Assembly: GCF_000204055.1 (NCBI RefSeq)
Contig: NW_006768805.1
Span: 77,307 to 141,306 of the forward strand
Direction: 5' to 3'
DNA: 64,000 nucleotides
DNA from: Melampsora larici-populina 98AG31
Lineage: Eukaryota; Basidiomycota; Pucciniomycetes; Pucciniales; Melampsoraceae
Shown here: one piece after another, positions 1-64,000 of the stretch
How the letters are laid out: each line of letters begins with the position of its first letter
Numbering within the stretch: position 1 is the stretch's first letter
Translations under genes and position numbers: made by a program
The notes under the pieces: generated by a model
Database searches by the model: none
What the model was told of the DNA's origin: nothing
The model's input: the letters and a program-made list of their open reading frames with translations, nothing else

Positions 1-1584
1 ATAAATCAGCTAAATTGTCTCAATCAACCTCTTCAACCAAGACCACCACTCCCAAAGAAACTAAACCGCAGATGGCTTGGGGGAAAGATACGAATTCAGA
101 GGGCAAGACACCTATAGAATTGATAGTCGAGTGGTTAGGTTTTACTTGGGGTGATCAAGAGGCCCCAAGTGATGCTGTTTGGATGTGCATGGAGAAGTAT
201 GATCATACCTCAACCAACTTTTCCCGATATCGAGCTGGTGTACCAAAGAAGCGAGAATGTGCTGATAGATGCGCTATCTACCTGCGCACCAAGGGATTCC
301 CTACTGTAGATGGGCCCGGTGTGAAACAGCAGGTGCGTTGTCTCATTTTCACGAATACTGACCTCAATTTGTATTTCTGATTGTACTTTTTCTTGGTTTT
401 ATAATTCTAGATCACCACATTGGAACAGAAATTTCATAAGGCCGAGACTTGGCGAGATGGCACGGGCGGTGGTATTTTCAAGGACCAAGCTGAGGAAGAG
501 ATCGAAGCTCGACGAAGTGTTGCACAGGACGGCGAGTGGGATTCAGACATGGAAGATGAGATTAGGGCATTGGCTGCGAAAAGAACCAAGGGTATGCAAA
601 TCTCGATTTGTCTCGTTGAACCCCAATTACGATTCTGACCCATTGCAATCTCCTTGATCAGATGCGATACTTTCACACTGCGCTTACTATGATGCCCTTC
701 AACCACTCATGGGTCAACGCCCTAATAATCTCCCCTTAGCCTCGGCCGAAACCCCATCTCCTTCGAGTTCAATCCCACCAGCTGCTTCGACTTCAATGGC
801 ACCAACTCCTTCAAACACCATCCACCCTAACCCTTTGACCTCGATCGACTTGACTAGTGGCCAAATTGACGAAACTCAATCTACTCAGATCAGTGGCTGG
901 GATTCTACCCAATCAGTTAATCCCCATCTCGAATCGATTGAAGACTTTGATCTACCTGACCCAAACGATCTGACCGATGATCAACCCAGCTCCAACGATA
1001 TGATTGCACCCAATATACAATCTCAGCCTTTACAGCGAGCCTCCAGCTCTCAATCTCAAACTCCAGCAAGAAACAAAGTTTCTTCCGAAGCCAGTCAAAC
1101 GCCAAAAAACAGCTCGAGGCGATCTTCCGGCAGCGCTGCTGTACTCAAGTCGATGAAGTCCTCATTACCTAGTCAAACTGATTTTCAAGAGATGAATATG
1201 AATGCTAAAGAAACAAACAACACCAATCGATTGATGCTTCAACAAACGGCAGACACTCACAACACTGTCATCGGGTTGTTAGGGGCCAAATTTGGCCTAC
1301 CGTCATCTTCTTCCAAACACTCTTTGGAAGAAGAGGATGCAAATGTATTAGCAAATAAGAAAGCCAAGAGGGCAAAACAAGACGAGCTGGATCTTATCCG
1401 TTTGGAACGCGAATTGGCAGCTGAGCGTAGGGCTTTTGAAAATGAAAAGAGTGGATCTGGATCAAAAATGTCACCGTTGGAGTTAACCCGCGAAAAGGTG
1501 GATATGGTAGCTAAATTAACGCTCTCGCATGTTCCTCTTGAAAAGGCCCAGCAGATGGTTGAGGAAATGCTCAAGGACTTGTAA
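1..1584 (+). CDS. Harbinger partner protein with N-terminal SANT/HTH-like domain (5' partial)
   Basis: Three exons joined in phase: 1(or 15)-332, 411-591 and 662-1584. The reading frame is open to the window start, so the true ATG may lie upstream; the first internal ATG is at 72. The N-terminal ~130 residues match the pattern I know from fungal and oomycete Harbinger-linked proteins: a conserved Trp (VEWLGF), a G-x-x-K-(R/K) turn (AGVPKKRECADR), then a helix (TTLEQKFHKAETWRDGTGGG). The middle is a long Ser/Thr/Gln/Pro-rich linker. The C-terminal ~100 residues form a charged helix (ELDLIRLERELAAERRAFEN) and a hydrophobic tail. Such partners normally bind DNA and help the transposase enter the nucleus; that role is inferred here. 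It converges on the transposase gene at 2055-3707. Confidence 0.6.
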
Positions 1585-1638
1585 TGAGGAAGATCAAAAG
1601 ATCTCAAGTCGATTAAGAAGCTCAACTTTGTTTGTTTG

Positions 1639-1788
1639 TTCTCTGACTCAAAAAATTCAACTTTTTTTAATTCTATCTTCCTATCGAAAAAAAATTCAAT
1701 CAGAAAAAAAAATTCTCTGACTCAAAAAATTCAACTTTTTTTAATTCTATCTTCCTATCGAAAAAAAATCCAATCAGAAAAAAAAATC
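1639..1788. repeat. Two tandem copies of a 74-bp AT-rich unit
   Basis: A unit starting CTCTGACTCAAAAAATTCAA occurs at 1641 and again at 1715, a period of 74 bp, and the two copies are nearly identical through about 1788. It lies between the convergent stop codons of the two Harbinger genes. The high identity points to a recent duplication. Confidence 0.85.
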
Positions 1789-2054
1789 TTTTTAAAATCT
1801 GGTCGTGTATGTTATATTTCTTATAGATATATAAAAAACCTTTGTATCGTTTCTCAAACCAAAATGCTAATCCTTTTTTGGAAAAAAGGCTGAGTCTTAC
1901 AATGAAATACAATCTCTTTATTAATGGCACATTTTGCCTTTTTCCAAACCGATCGTTCTTGATTGGTTTGGAAAAAGGTCTTGTGGAATGACGAGTTAAC
2001 AAAAAACCAAAATAACTTTTCATCATATCGACTTCTTTGCTAAATACAAGATAA

Positions 2055-3707
2055 CTAGCTGTTACGGAAAACCCTAAACTCTTGTAACAGAGTGTTGCGT
2101 CTACCATATGCAGCACCCACATCGTCCACTGCCCCATCCAACAGTCCAGCCTCGTCTGCATCAAACGGGTCTTGAGGATGATCTGGAGTCTCAGGATTCC
2201 AAGTGTCGCGGTATTTAAGTGTAAAGTTGTGTAGCATACAGCACACTCGTAGCCAGATGACCGCACGATCAGCTGAAGGAATATCTTTGATCATAATCCG
2301 TAAGTCTTGTAATGACTGAAATCGAAGTTTTAATTGACCATTGCCGTGCTCGCTGACAACTCTTTGTTCACTGAGAGCCTTGTTGAAGTCTTTTTTCACT
2401 GGATCTAGAATTTGCAAACGTGGGCTTTTGAAAGTAGGAATGAGATTCTTCGAGCACGAGTAACCTGAGTCGGCCAAAATATACTCCTTCTCGCCAAAAA
2501 AAAGTTGTGGTTCTTGTGCAAGCTATACATGAATGTCAGGTTCCATCTCAATGAGCCTGATAGATGTGAGTGACTTACCCGTGTTGATGAGTACACACGT
2601 TGATCGTGTGCACTTCCACACCACCCGTGTTTTTGATATATAATCCGGCCTTGGTGATCACATACTAAGAGGGAATTGAGAGCATAGATATGCTTACGGG
2701 TCCAAAAATCTTCCGGGTGGATGCTTGGTGCAAATGCCAGTGGTATGAGAGTCCCGTCTATGAAGCCAACACAGTCCTTGAAGAATGAATTTCTTGACAT
2801 ATGATTCTTGATTCCATTTCTCTCTTCTTGATTTGGCCAGTAGAGAAATTCGTCTTCATATTTCAAAATTGCCTCAAAGCAACGATGCGTGAAATTGTGA
2901 GCTGAGCCCTCTGAAAAGTTTAAAGGTAAGTTGTGTATCATACTCAAAGGGTAAGTCGATGTGTTACTTACCACTCAGACCAAACATTTGACCTATCATA
3001 AGAGCGCTACCGCCGTTCCCGCTCGATCCAAGGTGGTATAAAGTAATGAGTAATTGCCATGCAACAGGTGATTGAGGTTGAGACGAGTTGTTCTGGAACA
3101 CAAGATCATCTTTGATGAGATCCAACAAACGATAGAAGTTGTCTTTTGACATTCGGGCCTGTTAGAATCAATTCCGCAAGATCAGTTAAAGAGAACCACC
3201 TCGATATAAAACTGTAGAACAATTGGGAAGGCTGACAAATCGGCGAAAGGTTCTATCGTTGCCATTGAAAACTGCGCTGAACTTGAGTTCTTGGAACAAC
3301 ATAAGTCTATTGTGGGTTCGTGGTTCAACGTATCGGAGGTAAGTGAGGTCTTCCAAAGCTTGAGCAAGATCTATTGAAAGCTTGAAAGCCTGTTGATGAA
3401 TGGCCTGCTGAGACATGGTAAGTTCTTGAATCCGACCGCTGGAGGTGATGAAATTCTCGAAGGCATGAAGAAGCGATAGCAGGGAGACTAATGTGATTTC
3501 TTCATCTTCAGAGTCGTCGTCGTTCAATAAAATGGTAGCCACAGTGGTCGTCATTTCCATATGAAGGCAGGTGTATAAGGTGATGTAAGATGGGGGTTGG
3601 GCGGTGGCGAAGAGCATACCCAACGTATCGGCTGAGAGTCGAATGAGCTCTGTGGTGAGTTCGTCCTTGTGCCCAGCGCGAGGCATGATGTTGTATGTAG
3701 CCAACAA
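2055..3707 (-). CDS. PIF/Harbinger DDE transposase (apparently intact)
   Basis: Four exons on the - strand: 3707-3237, 3158-2972, 2910-2579 and 2522-2055. Every junction is GT-AG and keeps frame, giving 485 residues. Family landmarks in order are RTFRRF/ARMSKDNFYRLLDLI (N-terminal helix before the catalytic core), FIDGTLIPL (first Asp), HDQRVYSSTR (second Asp), the YILADSGY turn, and SEHGNGQLKLRFQSL, whose Glu is the third catalytic residue. The end is acidic (DPFDADEAGLLDGAVDD). The enzyme would excise and reinsert DNA flanked by matching termini at TTA/TAA sites. No stop or frameshift was found, so the gene could be functional. The 5' exon boundary was chosen so that the conserved RMSKDNFYRLL block continues in frame. 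Confidence 0.8.
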
Positions 3708-3733
3708 CGGAAAGACTATGCCAGCAGCCAGTT

Positions 3734-3852
3734 GGGGTCCTCAAAGCTACAGGTACATATGTCAAAACATAGATTTTTTTCCCCGCAAAAAAAAAATCTA
3801 TATTTCTATGTTGCGCTACATATGTAGCGCCACATAGATGCTTTGAGTACCC
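3734..3852. repeat. Terminal hairpin of Harbinger element A with 18-bp perfect palindrome
   Basis: Outer arms GTCCTCAAAGC and GCTTTGAGTAC pair imperfectly. Inside them AACATAGATTTTTTT pairs with AAAAAAATCTAT. GCGCTACATATGTAGCGC at 3813-3830 is a perfect 18-bp palindrome lying about 22 bp from the presumed element end. Such structures can serve as transposase or partner binding sites; that use is inferred. Confidence 0.65.
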
Positions 3853-5074
3853 TTAATGATATGTACATAAATCAATTGCAAAACTGGTTTTGGGCCGTGG
3901 CAGAAATGGATATGCCCTGCCTTGTACTCAGTCACTTTTTTTAAAAAAAAAAAGATTATACAGCTGTTTCAACAAAGATTGATTTTTTTTTGAAAATCTC
4001 GCCAATGTGCAAAACCCGGGTTTTGTCCTGTTTTGTCCCTCACCCGATTTTGTCTCTCGGCTAATTGGAAGAATACAGAAAAGAATAAACCTGTAAATCA
4101 AGTTTTGTCTCTGGTTTTACCCGCTGCGGAGACAACTTTCTCCAAAAAAAGTTGTCAACCTTTCTTGAAACGGCTGTAAATTCTCAACTTCAAATGACAA
4201 CGACACTCTTTGCTCCGACTAGATGGCCGAATTCTCCAAGGTGGACTGGTCATTTCCACTTTAACTTGTTTAGCTAGTGTTTAATGCATAAAGCCCAATG
4301 CACTTAAAAAAAAACAACCCCCCGGTTGGTCAACAAACTTAACTATGTAAGTCCCAACGCTGGACCTCCACCAACTCCAGCGAACAGAAACTTAAAGTGA
4401 CCTGGCGGTGCAGGTCTCACGGTTTTACAATTCTGAGGCCTGCGTGTCCAAAAGGGGTACGCAGCAGATTGGGTATGATGCAACTAGTTTTGCTAAGTTT
4501 GAAGGCTTTGAGTGATCTGGAAAGGTGATCTGATGTGATTTGCTGTGAAGTGATGAAGAATTGATTGGGGCAAATACGTTCTATAGACTCTGGACTGCCT
4601 GCAAATCAGTCTCGAGTCTCAAATGAAGACCTTGATCCACATTTTTTTTACAATACGTAAACCCTCATAAACCCCAATCGATTCTCAGGAAGATCCATGA
4701 CAACTTTGGGTTCCACCTCGGCGTTTAAAATTATGTAAATTTGATAAGATTTATGTTCAAAGAGAGTTGATCCTGATTTGAATTGGAGTCTCTTTATTTG
4801 ATTATCGATTCTATCAGATAACTTCTTATAAATCTTGTCTCTCTTTCCCCTGTCTCTTCAATCCCTCAAGACCATTCAAACTGCTTCACAACTTTGAAAT
4901 CATCCTCTAAAAACCGTTCATCTACTTGACTCTCCATACTTGATCTTGTAGAGGAGAAATTCTTTAATGTTAGCCTACTTCACTTTTTCTTGACAACTGA
5001 TCATCAATCTTGTATGCTGATCCGAACTATTCGTAGACTTTAACTCACATCGAAAAAAAACAATTTCTCAGATC
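3853..5074. other. Intergenic stretch between Harbinger element A and the 5075 gene
   Basis: No convincing gene is visible. There are several poly-T/A runs. From about 4800 to 5074 the sequence is pyrimidine-rich on the + strand (TATAAATC near 4829, then CTCT/CCTC stretches), as expected for a promoter and 5' leader of the gene starting at 5075. Confidence 0.4.
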
Positions 5075-5848
5075 ATGTCAAACCGATTTGATAACTGCGA
5101 AGAATTTGAAGCGGTCAACGGAATCGATTTAATTGGAAAGAAGGATGAAGATCATCATATCTTATACTACTTACCAACATCTCGATCTGATCCCCGTTTA
5201 TCACCCTCGACCTATAGTTCATCATCATCACCATCATCTTTCAGTACCCATTCTCCAACTCTCCAACTCATTTCATCTTTCTCTACAACAGCTACACCCA
5301 CCTCAGCTCACACACCTAAAAGAATGGTACATTTCTTAGAAGATCCATCACCAATTGATGATGATGCATTAGATATCACAATCTTAGGAATCTTATCATC
5401 AGAAGATCGTTATGGGATCTTATCACCATTATCACGTTTATTAGAAAAACCTTTGAGATTCTCTACCATCAAAAGATCAAATTATCATCATCAATCGAAT
5501 CATCATACATCAAACAAATCATTTGAAATCGAATTAAATAGAAGATTAAGACAACTTAGTAATTCAAGCTTTCGTCATAAACGTTGGTCTTCTAATCCTG
5601 ATTTAAGATTTGAAGAATCTTTATTAGAATTAATTTCAGATAGATTAGAATTAAGAGATTCTGATTCGAATTCAAAAGGGAGTTCTTCACCTACTCATAA
5701 AGATTCGGTAAACTCACAAGTTCAATTCAAATATCAAGATAATAAAGATGAAGATGAAGTTCAAAACTCTTGGTTCATTCAAGCTGGTGCTTGGGTTTTT
5801 GATACTCTTAGTTTTGTACCTTGGTATTCTATCTCTTCTCTTTCATAA
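5075..5848 (+). CDS. Unknown 257-aa protein, Ser-rich N-terminus, single exon
   Basis: Intronless open frame starting at an ATG preceded by a pyrimidine-rich leader. I do not recognise a family. Residues 45-75 are Ser/Pro/Thr-rich low complexity, followed by KRMVHFLEDPSPIDDDALDI, which resembles a regulatory docking segment. The middle is His/Asn-rich (HHQSNHH) and the last 60 residues are acidic, then hydrophobic and aromatic (WFIQAGAWVFDTLSFVPWY). The C-terminal WVFDTLSFVPWYS segment could contact a membrane or a partner, but it is too short and too polar for a clear transmembrane helix. Codon use (TTA, AGA, ATC) resembles the neighbouring host genes, so I treat it as a real gene and not a chance frame. 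A lineage-specific protein is likely. Confidence 0.6.
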   Translation: MSNRFDNCEEFEAVNGIDLIGKKDEDHHILYYLPTSRSDPRLSPSTYSSSSSPSSFSTHSPTLQLISSFSTTATPTSAHTPKRMVHFLEDPSPIDDDALDITILGILSSEDRYGILSPLSRLLEKPLRFSTIKRSNYHHQSNHHTSNKSFEIELNRRLRQLSNSSFRHKRWSSNPDLRFEESLLELISDRLELRDSDSNSKGSSSPTHKDSVNSQVQFKYQDNKDEDEVQNSWFIQAGAWVFDTLSFVPWYSISSLS

Positions 5849-7427
5849 ATCAAAAATCAAAATCAAACCTTGCTCATATACATAACATTAAAATCAGATT
5901 TGTTTACTTAAACTTATCAAGTTCTTCACTTCTTAAAACTGCTATCTTCTTCATGATGTTTTCTTTTCCTCGAATTTCTGTTTTTGAATCTTAATCTTGT
6001 AAGACTTCTGCGATATATTCTTTACTCTCTCTATCTCTGTTCTTGATGTGATTGTTTTTCTTAGTTTGATGTTTCACTTGCAATCGTTTAATGTATATAT
6101 ATATAATATAATATAAAATCATAGTAATTTTTTAGAGATGAACTCTTCAAAGTATTATTCATAGTCTACTCTTATTAGTTATTTCAAATCTTTCTTGAGT
6201 TCTTGTTGTCTTTATCGTGCTATATTTACTTTATTCAATCATTATGCTGCACAAACAGATTACATCAGTCTTGAGACCATAAGCATATGTCAATGCACGC
6301 CGTTATTTTACCTGAGTGATCTCGTACAATTCAACATGGAGGCGAGGATCATTTCAATATAGCTTTACACGATAATACCCGCTGGGCCCTGGGCGAGTAA
6401 TGTCATGGTTCACTCGACACAATCAGGTAATCCCATTACATTAAGGAAACCAGCACAAGGATGACTATTTAGCAGAAAGCCTGGATTTTCCTATTAGCGT
6501 CTTTGTTTGATCGGGCGCTCTTTGAAGTACGTAGAGAGCGTTTTGTGATAGATTTTGGGTACAGCCTGAATCACTCGTTCAATGCCCTTCATGCAGTAAA
6601 AGTACAAACAAGAGCATCAAACTCACAAGACAAGTGGAGATCAAGTCTTTGATGCTAACAAAATCTTTATCAATCAAATTAAGACTGACTAGTATGGTTT
6701 AGTTGGTAAATGGGCCAAGATGGTGTATCGAACTTTGCAAATTAAAAGTGATTGTCAGTATAATAAATCAAAATCTGGATACAAGTTCAAGAGACTGGCT
6801 TGAGTACTTACCTACTTGTCCATCATCTAATACTTCAGAGACCCAAGATTTGTGAGGCATTGACTGGGGCAGGGGATGAATAAAAGCTGAGAGTGGGTTG
6901 CATCATGGGTGTAGGTTGTGGGGTGACCATTGCAAGGCACAAGAGCCGCTCATTGATGAACTTGGGATCTGGAGCGTGGAATTGGGTCTTTCATGGCTGT
7001 GAAGTGAGTTGGGCAAAAACAATTCTTGGTGAGTAACATGTTGCAAATGGTGAAGTCTTGCATTCATGTATGGTATATAAGTATCATCTTCCAAAGGGAA
7101 GTAGACTGCCATGGCCCAACAGTGACCTTGCCACTGCCGGATCCCCGTGGATGATTGCCCAACGTTCATCCCTATGCGCAAGACTCTGTGGTCTCCACGT
7201 GGTCTCTGCGCTGAAATATCACTCTAGAGCCTAAATCAGTGTTTGGCAGATTGTCTTGTTGGCGGATCTTGTCTGCTTGCTTGGAGATTGGTGCCTGTTA
7301 GTCCAGTTGCAAAGCATCAAGGGTGAATCATCTTCATGACGCAAGCAAGTCCATCAGCCATCCTGTTGCAAGCGGTAAGGAAGGGAGGATAGGAGATCAA
7401 TTATACTGGGCAAAAACTCTTCTCTAT
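5849..7427. other. Intergenic, no supported gene
   Basis: The first ~250 bp are an AT-rich 3' region (TATATATATATAATATAATATAA near 6091). The rest shows only short frames without conserved motifs. Confidence 0.4.
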
Positions 7428-7728
7428 CACCGTGTCCGTATCCGTGTAGCACGTCCACGTGCACACACCAAAGACTTTCAATACATACTTGAAAGACACA
7501 TTAAAGAGGTCTCCACAATAGGCATGTCTTCCCTTTGTCAACTGGGACGTCGGCACTCAGTTGACCCCAACTGCTGACAAAGGATCCCACAAATTCTTTT
7601 GTCAAATTGTCATTCACAAAGGGTGCTCGGCACCGATCTCAGACTAAAGCCTACCAAACAGCTTTCTGTTTTTTTTCAAAACTCTCCGTGTGTGCACGTC
7701 GACGTGCTACAAGGATACCGACATGGTG
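7428..7728. mobile_element. 301-bp MITE-like element with 41-bp terminal inverted repeats
   Basis: The left arm begins CACCGTGTCCGTATCCGTG and runs to about 7468. The right arm (7688-7728) is its reverse complement with 4 mismatches in 41 bp. The arms carry a G/C-rich core (GTAGCACGTC-ACGTGCACAC). The element is flanked by the same 3 bp, TAT, at 7425-7427 and 7729-7731, which fits a target-site duplication. There is no coding capacity inside. The superfamily is uncertain; a 3-bp duplication would allow Harbinger or CACTA, but the CACC terminus does not match either closely. Confidence 0.75.
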
Positions 7729-8164
7729 TATCATGATCACCTCACAGTTTGGCCCAACAAGTGACAACTTTACCTGCATTTGGTGTGTCAATGGCATGCT
7801 GCTCAGTTTGTGATGACAGAAAGTTGGGAGAAGGATTCATCACAAAGTAGCCGGTAGGACTTTGGGTTCTGAGGTATTTTTGTTGAACATGTGATCAATA
7901 AATAATGGCAAGAAGTCATGGATCTGCACCATGTGCATGCAAGAAAGCTACAAATTGTAATCGTGAAGTGTCACAGTAAAGTTGATTGATTCACTGTATT
8001 TACAAACATGTAGTGAGAGTGTGACATGTAAGTGTAATTTGTTCAGACCACAAGTGAAGCAAATTAAATTGGAATTTGATGGGCTGAATGAAACTTTTGC
8101 TGAGCCTAGATTGCATTAACCATTGAGGATCGAACAAGCAAGAGAATATCATTTGCAAATTGAG
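7729..8164. other. Intergenic upstream of the NOL11/Utp8-like gene
   Basis: AT-rich, with no supported gene. It presumably holds the promoter of the gene starting at 8165. Confidence 0.35.
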
Positions 8165-11100
8165 ATGATGAATGAAATCTTACCACCTTTTACCATCTCA
8201 TCTCATCCTAATCTCATTCAATCTTCATCTTCTCAAAATCAACATCAATCATTCAAATCTGATACTATTTCTACTAAACCAGTGATTCGATTCACACGTT
8301 CAACCAAAAAGAAACTCAAGTCAAACTCTTCTAATGAATCAGCTCAAGTCATCACTACTGTTCCTGGTGAAGGATGGTCTATACATAATGTGTTTCAAAC
8401 TTTTGATCTCTCTTTTCATTTACAAACCGTATACTAATTCAAAAATTCCTATTCATAGGTCTCAAATCAAGCTATCCTGTCATCTCAAAAGCTTTCACCA
8501 AATCTTGTTCTATCAACACCTTGCGTGGCAGTCTCTTTACCAAAAGCTGAGGGATCAAACGAGCCAGCTGAATCTTCCTCAGTCAATCTGCAAATCAAAT
8601 CGCGGGTTCGATATGTTTACGCTGCCGTTGCTTCAAGTCCTGCTCATCCATCCGGCCCTGTCAATGAAGGACGTACAGTTTGGGTGTGGATTGAAACTGA
8701 AGTTCGAGGCGGATATGGTGAAAGGATCACATCAAATGCTGAAAAGCAAGAGACAGATAGTCCAGCCAATATGATCAAAGAATTTGATTCAAGAGTCAAG
8801 ATGATACATGTACTACCTCAAACTCATAATGCTCAGATTCAGAAACAGTCGGACTCGAAATCTACTGTCGCCGTTCGTGTGATGGTACTATTGGAGTCGG
8901 GCGATCTAGTTTTATGTGATCAAGATCTTTCAATTATCACGACTTGCCGAGCGTCTTCGTCTACAAAGGGCTCAACAAATCAACAATCATCACACGACTT
9001 ACTCCGTATGCAAGCAGTGGTGGATTCCATCGAACAAGACGACTCGTCCACGACCCTCAAATCCATTCTAGGTCACAATACCAAACGTCCAGAATCTCTT
9101 GTACTGTATATCACTCGAGCTAAAGCTGTCATGCGTCAGGCGGCTGCCGAAGAACCCTCTCTGAACAGCCCAGCCACCAAAGGTCGTAGCAAGAAACGGA
9201 AATCTGGTCCAATCGCCAAGTCGGCACTGACACAAGTGATTCCTCAAGTATCACATTACTCCAGTCTAGATATCGATATGTATGAGATCGCACTGGATAA
9301 CGTTCACGCAATTGGTCATCTAATATCTAAGCAAGATTTGTTTGATGTTGCTATCGGAGCTCATGGGTGGGTCACCATCTTAGGCAAGTCTTTGCTTTAA
9401 CCTCTGTTCGTGTTTTGATCTGCTGGCTAATACTTGTCACTATTTTATCAGGTTACGATCAAATCTTAAGAAGCTCTCAATTGACAACTGACTCGCCAAA
9501 CGATAAGCTCATCTCGGTCAAAACTCTTTCGCTCGATTCCCAGGTCAAATTTCCTCCTTTGGATCTTTCTCCATGTTTTGCTGGACTAGGGCCAGTCTCA
9601 AAAATCACACCACTTCCGACTCTGCAACCTCGGTATGCCGCCACACCGATGGTGATCCTGTTCATGTCCCACTCCGCAACCACCGAAGACCTAGTCCAAT
9701 CTTGCCACTGCTTAATGATCGATCATTATCATCGGGCGGTTCTTTGTTCTCATCTATCACCTTGGCCTGGCTCTCAAACTCAAGAGTCATTTTCAACATC
9801 ACCAAATGACACAAGTTACCCTCTCACAATATCATCAGAATTGGCGTCTATTCATAATCCTTCATATGTATATCTGGCTCAGTCTGGGAACGGTCGAAGA
9901 TTGGTACAAGCCTTTCAACTTCCAAAATCATTTGCATCAGGACCTACTTGGGTAGATGTCCTTAACCCAGCGGTGGTCAAAGCTACCACCACTTGGATTA
10001 AATCACAACATTCATCTGGCGTTACCGCCATTTCATCAACAGTCTTACCTGATAAAAAAAGTATTCCAGATCTCTTGACGGCATCAGTCACAACTGTTGA
10101 ATCTGACCTTCCGCCTGGTGATCTTCGTGATTTACAAATTACTGAATTATCAAACTTGGTTCAGCGACTAAACGAAGCATGGAACAAAACTCCTAATTCT
10201 AATGGAACATGGGATAAATCTACAGCTAGTGCTGCTGAAGCTGCTTGGCTAGAATGGGTGAAACACAAATCGAAGTGGGCCGCACAGGCAGCTATCGAGA
10301 CTGCAAGTCATGATGATAAGCCCAAATCTTTGTCCAACGGAGTGGAACCGGTGGTGACATCTGGGCCCACGCAACTACAAGGAGAAACGTCTGAAGGTGG
10401 GAAATCTGCGAAGAGATCCTCACGTATTACAAAACCAATCCAAGTTTGTTAAATCGTCTTGAATCTCTGGTTGCTTTTCTTCATAACACTAATTTAGCTT
10501 TTTTGCTTTGGTATAAATTCAGTTCACATTACCAAAACCGTTTGTAGAAATCCTTATTAGAATGTGTTTGAATCGATTTATAATTCTTCCCAAAGAATCT
10601 TCTAAAGAAAATGATGGGATCGCTGAGATTACGAATTGGAAAAAAGAAATTTATCCTTCTAAGATTTTAACTAGTCTCTTAAGTATGTCACTTGTTGAAG
10701 ATGATATGATTCCAGGAGGGTTTTTTTCAACTTTGAGAAGAACAAACGATTGGGTAAGCTCAAATGAATTGAATTCGATTTGATAAGAATTGGAAGATTC
10801 GGAAACTGACTTTTAATGAAACTTATTCTTCTTTTTTTGGGTTCAGTTTAATATTGGTTTATCGATTTCTAAATTACTTGATTTACATGAAGAACATTTA
10901 ATTGGATCGATTCAAGAAGTTATTCAATTTGAATCTAAACTTCTTCAAACCAATGAACTTAATGGAACTGATAAAGTCTTCAACCACAGTCATTTAAAAC
11001 CTTTATTAGCTAATATTATCTCACAGCCACTTTCTTCTCCTGCATTACGAAAGGCGTTGAGAGAAAAGTTATCGACTGAAGAAGTTGCTATTGTTTTGGA

Positions 11101-11779
11101 TGTTTTGAATGAATGGATTGTTTGGTGGGCTCCTAATGAATTGGAAAATCAACGAGTTGAAGATGAGGTTACGGGTAATCAGGTCGCTATGAATAATGCG
11201 AAGAATATAGATCCGGACAAAATGCAACCATCATCACCTAGTAAGAAATTGACAAAGGGGAGACCTAAGATTAAAAAAGTGGATGGAGTGATTATTCCAG
11301 CTTTAGATTATGTTAGTTCACAAGTTCTTTGTTTATCTCTGATACATCTCCATCAGACATTTCTTCCCTTAACTGATGAACGTGTTCTTGTGAATGTGCT
11401 TTTTTAGATCATCAATTTCGTGACATGTTGTTTAGATTCACATTTTGTTGGATTAATTCAATTTTCTAAATCGATTGAAACCTTAAGATCGATTCAAAGT
11501 TATATTTCCAATGAATTAGAAACCATTAAAAGTTTACAAAATTTAAATTTAACCATCAATCAAGTCAATCAAATGTTTAAAACCCAAGAAGCTTTAAAGA
11601 TTAAGAAAAGAAGAGAAATCAGACAAGAGAAGAAGAATGCTAAAACGAAAGCAAAAGGAAAAGGAAAAGGAAAAGGAAAAGTGGAAAAGACTAAAGAAGA
11701 AAAGAAGAGTAGAAGAGAAGAATTATGGGAAGCTAATTTAGCTGTTGGTGAATATTCAGTTGAATCATTTGTTTTTTAA
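8165..11779 (+). CDS. Probable nucleolar NOL11/Utp8-like protein (small-subunit processome)
   Basis: Six exons in continuous phase: 8165-8389, 8459-9383, 9452-10443, 10523-10753, 10847-11323 and 11408-11779, giving 1073 residues. The start is the first of two adjacent ATGs (8165, 8168). The N-terminal two thirds have repeated beta-rich segments typical of a propeller (VRYVYAAVASS, VWVWIETEVRGG, AHGWVTILGYDQIL). A basic linker (RSKKRKSG) follows. The C-terminus has the block VTCCLDSHFVGLIQFSK, which resembles the last domain of NOL11/Utp8 proteins, then a Lys/Gly run (KGKGKGKGKVEK), a plausible nucleolar signal. Members of that family act in t-UTP/SSU processome assembly on pre-rRNA. The second intron uses a GC donor (GGCAAGT at 9384). 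The family call rests on the C-terminal block and overall layout; the gene model is firmer than the function. Confidence 0.5.
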
Positions 11780-12500
11780 ATCTAAAGAAGAAGAAGAAAA
11801 AAAAAACTTGAGTTTTTTTTCATTATACCTTTAAAACCACTAGAAAGAACAAACAGAAATGGATTGGTTATATACAATTTATACTTAGATTTTGATAAGT
11901 AACAAGGATTTGGATGAGATATCTCTTTTTTCTTTGATGTTTGAAAGTTTGAACTCTTGGATTTAGATTTGGATTGGCTTTGTCTTGGATTTTTTGGTAT
12001 ACATACAATACAACAAGAAGTTTATAAATTCAAATTGAAAGAGATTTTTTGATTATATGGATGGGAGTTGTATACATATCATTTTGAAGTCTAGTGATGA
12101 TAATCACAAATCTGGAAAGACTCCTTTGGGTAAGGTATTTTGAGACAATCAACTTCAAGATTTCGTCGAATTTTTACTATGTGGCCTAGCTTATTAAATA
12201 TGGTATTGAGTTGAATGATCATGTCTTAATTAATAAGTACACACCATCAGAATGCTTGAAATTGAATGATGAAGTATTCAACTTTTTTGTCTTGAGTTGC
12301 TGCATACTCGGTGGGCCGGGCTGTGAGATCGACAGGACATCAGATTAGACCTGATCAGACCCCAAAATCTTTCATCGCGAGCTTTCAAAATAACAGGTGT
12401 GTACACTGCGGCAATGGCCCCCAACTGCCCTTGCACCCTCTCCCACCCCTTTTCAACCCACCCAATCATCTCTCCATCCAGCCAGTCGGCTCACATCAGA
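11780..12500. other. Intergenic 3' region, no supported gene
   Basis: AT-rich sequence with poly-T and poly-A tracts after the stop at 11779. No conserved frame is seen. Confidence 0.4.
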
Positions 12501-12677
12501 TTTTTATCATCATCCCAAACATTCTGCTACTTCTCAGGCCACCCCTCCCAGCTTAACGACGTCGAACAAACTATTTCCAGCTCTTTCGCCCTTGATGTTG
12601 ACTCATGTCTGCTTGGCGTCATCAAGCTGGGAGGGGTGGCCTGAGGTGTAGCAGGATATTTGGAATGATGATAAAAA
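12501..12677. repeat. Foldback with 61-bp arms
   Basis: Arm 12501-12561 (TTTTTATCATCATCCCAAAC...) and arm 12617-12677 are inverted copies with roughly eight mismatches, separated by 55 bp. The central part of the arm, CAGGCCACCCCTCCCAGCTT, is identical in both. Because of the symmetry the same peptide pattern (H-S/K-ATxQATPPSL) appears in frames on both strands, which shows these frames are not genes. It may be a MITE or a snapback relic. No clear target duplication was found. Confidence 0.75.
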
Positions 12678-14249
12678 TTCTTATCAACCCACAATCCGTA
12701 GCTTTTCACTCAACGAATATCGGCGTTGAGCAAACTACTCCGATCTAACATCCTGATGAAGCTTGATGTGAGTTGAAATTTTATCGTACGGTCTCCTTTG
12801 AGCAAAACTTCTTGGTTTTCTTTCCTCAGGTGATGAAGGTAGAATAAGTAATGAAAGAGTACACATCTTCCGTGGTAGATACCACATTGCTGTCATTCAT
12901 AATATTTCTCGTCCGTTTGGATACTTAATGCTGATCGTCACAGCCAACTTGTTGAGACATCTGAACCATATACAGTGATGACACCTTTACTAGGCAAACC
13001 AGAGAGATGGTTGAGAAAATGCCAGAGAGATGTCTGATTCTACATGAATCAAAAGAACATGCACCAGTTGAGAGACGGTAAATATGAAGCATTGTGGTTG
13101 TAATAAGAGAAAGACAGCATAAGTAAAGAGAGGTGCAACTGTATAACTTCAAGCCAAAATAAGGTGAAGGATCTCTGAGGTGATTACAATCATGGGATTC
13201 GGAACACTGATCAAATCAATCCTTACTCAATCCAAGTCTACATGAATTATTGGAAAGCCCCCTTCAGTCTTGACTGTTTTCGCAGCCGTAGATCGGACGA
13301 ACATGCGTATTGACACCTTTCCCTATTTGTTAGTGAATGCGAATCGGAGTCTTGTAAATAGATTTTTTTAAAACTTGAGCACCCTGACTGTCTTTACTGC
13401 TAGGAAAACCACAATAGTATTGTTCTTGGATTATTTTGCGCGAGACATCGCTTTGGAGTAAAACATCACGGAATTGGAAAATGTGATGAAACCCTTATCT
13501 TGTTTCTTCACTAAAGGTTGTTTTTGGTCTTTGCATCCAACTGTTTTATAGATTCAATCTTTATTTTATCTTCTTACAGCCTCAGAGGACTTACATGAGA
13601 CTCTTTTCAAGCTTAGATTGACTACAAAAGACCGTATATAATTTGCATCATTGTTTTACTTATCCAGATTTGTATGCGGGGTAGAATTACCATGTGGTGT
13701 TTTTGAAGTGAGGCAAACCTTTCACCTTTTTCCTAGTTTATCTACATTCAAAAGCCTGCGTTTGCTAAAAGTTCAAGTTTGTTCCTTTGTAGTATCTATA
13801 TGCCTGGATAACTCAAGATGGGATGGGTAAGATGCCGATAGACATGAAATTCTTTTGTCATATTTGCTCTAGTTTTGAAGGTCTTTGGAATGGGTTTGTT
13901 TTTGTAGGATGACTTTTGGACAAATCCGTCGATCAAGAAGATGGATTAATTCTAGATCCGATGGTGTATGTAAACCAGAGCAATGGTTATGGAGAATTAC
14001 CTTAAGGGGGACCCTAGTGATGAATTAAACCTTGAAGATTTTCAAACTTTTACTTTCTCAATTTCCTTTTTTGAGTTTGAGTTTCTCCTTATAAATCTTT
14101 CACTTCGTTCTTCTGGTCAGTCACATCTTTTTCGCCCTCTTGTTCACCATCTACCAAACCTCATCCATCCTTTCAACCTCATTCGATTTACCTACTCATA
14201 TCATCTTCACATCCTTTAACAAACTCACAGAAATCTATCCTATTTCATC
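12678..14249. other. Intergenic region and SKP1 promoter/leader
   Basis: No supported gene between 12678 and 13980. From about 14080 (TATAAATC) to 14249 the sequence is strongly pyrimidine-rich on the + strand (TCATCCATCCTTTCAACCTC), typical of a highly expressed fungal gene leader, and it ends at the SKP1 ATG. Confidence 0.45.
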
Positions 14250-15280
14250 ATGGTTGTATTAGTCACGTAAGTCTTCTGATCGTTAATTATAAGAGATATC
14301 GAATTCAACTCGTTACCGTTCCGAGTGTGTCGGGACTGACTTTGCGTGCTTTGACATCATCGATCACTGATATTCTTTCGCGTTGACCAAACTCGATCTG
14401 ATCTTACAGATCAGACAATGAAGAATTCAAAGTCGACCGGGAAGTCGCGATCCGTAGTGTTTTGATCAAAAACATGATTGAGGGTAAGATCATCACTCTG
14501 CCCTTTAGCCCTCCATTCCAACTTATCGATCAAACAAACCATTTCACTAACTCATCACGTAATCGATAGATGTTGGAGAATCGGACAACCCCATTCCTCT
14601 ACCCAACGTATCCGCTAGCGTACTCAAGAAGGTCATTGAGTGGTGCGAACATCACAAAAAGGACCCCGAGCCTTCTGCCGAAGACCCAGACGATGCCCGA
14701 AAGCGAGCTACCGAGATCGGTGAATGGGACACCAAATGTAAGAGCTTTTTCTACTTGAAATGTGAAATCGATTCCTGACTAAAAACATTTGATTTTCGTA
14801 CCCTTCCTCCAGTCATTGCTGTTGACCAAGAGATGCTCTTTGAGATCATCTTGGCGGCCAACTACTTGGACATCAAACCTCTTTTGTTCGTGAAGTTTAT
14901 CCTTACTGCACCTGCTCTCGCACTTTTATCCTGTTCTGATCGCTAACTTATTGGAAACTTCTTGTAGAGATGTCGGTTGCAAATCTGTTGCCAACATGAT
15001 CAAAGGCAAGCAGCCTGAGGAGATCCGTAAACTGTTCAACATTGTGAGCATGAGCTGCATTGCATCCGTTATCTTCTTTCAGTTCAACTTCTTTGACACC
15101 CTATTGACATCATTCCGTTTGTGTCTTCGTAGGTGAATGACTTCACCCCTGAGGAAGAGGCACAAATCAAAAAGGAAAACGAATGGGCAGAGGCAAGTTC
15201 TTTTTGCTCATTTGAACTTGAAAAGTATCTCAACGACATCAGCTGACTTATCCATAATTTGCCTCCTCCAGGATCGTTAA
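14250..15280 (+). CDS. SKP1: SKP1, SCF ubiquitin-ligase adaptor
   Basis: Seven exons: 14250-14266, 14410-14483, 14570-14737, 14813-14885, 14968-15043, 15133-15192 and 15272-15280, encoding 158 residues, the usual SKP1 length. The N-terminal BTB/POZ-like fold starts [39 protein letters not shown] is the cullin-facing helix. [20 protein letters not shown] and [18 protein letters not shown] are the F-box-binding C-terminal helices, and the protein ends in the hallmark ENEWAEDR. It links cullin-1 to F-box proteins in the nucleus and cytoplasm. The last intron has a GC donor (GAG|GCAAGT at 15193); only this choice restores the universal -EDR terminus. The final exon is 9 bp (Asp-Arg-stop). Identification is firm. 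Confidence 0.97.
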
Positions 15281-15817
15281 AGGGCTGTCTTTGTAAAGAA
15301 ATGTTTCTAGTATAACACCATCTTATCCTCCAATCTCGTTTACAAGAAAAATATGTAACTTCCATACTGTCTAGTGCCTCTATTTTTCAGTATGTGGCGG
15401 AGCTGCATTCACAAAACGCGTTCTCTGCTTCTTCACGCCTCTGTTGGAAATCAACAGCGGTTCGTGTGTACAATATCCAATTTACCGTCATCCTTCAGAG
15501 TTCAAGCTCAGATCAAACATGAGTTGTTGGTTTTGACCTCCTCGAAGCCCCTCAAAAGACCCTTGCCAAGCTTGCCCCTTGATGAACATGAGATGAATCA
15601 ATTTGACGATGTGCAAAAGAGTTCATCAAGAAGATGTATATACCAGATTACAGAAGCAGGATAATCAAGCAAGATGAAACTTTGAAAGCAAAATAGATAA
15701 TGGAAGCTTGAGCGAATCATAAAGGTGTGATACCATGAGTGAAAAAGAGCTAGTATGCTTCTTGTGAGGTGACGCACACTTGATAGAGCTAATTATAGAG
15801 TGAAATCTTGCTATGAT
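15281..15817. other. SKP1 3' region up to Harbinger element B
   Basis: No supported gene. The sequence runs from the SKP1 stop to the TTA target site at 15818-15820. Confidence 0.4.
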
Positions 15818-15820
15818 TTA

Positions 15821-15836
15821 GGGCCCGTTTGGTTGC
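15821..15836 (+). repeat. Left terminal inverted repeat of Harbinger element B
   Basis: GGGCCCGTTTGGTTGC preceded by TTA. It is the exact inverse of the sequence at 39557-39572, which is followed by TTA. Confidence 0.9.
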
Positions 15837-16014
15837 CTGAGATTATCGTGTACTACAGTAAAAGTACACTGCATTATTGGACCTGAAAATGCAGTAAAAG
15901 TTGCAACTCACAAGTAATCGCGAGATGAGAGGTAATGAGTGGTTTCCAGGGATAATCGTTTGGTATTTCAATGCCAAAATTGATTCCAATTCGGACATTG
16001 GTTGGTAAACAACC

Positions 16015-17338
16015 ATGTCCGATTATTTATCTCCAACTGCCTCCATTGATAGTTTGGATTCCATCCTCACGATCCGCACTGAAGATTTATTTGAATCCAA
16101 TAATAATGAAGACGCTCTCCGAGAACAAGGTGAGAATCACATCATTCTAGCTCGAGAACTCCTCGCCGCGGAGCTAGCCCCAAACGTTCCCTGCCGTACT
16201 TCTCGCCTCAGAGGTCACGAGTACGCTAAAGAGGTGTTTGAGGGTAGTCCGGTTCGATTCCACGAGGTCTGTCGCATGGACAAGACCACGTTCATCGCTC
16301 TGATGGATGTTCTAGATGAAAATCTCACCTCTTCGATTCACATCGATACACGAGAACAGGTCATGATGTTCTTATATACAATTGGGAATCATGCCTCAAA
16401 TCGAATGACCTCCGAGAGGTTCCAACATTCGAAAGAAACTACGAGCCGCTATTTTCATATTGTGGCACATGCATTAGAGCGCATCTCGGATAGATTTATC
16501 CGTCAGCCTGGTCCCCAAACTCCTTGTCCACCCGAAATCGCCACAAACTCCAAGCGCTATCCTTGGTTTGAGCACTGTATAGGTGCCATTGATGGCACCC
16601 ACATCGGGGCCGTTGTTCGAAACGACGAACGTGAACTTTACCGAAATAGGAAAGGGTTCTTGAGCCAGAACGTACTGGCTGGGTGTTCATTCAATTTGAT
16701 GTTCACCTTCGTTCTGGCTGGTTTCAAGGGATCTGCTGCCGATGCCAGAGTCTTGGAGGTGGCTCGGCAGCAGGGTAGATTCGTAGTACCTCCAGGTAAG
16801 TGAGGAAGATTCTTGCTCCATCTGATCTTATTCACATGCTGACCATTGTTTTTTTTCTTCTTTCTTTTCAAGGCCGATTCTACCTGGTTGATGCAGGTTA
16901 TGCAAATGAGCCGGGCTTTCTAGCCCCTTACCGTGGTGTTCGATATCACCTACGAGAGTGGGCCCAAGGAAACGCTGGGCCCAGAGACTACAAGGAGCTA
17001 TTCAATTTAAGGCATTCGAGTTTGAGAAATGCAATTGAACGGATTTTTGGGGTGATTAAAAAAGATTTGAGATGCTTACCAACATGCATTCATTCTCAAT
17101 TGAATTGCAGTCCACTTTAGTTATTGCAATGTGTGTATTGCATAATATTATAGTCAAGAAAGGCGGCGCCGATTTCTTTATGGACGATGATGAAGAAGAG
17201 CCTCAGAATTGGCCAAATGAAATTGATGCTTATAGAGTCGCATCCGCTGGTCTTCGTACACAAGCTGCCGACAATAGAGATCGGATGGCGATGTCTATGT
17301 GGGATGCTTACGTTGCTCACCCTCGCTATCAAGCTTAA
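16015..17338 (+). pseudogene. PIF/Harbinger transposase of element B, broken by a 1-base frameshift
   Basis: Exon 1 is 16015-16795 and exon 2 is 16873-17338, joined in phase (VVPPG/RFYLVDAGYANEPGFL). Conserved blocks: FHEVCRMDKTTFIALMDVL, CIGAIDGTHIGA (first Asp), GSAADARVLEVA (second Asp) and LRNAIERIFGVIKK (Glu). At the A6 run near 17058-17063 the frame is lost. The first frame stops after a nonsense tail, while the shifted frame continues the family sequence (RFEMLTNMHSFS, then LVIAMCVLHNIIVKKGGADFF) to the stop at 17338. The simplest explanation is loss of one A in the homopolymer. It may be a true inactivating mutation or a sequencing error. Without the shift the protein would be about 415 residues with a complete DDE triad. 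Confidence 0.8.
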
Positions 17339-17435
17339 TATCTTAGAATTAAAACACTATTTAAATCAACAAGTCTTTTTTATTTCATGTTTAAACCAGT
17401 AAGCAGGCTACAAAAGTGTATTTCATTCGGACAAA

Positions 17436-17524
17436 CACTACACCAAAGTGCATCTTTTCCCGGGGGTAAAGAAAAGTACTGCGCGCATAGAAAAGTATGG
17501 TTTCTCTACTTTTCTATACCCATA
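17436..17524 (+). repeat. Left 89-bp terminal inverted repeat of the giant CACTA element
   Basis: It contains CACTACACCAAAGTGC, a CCCGGGGG core, and an internal stem where ATAGAAAAGTA pairs with TACTTTTCTAT. The right copy matches with two substitutions. Confidence 0.95.
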
Positions 17525-18189
17525 CTCAATCCTCTGTACAGTATTTACATATTCTATACTTTCATATACTCTATACAAATAGTTTTGATATGCAGCCAAA
17601 CTCTTCCTCATCAGATGCTTTAGGGTGAATCTCTAGAGTGAGCAACCGTAAAGGCTGCACTCATGATGCAAATATATACACCAACCTTTTTTATAAGAGA
17701 CCAACGCTTTCACGGTGCCGTCACATATTACAATCTCCATCATATGTTCAATGAATCCTCACTGCACGCACCCCTATTTGCTATTTCCCCTTCCATCCCT
17801 TAAAAATGTCTTCTTGGTTATATCAGTTTATGCAATAGCGCTCTTTCGAATTGTTTTGTTCACATTCACAGATTGAGTTAATTCAATTCAAATGATCTTT
17901 TACTTTCTTGAGCTTTCTTGGATCTATGCCACCTCGAGATCGAAGTTCTCTCTGATCAGCGCCTGTGGCCGCCACAATCTCGGTGACAATTTCACTCATG
18001 AGCGGCATTTAGATACGACGTATGTGGATCTTCAAACAGCCGACTGTTGTACTAGGTTTTCTCATTTCTTCCCATCTAACGTGCTGTGACTATAAGGAGC
18101 TAAACTCCAGCGAATTAACGTTTCGTGTTTCATCTCCCCGTTTCCTTCAGAGCTTCCAGCGCAATAAAAATCAACTATCCACCGCCACG

Positions 18190-21100
18190 ATGCTTTCCCC
18201 AAAAAAGAAGAATCGACAGACTCGAAGGTATGTCTGTACCTGCCAAGTATACGAATGCGCTTCTGGTCGGTTCGTAGACGCCAACGGAATACAATGTCGC
18301 GGTGTTGAACTAAGTCCTGAGGCATTTGAAGCCCATCAACGTGCACAACTACGACATCAAGCCCAGGAGATTTCCACAAAGTCAAAGAAAACAACGCATC
18401 TCTCTCTATCTGCTTCTCAAACCGGTGCTGCAAGTGAGCAAGATCTGATATCGCAGCTTGAACAAGTTGTCCTCAGTCCGAATCAGGCCTCAAGATCATC
18501 TGATAGTACTAGTACACCCAGTGGTTTATCACGTAATGAATTCCCTATCTCAGAAAGGGCAAGACTTTTGGAATCACGAGCAGATGGTCTTGCATCAACT
18601 TCCGATCCACCCGCTGTACAGAACGACAATACCTCCGAAGACTGCCTTGCTATGATTCGAGCCCGGGAAGCTGGAATTCAACCTTATAGCTGTGGTTAGT
18701 CACTTCATAATCCTTCTTTAGATTTGTTAATCATAAAGTCCTAACTAACTCTATTGATATAGCCCGATTCTTTACCTTCAATCTGAAGCTTATTAATCCA
18801 TTACATCTGCATGTCGTTCTGGCGGCAGCTCTCATGAACGTATATAGCCACGTCTCCATGAAGGGTACTTCTTGGCTTCTGGACGTACAAAGAACCGATA
18901 TCGAGCTCTCGTTGACACATGGACTGAGGCCAACTTCGTCACCAGCTGAACTTCTCCCGTACGACAACGAAATTATACGTCGTCTCCCTCGGACAATCTC
19001 TACAGTTTTTGAATGGCTTCACATTGATCCTAGTCTCACCTACATGAATTGTTGTTCTTCATGCTTTGCTCTGTACCCGATTGAGAGCGCTCCACCTACA
19101 TGCAATCACCGACTTTCCAGCATTCCCGGTGGTCCACCCGAGACCATGGATCTTGACTCCGAGTCTTTTGCCACGCCACGCAATGAGTATACTCCGGATT
19201 TTACTGAGCGTCTCTGCGGTGAAGTTCTATTACGGTCTTCCAGGGGGCGTCAAAAACCTGTTCGACGTTATGCCTTCCAGAGTTTTCCGGACTGGATTGC
19301 CCGCTTTCTATCGCGTCCTGATGTAGAATCGTGGCTTGATGAATCTTTAGAAGAGTCTTCGAAGGACTTTACTGCTAACAATCCTATACAAGATATACAT
19401 CAATCCAAGATATGGAAGGATTTCCGCGGCCCAGATGGAGAACAATTTACATCTAAAAGTGGAAACCTTACCTTTGGAATGTTTGTCGACGGGATAAATC
19501 CGTTTGGAAACAAACAGAGCGGCCGACATGTATCAATCACTTTTATTGTATTGGTATGTCTTACACTGCCATTTCGAATGCGCTATCGACCGGAAAACCT
19601 ATTTTTAGTTGGCATTGTTCCGGGCCCACGCGAGCCATCTCTGGAACAAATGAACTGGGTGCTACGTCCAGTGGTTTCTCAGCTTCAAAGTCTATGGAAC
19701 CCTGGCTTGCTTCTGTCGCAAACTCACCAGCACAAGAATGGACGGCTCATTAGAGCTGCCTTGCTCCCTTTCCTGGCAGATATCCCTGCATTGCGACGAT
19801 CCCTTGGTTTTCCAAGCGCAACTGCAAGATATTTCTGCTCGATGTGTCTCTTGACCAAGGATCAAGCAAAAAACTTCGATCAGTCAACTTGGCCTTTACG
19901 ATCGACTTGTCAACACAAAATCTGGGCTTATCAAGCACGAGATGCTCAAACAGTGCAGGAGCGAGAACACATTTTCAAAACTCATGGGGTTCGCTACTCT
20001 GTTTTAGTAGATCTTGAGTATTGGGACGTTATTCACTTCCACGTAGTCGATTCAATGCATAACCTATTACTTGGCCTATGTGCCTGGCATTGTCGGAGAT
20101 TTTGGGCTATGAAAGAAACCGTAAATGAAGAAGACAATATGCCGACAATCAGTACTTCTGAATTATTGAACCTCCTTTCTGAGCATTCAAATCCTTCCCC
20201 AGCTGAACAGACACAAATAGATCCGGGTGTTGCATTAGAAAATGAAGATGATAACCGAAGTAATTTCTCGCTTCCAGACGATACAGATTCGAGTGATGAA
20301 GATTTCAGTCCTCTCGGTGAAGGTTGGAGTGGTAAATGGGAACCGCCACCAGTTGACCAGATAGTGTTTGATTCATCTATGCTGGCAGAAATCAATTCAT
20401 TGCTTCCGCGCATTAATATCCCAAGCTGGATCAAGCGTGCGATACCTGTTCTCGGCAAAGCATCATTTGGTAAATTGAAAGCCGATGAATGGCGAAACCT
20501 GTTCACCATTCAATTACCTCTGATACTGATCCCGATGTGGTATGGACATGATGAAGTCAAGAATTCACTTCTCAAGAACTTTTGTCACTTAGTGTCACTA
20601 GTTAATCTAGCACTCAAGCGAGTAATGACATCAGAAATAATCTCATCATACCGCCATCACATCCGCCAATACCTAGAGAGCTCGATTGTTCTCTTTGATC
20701 ACTGTCAACCAACATGCAACCATCATCTAGCAATGCATCTTGCCAACTGCCTTGCAAACTTTGGCCCAGTGCGCTCCTGGTGGTCGTTCCCTTTTGAAAG
20801 GTTGATGGGAGACATTCTCAAGTCTTGTCACAATAATCATCTGGGTGAGTCTATCCATCACACATTTTTTTACTTCTGCTGACTTTCCTTCTAAAAAACA
20901 AACGAGCAGGCGAACTTGAAATTACCTTCATGAAGAGTTTCAACCGTGCGGGCAATATTGCTTCAATACTCGAGAATGAAAATCTTCCTGAGGCTCTCAA
21001 GCCGTATGTTTCTCGGTTGAAGGCATTATATGAACCAGAAGAAAGCCTCGGACGACGTGTCTCAAACTCCAAGATGGAAATGATTGAACCTGAAATCTTG

Positions 21101-21493
21101 GATTTATTGACTACGCGCTTGAATTCACAAGCACAGGAAGATTGTACGTGGGTAACACCAGAAAAGTGGGCATCAATGTCCAAGCAAAGCTCTCTCGGAA
21201 TTGCCCCGGTGTCAGCTCGAGCTATGTTTTACAATCAAGTCAGGCACTTGGATGTGAAGTTCTCGACATTCAAGGAAAGCCGTAAGGATAGTTTTATCTT
21301 ATTTAAGTCATTACACAAAGGTCACCGCTGTTTTGGGCAGATTCAGAAGATATTGGTACATCGTCGAAATCCAGAACGAAACAAGAACATCAAGGACACA
21401 TGGCTACATGTACATTTGTTTCGTCAGCTATCTCCTAATCAATACAACCCTTTCGCCAAAATCAATGAACCAAATGTGCAAGTAGAGTTATGA
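18190..21493 (+). CDS. CACTA Tnp2-type transposase (Transposase_21-like), full length
   Basis: Three exons: 18190-18694, 18763-20844 and 20910-21493, all in phase, giving 1056 residues. The N-terminus has a Cys pair pattern (YVCTCQVYEC, then DANGIQCRGVELSPEAFEAHQ) as in other basidiomycete CACTA/KDZ-type transposases. The core shows GMFVDGINPFGN (first Asp), RPENLFLVGIVPGPREPSLEQ, LRPVVSQLQSLWNPG and YFCSMCLLTKDQ, the Tnp2 signature. HFHVVDSMHNLLLGL supplies a second Asp, and WWSFPFERLMGDILK is the likely catalytic Glu. No stop or frameshift was found. It should cut at the CACTA ends of the surrounding element. The ATG at 18190 follows an AT-rich subterminal zone and precedes a basic KKKNRQTRR stretch that may be a nuclear signal. 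Confidence 0.88.
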
Positions 21494-22406
21494 TTATGGG
21501 AAACGCCTGAAAGCGTACTCGTGAGGTTGGATGAAGTCATTGCACATTGTGCATGGATGATGTATAGTCCAGCTTCAATCCACAAGAGTTTAAAGGTTTC
21601 AACAGTGGCTCTTTTATCTATGGAGCGGTAACGAGACTTTTATGGCTCGTCTCATTTTCCTGTTTAGCTATTTGTGTATATATCGAAATTCAGCTTTGTA
21701 ATATCTTGGAGATGAAGCTGTTTGGATATGATATTCTTGTTTCTCTAGTGCTCTCATTTCCAAACCTGAAGTTGTAAGATCATCAACTAAACTTGTTGAT
21801 TTTAGCCTAGATGGATTCATATTTATGTTCTTCACTTTGTCCATTCTGTTTTCAATGTTGAATTGCCTGGGACGAAGTGAAGAGCCTCAAGTTTTTTCCG
21901 CGACATCACGAATTGTTTGATATTGTTCCAATTCAAACTACCCGTTTGCATATGTTGTTTGCGGATAAAAGACGTATGCAATTATTGATCGCCTTGGAAC
22001 TAAGTCCCCCAAAGACTTAAATGTGTCTTGATGTTGATACAGTTCATAACATTGTCAGAGAGCTTCAATAACACTCTCATCTAAGAAATCGATGCTGCCG
22101 TTCAAGTTGTGCAACTTTTGATCATAACAAAACCCTCACAAGTACCATATGGATCTCTACTAATTGGTCTATACATTCGAGCATAAGAGATGGATTTTGT
22201 CAATCTGGTGACCATTGTACACAAAATGAGCTTGTTGAACGACCCGTGAAACTTTCAAAACTCGTTTACAAGAAAGTGAGTTAGATACAAATGAAATTGA
22301 CTTGAGGCTTCAAATGTAAGCATACAAATTGATCCGAGTGTACACTAAAATCAGATTACGGATTAGAAAAAAAGGAATACCTCCAACGTCTTCATGATAT
22401 GCTATA
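21494..22406. other. Intergenic inside the CACTA element
   Basis: This is the region between the convergent transposase and the long - strand gene. No supported frame. Confidence 0.4.
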
Positions 22407-25400
22407 TCATTTGAGAGACTCGACAATTGGTAACTTTGACAGGATAGGTGTGCGATCAATTTCCAGCGCGGACTTCTCCAATGGGGTTAAAGTCGCAAGA
22501 TATTGTGATGAATAGCAGTCGATGGGAAGTCCAGAGGGTGCAGGATCTTCTGAGATTATTGGATTTGAGCATCGAATTCGAGGTCGTGAAGGGCGGCCGT
22601 TGTTTGGACTGCTAGAGTTTTCTGGGGGCGACTTTCTTGGCTTCAGATTACTATCGTCTATCCTAGCTTTGTACTCGTCCAAAAGGATTAAGGTATTGGT
22701 AAGTTCTACGCTACGCCACATCAACTTGTGGATGTGACATGTTGATTCATTGTTTTCGGTATTAACACAGGTTTCATGATCTGTCTCATCTTCACTACAA
22801 GCGGCTTGGAGAATGGTCGTAAGGGGCCACAATGGAGGTTTTGAGAGTACCACCCGCTCACGTAGCTTCTTCAACTGTTGAAGAGTTCATTCAGTCAGAT
22901 GAATTACATTGAAAGGGGTCTATGAAGTGTGATAGGACGTACATATCTGTGTCAAGCACGTCGCCGGACGGCACTGGCGGCACGCTTCCTTCGAGTCTCA
23001 TCCCACACTTGTTGCTTATGCCTGAAGGGAGTTGAAATTTCAGACATGAAGCATTGAGAGAAAAGTGGTGCCAATAATTGAGACAGAACATAGACGCACC
23101 CTTTTGTTAGAGATCGGACACGTGTAATCAAAGTTGTCCTGAGGACTGGTATGTTTTCTTCATCGAGTAACACCCCACTATATTCGTTGCACTCAGCTAG
23201 TTTGATGAAGATTCGAAATGCTAAATCCCACAGCCATTTGTTCTTGCTTGCATTTGGGGACTTGTCAAAGTCGGGACGGAAACTTGATACTCCAACGGCT
23301 TGCATCATGGTCCACATGACTGCCAGCTGCTGGGGTGTAGCTTTCGGATGTCCCGGTCCGTTGGTGTAAGGAAAATGGGGATCGGATGTAGTCGAAGCCT
23401 GTCCTGAGGGCACCAGACAAGGATCAAGCGTGTCAAGGTTAGTATCAAACTTCCATGCCTGCCTATCAGCTTCAGTTGCCGCAGCAGGTAAGCCGCCCTC
23501 GCTCGGCCTACGCCCCAAAAGAGTGTCGATATGATGTCGCATCCATGACTACATGGCTCACGTCAGCTAGTTATATCCCCTCGGATTTGAATCGAAGACT
23601 CACTGCACATCTTCCTCCACGGATTTTTTTGGGGGGTGGCGGGCTTGGTTTTACATCAGTAAGGGTGTTCACAACCTGCGAAAGAACCTTCAGTTCTTGG
23701 ACGACAAGGTCAAGTCGGTGGTTTGTTTCGTCTAGTGAGTGTTTGACTTGATCTGATGGTTTCATGCGCAAAGATCAGTACTCGACTGAGGTAGGCTAAT
23801 CTCAACGCACCAAATACTAGGACTTACAAAATTTGGTTCGCCATTCGGGGTCGTTGTTGGATTTCTCGCTAGGAATCGAGTCACGAGCAGGGGAGTCGTC
23901 GAAATCAGGAGCAGAGCTCATTGCGGCTGGTGAAGATGGCATGTGTGTACAGGGTGGTGTGGATGCGCGGCGTCTGTCTTGTCGTTTTCTAGTAGGCTGG
24001 GGTCCAGGAGATTGATTGTCCTCATCTGATTGAATCATGAGTTCATCAGAAAAACTACTTGTACGACTATTGTTGTCTTCATTCAGAGACGAGTCATCAT
24101 CTGATACGTCCATTTGCTTTTGTATTTTGGGGCGTGGCCGAAGCGTGGGGGTAAGGTGTTTGCAAGTCCGACGGGATTTGCGAGTGGAGGTCGAGGAAGG
24201 TTCAGATAATTCCTGCTGCTCCAAACTTGCAAGATCGGTCTGAGCTGTGTCTTCTTCAGGGGCGGGTTCTGCTGATGTACCAACTTTGCGGTGTGAATAT
24301 GCATCAGCACCCTGCAACACTTATGTAAACACGCAGAAACACTCACCTGACTCCGCTGTTTTTTCCTGCTGAATCGATTCTGGTAAGATAAAAGGTACGA
24401 ATTAGTTTAAAATTTCTCAAGGATGTAAAATACAAAGATGAAGGAACACACTTGTTTGTGATTTTGGTTGCGGCACCTCAAATGAAACATGAGGAGAGAT
24501 TTCTCGACTTTTCCCCTTCCTTGCTCCTTTTCGGATTGCCGCTTTTAATTGAAGTTCTGGTGTCAGCTGCTACCCTTGCCGTTGTAATGCAGGATTTCTC
24601 AACACATAGCGCTTACATTTAAGTGGGTTCGTGTCTTGCACACTCGTAGACGTGTTTGGTGGGGGAAGATCAGATGTGCTGGTATCCTTCTTTTGTTTAC
24701 CTTTTCGCTTGTTCTGCTTGGGATGTATCAGCTGGGATTTGGGGTGGTTCAAGACTTGTTCAGGCGATGTTGAACGTTGATCAGGAGTTTCCGCGGGTTG
24801 TATACGTGCTGGTTCATCTGGGCCAAGAAGATTGCAGTTAGTTCCAAGTAGAATTCGACATTCAATTCAGTATCGTGATCTAGGTGATTACCTTTTTGGC
24901 TACCGAGAACCTCACTTGATTGACTTGCAGGTTGTAAAGATTGGATGGCGTTATGAGATTCTGGAATAATCATAAGAACAAGTTTGAAATGTCAGTCCGT
25001 GTTGCTCTGATGATGAAAAGAGTCCCAAACCTTCGAGCGTCGGAGGCGATTGAGATCGTGGTTTTGGAAGTGTGAATCGAAACAAATGCCTGGGGATGAC
25101 GACTGCCCAAATTATATCATGCTGTCAGCTAGGAACTCGTGTATTGATTCAAGAAAAAACGTACTTAGATCCCAATACTCGTCACACATGGCCACAAGTG
25201 TATCCTTATCAAGACCTCGGCCATTCAAGCCAACATGTTCAATCATATTTATCAATTCTGATGTCTCATGAAGATTGAAATCATGATTCGGCGATGCTGG
25301 TGGATCGTTGTGAACTACTGAAGCCTCCTGAGTATCGGAAATTTGGGCCAGGGAACTTGCATCTTGAGTGCTTTTGCTGGTCTTGTTCGAGTTCAGCTTG

Positions 25401-25853
25401 GACCGAGTGTTGTGACCCGAAGGAATCCTGGAGGCTGAGGGGTCTACCCTAGGCTTTTTAGTTTTTGTGTATTTGTCAAGGAGCTCGATCAATCGGACAC
25501 AACTCGTCTTTGGTCCAACCGGGACACCGACGTCGTCTAGACGCTGGGATATGTCTTGTTCCAGCCCAAGTTGCTGCGCTCCTTATATCAATGGAAGGAT
25601 TGTATAATCCAAAATAGTTTAGACGCAACATAAAAAAACGGGAAGGAAGATTGGATGAAGACAGGGAACATGTCTTACCGGTATCTGAACCTGCAGATGG
25701 ATTTTTACGCTTCCTGGATGTTTTAGACCCTGTGGCGACGATATCTTGTAATGTAGAGTCTTCGGAAAGTGGTTGTGGATCTGATGTAGCTGATTTCTGA
25801 CCTTTACATTGGCCTCGCAAGACTCGAGAGGAAGGGATTGATCCTGAAGACAT
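22407..25853 (-). CDS. CACTA cargo gene 1: long basic/acidic protein with SEDETDHE motif
   Basis: Multi-exon - strand gene beginning at ATG 25853 (MSSGSIPSSRVLRG). Exons I can join in phase are 25853-25679, 25536-25165, 25090-25031, 24960-24892 and 24817-24617. Later exons lie near 24520-24340, 24320-23826, 23760-23590, 23545-22950 and 22870-22407, with boundaries unresolved. The first half is Ser/Lys/Pro-rich and probably disordered. A coiled segment (NHRLDLVVQELKVLSQVVNTL) follows, then a conserved-looking domain (WKFDTNLDTLDP, KNKWLWDLAFRIFIKLAE), a basic helix (ETRRKRAASAVRRRA), then CSEDETDHET and WRSVELTNTLILLDEYK. The last part follows a pattern I recall from many basidiomycete proteins of unknown function (Arg-rich helix, then SSDESDHE-like, then WRS..(V/L)...L..LD). 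A TnpA-like DNA-binding accessory role is inferred only from position. Confidence 0.55.
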
Positions 25854-27177
25854 TGCAAATCTAAGACAAAGATCTAAATAATGAATAATTGGGAGCTGTT
25901 TGATCACTTAAATGGAGAATCAGATAGTCCGGATTGTGAGCTTGATAAAACAACAAAAGGATGCTGTGATCAAACTACATACATATCTATTTCTTCATTG
26001 GATTGTGTTCGCGCAGTTCATTCAAACTATTGAGATACATGCGGTGACAAATAAAAGATACTGATCATCATCAGCTCACCTCAAATGATTACAAAGGTTT
26101 ACCAAGGCAATGATCTGGGGCCGTATGAATGAATCCTACTCCTCAAATTTCTTTCATTTTACTGACAACTCAGCAGAAACAAATGCATACCTCTCAAAGA
26201 AACTAATAGGTTGACATGGTGATCCCCGTGCTTATGTTCTATAGTGAATCGCCGCTCAGCATTCTCTTACTTACATAATTAGGAGGACAACAAAAAAGCA
26301 AGATGATAAAAATGGGCAAACCACGTTGATGTGTCAGTCACAATAAATTCAAGTGATACCCCTCAGAAAAATCAAAAGGTTGGCATGAAGATTCCCGTGT
26401 ATACTATCCACCTTTTTCTATAGTGAATGGCCCCTCGGCATTTTCCTAGTTACAATTATATAATTGGGACAAACAAAAACAAAGACCTTTTATTTTACCC
26501 CCACTTGCTTATAATTCGATGACTGTTACGACACCAGCTAAGATTGACGTGTATACCGTGTATTTGGAGTCAAGTATACAGTATACAAAATGTCATCCAG
26601 ACAACATATCAGTTGCATCTTCTTCAGTCTTGAGTTATCTTCGTTATATTGAACGAGATCAACCAAGAAGCAGAGACCTTCACTGCTTGGCCGCCTTTGT
26701 TTACTTGGATGAGCCTGTTTGTGATTGACATATCTCGCTCTCATCTCACTCTCCTTCAAAACCGGAGTCTTGGTGCATCAACCTCTGTGCTTAAATAGAC
26801 TACTGACCCAGCCACCCTTTAAGCATCACCTCCAGCGATTTCTGTCTCATGGTCCCATTAATCTTGATCAACAATTTGTACTTTACCGTTGTATAAGTAC
26901 CTTTGATTTTCAAAGGTACAATCATAATCTTGATTTGTGAATAAGCCACCAATTGACTGTGTTTTTCTGCTTCTAGCTCCAGTTACGTCTGATCTATCAC
27001 AAAGTCTCTGTTCTCTTCAATCAAATAACTCTTCTTATAATTCAAAGGTACGCACTATCTGATGTCAAACTCTTGATTCTATGTTGAGATAATCTCATCA
27101 GGTTTTTCCTTAGGACCCTTGTCGATTCCGCTTTGGATCTTTTTCATTCAACTTACATACAATCAGTCCGCCTGATC
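25854..27177. other. Intergenic inside the CACTA element, with a diverged duplication
   Basis: No supported gene. It lies between two divergent genes (starts at 25853 - and 27178 +) and likely holds both promoters. A ~110-bp segment at 26195-26300 is repeated at 26361-26480. Confidence 0.45.
26195..26480. repeat. Diverged direct repeat of ~110 bp
   Basis: Both copies share AGGTTG(A/G)CATG, then CCCGTG, then CTATAGTGAAT(C/G)GCC(G/C)CTC(A/G)GCATT and TA(C)ATAATT/TATAATTGGGA...ACAA. They start near 26195 and 26361, spaced about 165 bp. The purpose is unknown; a subterminal or promoter repeat is possible. Confidence 0.6.
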
Positions 27178-28068
27178 ATGACCAAGTCGAAGAAGGGTAA
27201 GGGCGCCAAAACCGCTAGTCAACCAAACTCTGCTACCGAGGCCAATCCGGAACATGCAACTATATCGCCTTCAGCTCCGCCTGGAAGACCTTCAACAAGC
27301 GCGCCGACGAAAGAGGAACCAGGAACAGCACCAGGAGGGCCAACATTGCGTTCACCATTGGCGTTCCTTCCTTCATTCAATGCTTTTCAAGCCATGCCGC
27401 CGGAATCCACAACTGCCAACTGGATGAAAGTTCAAACTTTAGATGACGATCTCAAGGTCTTTCTACAACCAAACATAACCAAATCCTCAAAGGGCATCAC
27501 TAGCCTTAAGCTTTATCGCATCTTGGTTCACTTCAACCCCAAAACTTCTTCGCGACCCAGTAATCTCAAAGATCTTCTCTGGAGCAAATATGTCACGGAT
27601 GTTGCTCCCCTCCTGAAGCCTCACATTTTGCCTGAACCTGCTGCCTCCATGGAAACCAAATCATCATCTCACGACTTTGATCCTCTCAGCCGCAAGACCA
27701 CTCGCAAACAGCTCACCGAGGCCGTACATTCAGTCAACCGCCAATTTGTCATTCCATCCAATTCTCCGCGTGATTGCTTATTAGTCTTATATAAGGTATT
27801 TGTTGACAAAGATTTGTTCCTCCCCTGGCTCACCGATTTTATCAAGTCTCCCAAGGTTGTTCAACCAGAAAGGGTTCATACATTATCTATGGAGGAGCTT
27901 CGTATGACTTTGCAAGAACAAGCACCGCATGTATTTATACACTTGGGTCCAATGACCTTAAGTGTTCTCATCAATATTTACATCAAGTTTGTCTGTGATG
28001 AACCAGTGGGTGATGACGTGCTTGTGAAAGGGTTTCACTACTCCCTCTTTCGTCAACATGAGGAGTGA
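27178..28068 (+). CDS. CACTA cargo gene 2: unknown 296-aa protein
   Basis: Single open frame from ATG 27178 (MTKSKKGKGAKTASQ). A basic start is followed by a Pro/Thr/Ala-rich linker to about residue 75, then a compact domain: LDDDLKVFLQPNITKSSKGI, SLKLYRILVHFNPKTSSRPS, DLLWSKYVTDVAPLL, DCLLVLYKVFVDKDLFLPWL and LGPMTLSVLINIYIKFVCDEP. I do not recognise a family. The SLKLYRILVHFNP...LLWSKY segment has the spacing of a two-helix SAP-like module and resembles a segment of cargo gene 3 (SEIREILVSFYPHF...ALLISIFKKM), which hints at common ancestry or a shared DNA-binding role; this is weak. It lies divergent from cargo gene 1. Confidence 0.55.
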   Translation: MTKSKKGKGAKTASQPNSATEANPEHATISPSAPPGRPSTSAPTKEEPGTAPGGPTLRSPLAFLPSFNAFQAMPPESTTANWMKVQTLDDDLKVFLQPNITKSSKGITSLKLYRILVHFNPKTSSRPSNLKDLLWSKYVTDVAPLLKPHILPEPAASMETKSSSHDFDPLSRKTTRKQLTEAVHSVNRQFVIPSNSPRDCLLVLYKVFVDKDLFLPWLTDFIKSPKVVQPERVHTLSMEELRMTLQEQAPHVFIHLGPMTLSVLINIYIKFVCDEPVGDDVLVKGFHYSLFRQHEE

Positions 28069-28860
28069 TATCCTGATATACTATTGGTAAGTTGATTTTC
28101 GTGATGGTTTGACAATCATTTCCGATGTTGATCCTAACTTTCTCACCGCCTCACCCCCTTTTAGTGACAGTATCAAGCCTCGACCAAGACTGGATCTTTT
28201 GGAAACTGTCTACAAATTGCTTACCGTCTAAGAATATTTCCCATCTTGCTTGTCTCCTCAGCATTCATGTTGGGTCTTTTATGCTGTGGTCTATTTTTTT
28301 GTATCGTCACTCAATTTGATTGTACTTCTTCAATGTTGTGGTCTCATCTTTGTGTCACCCGTCTTCAAAATGTCGCTGCTTGCTTAAATAGAGATCAACA
28401 GCGATCACAGATGAGTTCGTCTTCAAAAGAGGAGCTATACAGCTTCATCCCAGACGGGATATAGCATTATCATCATATACCTATGTGCTCACAATCATAC
28501 CAACAGCAGAGTTTCATCACACATGTAAAAATATTTATACAACTTCATCTTGGGCAACACGATGTAGCATGATAATTACACAATCATGATAATAAAAACC
28601 ACCCCCTTTTAAAATACTTGATCAAGTTAGATACGCTCGTGTGATACATGCACTTTGCAGCAGAAGTCTATAGCAAATTCAATAGCAATATATTCTCTAC
28701 GACCAACATGAATGAATATCACATGTTAAACCTGTATCAGGATGGGTTGGAACTCGACTGTTCTTAGAAAAACAGCAAGAATCATGTTATCAGACCGTAT
28801 CTAAGAGGAATTTCAGAGTCAAAACTGACCTGAGATAGATTGAGATGACGTCTTGTCAAT
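28069..28860. other. Intergenic inside the CACTA element
   Basis: No supported gene; it lies between the convergent cargo genes 2 and 3. Confidence 0.4.
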
Positions 28861-30290
28861 TCAACAAGCTTCCAGAAGTGTTTTGTCTCCTTCTTCATCA
28901 CCTTTCAATAAAGGGCTTATATTTGAATCTTCAGCAATATCCGATACACTTTCAGCAAACGGGGCCCTAACATTATCAATCGTTATTGAATGACCAAATC
29001 AGAAATGAGTAACTCGATGCATGGTAGCAACTTCGATGTACCACACAAAACTCTCTGAGCTTACCTGTGGTACTCCAGCAAAGCCGAGATAAGCCCAGTC
29101 TCTCGAATAATTTGATGGAAAGTCGCCTTACGTGAATTCAAGGTTGCGAGTTTTATTTCAAGGGAATTTGCGAGTTCTTCATGTTGTATTGGGAAGAGTT
29201 CAGCCTGATTCAAAAGGAGATAGGTTACTTCGACTGCCTTGTGAGCATCTTCGAGCAATGATACAATCTTATGAAGTGCCACTAGAGAATCTTCATAAGC
29301 ATTGGCAATATCAGATACATTGTTGTCCACAGCCACTCGAGATTCTCCATCAGCCGCATGGATTTTGGAGTCGTGAGGTTCGTGATCGACTCCACCTTGA
29401 TCAACGTGTTTCAATGAAGGACTAAGTGTATCTGCGGGAAAGTCCCATCGATATTTGACATACAAGTTCCTGAATATTACAAAGCGTGACTTTAACATCA
29501 GTGTCATAGTCCAATAATCAGATACCACATAATCAGAGACTTTACAAGACCAAACTTACTCGTGATGCTCCACCAAAGCAGAAACCAAACCGGCTTGTTC
29601 AACATTTCTATCAAACATTATCTGACGTGACTTTAATTTTATCATGGCACCTCTGAGCTCGTGTTCCAATCGGTCGTGTTGTTTTGACGATAGATTGACC
29701 TCACGTAACAGAAGCTGGATCCCCTCGATGGACTCATGAGTCTCTTGAAGGTAAGAGGTGCTATCATGGAGGGCGTCTCGAGCAGTTTCGCGAAATGACT
29801 TGATGTGATCGATTTCCTGTTCATTGAGGTGTTTGTAGCTTCGGATGAACACCATGAGGCTCTCCGCCACTAGACGATAGTTCCCATTTTCAAGGTTCAA
29901 GAGACCGTGCAGGCTGAACATGTCTTTGCGATCAGAGTAGATATCAGATTCCGAAGAGATGAGGAATGCTCGAGCGGCCCGTGGCGGAAGCTCTAAAGGA
30001 GCTTTAAAGTGACTTGGAGGAGAGTTGTAACTGGGGATGACCACGTAAGATAGACGTTTTGCAACCATCTTTTTAAATATACTTATGAGGAGTGCGCGTT
30101 CGTCTTTTGCAGTTTCATCAAAATCAAAATGAGGATAGAACGAAACAAGGATTTCTCGGATTTCAGAAGTAGTGGCTTTCTTTATAATAAGTTCAGGATC
30201 GATCCGAGGGGTACCAGATCCAACCCCAACATACTGCAGAATCGAAATTGGTAGGAACACACAGTTAGTTTGAAAATCGGTGGACATCAT
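28861..30290 (-). CDS. CACTA cargo gene 3: 413-aa protein with duplicated helical exons
   Basis: Three exons in phase: 30290-29560, 29469-29065 and 28966-28861 (stop TGA). I do not recognise the family. The N-terminus has DPELIIKKATTSEIREILVSFYP, a possible SAP-like two-helix unit. The rest is mostly helical. The end of exon 1 (LQETHESIEGIQLLL...RQIMFDRNVEQAGLVSALVEHHE) and the end of exon 2 (LLEDAHKAVEVTYLLLNQ...KATFHQIIRETGLISALLEYHR) are clearly homologous and both finish at the same splice phase, so an exon has been duplicated in tandem. The protein starts with two Met codons (30290, 30287). Function unknown; a multimerising accessory protein is possible. Confidence 0.6.
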
Positions 30291-30881
30291 GATTATCGTA
30301 AAAGTGATTGAAGGGAATGATCAAAGTTAAATTTTGCCCAGAAGCTTTGTGACGCACACTTTGATTTGCAGATGAATGTAAGGTCTGATCGAATTGTACA
30401 TAGAATTAGAAGCTTCTCCGATTTACCCTACATCTTTTTCCTTGTAACAATCTGACCAAGATATATTGGTGAAGATTGAGGAGTGTGTGGGGCATATTTA
30501 TCTTCATCACAAAACATCAAAGCACGTTCATGTCTCAGTGCTAACACCCCTCATTATTCATCAATGCAATCAAGCCAGAAGTACTCTATAACGTACTTGT
30601 GATAATCTTGTAAGCAAATTCTATGTTCATCATTTCTCTTTCCATGACCATGATCATACTGTAAAAGTTGTGTCAAGCAATTCAAAATGAAACAAACACT
30701 TACAAACTTCCGATGGATCTTCCAATTCAGGAAATATCCATTGGTCAACTGGGCAGTTTGTCTCCACCTCCATTTGATTCTGTCTGATCCACTCGTACAA
30801 TATCATCTCATATATGTACTCTCTTAAATGTTACAGCGTAATAAGCCGACCAATTTAATAAACAAGTGAATTCGTCATAAC

Positions 30882-31466
30882 ATGAAGGTCACGCCGCCGC
30901 GACTCCTTCGAGGATCATTTCACAAGTCATCATCCTCATTCTTTACAAATCCTCTTCACAATAGCCTTTCAAATCAAGAATCACCTTGCATTCAAATACT
31001 TACACAGCTTCATAGACCCGCTATCTTCTACAAAACCATTTCATTTGATTTTTCTATCCTTTTATCTGTCATAACTCAACTTTGGCTTTACCTTTGGCCT
31101 TGTTGTCTACTTTGGCCACGATTTCCACGGTCTTGCGCTCCCCTTCAAAGGCCATATAGCCAAATGTGTACGTCTATATCTTTCTATTCCTTACCTAGAA
31201 CTCTCGTGGGTGAAGCTAACCATCATGCGGTTACTAGCGATCAGGCTTCACAGGCTTCACAGGCTTCACAAGATTCACAAGATTCACAAGATTCACCGGC
31301 TTCATAAGATTCACCGGCTTCACCGGCTTCAAACTATAGGGAGGATTCAAACCTTGCAAGCAAACCAAATCCCTCCATATCACCGGCCCCCGAACTTCCC
31401 AACCTCTGTCCTTCCACCATCAAGGGACGCAAGCGGACCACTGGTTCTCAATCCGTTCAAACTTGA
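30882..31466 (+). pseudogene. CACTA cargo ORF 4 with SQA/SQD repeats, interrupted by one in-frame stop
   Basis: The frame opens at ATG 30882 and reaches a TAA at 31305-31307 inside a 9-bp repeat array (SQASQASQASQDSQDSQDSPAS). Beyond the TAA the same frame continues for 52 codons with the same repeat (DSPASPASNYREDSN...TIKGRKRTTGSQS) to a TGA at 31464-31466. The TAA stands where the neighbouring units have CAA or CAG, so a single substitution probably made it. The upstream part has a hydrophobic segment (FDFSILLSVITQLWLYLWP). It may be a decayed gene, a read-through case, or a chance frame. Confidence 0.35.
31242..31330. repeat. 9-bp minisatellite (CAGGCTTCA / AAGATTCAC units)
   Basis: About ten consecutive 9-bp units alternate among CAGGCTTCA, CAAGATTCA and CCGGCTTCA. 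They encode SQA, SQD and SPA triplets in the frame from 30882. Confidence 0.85.
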
Positions 31467-31559
31467 AGGTGTGTTGAAGTTTAACACTTACACATACATT
31501 TGAAATTGTATTGACATTTTTAATTCTTATAGTTACCTTTTCTGAAATATGTGTTGCAT

Positions 31560-32060
31560 TTTTGGTATTTGGAATCCTCTCCGCCTTATTTGGGATCAAT
31601 GAATAAGTCCCTCTGGTGCTGTGATGTCTCATCAATCTTATAATCTTATAGTCTGACCTATATGAAAGTTATACACAATCAATGTCATCATTATTTTGAA
31701 TCCTCTCTCTCTTAATCAAAATCAATGAAGAAGTCCACTTAGTGGTGTGTAGTGTATGCGACCAATTACCTTCTGTAGTTTGGTCTATGTCAAAGTCTTT
31801 TACAAACAATTATCAACTATTCAGATTATTCTCGGAACTCTCTCAATCAATTTTTTGAATCATCTCTCTTATATGGAATACACAAATAAGTAGATCCAGT
31901 GCACCCTTGCCGGTTTTGGTATCTTAAGTATCCTATACACAAGTTTTTTTTGGAATTCTCTTGATCTTGTTTGGAATTTTGAATAAGTTGGTCATCTGGT
32001 GCCGTGTAGTTTTTGTTATCTCACCTTATGTAGTTTGGTCTAAATCAAGATTTGTTATCC
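31560..32060. repeat. Four degenerate tandem copies of a ~95-160 bp unit
   Basis: Related segments start near 31568, 31697, 31856 and 31951. Each has GGAAT(C/T)CTCT..., then (A)ATGAATAAGT, then a GGTG(C/T) GTG(T)AG stretch. Three also share TAGTTTGGTCTA(TA/AA)TCAA(A)G or a close variant. They are too diverged to be recent and have no coding capacity. Confidence 0.55.
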
Positions 32061-32512
32061 ATGATTATAAAGCAATCAAAATTAATTTCTTTGCTATGTA
32101 ACAATGTCAACCTTTGAGATTCATCGCATAGGCATCACTTCTTGGTATCCTAATACCATCACAGGTAAGATTTTTCTTTCGTCAGCAGCTTTGGTCAGAC
32201 ACACTTGAGATATAGTGCCTTTAAAAATGGTGGCTATATACTAGCCAAATTTGAAAACTCCCATATTTTCAACTTTGATAAGAGAGCACAACGATTTCCT
32301 GATTTATCTGCATCCTACAAGGGTTGAGTAACAAAATAAAATCAAAGTAGATCTAATAGCTACGGTACGATTGAGCTACAGTACTTGTGATATAAAATGG
32401 ATATGACATGCTCATGATGAAGTACAATTTATTTGACAAATAAATTGAAAGTATCAAACTGATGGAGTTGTTAGATCGAAACACTTGGTTTTGATTGAGC
32501 ATTCATAAATGC

Positions 32513-32922
32513 TCAATGGGAAGGTTCATCAGTGGATTCAAATTCGTATTCGTATTGAAAATCTACATCTTCAGGCGCTACAAACCGCCGGATCAGTCTC
32601 TCGTGCGTCTTGATACGGTGATTAGCCAAATCTAACTTTTCCTGCATATCCATTGCTTCCACTTCCAAATCCTCAACCCTAAGTTGCAACAGGCGGATAT
32701 CTCTGGTGGCTCGATGCATGAGAGACTTCACCTGTATCATGGTGCTTGCTGAACAAAAACAAGATAAAAGTCAGAGGGACCCTGGTAGGAGTCACTGATT
32801 CCGAAAGTATGCGCACCATTGACCTGTTGTATCTCTTGTATCTGTTTGAAGAGTTCGATGCCTGCTTTCTTCCCGATTGTGGCTGATGGGGTGTTCAATT
32901 CAGCCAATTGTTCCTCAAACAT
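32513..32922 (-). CDS. CACTA cargo gene 5: short coiled-coil protein, paralogue of cargo gene 6
   Basis: Two exons in phase: about 32922-32817 (5' limit uncertain; ATG at 32922) and 32748-32513. The predicted protein reads MFEEQLAELNTPSATIGKKAGIELF, then MIQVKSLMHRATRDIRLLQLRVEDLEVEAMDMQEKL, then NHRIKTHERLIRRFVAPED and an acidic end. The coil plus THERLI motif matches the C-terminus of the gene at 34243-36057 (QEIQTHERCIIQLMEHD), so the two are probably a duplicate pair and this one is shortened. Function unknown. Confidence 0.5.
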
Positions 32923-34242
32923 TTGTGCTGAAATATGAGGTCGAGTTTGATTTAACTGGCTGCTACCTACCAAAGGCACCAGAAGAGAAATTTGCAGTAC
33001 TGACCTTTATTCTTTCGCACATTTTCCTTCTCTCCGCTTACGCCCACATCAGACACCTTTGAGACTGAATGACTCCCTTGGATATCTTGAAACATGACAA
33101 AGATACGTCAGGAGAATTTCACACGAGAGAAGACGAACTATTAACCTTGTGGAACAACGCCAAGCACTTTACAATGAGCAAATTGAGAAAGATTTGGAGC
33201 CTCGGGTACATCAACCGGGGGATAGTGATTGGTTATTTCTCGAAGACTCTGCTGGGACATGATTACATTCAAATGCGGAAGAATAGGAATTGCTTTTGAA
33301 GACTCTGGCTAAGTCAAATACAGAGACAAAGATAAATCAGCCTCTTTCCGATTTCAAAAAAGATTTATCGGAGCTATACTTGGAAAGAAAGACCAAACCA
33401 CACGATGATGTTTTTGAGGCTGATTCTCAGAACTCTTCAGGGATAGAGTCCACGAGTGTTGAGGTTATATACTAATTATAATAATGATGCGTGAAGGGAG
33501 AATTTGGTGGAGTTTCCTGTAGTGGGGATCACATTTGTCTTATTGAGTTCAATCAAATCGAATTTATTGCTTCAAATCTCATGACTCAATCTCTGAGAGT
33601 TCAGAATCACAAATGATGCGAAGGGCTAAGAGTCGAACGTTTTCTAATTCATCCCAGTGACAATGCAATAGGCTGCAGTATTTGTCACGTAGCAATTAGA
33701 AAACACCGGTGTTAGAAAACCTGATTTCTATGGATATTACGCGGGTTTTCTAATCTTACATGATTAGTTGAGTATATATTGAAGATATGCAACTCACCTC
33801 ACAGTGATTGACATATATAAATAGGTATTTTGATTCTCTTAATTAAGGAGCTCTCAATAACAAAGAGGGCAGAATGTAAGTGGATCGACATATACGTGAA
33901 GAGGGATTTCATCCAAGTCGTTCTGATGTGCCATTTTGTATAGAGCTCTTTGTATATAAATAATAAAGAGATCGTTTGATCATCCCAGAAAAGTGCAATC
34001 ATCCTGCTTTGATGAATTACCTAATGACTACTACATGTCGCAAATTAAACAAAAAGATTGTGCTTGATAGAACACTGAATAGTTGTAACAAGTCATCCAT
34101 AATATAAAGTATACATTGTACCACATGTCACCAGGACAGTAAGATCATGAATGAAGCCAATCAAATTTAAAGCAGATTTAAATGAAAATTGTAAAAACTG
34201 TCATACACAACAATATCTTGAAATAAACTGGTCGCTGATTAA
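32923..34242. other. Intergenic inside the CACTA element
   Basis: Short + strand frames at 33069-33299 and 33290-33475 have no recognisable motif and no clear splice join. I do not call a gene. Confidence 0.35.
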
Positions 34243-36057
34243 TTAATCACTATCATCAGCTGCAGATTCATTGTTCATCACTTCTGTGTCCGATTCCTTG
34301 TTATTGTTGTCGTGTTCCATCAGCTGTATGATGCACCGCTCATGTGTTTGAATTTCTTGTTCTGCTGTTTCGCACTGCTGATGGAGGAGGTCCAGTTGTT
34401 TCTTCAAGTTTGTAACTGAGTCTTTGAGGGTGTTGATAGTCATTTCTTGCTTTTCAACGCGATTGGTGTTTACTTCAAGCGAGTGGCCTGTAAACACAAG
34501 GATAGACATAAATCAGAGACCTTTCCATTCTTACGTGAGATGCAATTTACCTAATTCATACTGGTCCTTTTCATGCTGCACAATGTAAGCATTTGACTGT
34601 TTCTCAATGGCATTGATACGAATCAAGATCTTGGAGACTGATTCTTCAAGGATATGTACTGCTCAAAAGCACGGGTCAGTAACTTTCGCAGGTCTTATTG
34701 AAGGAATACTGACCTTTTTCGACTTGAAGTCTTTCCTCCAAGAATATATCTACTCCCGACTTGTAGATTGAAGTCGATGACGAGTGTGATGGGGCTTTTT
34801 GCTGGATTTCTGATCACACAAAACAAGGTTTTCAGTAAGAAATACACGTCACAAAAGGATTGATAGACCACTGACCTAAATCGTCAACGGAAAGCAAATC
34901 CACGTCTGAGAAATCAATGAGATCATCCATCTTGGACACCTCAGGAGGGATGATATTGTGTTTTTCGGGGTCAGGTGAGCTGGAAACTTTCACACTGGGA
35001 TTTGTTGATCCATCAATAGGTGCAACTTTGTAATTTTGCAGTGCTTTGAGATCTCGCTTTTCATCTCTCTCCATTAAATTTATACCCGGCTCTTGTATTC
35101 TTAGTGCTGGTTTACGTAGGGCCAAATGCGAAGATTTTCCTGGTTCAAGAAAAGGAAACTTCTTCGATATTTGCTGCTGCTCAACATGTTTATATAAAAA
35201 TCACAAAAATCAATAGATAGAGACACTGACAGATGGATAAAGTACATTACCTTCTTTTCTTTTTTATTTTTGGATAGGCTGGGAATTTCATGGACTGATA
35301 CATCATTGCCTAATAAAGAGTTGACACGGCCCAGGGTGGAGAATTGATCTTATGAGCCAGATCTCAATGATCAGCATCTGTGATTTGTCTTATGTATGAA
35401 ACTCACCCAAGTTAGTGCGCTTAGTAGGTTTTGTACTTGAGGTGGGGGAAGCATCCCGCTTTCGTTGCGCCTTTACTTGCAAAGCACCCGTTCGGGACGG
35501 AATTGGCGGAACTATGATATTCAGTGAAGATTAGCGTGCTGATCTGTGAGAGAATATGATTGGAGTGTTTTGAAAAGCAACAATTCACTTACTATCTATA
35601 GCTTGAGCTGGTCCGTCTGAACCACTGATTCCCTGAAAATTCAATGCTCGGCTGCTTGTTGGATCCGGGAATACTTTACCTCCACAGCATTCATTTCTCA
35701 TAAGCCATAGCAACAAAAACCTAAAAAACATGTGGAAAACCTTACACTCAGGCTGTTTTTTCCGCATTATCACTTCCACTTCGCCTTTTTTGAGGCCTGA
35801 CGAGACTGGTGATTTGGGATAGTTGATTCGTAGCCAATCCAGCATGACTTGTTTTGTCACGCCTGGTGCACTTGGGTCCATCACGTCTGGCGCACTACAG
35901 TCCAATAAATCTGAAGGAAAATGCGGAATACACAATAGAGAGGCCATGAGTAAAACAACCAAAAATGTACAATCAAGCTCAAGAGACACAAACCACTTGG
36001 ATCCGAAAGCTTTTGTTTGGTAGCGGTGTGAAAACAGAGCGTCGTAAAACTCAGCTG
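34243..36057 (-). CDS. CACTA cargo gene 6: SAP-like and coiled-coil protein (5' end unresolved)
   Basis: Multi-exon - strand gene. Blocks in order: AEFYDALFSHRYQTKAFGSKW (near 36050-35990); a segment VTKQVMLDWLRINYPKSPVS then GLKKGEVEVIMRKKQPE (35900-35760) with the spacing of a SAP DNA-binding motif; ISGSDGPAQAID (near 35600); a basic Ser/Thr/Lys stretch VPPIPSRTGALQVKAQRKRD (35500-35410); NDVSVHEIPSLSKNKKEKK (35310-35250); an acidic patch DDLIDFSDVDLLSVDDL (near 34900); then a coiled coil with QEIQTHERCIIQLMEHD and an acidic end (34509-34243). Exon joins near 35600-35310 keep phase; others are approximate. A DNA-binding, multimerising accessory protein of the CACTA element is a reasonable inference, not a demonstration. 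Confidence 0.45.
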
Positions 36058-37091
36058 TCAAAGATGAAAGTATGTGAATACAAATCGTGGTCAGCAACTA
36101 AAGGCTTTCAATCATCTTGATGGAGTTGAATCTACAAACGTTTCATTAGAGAGACTAGCGTACGCACCTTTACGATATATAGATATCAAAGATATGAATT
36201 TGAAGCTGGAGATGATAGATCCCAAGGTAAAAGTCGGACGACACAAATCACAATCATAATATATGTAAGAGAGTGTGGTCCGAGAGATTATAAGATCGAT
36301 GTTTGACTCACAGGTAAGAGAAAATTGAATCACAAAGAAGAAATTGAAATCGTCACGGAAAACTGCAAGGTTGGCAGATATCAGTTCATATAATCGAACT
36401 TACAGTCTTGTTATGCCGGGTTTGTAATACTATAAGTTTGTGAATTGATGAGATGGTCCCTCGGCAAAGAAAAGAAGGTTGTATCAGCAGGGAACCATGG
36501 TGATTAATGAAGTTCTTTTGCAAGTAAGTTCTTGGAGAACTATCACGATGACTGTTAGAGAAGATGCAACGATTAGTAAATCGGTACGTCTGTCAGCGGA
36601 GCACAGCTGACACATCACAAAACAAAGCAGAATGACCGTGTTCAGGATGATACAAGTCAATGTTGTCCAGTGAGCTAGTCAGTAGCCTTTAAATACGTTC
36701 TGTCTGATGACAGTGATAACTCCAATTAAATACGCAGGAAACAGTCGTTGTGAGTATAGAAAAGTGTTGTGAGGATATTTGTACAACATACACATGAAAA
36801 AAAAGAATATGTGGGGGATGGGTGCGTGCTAAGTTTAGAGGATGGGCAAGAGGCTGTGTATTTGTATGTCATACATATTACATACCAACGGGCGGCTGGC
36901 TTTCGTAAAGCACATGAGGCTCAATGAGGTTAAATTATTAATCAATTGTATAATACATTGCTTTTGGAGAAGTGTACAGCAATTGGAAAGTGTTACAAAT
37001 TGAGAGTGTGATACCATAAGAGCACAATCTTAGTACATGTCAAGGCCCTCAATTCCTGGTTGATACACAGAAAGCTGAAAAGGAAGTGCTT
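36058..37091. other. Right subterminal region of the CACTA element
   Basis: AT-rich, with no supported gene. It may contain the promoter and first exon of cargo gene 6. Confidence 0.35.
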
Positions 37092-37180
37092 TATGGGTAT
37101 AGAAAAGTGGAGAACCCATACTTTTCTATGCGCGCAGTACTTTTCTTTACCCCCGGGAAAAGATGCACTTTGGTGTAGTG
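37092..37180 (-). repeat. Right 89-bp terminal inverted repeat of the giant CACTA element
   Basis: Inverse of 17436-17524 with two mismatches in the stem loop. It ends ...TGGTGTAGTG, followed by AAA. Confidence 0.95.
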
Positions 37181-37357
37181 AAAGTATCTAAAAAACATGT
37201 ATTTCATTTGGACAAAGTATCTAAAAAATAAAAGAATAGCATAGCATAGCATATTATAGTGATGTAAAACAAAACCATAAGATTGTAAATTGTTAAAGTA
37301 ATGTAAAACAAAATTTGGATTTGATGATAAGAAAAACTATCATTGAAAAGAAAACTA

Positions 37358-38750
37358 TCATTCATTTTCTTTTTCCTTCTCATCAACAACCGTATACCCG
37401 AGGCTCAAAGCGAGCCAACTCCATCTCAGCTCAGGATCAGAGTTGATAAAGGTTCGACATTTGTCCTCATGCTCGAAAAGTAGGATGGCTTCAGATGCAG
37501 CTTTCGGATCCTTACCGAAGTGTGTCTTCCAGTCTTTATTGAAGATTGACATAGCTTTCTCTTGAGAGGGGATGGTTGTGTGTCTGAAGGCCAACGATTC
37601 TTGATCCAATCGAGCCGCAGTAATCAACATTGCCTCCTTCGCAGCGTCATGAGCAGCAACAGTCTTCGCTTTCAATATCTCACGATCAATGGCTTGAGTA
37701 GCTTGGTCCTTGAGCAATTCAGCTGAATTGTCCAAAGAAGCGGCGAGTTTGGCCTTGGTGTTTGGTCGGACACGAGGCGCTGGCTTTTTGCTGAAAGACC
37801 AAGGTTTGGGAGTCGGAGTCGCAGCAGTTTGAGTGATACCGTCATTGTCAGAGTTGTCGTTAGCATCCGGGTCCAATGCCATTTCATGAGGCAAGAGAGC
37901 AGCTTCTCGAGCTGGAATGGATTGATGAGAAGGTCAGCATTGTTTTTAATAAAAAGAAAAGATAAACAATAAAAACAAAAGATAAAGAAGGGCTTACCTT
38001 GAGGTCCACTTTGACGCTTCAATGGTGGAGGAAGCTTATAACCATCAGATTCATCATCGGAACCATGGTTAGATACGTTCTTTTCACTAGGCGATGGCGA
38101 TTTATCTTGAGGTTCATCAATTTGACTAGTCGGTTGGTTGCGGTTGGTTTGAATCGTCTGGGTTCCGACAATTCCTTCGGCTGAAGCGTTGGTGTTACCG
38201 CATAACTCATGCATGAGGTCGTAAAGAGGAAACGCTTTCTTCTCGTATACACTAGCACCTTGGTGAGTCTACAGCAATCAAACAAATATTGATCACAGTC
38301 AGCAGCAGATTTGATTACACGTGATGAGTAGATACTCACCAAGTTCCATTCCTTCCAGAACTGTGGGCTTGCGTCGATCATCTGAGTCGCCTCGTTCCAT
38401 CCAGCGCCCGAGGCTCCTCTCAAGTCGTGTACAATGGCGTATCCTTTCTTCAACTGTGTAGCATAACAAGAAGTAGTGAGAAAGATGAAATGAAATACAA
38501 AACAAGAAGGCAATGAACTTACAGTTTGAAAATTGTTCTTGAGTTGTCCCTTGGTAAGATCGGTTTTAAATTGAGCATTGTAATCCTTGGTCACGTCAGT
38601 CCACGCCTCGCTTTTAAAACCCGATTCAGCCTTCTTGCCAGCCAGTTTTTGCATTATCAATCCATCAAGCATCACTCGAGACTTTGCATTGGTCCAGTTT
38701 GGAGCTGTCAACGTGCTTGGAGCTTTATCGGGTTTATCGGCCTTTGGCAT
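37358..38750 (-). CDS. Myb/SANT-like DNA-binding partner protein of Harbinger element B
   Basis: Four exons in phase: 38750-38523, 38453-38340, 38268-37998 and 37911-37358, giving 388 residues. The ATG at 38750 starts MPKADKPDKAPSTL and was preferred over the longer open frame upstream, which is only minisatellite. Residues ~18-115 fit the Myb/SANT-like domain: PNWTNAKSRVMLDGLIMQ, FKSEAWTDVTKDYNAQF, LTKGQLKNNFQT, LKKGYAIVHDLRGASGAGW, MIDASPQFWKEW. A disordered middle (DKSPSPSEKNVSNHGSDDES) and a charged helical tail follow. Such partners bind subterminal DNA and carry the Harbinger transposase into the nucleus (known for rice and zebrafish elements). The gene is intact even though the transposase is frameshifted. 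Confidence 0.8.
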
Positions 38751-38756
38751 CTTGCA

Positions 38757-39190
38757 CAAAGAATCTGAGCGAAGAGTTTGAGCGAAGAATCCAGACGAAA
38801 GAAGAATCTGAGCAAAGAGTTTGAGCGAAAGCAGAGGATAGAAGAGTTTGAGCGAAGAATCCGGACGAAAGAAGAATCTGAGCAAAGAGTTTGATTGAGG
38901 AAGAATCTGAGCAAAGATTCTTGGCGAAAGAGTTTGAAAGCAGAGTTTGATCAAAAGCAGAGGATAGAAGAATCTGAGCGAAGAGTTTGATTGAGGAAGA
39001 ATCTGAGCGAAGATTCTTGGCGAAAGAGTTTGAAAGCAGAGTTTGATCGAAAGCAGAGGATAGAAGAATCTGAGCGAAGAATCTGGGTGAAAGAGTTTGA
39101 TTGAGGAAGAATCTGATTGAGGAAAAGTTTGATCGAAGAAGAGGATGATCAAAGAAGAGGATGATCGAAGAAGAGGATGGAAAGCCGTTG
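38757..39190. repeat. Minisatellite, GAAGAATCTGAGCGAAGAGTTTGA-type units
   Basis: Many copies of a short purine-rich unit (AGAATCTGAGCGA, AGAGTTTGAGCGAA, GCAGAGGATAGAAGA) form higher-order duplicates of about 100 bp. They lie just upstream of the ATG at 38750. The + strand purine bias makes a long open frame on the - strand that is probably not coding. Confidence 0.8.
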
Positions 39191-39556
39191 AAAGGTGTGT
39201 TGAAACTTGAGGGTGATCAAAAAAAGGGTGAAGAAAAAAGAAAAAAAAGAAATGAAACGGGTTGGAGTCAAAGGAAAAAAAAGAAATGGACCGGGTTGGA
39301 GTTGAAGGAAAAAGGAAGGTATTGAATGATGAGGAAAGAAAAAGTCGAATTTTCGACAAGTCCCCGTCTCACGTACGGAATTATTCCGATTACAATCGGA
39401 AATAAACGCAAAAAGGAGATTACAGAATTAACTCAGATTATGAGATTATCAACCGAATACTGAGGTATGATAATCTCTATATTTGGGTTACCAAACGGTC
39501 AAGATTCGGTTGCGTTTATTTGACTGTGGTATTGGCATAATCGCAGAAAAATAAAC

Positions 39557-39572
39557 GCAACCAAACGGGCCC
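39557..39572 (-). repeat. Right terminal inverted repeat of Harbinger element B
   Basis: GCAACCAAACGGGCCC followed by TTA. It is the exact inverse of 15821-15836. Confidence 0.9.
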
Positions 39573-39657
39573 TTAGCTCACTGGCACTCAACTTTTAACA
39601 ACTGGTCATGGCATTTTCAAATGTTCTGGCAAAGATGATTAGCCTTGAAAGATTATA

Positions 39658-40564
39658 CTACCTTTGCTAAAAAGGTTGACCGGGTCGACCGCGAAGGAGA
39701 AGAGAAGAGATGCCAAATTTGGCCGCAGCGCCTGCTGCGCAGCGCATCCAAATTCAAATTTCGCTCGATCCAAAAAACAATCGGGTTGTCAGAACACTCA
39801 ACGTGACCTGGTGGTTATGATAGATACCAAGATTGGTCACGACCGATATTCAGTTGATTTAGATTATGACAAAGTCGCGCCAACAGCTGGCTTATGCGAC
39901 TTGTTCCGATTTCATCTATATCTTGCTGATTCGAGGAAATGAAAAGCGCTGTGGACTAGCAGTATACAGTAGTAGGTGGCGCATTGCTCAATATCAACAA
40001 TGGTTGTAGTTGCTTGTGGGTTCAATCCCCAGGGTGTAGCATTTTTGCTGAAATTTGGAACAAAATTGAGAAGTACATCTCAGAGATGTGTCAGTGCCAT
40101 CATTGTTCCATAATGACCCTCTTTGAGCTTTTGGTGGGTAAGGCAAAAAAAAGTTTTTAAAGACTTCTGCTTTCTTTGTATCATGAGGTCAACCCACACA
40201 AGTTCAAAAATATCCAGGCGGCTCGAACACGCGCCGAGCTGTGCACCGCGATGACAAGGTTCTCACACCTTACCGTTGCACCAAGAAAGCTTAGATAGGG
40301 AGTCCAACGATGAGTTTACGATCATCAAAGATGAGTCGCAGGTCGGCTGTTTGAACGATCTCAATGTATTCAGCTAAATACTGATTGTAACTAATCTCAT
40401 TAGTTGCCGTAAGACGGTCACAATGAGTGTTTTGACAACTCGATCATTTTTTGGATCGAGCGAAATTTGAATTTGGATGCGCTGCGCAGCAGGCTGCGGC
40501 CAAATTTGGCATCTCTTCTCTTCTCCTTCGCGGTCGACCCGGTCAACCTTTTTAGCAAAGGTAG
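39658..40564. mobile_element. Foldback element with ~150-bp inverted arms, TA flanks
   Basis: The left arm 39658-39808 and right arm 40416-40564 are inverted copies. They begin CTACCTTTGCTAAAAAGGTT and share long identical runs; the right arm lacks 3 bases in the GCAGC-rich part. TA lies outside both ends, so a TA duplication (Tc1/mariner-like MITE) is likely, although a larger duplication cannot be excluded. The ~600-bp centre has no gene but includes GGGTTCAATCCCC (40018-40030), which resembles a tRNA T-loop/B-box. Confidence 0.8.
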
Positions 40565-41195
40565 TAATACACCACAAAATGTTCATACTTTCTTGATTGC
40601 CAGATCACTATGCTCTGATTTGTAACATGCAGTCCAGACAACATGTCTTGACAATCCAACTAATAACAATTATATAAACTTCCATACCTGAGCAACAACT
40701 GAATAGTCAAATTGGGAAGTAAATCTTCTCTAATGGTGTAGACAAGAAACAAATAGGACACCTTGTAAGACAAATGTTCATGACATCTCTTGTGCCAAGC
40801 TGCAAGGCAAAAGGAAGAATCAATCCTTGCTCTCTTGATTTAATCTTTTCATTGAGTAGCAGACCTTGATGTTCACAAGAATTCGTCATCTGTTGACACT
40901 CCAGTTGATTTGAATTGAGAATAATTCAATAAAATGACCACAACAAAAAGCCTCAAGTGATCCATAGGCCTCATCCAAGGTTATGAACTCACTCTTCGGG
41001 AGCTTATAGACCGAGCCCAAAGAAATCAAATCAACTTGGCATGACTCTTGACCGTAATACCAGTGTCAGTTTCTCAGTCTATACATGTATATATATTATT
41101 ACAACTCATGAAATCACATGAGTCCTATGAGTTTGAGAGCCTAAATCACGAAGAAAAATCGAACCTAAAGTGATTCTGGAGGGATGGATGTGAAG
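40565..41195. other. Intergenic 3' of the UPRT gene
   Basis: No supported gene. AT-rich. Confidence 0.4.
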
Positions 41196-42459
41196 TTAAA
41201 CTTCAGCAAACGTGTTGAACAATCGATCACCTCCATCTCCTAAACCAGGTAAGATCATTCCACCCTTTGCAAGTTCTTGATCTACTGTTCCACACCAAAT
41301 CTCTAAACCTTGACATTCACGTAAAACCGATTGAAGACCTGGCATACTTGCTAGAATCGTAATAAGTTTAATTCTTCCAATCGGGATGCCTGAATCTACT
41401 AACATATTACAAGCTGCGATGGCTGTACCACCTGTGGAAATTGGAACGAAATCATCAGCTTGGTATAAACGTCTTTTTAGTTGGTATGAGAACTGAGGAG
41501 ACTGATTTGGAGTTAGAGTTCATGAAAAAAAAGTTTGACGAACCGGTAGCAAGAATTGGATCGAGAAGAAAGACAGTATCCACAGATGGAATGTTAGGGA
41601 GCTTTTGATAATACTCTACTGGTTCTAATGAAACCTTTTCACGAAAAAGGCCGAGGAAGAAGACCGACGCCTCAGGAAAAAGGTCGAGAAAGGCTGTTGA
41701 GAGTGTGTATGGCGTAGATGTGAAGAAAGTACCATGAAGGATAGGTCACAAGATGTAAAGATATCTCAGCTAGATCTTGTGATGAATTTGATTTGTGCGA
41801 GTAAAGAATTTCAGAAATTCGAAAATGCTGACCATCTGTCATTCCTATTCCTGCTCGTAAGATGGGTGAAAGTCCTATCCGATCAGTCAAACAAGTCCCA
41901 GTGTAAGGTGCTAGTGGAGAGTTGAGCTGTAGAAAAGACAAGAAGATCTTCAAGATCAAGATCTCAACAGGTTTGATAAACAAACGAATTAGATCATCAC
42001 TGACGCCTGTGACCTGTGAAGTTTGTAAGTCACGGGAAGCTTCCACACCGATCAACATTGAAATATCCCTGAGGAGTTTTCCTTGAAAGATAATTGACCC
42101 AAAGTTTTTAATCATGCCGATTGAAGGTATCCAGATCATAGTATTAGAATTAATGATTTAAATAGCTTACGGAATTCAGCTGGTTGAGTGGTTCGATCCC
42201 TTAACTTGGTCATCTTGTGTTTTAGAACTGGATGAGAACATCTGATTTTCAAAATCACGTCAGTATACAGAACATCAAGCTTTGGAGGATCTTGAGTTGG
42301 TCATAGATGCATTTTTTGATCACATTACTTGCTCTTTATAGTTGGCTGAAAGATCTTAAATATGACATAAACCACTGATGTGAGATTTTTAGGAACGAAA
42401 TGTTTTCTCACATGTGAAGTTCTTCGAGTCCTCCTGGACTTGGTTCCCTGAAACTCATC
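41196..42459 (-). CDS. Uracil phosphoribosyltransferase (UPRT)
   Basis: Six exons in phase: 42459-42412, 42279-42171, 42081-42014, 41926-41833, 41693-41544 and 41431-41196, giving 234 residues. Family landmarks: CSHPVLKHKMTKLRDRTTQP at the N-terminus, EFRKLLRDISMLIGVEASRDL, IGLSPILRAGIGMTDAFLDL, REKVSLEPVEYYQKLP, the PRPP-binding loop FLLDPILATGGTAIAACNML, and the uracil-binding C-terminus GGMILPGLGDGGDRLFNT. It converts uracil and PRPP to UMP in pyrimidine salvage in the cytosol. The sequence follows the single-domain (bacterial Upp/yeast Fur1) type. ATG 42459 was chosen because the next exon joins in phase to LDVLYTDVILKIRCSHPVL. Upstream, a divergent RPI gene starts 1.9 kb away. Confidence 0.92.
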
Positions 42460-44398
42460 TTTTTTCTCGATAGAACGAAGTAAAGTAAGTTGTGTCAGTG
42501 AAGTAGGATTACGTTGATGTAGTGATTCGAATGGTTTTGACTGAGGAAGAAGTTGGAAGAAGTGATGATATCATCGATCAACAACCACCTCTGACTTCAT
42601 GCGCTCTCTTTAAACCCATACTCATTCATACAAGAACCCATAGCTTCACCCAATCAAGTCTCAGACTCCACTGCCAGACAGCCTTTAATCCCTTTATTGG
42701 GTGTGATTCTCATGAATCTTTGCCTTTCATCAACAAAAATAAAGCTTTAAGAGGCGAGTAAAAAAGTGATCTAGATACTTGGAGTAAGAAGAAGAATCTA
42801 TACAGAACCACAAAAGGCCAATTCAAGAAGACACAAAAACAAGCCTGTACTTCAAGTTTCAATTTTATCCGGACGCATCACAAATTGTAGAAAACCTGTC
42901 AGTTAACCGGTTGGATTTTGATGATGTTGTAAAGGTAATTGAGAGCTTGTATAGAACATCAAAAGCAGTTAATTCATGAAAAAGTTCAATGGAAGGAGAT
43001 AGAACTAAATTTTACAATCTATGTGTGCATCCCAGCGCTCATGACTGGAGGGTTGTGATTAGCTCAAAAGGAGCTCAACTCCTGATGATGATCACTTGGG
43101 GGTACCTAAATTGAATCTGCTGGTCTTCAAATCTAAGATTTTTAACAAACTTTTTGGAAAAAATCACTCCGCTCACATCAAGCATTCCTTCACTTGGGAT
43201 GAAAATCTCCAGTAAGATTTACAAGAAACTGTCAACTGCTGATGATCTCAATCAATCACAATTTACAAAGCAAGTCATCAAAGATGAATTTATTTGGTGG
43301 ATCACTCTTCTTGACACATACCAAGGTATCTTTGTCAGAAAAAGGGATAACCAAAAAAAAAGGTTTGAAATTAACAACCAAAAATCATGATATTCATATT
43401 CATGGAAGACGAGCTCAACCTTTGATAACCACTTGGAATGGTGTATTACTCTGTTGGAAAGACTCATTTGTGCAAAACCAAAATGTCTTTGCTGTTTGAT
43501 TTGCAGCATGATTGTACCAGAGTGAGTCACAGGATTTAAAATCCAAAAAATCACAACATTGACAATGATCACGTTGATCATTCTTGAATGAAAACATGTC
43601 TATGGTCACAGGAATCAATCCTCACTCAAAGGTCATATCCGGGATTCGCGAATGATTGTGAACTTGACTTTAACTCTGAATTTGACCACCGTTGATCTAT
43701 AAAATCAAAGCAGTCTTTTATACCTTTTTCGCCACAAGTGAAGTCAATGCTTGTATTGCCAATCGATTCTTTCAAAATCCAGACTGTAGTCTCGTATCTG
43801 CTGATGTGGTATGTATGAGCTGTGAGCTGTGCTCGAATGAGAAATGTGTGGTCAAGCTTGAATAGGAATGAGGGGATGGCTATATGAATGACGTCAATGA
43901 GATATGTAAGAGGCTGTGGATGGTAGAAGCAATTCCGATGAATGATTGAAGTTGCAATTGATGAAGGGAAGGATTGATGAGGATCGATGGGAAGTATAAA
44001 TTGATGAGGATGGGTGAAGAGAAGTATCAGGATCAGATTCTGAATAGTATTGTATAGAGGCTTGAGTTAAAACTTGAAACTTGGCTGAAGCTGTAGTAGA
44101 ATTACACATTTGAGGATTACTTTTGATCTGAACCTATTTCGTCATCTTCTCAATTTACTCAATCAATCACTTGAAACCTTTCATCCACTCGCATCCATTC
44201 TATCCAATCTCAATCAAATCAACCATTCAACCGATTCGGAAATCTGAAACTTCAAATCGATATCATCAAACAAATCGCTACATAATCAAGCTCGCTGATC
44301 TATTAAACCTGAAAACCTTCAGCAATCTGGCCATCAGAAGCATTCAAAATCTGTTGACTCTTACTCATTGTTATCATCCTCATCATTATCCTTCGATC
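42460..44398. other. Divergent intergenic region between UPRT and RPI
   Basis: It holds both promoters and a possible gene relic at 43050-43500 (listed separately). Nothing else is supported. Confidence 0.4.
43050..43500 (+). pseudogene. Possible decayed coding relic
   Basis: Two overlapping frames each carry protein-like stretches. One reads VIKDEFIWWITLLDTYQGIF (43190-43330); the other, one base shifted, reads ITTWNGVLLCWKDSFVQNQN (up to 43497). Read together they look like one protein segment broken by a frameshift. I have no family assignment, and chance is possible. Confidence 0.3.
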
Positions 44399-45863
44399 AT
44401 GTCAACTATCACTCAATCAAAACCATCAAACCCATTCTCGAATGCATCTCGTTCTCCCTTACATTCTAAACCTGATCCGAAAGGAGAAACTCGTCAAGCT
44501 TTACCTCCCACTGATCCAACTGCATTGAGTGAACTCGAAGCTGCGAAACAATTAGCTGCCTATGTTGCCGTAGATGAACATATCTTACCTCACCATCGGG
44601 TCATTGGTATTGGGTCAGTTTCACATCCTAATCATTTCATACGACATATCCACTCGGAACCAAATCATCCTCTCCTCTTTGGCTGGTACTCCTATCTTTT
44701 GTTATAATAGGAGCGGTACAACAGTACCTTACGTTGTTGAAAGGATTGTTCAACAAGGATCTGAAGCTAATGAGTCAAGGTAAGCGTATTTCATCTTTAA
44801 AGTACTAAAAAAACCCATCGAATTTGAAACTGATGTTGACTCATATCTGGATCAATAGATGGTTTATCCCAACTGGTTTCCAATCTAAAGAACTGATTGT
44901 CAAAGCCGGTTTAAACTTAGGAGACGTAGATCAATTTCCATCTCTAGATATCACCCTCGATGGAGCCGATGAAGTAGATGCAGATTTAAATGCCATCAAA
45001 GGAGGTGGTGCATGTCATCTAAGAGAAAAAGTTTTGGCTGAAGCTGCTGAAACATTTGTTTTAGTAGCCGATGCTAGAAAAGATTCAGGTGTATTAGGAT
45101 CTAAATGGAAAGGTGGTGTTCCAATCGAAGTGGTACCATTTGCTTGGGCTAAAGTGATTAGAAATATTCAAAAAATGGGTTGCCCGGATGCTGTGAGATT
45201 GAGTTTCTCTTTTTGATAATCTCTCGTTTCATTTCATAACTGACTTTGTGTGCTTCTTTCTTCAAGTCATTAAGAATGGGAAAATCCAAAGCTGGTCCTG
45301 TGGTAACTGATAATGGGTAGGTCGTAAATCTAAGCCCTCTGAGTGCGAAATCTGAGATGTTACCCTGAGTTTCGTTCTTTGCTGTCACTGGCGCCTTGAT
45401 TTCTTATCAAATCTACCTAGAAACTTTGTGATTGATGCTCCATTTGATGAGGTCTACATGCGCGATCCTATGGAACTCGGTTACAGACTTAAGATGTAAT
45501 AGTTTTTTCTGCTTGATTTTGAATGGAGATCATGATCCTGATATCCATCAACAATCACAGGCTCACGGGTGTTCTGGAAGTCGGCCTATTTTGTGGAATG
45601 GCACAAGATGCCTACTTTGGAAACCCAGTCAGTATTCTTCTCTTTCTCTTTCCAATCATCAAAAGTATTGAGTTGTTTTTCTTGTGGGAATCTCTTAGGA
45701 TGGTTCTGTAACGATTCGATCTAGGAATGGATCTATAAGAAAGTTAAGCGCTCAAGAAGGACGTCAACGGTTTCTTGAATCACCTACCAATTCTTCTTCT
45801 GATCATTCTCCTTCACCTGACCCAGACAATCATCAACAAATACCTTCTATTACTCAATCTTGA
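44399..45863 (+). CDS. Ribose-5-phosphate isomerase A
   Basis: Seven exons in phase: 44399-44613, 44711-44779, 44859-45192, 45267-45316, 45421-45495, 45561-45627 and 45699-45863, giving 324 residues. Landmarks: [33 protein letters not shown] (substrate phosphate loop), [20 protein letters not shown] (catalytic Asp pair and Lys), [20 protein letters not shown] (catalytic Glu), and [20 protein letters not shown]. It interconverts ribose-5-phosphate and ribulose-5-phosphate in the non-oxidative pentose phosphate pathway. An extra ~35-residue Ser/Pro/Asp-rich tail ([14 protein letters not shown]) and a ~35-residue N-terminal extension make it longer than the usual ~230-260 residues. The ATG at 44399 is preceded by a pyrimidine-rich leader. 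Confidence 0.94.
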
Positions 45864-46893
45864 TCTTCATATCCTCTCCCCCGGTAAAAAAAATACAAAA
45901 ATCTTTCTACAATAGCAGTCAAAAAGCAAGCCATCATGCGATTGTGAATATTCCAAATTTCATCAGTTTTTGATTTTTTTTTTGTGTACAAAGTCATTCA
46001 CCTCAATCAAAACATTTCAGTTATTCTAGAGTTAACCTCAATTGTAAGAGTTGTATCGCAATCAATATCCTTGATCAATGTTTTCTACACTTCTTTACTT
46101 GGTGATTATCTTATCACATGTGGAACTTCAACACATGTAAATTGACTAGGAGTTGGGGTCTAGCTGGATAAAACCAGATGTATGTGCGGTGGATGTGAAA
46201 AAGTCGAATCATTTGAATACGATTTGGCCCGAAACCTGGTAACATTTCCGAGTGCAAATACGTTGTGATAAAGTCCTGTCGCATCCTTTTCACCAAGTGG
46301 ACTTGGCAGTAAGTCTGTCAATGGGACTCTCTCGACCAATCAATGATGCATTGTCTAACCTGACATCAGATTAACTGGGCGAAAGTGGCTGTAGAGTGTG
46401 AGTCTAGGGTAAGACGTGGCTCGATGTTTGGGTGCCTGGGCAAGAAGCTTGACAAAAGACTGAAGCGTGGAGTGACCATCAAGCACCGAGCGCACAGTTC
46501 GTAGACCCTATCTTCACAAGCCCAAGCATACTTCAGTCTCAGAAAGATTGAAAGCTGTTGATGTGAGCGTGGTTGGTCAAAGATATATAGTTGACTGACT
46601 CAAATCAGGTTACATTTTGCTCTGTATCGCCGTGTGCCTCGCCCAAATCAACCACACATCCAATGACCCTAGGGCGTAGAGGAGCTGAGCACTTGGAGAC
46701 AGTTTTCGTGTGATATGCCACTCCCAAAAAAAAACGAAAGAGCCACGTCCGAGTCATCAACACAGTTAGTGATGGATTTTTGAAAGGTATATGAAAAGCA
46801 TGAGTCTCATGATGAGTAAAGATCTCAAAGAAAAACTATCCATCGTCTCTTTTCTTCAATACTATCCACTTTGATCACCTTTTATAGCTAAAG
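45864..46893. other. Intergenic region between RPI and the secreted-protein gene
   Basis: No supported gene. Confidence 0.4.
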
Positions 46894-46900
46894 TATATAA
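46894..46900 (+). promoter_or_regulatory. TATA box of the 47004 gene
   Basis: TATATAA lies about 104 bp upstream of the ATG at 47004, with an AT-rich leader between, a normal distance for a fungal core promoter. Confidence 0.45.
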
Positions 46901-47003
46901 ATTCCTTTGATTCAATCCGAGATTCAATTCATTGTTGTAAAAAATTTGTATCAAGTTCATTTTTTGGGAATCGTCCATTTTCATTATATACATCTTTCAA
47001 ATA

Positions 47004-47416
47004 ATGTCTAGATCCATCACTCTCGTATTCTTCTTGGCTCTCTTAGTTTCAATGTCTATAGCTACACCTGTGGCTAGTCCTCAAGAAATGAGAACTCATG
47101 GTGGTGCACCATTGATTGCAATTTCTGTTGTTCAACCTACTTTACCCCCACCAGCTGCTGTAAGTTTTTTTCTTCTCATTTTTTCAATCCTCAAAACTGA
47201 TTATCTGATCCAAACATTTTTGTTTTGTTTTGTTGTCTTTCTTAGTCGCAAGCCTCTGCCAATCCAGCTCCAGCTCAGAACGGAACAGGCAATGCACCAC
47301 CTACTCAACCGGCAACAGCACCACCACCAGCCACATCTCAAGGTGCGAGTCAAGATCAAGGAACATCACCAGCAGCAGCAGCAGCAACTGCCAAGAACCA
47401 AACTTCTAACGCTTGA
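47004..47416 (+). CDS. Small secreted Pro/Ala/Gln-rich protein (108 aa)
   Basis: Two exons, 47004-47159 and 47246-47416, joined in phase 0. The N-terminus MSRSITLVFFLALLVSMSIA is a clear signal peptide with a likely cut before TPVAS. The mature part is low in complexity (QASANPAPAQNGTGNAPPT, PATAPPPATSQGASQ, SPAAAAATAKNQ) and has no Cys, so it is not a typical disulfide-rich effector. A cell-wall or extracellular mucin-like role is possible. A TATA box and AT-rich leader support expression. No family recognised. Confidence 0.65.
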
Positions 47417-49399
47417 CAAATAACACCACTCCTTCCGAAGATGCAGGTAGTGGTGGTGGTAGTGGTGACACTACTTTTTTAATTGATCGATCTAAAGCTC
47501 TTATGTAGATATAGAATAGACCTCATGTACATATTGAAAAGATCAGTGTGAAATTGTTTGATCTTCTTTTGTTCTTATTTGATTTTTTTTTGTTTTCTTT
47601 TTAAGAGAGAAGTTTTGATTAGTTTCAAAAGAAGATTTTTTAGTGATTGTTTTTTTTCTTTTTCTTCTTTGCTTGTGAATATATTTGTTTGAATCTTTTC
47701 ATCGATTAATACTCATCCTTGACTTTTATCAGATCAGATTGTTTTGTATGTATGAAATAGAATGTTTAGTATACATAGAAATGAAGAAAAAGGATTTCTT
47801 TTTTATGAGTTCCAACCCTTCAAAGAAGCACCTTTAAAAAACCCCCCCGCTTTGATTTGAGACGAAGTAAAGCTAGATAGCATAGGTGGATACATCAGAT
47901 TCCATCTTTCCTTCAGTTGAATCACAAAGTCAATTCTTCCAGAGGTGTATTTTGTTCTTTGATTCAATAATTTGCTACATTTATAATCCTTGTCGACTTG
48001 CAACGCCACGTCCTGAGAGTCGAGAGTGAGACCAGCTGTTACATTTTTATATCAGGAGACGTTCAGCACAGCTTGACCAAAATGGTTTAAACTTAACCAA
48101 GTCCCACAAGATCTGCTTCTTGAAGTACCCAACTCAAGCAATCGAACTTGACGTGGGGTTAGGAAATATTGAGCTCTGACACTCTTCTTTTTGAATGTTC
48201 TCTTGCTGAGTGAATTAACACCACACGGAATTGATGATGAGCAGAATTTAAAGACAAGAAGTATTACAATAACCAACAGGGGTTTAGGTTCTGGTGTCAA
48301 ATTTATATCATCACTTGTGCGCTGAGCCTCTATAAGCACGGCTGGATATATCTTTCAGTAGGAATACGATGAGACTGATAGGATGATGATGCCATTACCA
48401 GCTTACAGGATCTCTCCAAACCTATTAAGTTAAAGTCATTCAGCCCAACAACTTCATGTATAACCAATTGCAAACATTTCGAAATGAATCATTCTCAGTT
48501 TCTATGAATCAATTGTGATACCATAACAAGATTTGTAATCTCTATCAATGTCATCAATGTATCAACCGTGATTGACCTAATTCAACACTTGCTTGATTTA
48601 TAAATACGATCATGACACACAAAACTAACCTTCAATTTGAATGATTTTCTTTACTTTTTACTTTCTAACCTTTGTCTGAAATTGCATCACACGCCTACTC
48701 TGACCAAGGATGCCCTTGTCATGGAAAGGATGAATATACACCGCTGTAGTTGAAGATTTTATTTACAAGAGATGAAACTGACTGCGGATGTTATAATGAC
48801 GTCTATGAGGGGCAATGAAGAGGGAATGATGAAAATTTGATTCATTTTTCGATCAAACCAAGTAAGTAAGTATCCATTAGCGGCGTAGTTTGTAAAGTTA
48901 GAAAGAAGTTGAAGAGTTCGAATACGCAGGTAGATTTTGATCTGAACAGGGAATTTGTTGCTACGGACTATGAGGCTGTGTTCTTGGTCTTTGATAATTT
49001 TAATAAAAGGGTGTTCGATGTTCGTTTTGAGAGAGAAATGAAAGGAAAGAAACTGAAGTTGACAAGGAACGATTTGGACTATCTTGTTACAGTCTGAGTT
49101 TGGATTGATGAGTGGTAAACTTCAAAGTTTAAGGTCAACCAACTTAACTAAAACCAATCTACTTAAACTTAAAATCATCATTCATCATTCACCACTTGAA
49201 CTTGTAACAAGGAACCAAGAACAAACAACAAACAACGAACAAGCCAACTACTATCAAAGAACAAACTATCAAACTACGTAAATCCCAAGAAGTTCACTAG
49301 ATTCATAAACTATCAAGAAGAAACAATCTTCATCTTCAGCTAAAGGTGAAGGTGAATCTTACCGATCATCACATTCACTGAACTACAGCTACACTCATC
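47417..49399. other. Intergenic region upstream of myosin V
   Basis: T-rich 3' region to about 47800, then mixed sequence without a supported gene. A + strand frame at 48909-49097 has no start codon or motif and is left out. Confidence 0.4.
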
Positions 49400-52300
49400 A
49401 TGGAGCTGTCAGTCTCTTTGGATGCTTATTCTAAAGGTATTCTTTCAACCTTCTGATTGTCTTTTCTTTTCCCTCTCAAGTCTTCTTCTTTTACTGATCA
49501 CTATACCATCTCTTTAGGTACTCGAGCTTGGTTTCCTGATAAAGTAACATGAGTTCCTCTCTCACATCACTTAAATCACACGTCACTGACTTTATGGTTC
49601 GATCAGGATGAAGGATGGCTCAGTGCAGAAGTACAAGATAAAGAGATCGCTACTTCAGGTTCAGTGAAATTGGTCTTTATAGATGCTCATGGAAAAGTTT
49701 GTCCTTTCATCTTTTCTCTTACCGATCAAACTCTCATCTTATATACTGATCATCAATAATCATGCTTGACTCACTATTTTAGGAACGTGTCGTGACTACC
49801 ACCATTGATGCCGTCAAAAAAACTAGAGGCTCAGATCTACCTCCATTACGTAACCCTCCTTTACTCGAAGCTACAGAGGATCTCACCAATTTATCTTATT
49901 TAAATGAACCTGCAGGTCAGTCACTCTCCATTATCATAATCAATCTTGATCTCTTCAAGTCATCACGAACTCATTGCAAAGTTCATCTTTCTACTCCTTA
50001 GTGCTTCATACTATTCGAACTAGGTATACAACAGCTCGACAGATTTACACCTATTCTGGAATTGTCTTAGTAGCGGTCAACCCATTCATAGCAGTTCCAC
50101 TTTATTCATCCGATATTGTACAAGCATATGCAGGAAGGAAGAAAGGTGATCTCGAACCTCATCTCTTTGCCATTGCTGAAGATGCCTATCGATGTATGAT
50201 TCGAGATCGTAGAGATCAAACTGTGATTGTCTCGGGTGAATCTGGTGCTGGTAAAACCGTTTCTGCCAAGTATATCATGAGGTATTTTGCTACTGTGGAT
50301 GATCCTGATCGTCCTGAAAAACGAAAGGTGAGTATCTTATTTGAATACCTTTATCTCTCTTAAACTTTATCAAATGTAGTTACATGTTACAGTGATCGAT
50401 CATGCTGACCTTTCATCCGACTTACTTGTTTTTACTAGCCAAAAGGAGCCGATGGATCAGGCATGACTGAAGTTGAAGAACAAATTCTAGCCACCAATCC
50501 GATCATGGAAGCTTTCGGAAACGCAAAGACCACCAGGAACGATAACTCATCTCGATTTGGGAAATATATCGAAATCTTGTTTGATTCTGAACAAACAATC
50601 GTAGGAGCCAAGATTCGAACATATCTACTTGAAAGATCTCGTTTAGTTTACCAACCTGAAACTGAAAGGAATTATCACATCTTTTATCAATTGATTGCTG
50701 GTACCCCTCAAGCCGAACGAAAACAACTTGGATTAGATTCGATTAGCAAATTTCATTATCTTAATCAAGGTGGAGCTAGCGCAGAGAAAATCAATAGTGT
50801 AGACGATAAGAAAGAGTTTGCTTTAACACAAGATGCCCTTAGTACAGTAGGCATTGGAATGACTCAGCAATGGGCCATCTTTAAACTCTTGGCTGCGCTT
50901 CTACATTTAGGAAATATTGATATCAAAGCTAGTCGAACGGATGCAGCTATGGCTGATGACGATCCAAGTTTAATCCTAGCTTGTAGCTTATTAGAGATTG
51001 ATCCAAATGAGTTCAAAAAATGGACAATCAAAAAACAAATCGTCACTCGATCTGAGAAGATTGTTACTTCGCTCAATTCGACTGCTGCGATCAGTGTCAG
51101 GGATTCAGTGGCAAAATACATTTATAGTAGCTTATTCGAATGGCTCGTATCAGTAGTCAATGGTAGTCTATATAACACTGAGTTGGACGATAGGGTGGCA
51201 AGTTTTATCGGTGTGCTTGATATTTACGGATTCGAGTTTTTCAAAACAAAGTAAGTTTGATCTATCCTCACTTTTTCTGACCACTTGTCATCAAACATTA
51301 ATAATTTCGGATTTCTTTTCGTTTCAGCTCATTCGAACAATTCTGTATCAACTACACCAACGAGAAACTACAAGCTGAATTCAATGCACACGTCTTCAAA
51401 TTAGAACAAGAAGAATATATACATGAAAAGATAGATTGGAAGTTTATCGAATTCTCAGATAATCAACCTACAATCGATCTCATTGAAGGTAAATTAGGAA
51501 TCTTATCATTATTAGATGAAGAATCAAGATTACCATCGGGTTCAGATAATTCATTTGTACAAAAACTTTATACTCAACTTTCGAAACCTGAACATGCCAA
51601 AGTTTTCAAGAAACCTAAATTCGGCACATCAGCTTTTACAATTGCTCATTATGCATTAGATGTTACTTATGAAGGTGAAGGGTTCTTAGAAAAGAATAAA
51701 GATTCAGTACCGGATGAGCATTTGACTTTACTTTTTGCTACTCAAAATACTTTCTTGAAGGATATTTTGGAAAAAGCTCAAGAGATTCGTAATTCACCTA
51801 ATGCAGCTGCTACTAATACTCATAAATCAGTTACCACCAATTCTAGCGCTGGCGTAGAGACTGTCACTTCTCCTATGTCACCTTCTAGTTCAACTATCTC
51901 AAGTAAACGTGCTAGTCTTTTTGATGGACCTGCTTCATCCATGGTGTCAAAACGGACAAGTGTGTCAACAGCCGCAAGTAGTGTAGTTCCCTCACCTCGA
52001 AACACTGCTACTGGACCTTTGAAACGGACCATGGGCGGTGGCGGTGTCGGAGGTGGTACTACCAAGAAACCTACCTTGGGATCGATCTTTAAACATTCAT
52101 TGATTGCTTTAATGGAGACCATCGATTCTACTAATGCCCATTATATTCGTTGTATTAAACCAAATGAAGCTAAACGTGCTTGGGAATTTGACCCTCCTAT
52201 GGTCTTGGGTCAACTTCGAGCTTGTGGTGTTTTGGAGACCATCAAAATCAGTGCTGCTGGGTATCCTACACGATGGACATTTGAAGATTTTGCTGAACGG

Positions 52301-55300
52301 TAAATCACTTTTCTCATCTTTTCTCGCATTAATCTTTATACTGATGTGTAATCTGATATGTTGGATAGGTACTATATGTTGGTCAACTCGAAATCATGGA
52401 AAAATGAAGTTAAAGCGATCTGTTCGAGTATCTTATCAAACACCATCAAAGAAGAAAACAAATATCAAGTAGGATTAACTAAATTATTCTTTAGAGCAGG
52501 AATGTTAGCATATCTAGAACAAGTGAGAACCGATCGAATCAATTTCTTAGTGACTTTAATGCAAAAGAATTTCATGAGAACGTATTATCAAATGAGGTAT
52601 AAACGATTAAAAGCAAGTGTGATTGGAGTTCAAACCATTTGGAGATCGATTATGGCTAAAAGAGAAAAAGAAAGGATGAGAAAGGAAAGAGCTATTGGGA
52701 TTATTCAGAGGCAAATCAGGTGTTATTTAGGACGTCAAAGGTTTCTTAGGACTCGAACTTTTGTTATTCAATTACAATCTCGTAAGTCTGATTCTGATTC
52801 TTTTCATGTTTCTCTTCAATTCTACCTGATATAATTCAAAATCTGACGTATCTGTTGCAACAACCAATAGGTGCACGTGGAATTAAGATTCGATCGACTT
52901 TTGTAAACCAAAAGACATTTATCTCAGCCTCAAGATTACAAGCATTATTCAGAGGTCATTTATCAAGAAGAGTGTTTAAAAAAGAAATCAAAAAAGTGAT
53001 TTTGATTCAATCGATTCATAGAAAAAGATTAGCAAGAAAAGAATTATTAGCATTAAAACAAGAAGCTAAATCAGTTGTACATTTTAAAGAAGTTTCATAT
53101 AAATTAGAAAACAAAGTAGTCGAATTAACTCAAACTTTACAAAAACGTACACAAGAAAATAAATCACTTCAATCTAAATTAAATGAATTACAATTACAAC
53201 TTGAATCTTGGATGTCTAAATATGATGAAGTTGATAAACAAACTAAAAGTTTAAAAAATCAAATTGATAATCGACCTACGATTGATTTACCAGAATTCGT
53301 AGCTCTTGGTGAAGAAAAGAAGAAGACTGAATCTCAATTAGCCGAATCTTTAAGAAAGGTAAATTGACTTATGAGATCTGTCTTTTTTTTCCTTATTCAA
53401 GAGTTGCTGATGAATCGTTTTGAATTTTTTTCTCTTTCATTCAGATTGAAGAACAAGATAAGATGATTTCAAACTTGACGATCGAGTTCGAAGCACAAGC
53501 AAAGGAGATGGAAGATCGACAAAAGTTATTAGATAGTATGACAAGTAATGGACTCAATGCAGATTCAACATCTGTATCAGGCATGAGGCAAGAACTCTTG
53601 AGCTTACGAGAACAACTCAGTCGAGCTCTTAATAGTCAAAAAGCACCAAGGGGTGATCATACTTTCCATATGGCTACTGGTCAGACTAGTCGAGAGGCCT
53701 TAGGAAATGGGTTGAACAATGGTAGTATCACAGGATCGCCTGGTTCTTTGGCTACAGGTAAGAGGAAATTGAGGAGACATAGCGCTGATGATTTAGGTGG
53801 TGATGTGTTACCGACTGTACCTACCACTGCTGCCGGCAATCTACTAGCCACACCTAACAGTCGATTTGATAATCCAAGAGCGGTATCAGTAGCCTATGCA
53901 CAAACACCTAATGTTTATCCAGAAGACGCATTGGAAGATACATCTGAGATCATCATGAGATTATTAGAAGATGAAGAACCATTAGATGAAGATGTATTGG
54001 TAGGATTGATCAAGACGTTAAAAGTACCGACACCTTCATTACAAAACCCACCTTCTTCAAAGGAAGTCTTATTTCCGGCTCATTTGATCAGTTTAGTCAC
54101 TAATGAAATGTGGAAGTATGGATTGATGAGAGAAAGTGAAAGGTTCTTGGCTAATGTGATGCAAACCATTCAACAACATGTGATGGTAAGTGATCTCATT
54201 GAAGTTGGATAACAGAATTCTTCTTGATACTAATCAGTCTAATGTGGTCTTTATTTTTGAAATAGGGATTCCAAGGTGAAGAAGCGATAATCCCAGGAAT
54301 CTTTTGGCTTTCGAATGTACATGAAGTTTTATCATTTGTTTGTATTGCAGAAAGTGATATTTTACAAGGAATCGGACCAGGAGTAGATGGAGCAGGAAGA
54401 GATTTTGATTGGGATGATTATGAAAGATTAGTGACGATCGTCAAACATGATTTAGATTCATTAGAATATAATATTTATCATACATGGATGCAAGAAACTA
54501 AAAAGAAATTACATAAGATGGTAGTCCCAGCCTTAATCGAATCACAATCTTTACCCGGTTTTGTTACTAATGATGGAGGAGGTAGATTGTTTAACCGATT
54601 ATTGTCAGGTAATCATCAACCTGCCTTTAATATGGATGATATTTTGAATTTATTAAATAAAGTTTGGAAATCGTTAAAGAGTTATTATGTGGAACATAGT
54701 GTGATTCATCAAGTGGTTACTGAATTGTTGAAATTGATTGGGGTGACTTCTTTTAATGATTTATTGATGAGAAGGAATTTTTGTTCTTGGAAACGTGCAA
54801 TGCAAATTCAATATAACATCACCAGACTTGAAGAATGGTGTAAATCGTAAGTTGATTTTTGTTTTTGAAGATTTCGAATGTATTGATTTTAGAATCCATT
54901 GATTGATTGATTTTCGTCCTTTTTTGGGGGGGTCGTTTTGTAGACGTGATATGCCTGAAGGTACATTGCAATTAGAACATCTCATGCAAGCTACTAAACT
55001 TTTACAATTGAAGAAAGCTACTATTGCTGATATTGATACATGTTATGATGTTTGCTGTAAGTGATGATCGAATTTGATGTGTATTTTTTCTTTAGAATCA
55101 TTTTAAACCTGAATCTCTCTCAATGCGATTTGATTTTTCTCTCTTAGGGATGTTAACACCATCACAGATTCAAAAATTGATTTTACAATATCATGTAGCA
55201 GATTACGAAGTAAGTTTTGATTACATTTCACTTCCAGAAAACTCAACTAACCTGATGAATTTCGACATAATTGAAAATGATTTTTTCTTCACTTTTAGAA

Positions 55301-55583
55301 TCCGATCGCACCTGAGATTCTAAAAGCTGTAGCATCTAGAGTAATGCCAAATGATAAGAATGATCATTTGATGTTACCACCTGAAGTAGAAGAAGCAGGT
55401 CCATATGAAGTTCCATTACCTAGAGAAGTTATGTCACTTGATACTTATTGTCCTGCTTGTAAGTTATTCTTATAACCATCAAAAACATATATATATATAT
55501 CTTGACTGACTTTTTTTTTTGGATTTTCTTGCTTAGGGTTAAATGTTCCTCATATTAGAAGATTAACACAAGTCGTGGCTTAA
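49400..55583 (+). CDS. Class V myosin heavy chain
   Basis: Fifteen exons in phase, starting 49400-49436, 49518-49543, 49607-49696, 49783-49915, 50002-50327, 50439-51250, 51328-52299, 52369-52781, 52871-53358, 53445-54185, 54266-54846, 54944-55056, 55148-55209, 55299-55458 and 55537-55583; 1666 residues. Landmarks: SH3-like start ([18 protein letters not shown]), P-loop GESGAGKT (~174), switch [10 protein letters not shown] (~237), switch [10 protein letters not shown] (~463), actin-binding region with an expanded loop (~630-690, Ser/Thr then [13 protein letters not shown]), IRCIKPNE, converter, then IQ motifs (~840-970), a coiled coil, and the DIL cargo domain ([17 protein letters not shown] onward, from ~1347). 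This actin motor moves secretory vesicles and organelles to the hyphal tip. Very confident; exon ends were checked by phase. Confidence 0.96.
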
Positions 55584-56474
55584 AAATTTTTAAAGAATTG
55601 GTAATATATATACATAGATTTTTCGATTTCAACCAAAAAAAATCAAAGTTTTTTTTTTTTTTTCTTTTACATTAAAGTTGAAAACCTTTTTCTTTTCGAA
55701 AGTGGATCCAAATTGAAGATTATCAATTTAATAGAAGTCAAAATTGGTAAAAGGAAGGAAATAGATTTTTTGGTTGAAGGAAATTATTAGAAGATATTTG
55801 AAAACTTGATCCATCAAATTGAAAGAAATGCTGGGTTGATGGCACTGGTGATAATTTCTTATGATTGGTTTCCTTTGTTCTTTTGCAATCACTTTTTTTT
55901 TCATAAATAAATCAAAACCTACTGAAGATGAATCAAGAGTTTGGTTAACAAGTTTTTCTTTGTCCAAGTTTCTTTTAGCATCTTGTTCTTATGAGTCTCA
56001 TTTTCTCTTCTTTGTAATCATATCTTCTTTTCAAATTCTCACATTTGATCAACTCTGTTTTTTTTCCTTGAGATGATTTCTTCTTTTTTCACTTCTTCTT
56101 TTTCTTTATTTTTCTATTCAAAATTCATTTCATTCTTCTAAATCACGAAAAACAATTGCAACAAAAAATCAATGAGTAAATGAATTTTAATACTGAAAAA
56201 GTCTCTTTCGAAAACAATCTAGGACTTATATGTATACGGGTTCTTTCTCTCCGAATAGTTTGACACTCGAGGCTCTTTGGACTACGGAGTGATTGAGATC
56301 TTCAAATCTTTCAAACTTGAATAAGTATTAAACCAGATTTTTACAAGATGATATTATTCAATTGCTGCTAAAAACCGTGAGTGTACCCCACTTGAGTGGG
56401 TAATTTGACAGATAACCTACGCTGCTTGAACGAGTTAGGTACGGGTTAAGAATACTCTAAACCAAAATCTTATC
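55584..56474. other. Intergenic between convergent myosin V and SDR genes
   Basis: T-rich 3' sequence (runs of 8-15 T), with no supported gene. Confidence 0.45.
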
Positions 56475-57824
56475 TCAAAACTTTTCGTGGCAAGGTCTAA
56501 GATCTAATTCTTGAGTCCAACAATTCTTGTCTTGTTGATGAAGATGAACATAAGCCTGTTGATAATGTTAAAAAGCTTAGTAGATTCAACAAACATGACC
56601 CATGTGATGGCTTGATGAGAGGGACTTACAGCTGCGATTGACTCGGGAGAGAGTCGCTGAACAGTTTCAAACGATATTCATGCAAGTCATGAAGAAACAT
56701 TCAATTCCGAATTTCCAATGATCAACAGCAACTTGACACCATCTCATCTGAAAGGTCACACTTACTGTGTCAGAAGTCTTCGCAGGACCCAACCATTCTG
56801 TGACATTGGGAGTATCAATGACTCCCTTCACGAATCGATCAAATTTGTACGTAAGATTTCGATGTGATTCCAATTTCCAGCCCATGAGATCTGAGACCAA
56901 GAAGCTTACGTCTATGATCACATGAGCTACATGGATACCTTTGGGACCGAATTCCCTAGCTAAAGATTGACTCAGCGCTCGAAGTCCAAATTTACCTGGA
57001 TCCAAAGTATCTCACCATCAACGATTGGGACGAGGAATCGATTTATAGAGATAAGAAGATTTCACCTGCTGCAAAGCAACCGACATTGGCACTTCCTCTT
57101 ATAGAAGCAGTAGCACCTGTGAAAATCAAACTTCCTCCTTCTTGATGAGACAAAAGTTCTGATAATACAGATTGCGCAAAGCTGAATGCTCCAAGTCTAT
57201 CTCGTTAAAGAAAATCGGAAGATCAGCAAGATCAATCGAGGTGTTTTCCAAAATAAACAATGGGTTTTAAATGACTGACACGCTAACGTTGAGACTAGTC
57301 TCGAGATCATCACGACTTGATTCTAGAAAGGGCTTCATTTGAAATGAGCTAGACGAATTAAAGACTGCAACTCTTAATGGGATTTTATCAAATCTAGTCT
57401 TGATAGCTCGAAAAGTCGATTTGATCGATTGCTCAGAAGAAACATCGCAAGGAAAGCTATCCGCCTTATAGAATCAATCGTTTGAGAAAATCATTTCCAG
57501 GATTAAAGAATGAGTGCTATGAGCGATCGTTTTTGCAAGAAAGAAAAACGTTTACCGTTCCTCCTTTCGTTTGTATCTCTCGACTGATTTGTTCCAGTTT
57601 ATCCTTTGATCGAGCTAAAAGAGCTACAGCATAACCTGCTTGACTAAAGGCGTGACTTACTTTAAAGACAGAAGAGTGAACAATTAAAGTAAAGTAAAGT
57701 TAGTCTCAATGATAGAAGTCTTACTTCTGGCAAGATTGATAGAAGAATCACCAGCTGAACCAGTACCATGACCTACACCGACGATGATAGCAAGAGCAGT
57801 TGGAAGTTTAGTAATCTTTGACAT
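56475..57824 (-). CDS. Short-chain dehydrogenase/reductase, YxxxK motif replaced by FxxxK
   Basis: Eight exons in phase: 57824-57725, 57659-57556, 57464-57280, 57196-57066, 56995-56910, 56825-56766, 56656-56630 and 56555-56475, giving 257 residues. Rossmann start IIVGVGHGTGSAG, then AGYAVALLARSKDKLEQISR, CDVSSEQSIKSTFRAIKTRF, VAVFNSSSSF (in place of NNAG), LNVSVLGAFSFAQSVLSELL, IFTGATASIRGSANVGCFAA-GKFGLRALSQSLAREF, and HVAHVIIDGVIDTP. The position of the catalytic Tyr carries Phe (F-A-A-G-K). I recall this in a large subgroup of fungal and bacterial SDRs (AKFALRALAQS), where the motif is also Tyr-less, so it is a family trait and not local damage. The end AYVHLHQQDKNCWTQELDLR fits the subgroup. 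Substrate unknown. It is divergent from the gene at 58110. Confidence 0.85.
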
Positions 57825-58109
57825 CGAATAATGTTAATCTTTTCTCACAAGACCATCAATCTATGCTCGATCCTTGATTACCAAAAAAGAAACCACCAAA
57901 AAGTGAAAAGGTAATTGAGAGTCAGCGATGATGTCATTATGTGACTTCAAATCTTACATAACCCTTTTATCGTCATCGCCATGAATCCCTGCGATTGGCT
58001 GTGAAATGACTTGTTTCCATAAATATAAAGTTTCGCGGTCAAGAGAAACAAGCTGATTGATATCAAACTTCAGTCTTCAAATTTAAATCATCTCATCCCA
58101 TTCAAAATA

Positions 58110-58546
58110 ATGTCTCGGTCTGCGATTCTCAACTTTTTGACTTTTAAATTTCTCTTTTCATAGCGAGTTTCATTCATCCTTGTCTTTTTGATCGATCTGA
58201 TTTGATTAGCATTGGTCGTCTCGTCGCAAAAATGATGGGTAGAAAGAAGAAGCCAAAATCATCTTCAACGGCCGCAGTACAACCTGACCGTCATGGAAGC
58301 GATCATCCCATTGAGCTTGAGGGTAATCCTGTTCACGAACTTCCCGCGCCTGCGAACCCACGTGCGCGTCCGGTTCACGAACTTTTAGCTTCACGCCCAG
58401 TTCATGAACTTGCAGCTTCCAATCCGGTTTACGAACTCCCTGGTTCGCGTCCGGTTTACGAACTTCCAGGCTCGACTCCACATTCAGGTCCGCCACCTCC
58501 GCATGTTCACGAATTGCCGGCTTCGGAACTAGGATATAGGGCCTAG
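58110..58546 (+). CDS. PV(H/Y)EL-repeat protein
   Basis: The reading frame ending at the TAG at 58544-58546 includes MMGRKKKPKSSSTAAVQ from ATG 58232. The frame extends upstream to 58212 and may be joined to ATG 58110 (MSR) by a GT-AG intron at 58118-58210; that exon is tentative. After a basic start there are six or seven imperfect repeats of about 9-16 residues: NPVHELPAP, RPVHELLAS, RPVHELAAS, NPVYELPGS, RPVYELPGS, HVHELPAS. No family is recognised. Repeats of this size and a 286-bp divergent promoter with the SDR gene suggest an expressed gene, perhaps a structural or scaffold protein. Confidence 0.5.
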
Positions 58547-60388
58547 CCCAACTATTGGACCTGCGTGAGAGGGAATCAGGTAAGCTAGACCAACTCCTCG
58601 CTGAGCTTGAACGAATTTCAATCTTTGACATCCTGCCTTGATGTAACACACCCAAAACTCAAGAGTTCCTGTCAGATAAAAAGTTAATCGAAGATAGTTT
58701 TCGACCTATCGATCCTTCGACTCCCTAAATCTATGGGCTATATGCCTTCTCAGCTCCACTTGGTTCCAAATGATATCAGATCACATGTAATTCTAGCACA
58801 TCTTATCAAAATCGCAAAATCTTCCTTCCGTGTAGTATACCAATTGTAGCTTATTGTGTAGTTAAAGTTGAACAATATGTATCATATCATTCGTAATGTA
58901 TGCATGCCGAGTAGTGTGAGCGAGTAAGAAATCACATTTGTAGTCGTCCTTGTTCTTTTTGTTTCCTTCAAGTGATGAATAGTATGTACAATGTAATGTT
59001 ACCGATGGGAAGAGTGGGGACCAATGGGTCAACTTAAACTTAAGCTTAGAGATACTGAAGGATTTCGGTGTTTTTTTCGCGGAAGTGTCTCTCCTGTTTT
59101 TGAATGAGATCATTGGGAATTTCAACTGATAAAATTTATGCCGATCATGGCTGTACATGCATTGAAACAGAACTCAAAGAAGGGATTCACAAGGTAAGAT
59201 GAAGGGGATACAAATTATAGAGCATGGGTTCACAAAAAATAAATACATAGATAAAGAGAATAAACTTGAGGAACAGAAAATCTAGACCACGGAAGACAAG
59301 CAAATCAGATAGATCAAAGTCAAAGAATACCTAAAGAGAAGAAGGCAAAAAGATATCAGTCAATCGAATCGTATTTCATCAAAAGTATTTTAGAAGAAAG
59401 AATGAGTGATTGTATATATATTCAGTCGCGGTTTTCTAGGCCGGTCCTGCCTCTTCGGCAGGTATGCAGTTTCATCAACAAGAGATAAAAGGTCACATAA
59501 TCCCAAAATAATAAATGGAATATGATAACTCTTAGATCTCTCAGTGCCCAGTGCGATTCATCTTTTTATAATTCAACATAAAAAAGATTGAAAATGATAT
59601 GAATAAACGTATCGTACCTTAAAGTTCAAACGATGGAATTGTGAACATCAAGGCAGGGGAGCTCGTGAATCGAGCGATCAACCCCGGGTAAGCGCTTTGA
59701 TGATGTTGTAGACCACATCTCAGGACGAGAGGAGTGGGCGGAGTTTTCGAGGAAGTTGAAACTGTCGATACTGGTATGTGTATCATGGAGTCGAGCCTGA
59801 GGTGTGGATTTAAAAAGAGGAATTCCCTGGGAAGTTGGCGCTGGAAGGTTGACCTGTGGTATGAAAATGATTTAACCTAACCCTAGTCGTAATAGCTTCC
59901 CCATAAACAAAAACAAGCCATTTATTCCAGACTTGAGACTTAACCAAGCCCTTTGCCAACAACTCACTTCTCAGGCAAGGAGACCATTTCATTTTTAGCG
60001 GCAAGTCCCACACTCAAGCCTTGGATCAGGTCCCTGCAAAGCGCCTGTGGAGGTATGTTACATGAATTCCTACCTTTCCTTGGAAAACTTTTGGAAAAAA
60101 AGTTGGATTCTGACCTTTTTTGTCACTCACCTCATGATTTTTGAGGAACCCCCCAAAATGGGTAAGATAACTTAAGCAGGCTAGAAATGTAGATGAAGAC
60201 AGCAGAAAGCAATAATAGTTCTGCACAACTGCGGTAATCAACTTGATCCAGTTGGTATCAAGTCAGACTGAGAGTCAGACCATCTGTGTAATTGAAAAAA
60301 AATTGAACCTTGAGATGGAGGAGCATATACTATGTGAGAAGATTTGATGTGAGTAAAGGTCCACTTGATTGAGAATTTGAACTGATAT
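58547..60388. other. Intergenic, no supported gene
   Basis: Mixed sequence. Short frames at 58862-59158 (-) and 59953-60144 (+) have no motif. Confidence 0.4.
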
Positions 60389-61245
60389 ATGCAAGTATCA
60401 TATGTGATGAATCTCACTGTCACCCTAATTATTGCCGCCTTAGCAGGTACTTTATTCTGTTTACATTGTTCAAGTGTTTCTGTTTTGCTGATTAATCTAC
60501 TGTTACTACATTCTCCCAGCTTTGCTGTTTCCATCTATATTTTCTTAACTCCACACATTCCTATCCTGTCTGACTGTTTTTTCTCTAGTGTCACCAGATT
60601 AGCAGTCTGCCCTTTTGAACAGCAAGTTGGGTGAGTGCCTTTCAAGTATTCATTCAATCTATTCAATTACACTGTGTCCCAACTTAAAGGAAGATGATTT
60701 TGCTCATAGGAGCAATAGCTCCACCACAAAGAACATTGAAGCAAAGTGCTGGAACTGGCTGTGGCAATGACCCCATTGCTATAACACCTGATTGGAATTG
60801 GGGTGCTCAAGGTCCTACCTTTGGTACACAAGGAATCATAACTTTCATTCAACTCCAACAAACTTTCCAAACCTTTGCGTCAATCTCTGGCAACACTTCC
60901 ACTTTATGGCAAACTCAAAGTTTGCAAGGTCAACAAATTGTCTACCAGCTTCATCAAATGGTTTCACACTTTTATCGTGTGGTTTCTCCATTTTTAGGTG
61001 GCTGCAACAATGTGTGTAATGGCACAAGTCTGTTCCAGGTCTGTGGAATCTTCACACTGCCTTTCATGCCCTTTGATTGGATGCTCATAGCTTTTGAATT
61101 TTGTTTAACCTTTCTTTTTGAATTTCCAAAACACATTGGTAAGTGTCTTCACCCGGTTCCAAGCCATCCTCATGGTCATCCAAAGCCAATACTAGAGTTC
61201 TATCAATATATTCCGGAGTACATAGAAATTTCATCACTCACTTGA
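60389..61245 (+). CDS. Candidate secreted Cys-containing protein (gene model tentative)
   Basis: Model: 60389-60446 (signal peptide; ATG also at 60407, MNLTVTLIIAALAG), 60606-60630 and 60732-61038 or on to the stop at 61243-61245. Phases 1 and 2 match with GT-AG ends. The mature part would read VCPFEQQVGTLKQSAGTGCG, then NDPIAITPDWNWGAQGPTFG, then a Gln-rich helical stretch (QTFQTFASISGNTSTLWQTQ) and GGCNNVCNG with paired Cys. No family is recognised. A small secreted, possibly effector-like protein is a reasonable guess. After 61038 a donor-like CAG|GTCTGT may begin another intron, so the C-terminus is uncertain. Confidence 0.4.
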
Positions 61246-62061
61246 TTGCTTGACCTGAACTGACACATTTACAATCCAAACTATTTAGCAACTCTTGCCT
61301 CCTGTATGCAAGTTTTTGTGACATAGCTTGGAATATGAGCAGCAAAATTGTTAACATATTTGTCAATATCAACACAATCTTTTTTCCAGCTTGGCATCCA
61401 ACTTATTCAATATATACTCAAGCTATCTCATCTCATCTCTTTACAGCTCTATCAACAACACGCCTTTATAGACTACACATCCCAGAAACTCATGTGCTCT
61501 GGAACAAGGATCAGGTTGACAAACTGCCTACTTCTGTTCTGGGACCAGGAGAATAAGCATCAAGAGTTGAAGCTGAAGTCAAACATAATGACTCATATGC
61601 CATACAAAGAGTAGGATTTGAGCCACACTTTCAAAGTCTATGGCCATATGACATATATAAACCATTACATATTGATGATCAGCTTAACTATCAGATATTG
61701 TCATGATTGGCTCAATCTGAGAATGCCTTTCTGATGCACTGTGGTCTCAAGGATGAACCTTCAACTCAAAAATCTGAGGTCCCTGATGAAAATTGATAGA
61801 GTACGCCAAGCCCGTGAAGGTATCCCTGTAGTTCAATATTGGGAGGAGTGTTGGAAGTTAGGTGCTGAAAGGGCAGAGATAAACCCAGTTGACACACAAC
61901 GTGTCTGCCACACTCATGGGTTCAGAGAGACCCAGAGAGAAAATTTTCCACCCCAAAAAATTTAGACTCTCCCTCCTCCTGCCTGTCAGTCCCCCACCTG
62001 AATTCCTCTCCAAGAACTATCTCCCAAGTTTTCTCTCCCCTTTAGTCTTCTCGCAAACTTA
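61246..62061. other. Intergenic up to the CACTA element
   Basis: No supported gene. Short frames near 61335-61556 could hold 3' exons of the preceding candidate, but no phase-consistent join was found. Confidence 0.35.
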
Positions 62062-62192
62062 CACTACACCAAATGTCATCTTTACCGGGCGGTAAAGAAA
62101 ACTACTGACATAGAAAAGTCCTGAGGCAACAGGAAGAGAGCTAAAAATCTGAAAAAATATGCACCTTGTTCCTAGATGTTGGGGCATCATGA
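62062..62192 (+). repeat. Left 131-bp terminal inverted repeat of the small CACTA element
   Basis: It contains the stem CTTTACCG-GG-CGGTAAAG and runs to ...GGGGCATCATGA. The right copy at 63728-63858 differs only at one base near the tip (ACACC versus ACACA). Confidence 0.93.
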
Positions 62193-62687
62193 TGAGTATC
62201 GTGTGGTATTTTACACGCAGATATTGGTCTATGTACTAAGAATAAAGGCTGAAAATCATCAGAAAGTCACATGTAACAATACCTGAAATTTGGGTCATGA
62301 GTATGAAGACAATATTTTGTGGTCTAAAAACTTCAATAACTTTTGCAATTCTGCTCCAAATGACTCAATTTTTGGTTCATTCAAAAGCTGAACTATTCTC
62401 CTTCACACTTCATAATGTTAGTAAGGTGCTATCTAGTCATTTAAACACTCTACATATGTTCAAACAGTTCTGCATGAATAGCTCTGTAGGATCTTTTTTA
62501 GACCAGCTACAGATGTGATGTCTCAATGATAAATGTAGAGGAAAGGCTCACCTTTTCAATGCACTTCAAATCGAGTGATTTGATTCAGAACTGCAAAAGT
62601 TATTGATGTTTGAAGATTCCAAAATCCTGTCTTCAAAGTCAAGGGCCAAATTTCAGGTACAGTTGATCCAGCCTAGTCACAACCACA

Positions 62688-62707
62688 GGCCGGCCCCGGG
62701 GCCGGCC
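62688..62707. repeat. 20-bp perfect GC palindrome inside the small CACTA element
   Basis: GGCCGGCCCCGGGGCCGGCC reads the same on both strands and is far more GC-rich than its surroundings. Confidence 0.85.
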
Positions 62708-63306
62708 CCAAGACCCAAATTTTCAACCCTCCAGTAATACCCAAGTAGGGTATTTTGGTAGAGGTTTTTTTGCATCTTATCGCTGCTTTTGACTCACTTG
62801 ATCTCAGCTTTGTTGATTTGTACTTGGACTATCAAAGCAACAGCTTCAAATGCAAATCCTTCCTGGACTCAAAAGCTCTCTTTGAGGACGTTCACAAGTG
62901 GTGTCCAGTGTCAAGGATTTGGAAGTATTTTCAAAAAGGCAATTGGCAGATGGACATCTATTGGTGAGTCTCTTATCATTCTTGTCTTCTTAACTCGCTA
63001 TCCATCACTGCTACCTCTTCATTTTCAACGCTCAAGACTTGGTATGACCAGGTACCAGCTGAAAAATTGACCAAGAGATACTGCTTGCATTGATGCATAC
63101 CACAAAACACCATCATGAGATTTGGCATGATGTGTGACCCTCAAAGGGCTTTTCTTGTCTTATCTTGCTGTTTTCATCTTTTTTGCATATCCTGTCTCAT
63201 TTCTTCTTCTCCATGTACACAAACCACCATTGTTATGTAGTTGATGAATTGTGATGAGCAGAACTTGCACTGAGGGTTGCTTGTGCTGAGCCGTGCTTGT
63301 GCTGCT

Positions 63307-63413
63307 CATAAGGTACTTAAGTAGGTACTTAAGTGGACACATAAATGTGTGGGCGCCTAGGCTGGACAGTTAAGGCCTTAAGTTAAGTACTTAAGTACTT
63401 AATATTAGGCCCG
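63307..63413. repeat. Cluster of TACTTAAG/CTTAAGT repeats
   Basis: (G)TACTTAAGT occurs about four times within ~110 bp, together with TTAAGGCCTTAA and AAGTTAAGTAC. Each unit is palindromic, so the stretch can form several small hairpins. It lies inside the small CACTA element. Confidence 0.7.
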
Positions 63414-63727
63414 GTTAGGTACCCGGACCCAAATATTGGAGTTTGGGGGAAAAAAAAATTGAAAAAAAATTGGGCAATCAGATTGACTTGCCAAGTCATT
63501 TCTAATACTTACACCCTATTCCTAACCCAAAAATGACTTATTACATGTCATTTATTTATAGGGGTTGTGTGTATAACGTTGTGTAACTGAATTTTGTTTT
63601 TGCAGAGCGGTCGTGGTTGTGACTAGACTGGATCAACTGTATTGTTACAGGTGGGTTTTTGATGATTCTCAGCCTTTATTGTTAGTACCTTAACCAATAT
63701 CTGTGTGTAAAATACAAAAAATACTTG

Positions 63728-63858
63728 TCATGATGCCCCAACATCTAGGAACAAGGTGCATATTTTTTCAGATTTTTAGCTCTCTTCCTGTTGCCTCAGG
63801 ACTTTTCTATGTCAGTAGTTTTCTTTACCGCCCGGTAAAGATGACATTTTGTGTAGTG
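63728..63858 (-). repeat. Right 131-bp terminal inverted repeat of the small CACTA element
   Basis: Inverse of 62062-62192 with one mismatch. It ends ...TGTGTAGTG, followed by TTA. Confidence 0.93.
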
Positions 63859-63946
63859 TTATTGTATCTAGAATCTTTTCTCAAAACTCCTGCCCGCCAT
63901 CCCGGGCCGAGAAACCCCTATCTTCTTCAGCCATTCTCACCTTGTA

Positions 63947-63995
63947 GGGGGTATTATGGTAAGGTCTCCATAGGATACCTTACCCCCATACCCCC
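63947..63995. repeat. G/C-run hairpin at the window end
   Basis: GGGGGTATTATGGTAAGGT pairs with ACCTTACCCCCATACCCCC (three mismatches) around a short loop. It may be the end of another element that continues outside the window. Confidence 0.5.
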
Positions 63996-64000
63996 TCCAA

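What the first reader, a model, noticed from the sequence alone, without database searches (positions are those of the whole stretch)
17436..37180. Giant multigene CACTA transposon with near-perfect termini
Seen: 89-bp inverted termini with two mismatches, AAA duplications, an uninterrupted 1056-codon Tnp2 transposase, and about 15 kb of other genes on both strands with no recognisable host homologue. Known: most CACTA elements carry a TNP2-like transposase and one TNPA-like gene. Five or six further genes is unusual. Inferred: these genes may form an accessory module (DNA binding, multimerisation, regulation or host interaction) that travels with the transposase.
Basis: partly seen in the sequence, partly recalled or inferred. 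Interest (0 to 1): 0.9.

Follow-up and report, generated by a model that had tools for sequence, protein, structure and literature searches.

The report
Multigene CACTA transposon in poplar rust
A 19.7-kb jumping gene in the poplar rust fungus carries its cutting enzyme plus about five companion genes of unknown function, and relatives of these genes turn up together between matching ends at many other places in the genome, so the companions appear to belong to the jumping element rather than being picked up by accident.

Summary
In detail: 89-bp TIRs (98%), an AAA duplication, and a Tnp2 gene of 1056 codons once two introns are removed. Within 25 kb of 63 Tnp2 matches lie homologues of gene A (60), B (58), D (44) and C (28); random placement gives means of 3.7-5.5. 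Of 16 TIR pairs of 10 kb or more with at most 1 mismatch, A, B and D are each in 15, C in 13, a scored Tnp2 in 13, E in 4. Perfect 3-bp duplications flank 9 of 11 examined. Tnp2 and B show purifying selection (median dN/dS 0.10 and 0.26), though 32 of 63 Tnp2 matches hold in-frame stops. Gene order varies, and B disagrees with Tnp2 in some elements, suggesting exchange. No accessory protein passes a Pfam cut-off, and no TET/JBP gene was found. Best reading: a CACTA lineage with a conserved multi-gene accessory set. Its biochemical roles are inferred.

The parts
17433..17435 (.). left copy of 3-bp target site duplication AAA
17436..17524 (+). left terminal inverted repeat (CACTACACC...), with two direct and one inverted copy of AGAAAAGTA
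18190..18694 (+). Tnp2 transposase, exon 1 (one of four in-frame splice choices)
18763..20844 (+). Tnp2 transposase, exon 2 (Transposase_21; conserved D260, D357, C376xxC379 in the numbering of ORF 18711)
20910..21493 (+). Tnp2 transposase, exon 3
22955..23548 (-). accessory gene A, conserved core exon; convergent with Tnp2
   Evidence: 89 matches in own genome; within 25 kb of 60 of 63 Tnp2 matches
23820..25907 (-). ORFs upstream of the A core, possibly its fast-evolving 5' exons (exon structure not determined; inference)
   Evidence: ORF 25479-25907 matches only the sister element on C71 besides itself
27178..28065 (+). accessory gene B (296 aa); helical in the model
   Evidence: 86 matches; near 58 of 63 Tnp2 matches; median dN/dS 0.26; model
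29559..30290 (-). accessory gene C, first unit
   Evidence: 70 matches; part of MELLADRAFT_91265
29064..29555 (-). C', paralogous second unit, joined to C in the public gene model MELLADRAFT_91265
   Evidence: 33% self-match; P0022
32516..33006 (-). accessory gene E (searched ORF 32516-32770; coiled-coil-like by eye; extent to 33006 is inference)
   Evidence: 22 matches, 19 of 22 within 25 kb of Tnp2, A or B
35588..36097 (-). accessory gene D, 5' exon; last gene before the right TIR, reading inward
   Evidence: 63 matches; in 15 of 16 TIR pairs
34835..35200 (-). possible middle exon of gene D
   Evidence: ORF between the two recurring exons; inference
34246..34512 (-). gene D, probable 3' exon (coiled-coil-like by eye)
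   Evidence: 14 matches; a D match 1.1-2.0 kb away in 13 of 14
37092..37180 (-). right terminal inverted repeat
37181..37183 (.). right copy of target site duplication AAA

Best explanation
It is a complete-looking CACTA (EnSpm) DNA transposon of a lineage diversified in this Melampsora genome that encodes a DDE-type Tnp2 transposase plus five accessory genes (A-E). Shown: the termini, the 3-bp duplication, the transposase, recurrence of the gene set between other TIR pairs, purifying selection on Tnp2 and B. Inferred: Tnp2 cuts at the TIRs; some accessory proteins bind the AGAAAAGTA-type repeats in the TIRs and, through helical or coiled-coil parts, bring the ends of a 14-20-kb element together or control its expression, doing jointly what TNPA does in plant elements. 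Elements appear to have exchanged accessory genes, and short non-autonomous relatives use the same type of ends.
For: Termini and TSD. Tnp2. Co-occurrence: A 60, B 58, D 44, C 28 of 63 Tnp2 matches (two of the 63 are pieces of one gene on C12); means of 200 random placements 5.5, 5.2, 4.0, 3.7. 16 TIR pairs of 10 kb or more: A 15, B 15, D 15, C 13, T 13, E 4. TSDs perfect in 8 of 10 fetched pairs and the window, and in 4 of 4 short 1.39-kb elements. dN/dS: Tnp2 median 0.105 and B 0.26 (16 of 435 pairs each in the dS range used); C 0.17-0.41 in 9 of 10 pairs, the tenth without finite dS. T and B identities co-vary, r=0.90 over 15 elements, maximum of 2000 permutations 0.63. Two or three AGAAAAGTA copies lie in each TIR.
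Against: C is near only 28 of 63 Tnp2 matches and E in 4 of 16 pairs, so not every gene can be essential. 32 of 63 Tnp2 matches contain in-frame stops, so many copies are decayed. One TIR pair (C93) holds D but no scored T, A, B or C. No match over cut-off in Pfam for A-E, none in PDB sequences for A or B, no confident fold match for B. A's model is poor (pLDDT 53.5). Absence of GAAAAGTA from the 18.7-kb body is near chance expectation. No transcript data were available. Two of 11 pairs lack a perfect TSD. A, D and E were not tested for selection.
Confidence: 0.8

Rival explanations
1. The extra genes are captured host genes (passive cargo), as in Pack-type CACTA elements.
For: CACTA elements of plants are known to carry host gene fragments (recalled). 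B identity does not follow Tnp2 in some elements.
Against: Most homologues sit beside one another: 73 of 86 B matches and 53 of 63 D matches are within 25 kb of an A match. The families recur at mostly 30-60% identity, with purifying selection on B.
Confidence: 0.05
2. The 20-kb interval is a nest of several younger elements, and the genes belong to different transposons.
For: Another CACTA-type element and other inverted-repeat elements lie in the window; copies on C2 (38 kb) and C88 (28 kb) are enlarged, possibly by insertions.
Against: No matching second pair of CACTA ends and no inner inverted repeat over 25 nt inside 17436-37180; the same genes lie between TIRs of 14-17-kb elements elsewhere.
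Confidence: 0.04
3. The accessory genes mainly serve regulation or escape from silencing rather than cutting and joining: Tnp2 and A form the machine, and B-E are modulators gained and exchanged between elements.
For: Tnp2-A is the most constant convergent pair, and A identity tracks Tnp2 identity best (r 0.69 for A, 0.42 for B, 0.29 for D). B, C and E vary in place or presence. A short TIR pair C28:845705-848865 (3.2 kb) holds, of the genes searched, only C.
Against: B is almost as constant as A (58 against 60 of 63) and D is in 15 of 16 TIR pairs. No chromatin-type domain passed a cut-off in the scanned ORFs and no TET/JBP match reached its cut-off.
Confidence: 0.3

Closest known systems
Plant CACTA elements Spm/En, Tam1 and soybean Tgmt* (passages of PMC2613891)
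   Same: CACTA termini, 3-bp TSD (given there for Tgmt*), tnp2-type transposase, comparable size (Tam1 17 kb, Tgmt* 20.5 kb), a second protein required with TNPD in Spm/En
   Different: There the second protein comes by splicing of the same unit and binds subterminal repeats; Tgmt* has 13-bp TIRs. Here there are five further genes on both strands, 89-bp TIRs, and no match over cut-off to any Pfam family for them
TET-positive EnSpm families of Puccinia (Kojima 2025, PMC12730594; passages, sections 15 and 23)
   Same: Rust EnSpm elements with CAC..GTG ends and 3-bp TSDs carrying an extra gene; that paper infers gene transfer between transposons
   Different: The extra gene there is a TET/JBP dioxygenase; none was found here and the extra genes are unrelated unknowns
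SmTRC1 of Schistosoma and its animal and fungal relatives (passages of PMC1636069)
   Same: Transposase_21 domain; poorly conserved extra proteins
   Different: Alternative transcripts of one unit; the passages seen describe no recurring set of separate genes

Membership tests
CACTA/EnSpm superfamily | TIRs beginning CACTA | tested here: met
   CACTAC at both ends
CACTA/EnSpm superfamily | 3-bp target site duplication | tested here: met
   AAA in the window; 8 of 10 related pairs perfect
CACTA/EnSpm superfamily | tnp2-type transposase (Transposase_21) | tested here: met
   E=5.5e-16
CACTA/EnSpm superfamily | acidic triad with C(2)C and H(3-4)H between second D and last E (as stated in PMC12730594) | tested here: inconclusive
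   D260, D357 and C376xxC379 conserved in at least 95% of 30 copies; E484 and E491 are both candidates; conserved H444, H450, H460 do not show the exact H(3-4)H spacing
Plant-type CACTA with TNPA | TNPA-like protein that binds subterminal repeats | not testable with these tools
   No Pfam match over cut-off for A-E; binding needs an assay
TET-positive EnSpm of Puccinia | TET/JBP dioxygenase gene in the element | tested here: not met
   two places genome-wide, both under the cut-off (C4:2506454, C6:742570), neither in the window
Dileera (KDZ) | 8-bp TSD (value given for Zisupton-1_PGr in PMC12730594) | tested here: not met
   3-bp AAA here
Starship | tyrosine-recombinase captain gene (recalled) | tested here: not met
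   19 ORFs scanned with Pfam (17 of them inside the element) gave no such family; a tnp2 transposase is present instead

The most novel reading that the evidence does not exclude
A eukaryotic cut-and-paste transposon whose transposition complex is built from five or six element-encoded proteins (Tnp2 plus A-E), with the genes exchanged between co-resident elements like cassettes: a modular multi-subunit transposase system that diversified into dozens of lineages inside one rust genome.
Probability: 0.35. Interest if true: 0.82.

Novelty: new variant of a known kind. Interest (0 to 1): 0.64.

Why it matters
Spm/En, the best-studied CACTA element, needs two proteins (PMC2613891 passages), and extra sequence in large CACTA elements is often read as captured host DNA (recalled). 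Here a recurring set of unknown gene families, at least one of them under purifying selection, marks a large lineage of multigene CACTA elements. It offers dozens of natural variants for asking which proteins such a transposase needs. It also warns that some orphan genes annotated in Melampsora (for example MELLADRAFT_91265) are transposon genes.

Tried and rejected

SAP-like domain idea for B, C and D: by eye only. Pfam on single units gave nothing. Profile comparison of the three B units and the C unit gave at best 44% probability. Dropped as a claim. Gene C profile against PDB sequences: weak matches to LAGLIDADG endonucleases (best E 0.018, residues 103-178), treated as chance. Coiled-coil character of E and the D 3' exon: by eye plus weak matches under the Pfam cut-offs; no coiled-coil program was run.

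TET/JBP content, as in Puccinia EnSpm: not found. Nested-insertion rival: no inner pair. Literature searches: (open-licence PMC only; listings seen; passages of PMC12210899, PMC12730594, PMC1636069 and PMC2613891 read, plus sections 15 and 23 of PMC12730594). Repbase was not searchable and may list related families.

Rows dropped and limits: two C28 pairs of 10 kb or more (5 and 8 TIR mismatches) were left out of the 16; only pairs up to 45 kb with exact matches to one pattern were seen, so other elements (such as the one on C71) are missed. L092 (in-frame stop) was left out. In one search only pairs with dS between 0.03 and 1.0 were counted (16 of 435 for each gene). The Tnp2 search scored 62 of 332 first-look candidates, so Tnp2 is undercounted. 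The random-placement control drew positions only up to the last match of contigs that hold matches.

Full report
What is there. The window is G000:C41:77307-141306 in a 98.3-Mb assembly. Four contig lengths (C71, C62, C41, C30) equal those given for Melampsora larici-populina 98AG31 proteins. The element spans 17436-37180 (19,745 bp). Its TIRs are 89 nt at 98%, and AAA lies outside each end. The flanks suggest insertion into a short tandem repeat: TGTATTTCATTCGGACAAA lies left; AAAGTATCTAAAAAA and then TGTATTTCATTTGGACAAAGTATCTAAAAAA lie right (flanks printed, read by eye), so the neighbouring unit shows what the uninterrupted site probably looked like.

Transposase. Three ORFs join through GT..AG introns of 68 and 65 bp to 1056 codons; four in-frame choices exist for intron 1, giving 1055-1064 codons. 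Exon 2 matches Transposase_21. Across 30 fetched copies, D260, D357 and C376xxC379 are at least 95% conserved. The own-genome search gave 63 matches, with 62 of 332 candidates scored, down to 51% identity; 31 of the 63 have no in-frame stop and 32 have (counted).

Accessory genes. Recurring ORFs: A core 89 matches, B 86, C 70, D 5' exon 63, D 3' exon 14, E 22. One further ORF (25479-25907) matched only the sister element on C71 besides itself. Of 63 Tnp2 matches, 60 have A, 58 B, 44 D and 28 C within 25 kb; 200 random placements gave means of 5.5, 5.2, 4.0 and 3.7. Anchored the other way, 61 of 89 A, 62 of 86 B, 33 of 70 C and 43 of 63 D matches lie within 25 kb of a scored Tnp2. The 3' exon of D lies 1.1-2.0 kb from a D match in 13 of 14 cases.

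Between termini. A TIR pattern gave 79 places and none for the reversed control. Pairing up to 45 kb gave 18 pairs of 10 kb or more, 16 of them with at most one mismatch in 25 bases. Of these 16, A, B and D are each in 15, C and scored Tnp2 each in 13, E in 4; ten hold Tnp2, A, B, C and D together. In the 12 pairs that hold both Tnp2 and D, D lies within 1.3 kb of the TIR far from Tnp2, reading inward, in 9; C15, C32 and C33 differ. Pair C93 holds only D. Eight of 10 fetched pairs have a perfect 3-bp TSD; C4 (AAA/ATA) and C190 do not. The sister element on C71, with ends near 53343 and 74400, encloses Tnp2, A, B, D and E but no C match.

Order and exchange. Orders include B>T>A<C<D< (C1, C9), T>A<B>C>D< (C4, C12), T>A<B>C<D< (window) and C<B>T>A<D< (C30). 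T and B identities co-vary over 15 elements (r 0.90), with exceptions: C12, C122, C4, C15 and C88 have Tnp2 74-75% identical to the window's yet B only 37-43%, while C62 and C41:383317 have Tnp2 60% and B 57-61%. Identity to the window tracks Tnp2 best for A (r 0.69), less for B (0.42) and D (0.29). Module exchange explains this; ancient duplicate B genes with differential loss, or unequal rates, would too.

Selection. dN/dS is 0.08-0.12 for Tnp2 and 0.13-0.34 for B (16 of 435 pairs each), and 0.17-0.41 for C in 9 of 10 pairs, 8 of these at dS above 1. A, D and E were not tested.

Function. No match over a Pfam cut-off for A-E. The model of B is helical and has no confident relative. The TIRs carry AGAAAAGTA twice in direct orientation, and once inverted on the left; the core GAAAAGTA is absent from the 18.7-kb body, but fewer than one copy is expected there by chance. 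By analogy with TNPA I infer that one or more accessory proteins bind such sites and aid synapsis or regulation; this is not shown.

Non-autonomous relatives. Four 1.39-kb elements with TIRs 83-84% identical to the window's all have 3-bp TSDs. A 1.8-kb CACTA-type element lies in this same window at about 62062-63858.

Novelty. Rust EnSpm elements with an added TET gene were reported in 2025 (PMC12730594; passages and sections 15 and 23). A 2025 survey of rust transposons mentions CACTA once, at superfamily level, in the passages seen (PMC12210899). The listings showed no title or abstract describing this gene set; most of those papers were not opened, and Repbase could not be searched. I rate it a new variant of a known kind.

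Noticed in passing
window 62062-63858: A 1.8-kb CACTA-type non-autonomous element (139-nt arms, 98%; CACTACACCAAATGTCATCTTTACC end) with an apparent TTA duplication, in the same window.
   Followed up: partly
window 39656-40566: A 911-bp element with inverted arms of 74 nt (100%) plus 79 nt (92%), starting TACTACCTTTGC; another MITE-like type.
   Followed up: no
window 16800-17117: PIF/Harbinger-type DDE_Tnp_4 transposase fragment just left of the insertion (E 1.7e-7).
   Followed up: no
G000:C28:845705-848865: A 3.2-kb pair of identical CACTA ends that encloses, of the genes searched, only a gene C homologue; a deletion derivative or a C-only element.
   Followed up: no
G000:C4:2502847-2506693: A gene C homologue lies about 3 kb from one of the two weak TET/JBP-like places of the genome.
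   Followed up: no
window 29064-30290: Public gene model MELLADRAFT_91265 (P0022) joins C and its paralogous unit C' into one 404-aa protein; P0023 on the C30-length contig looks alike.
   Followed up: partly
window 38758-39129: Tandem-like repeats of GAAGAATCTGAGCGAAGAGTTTGA-type units just right of the element.
   Followed up: no
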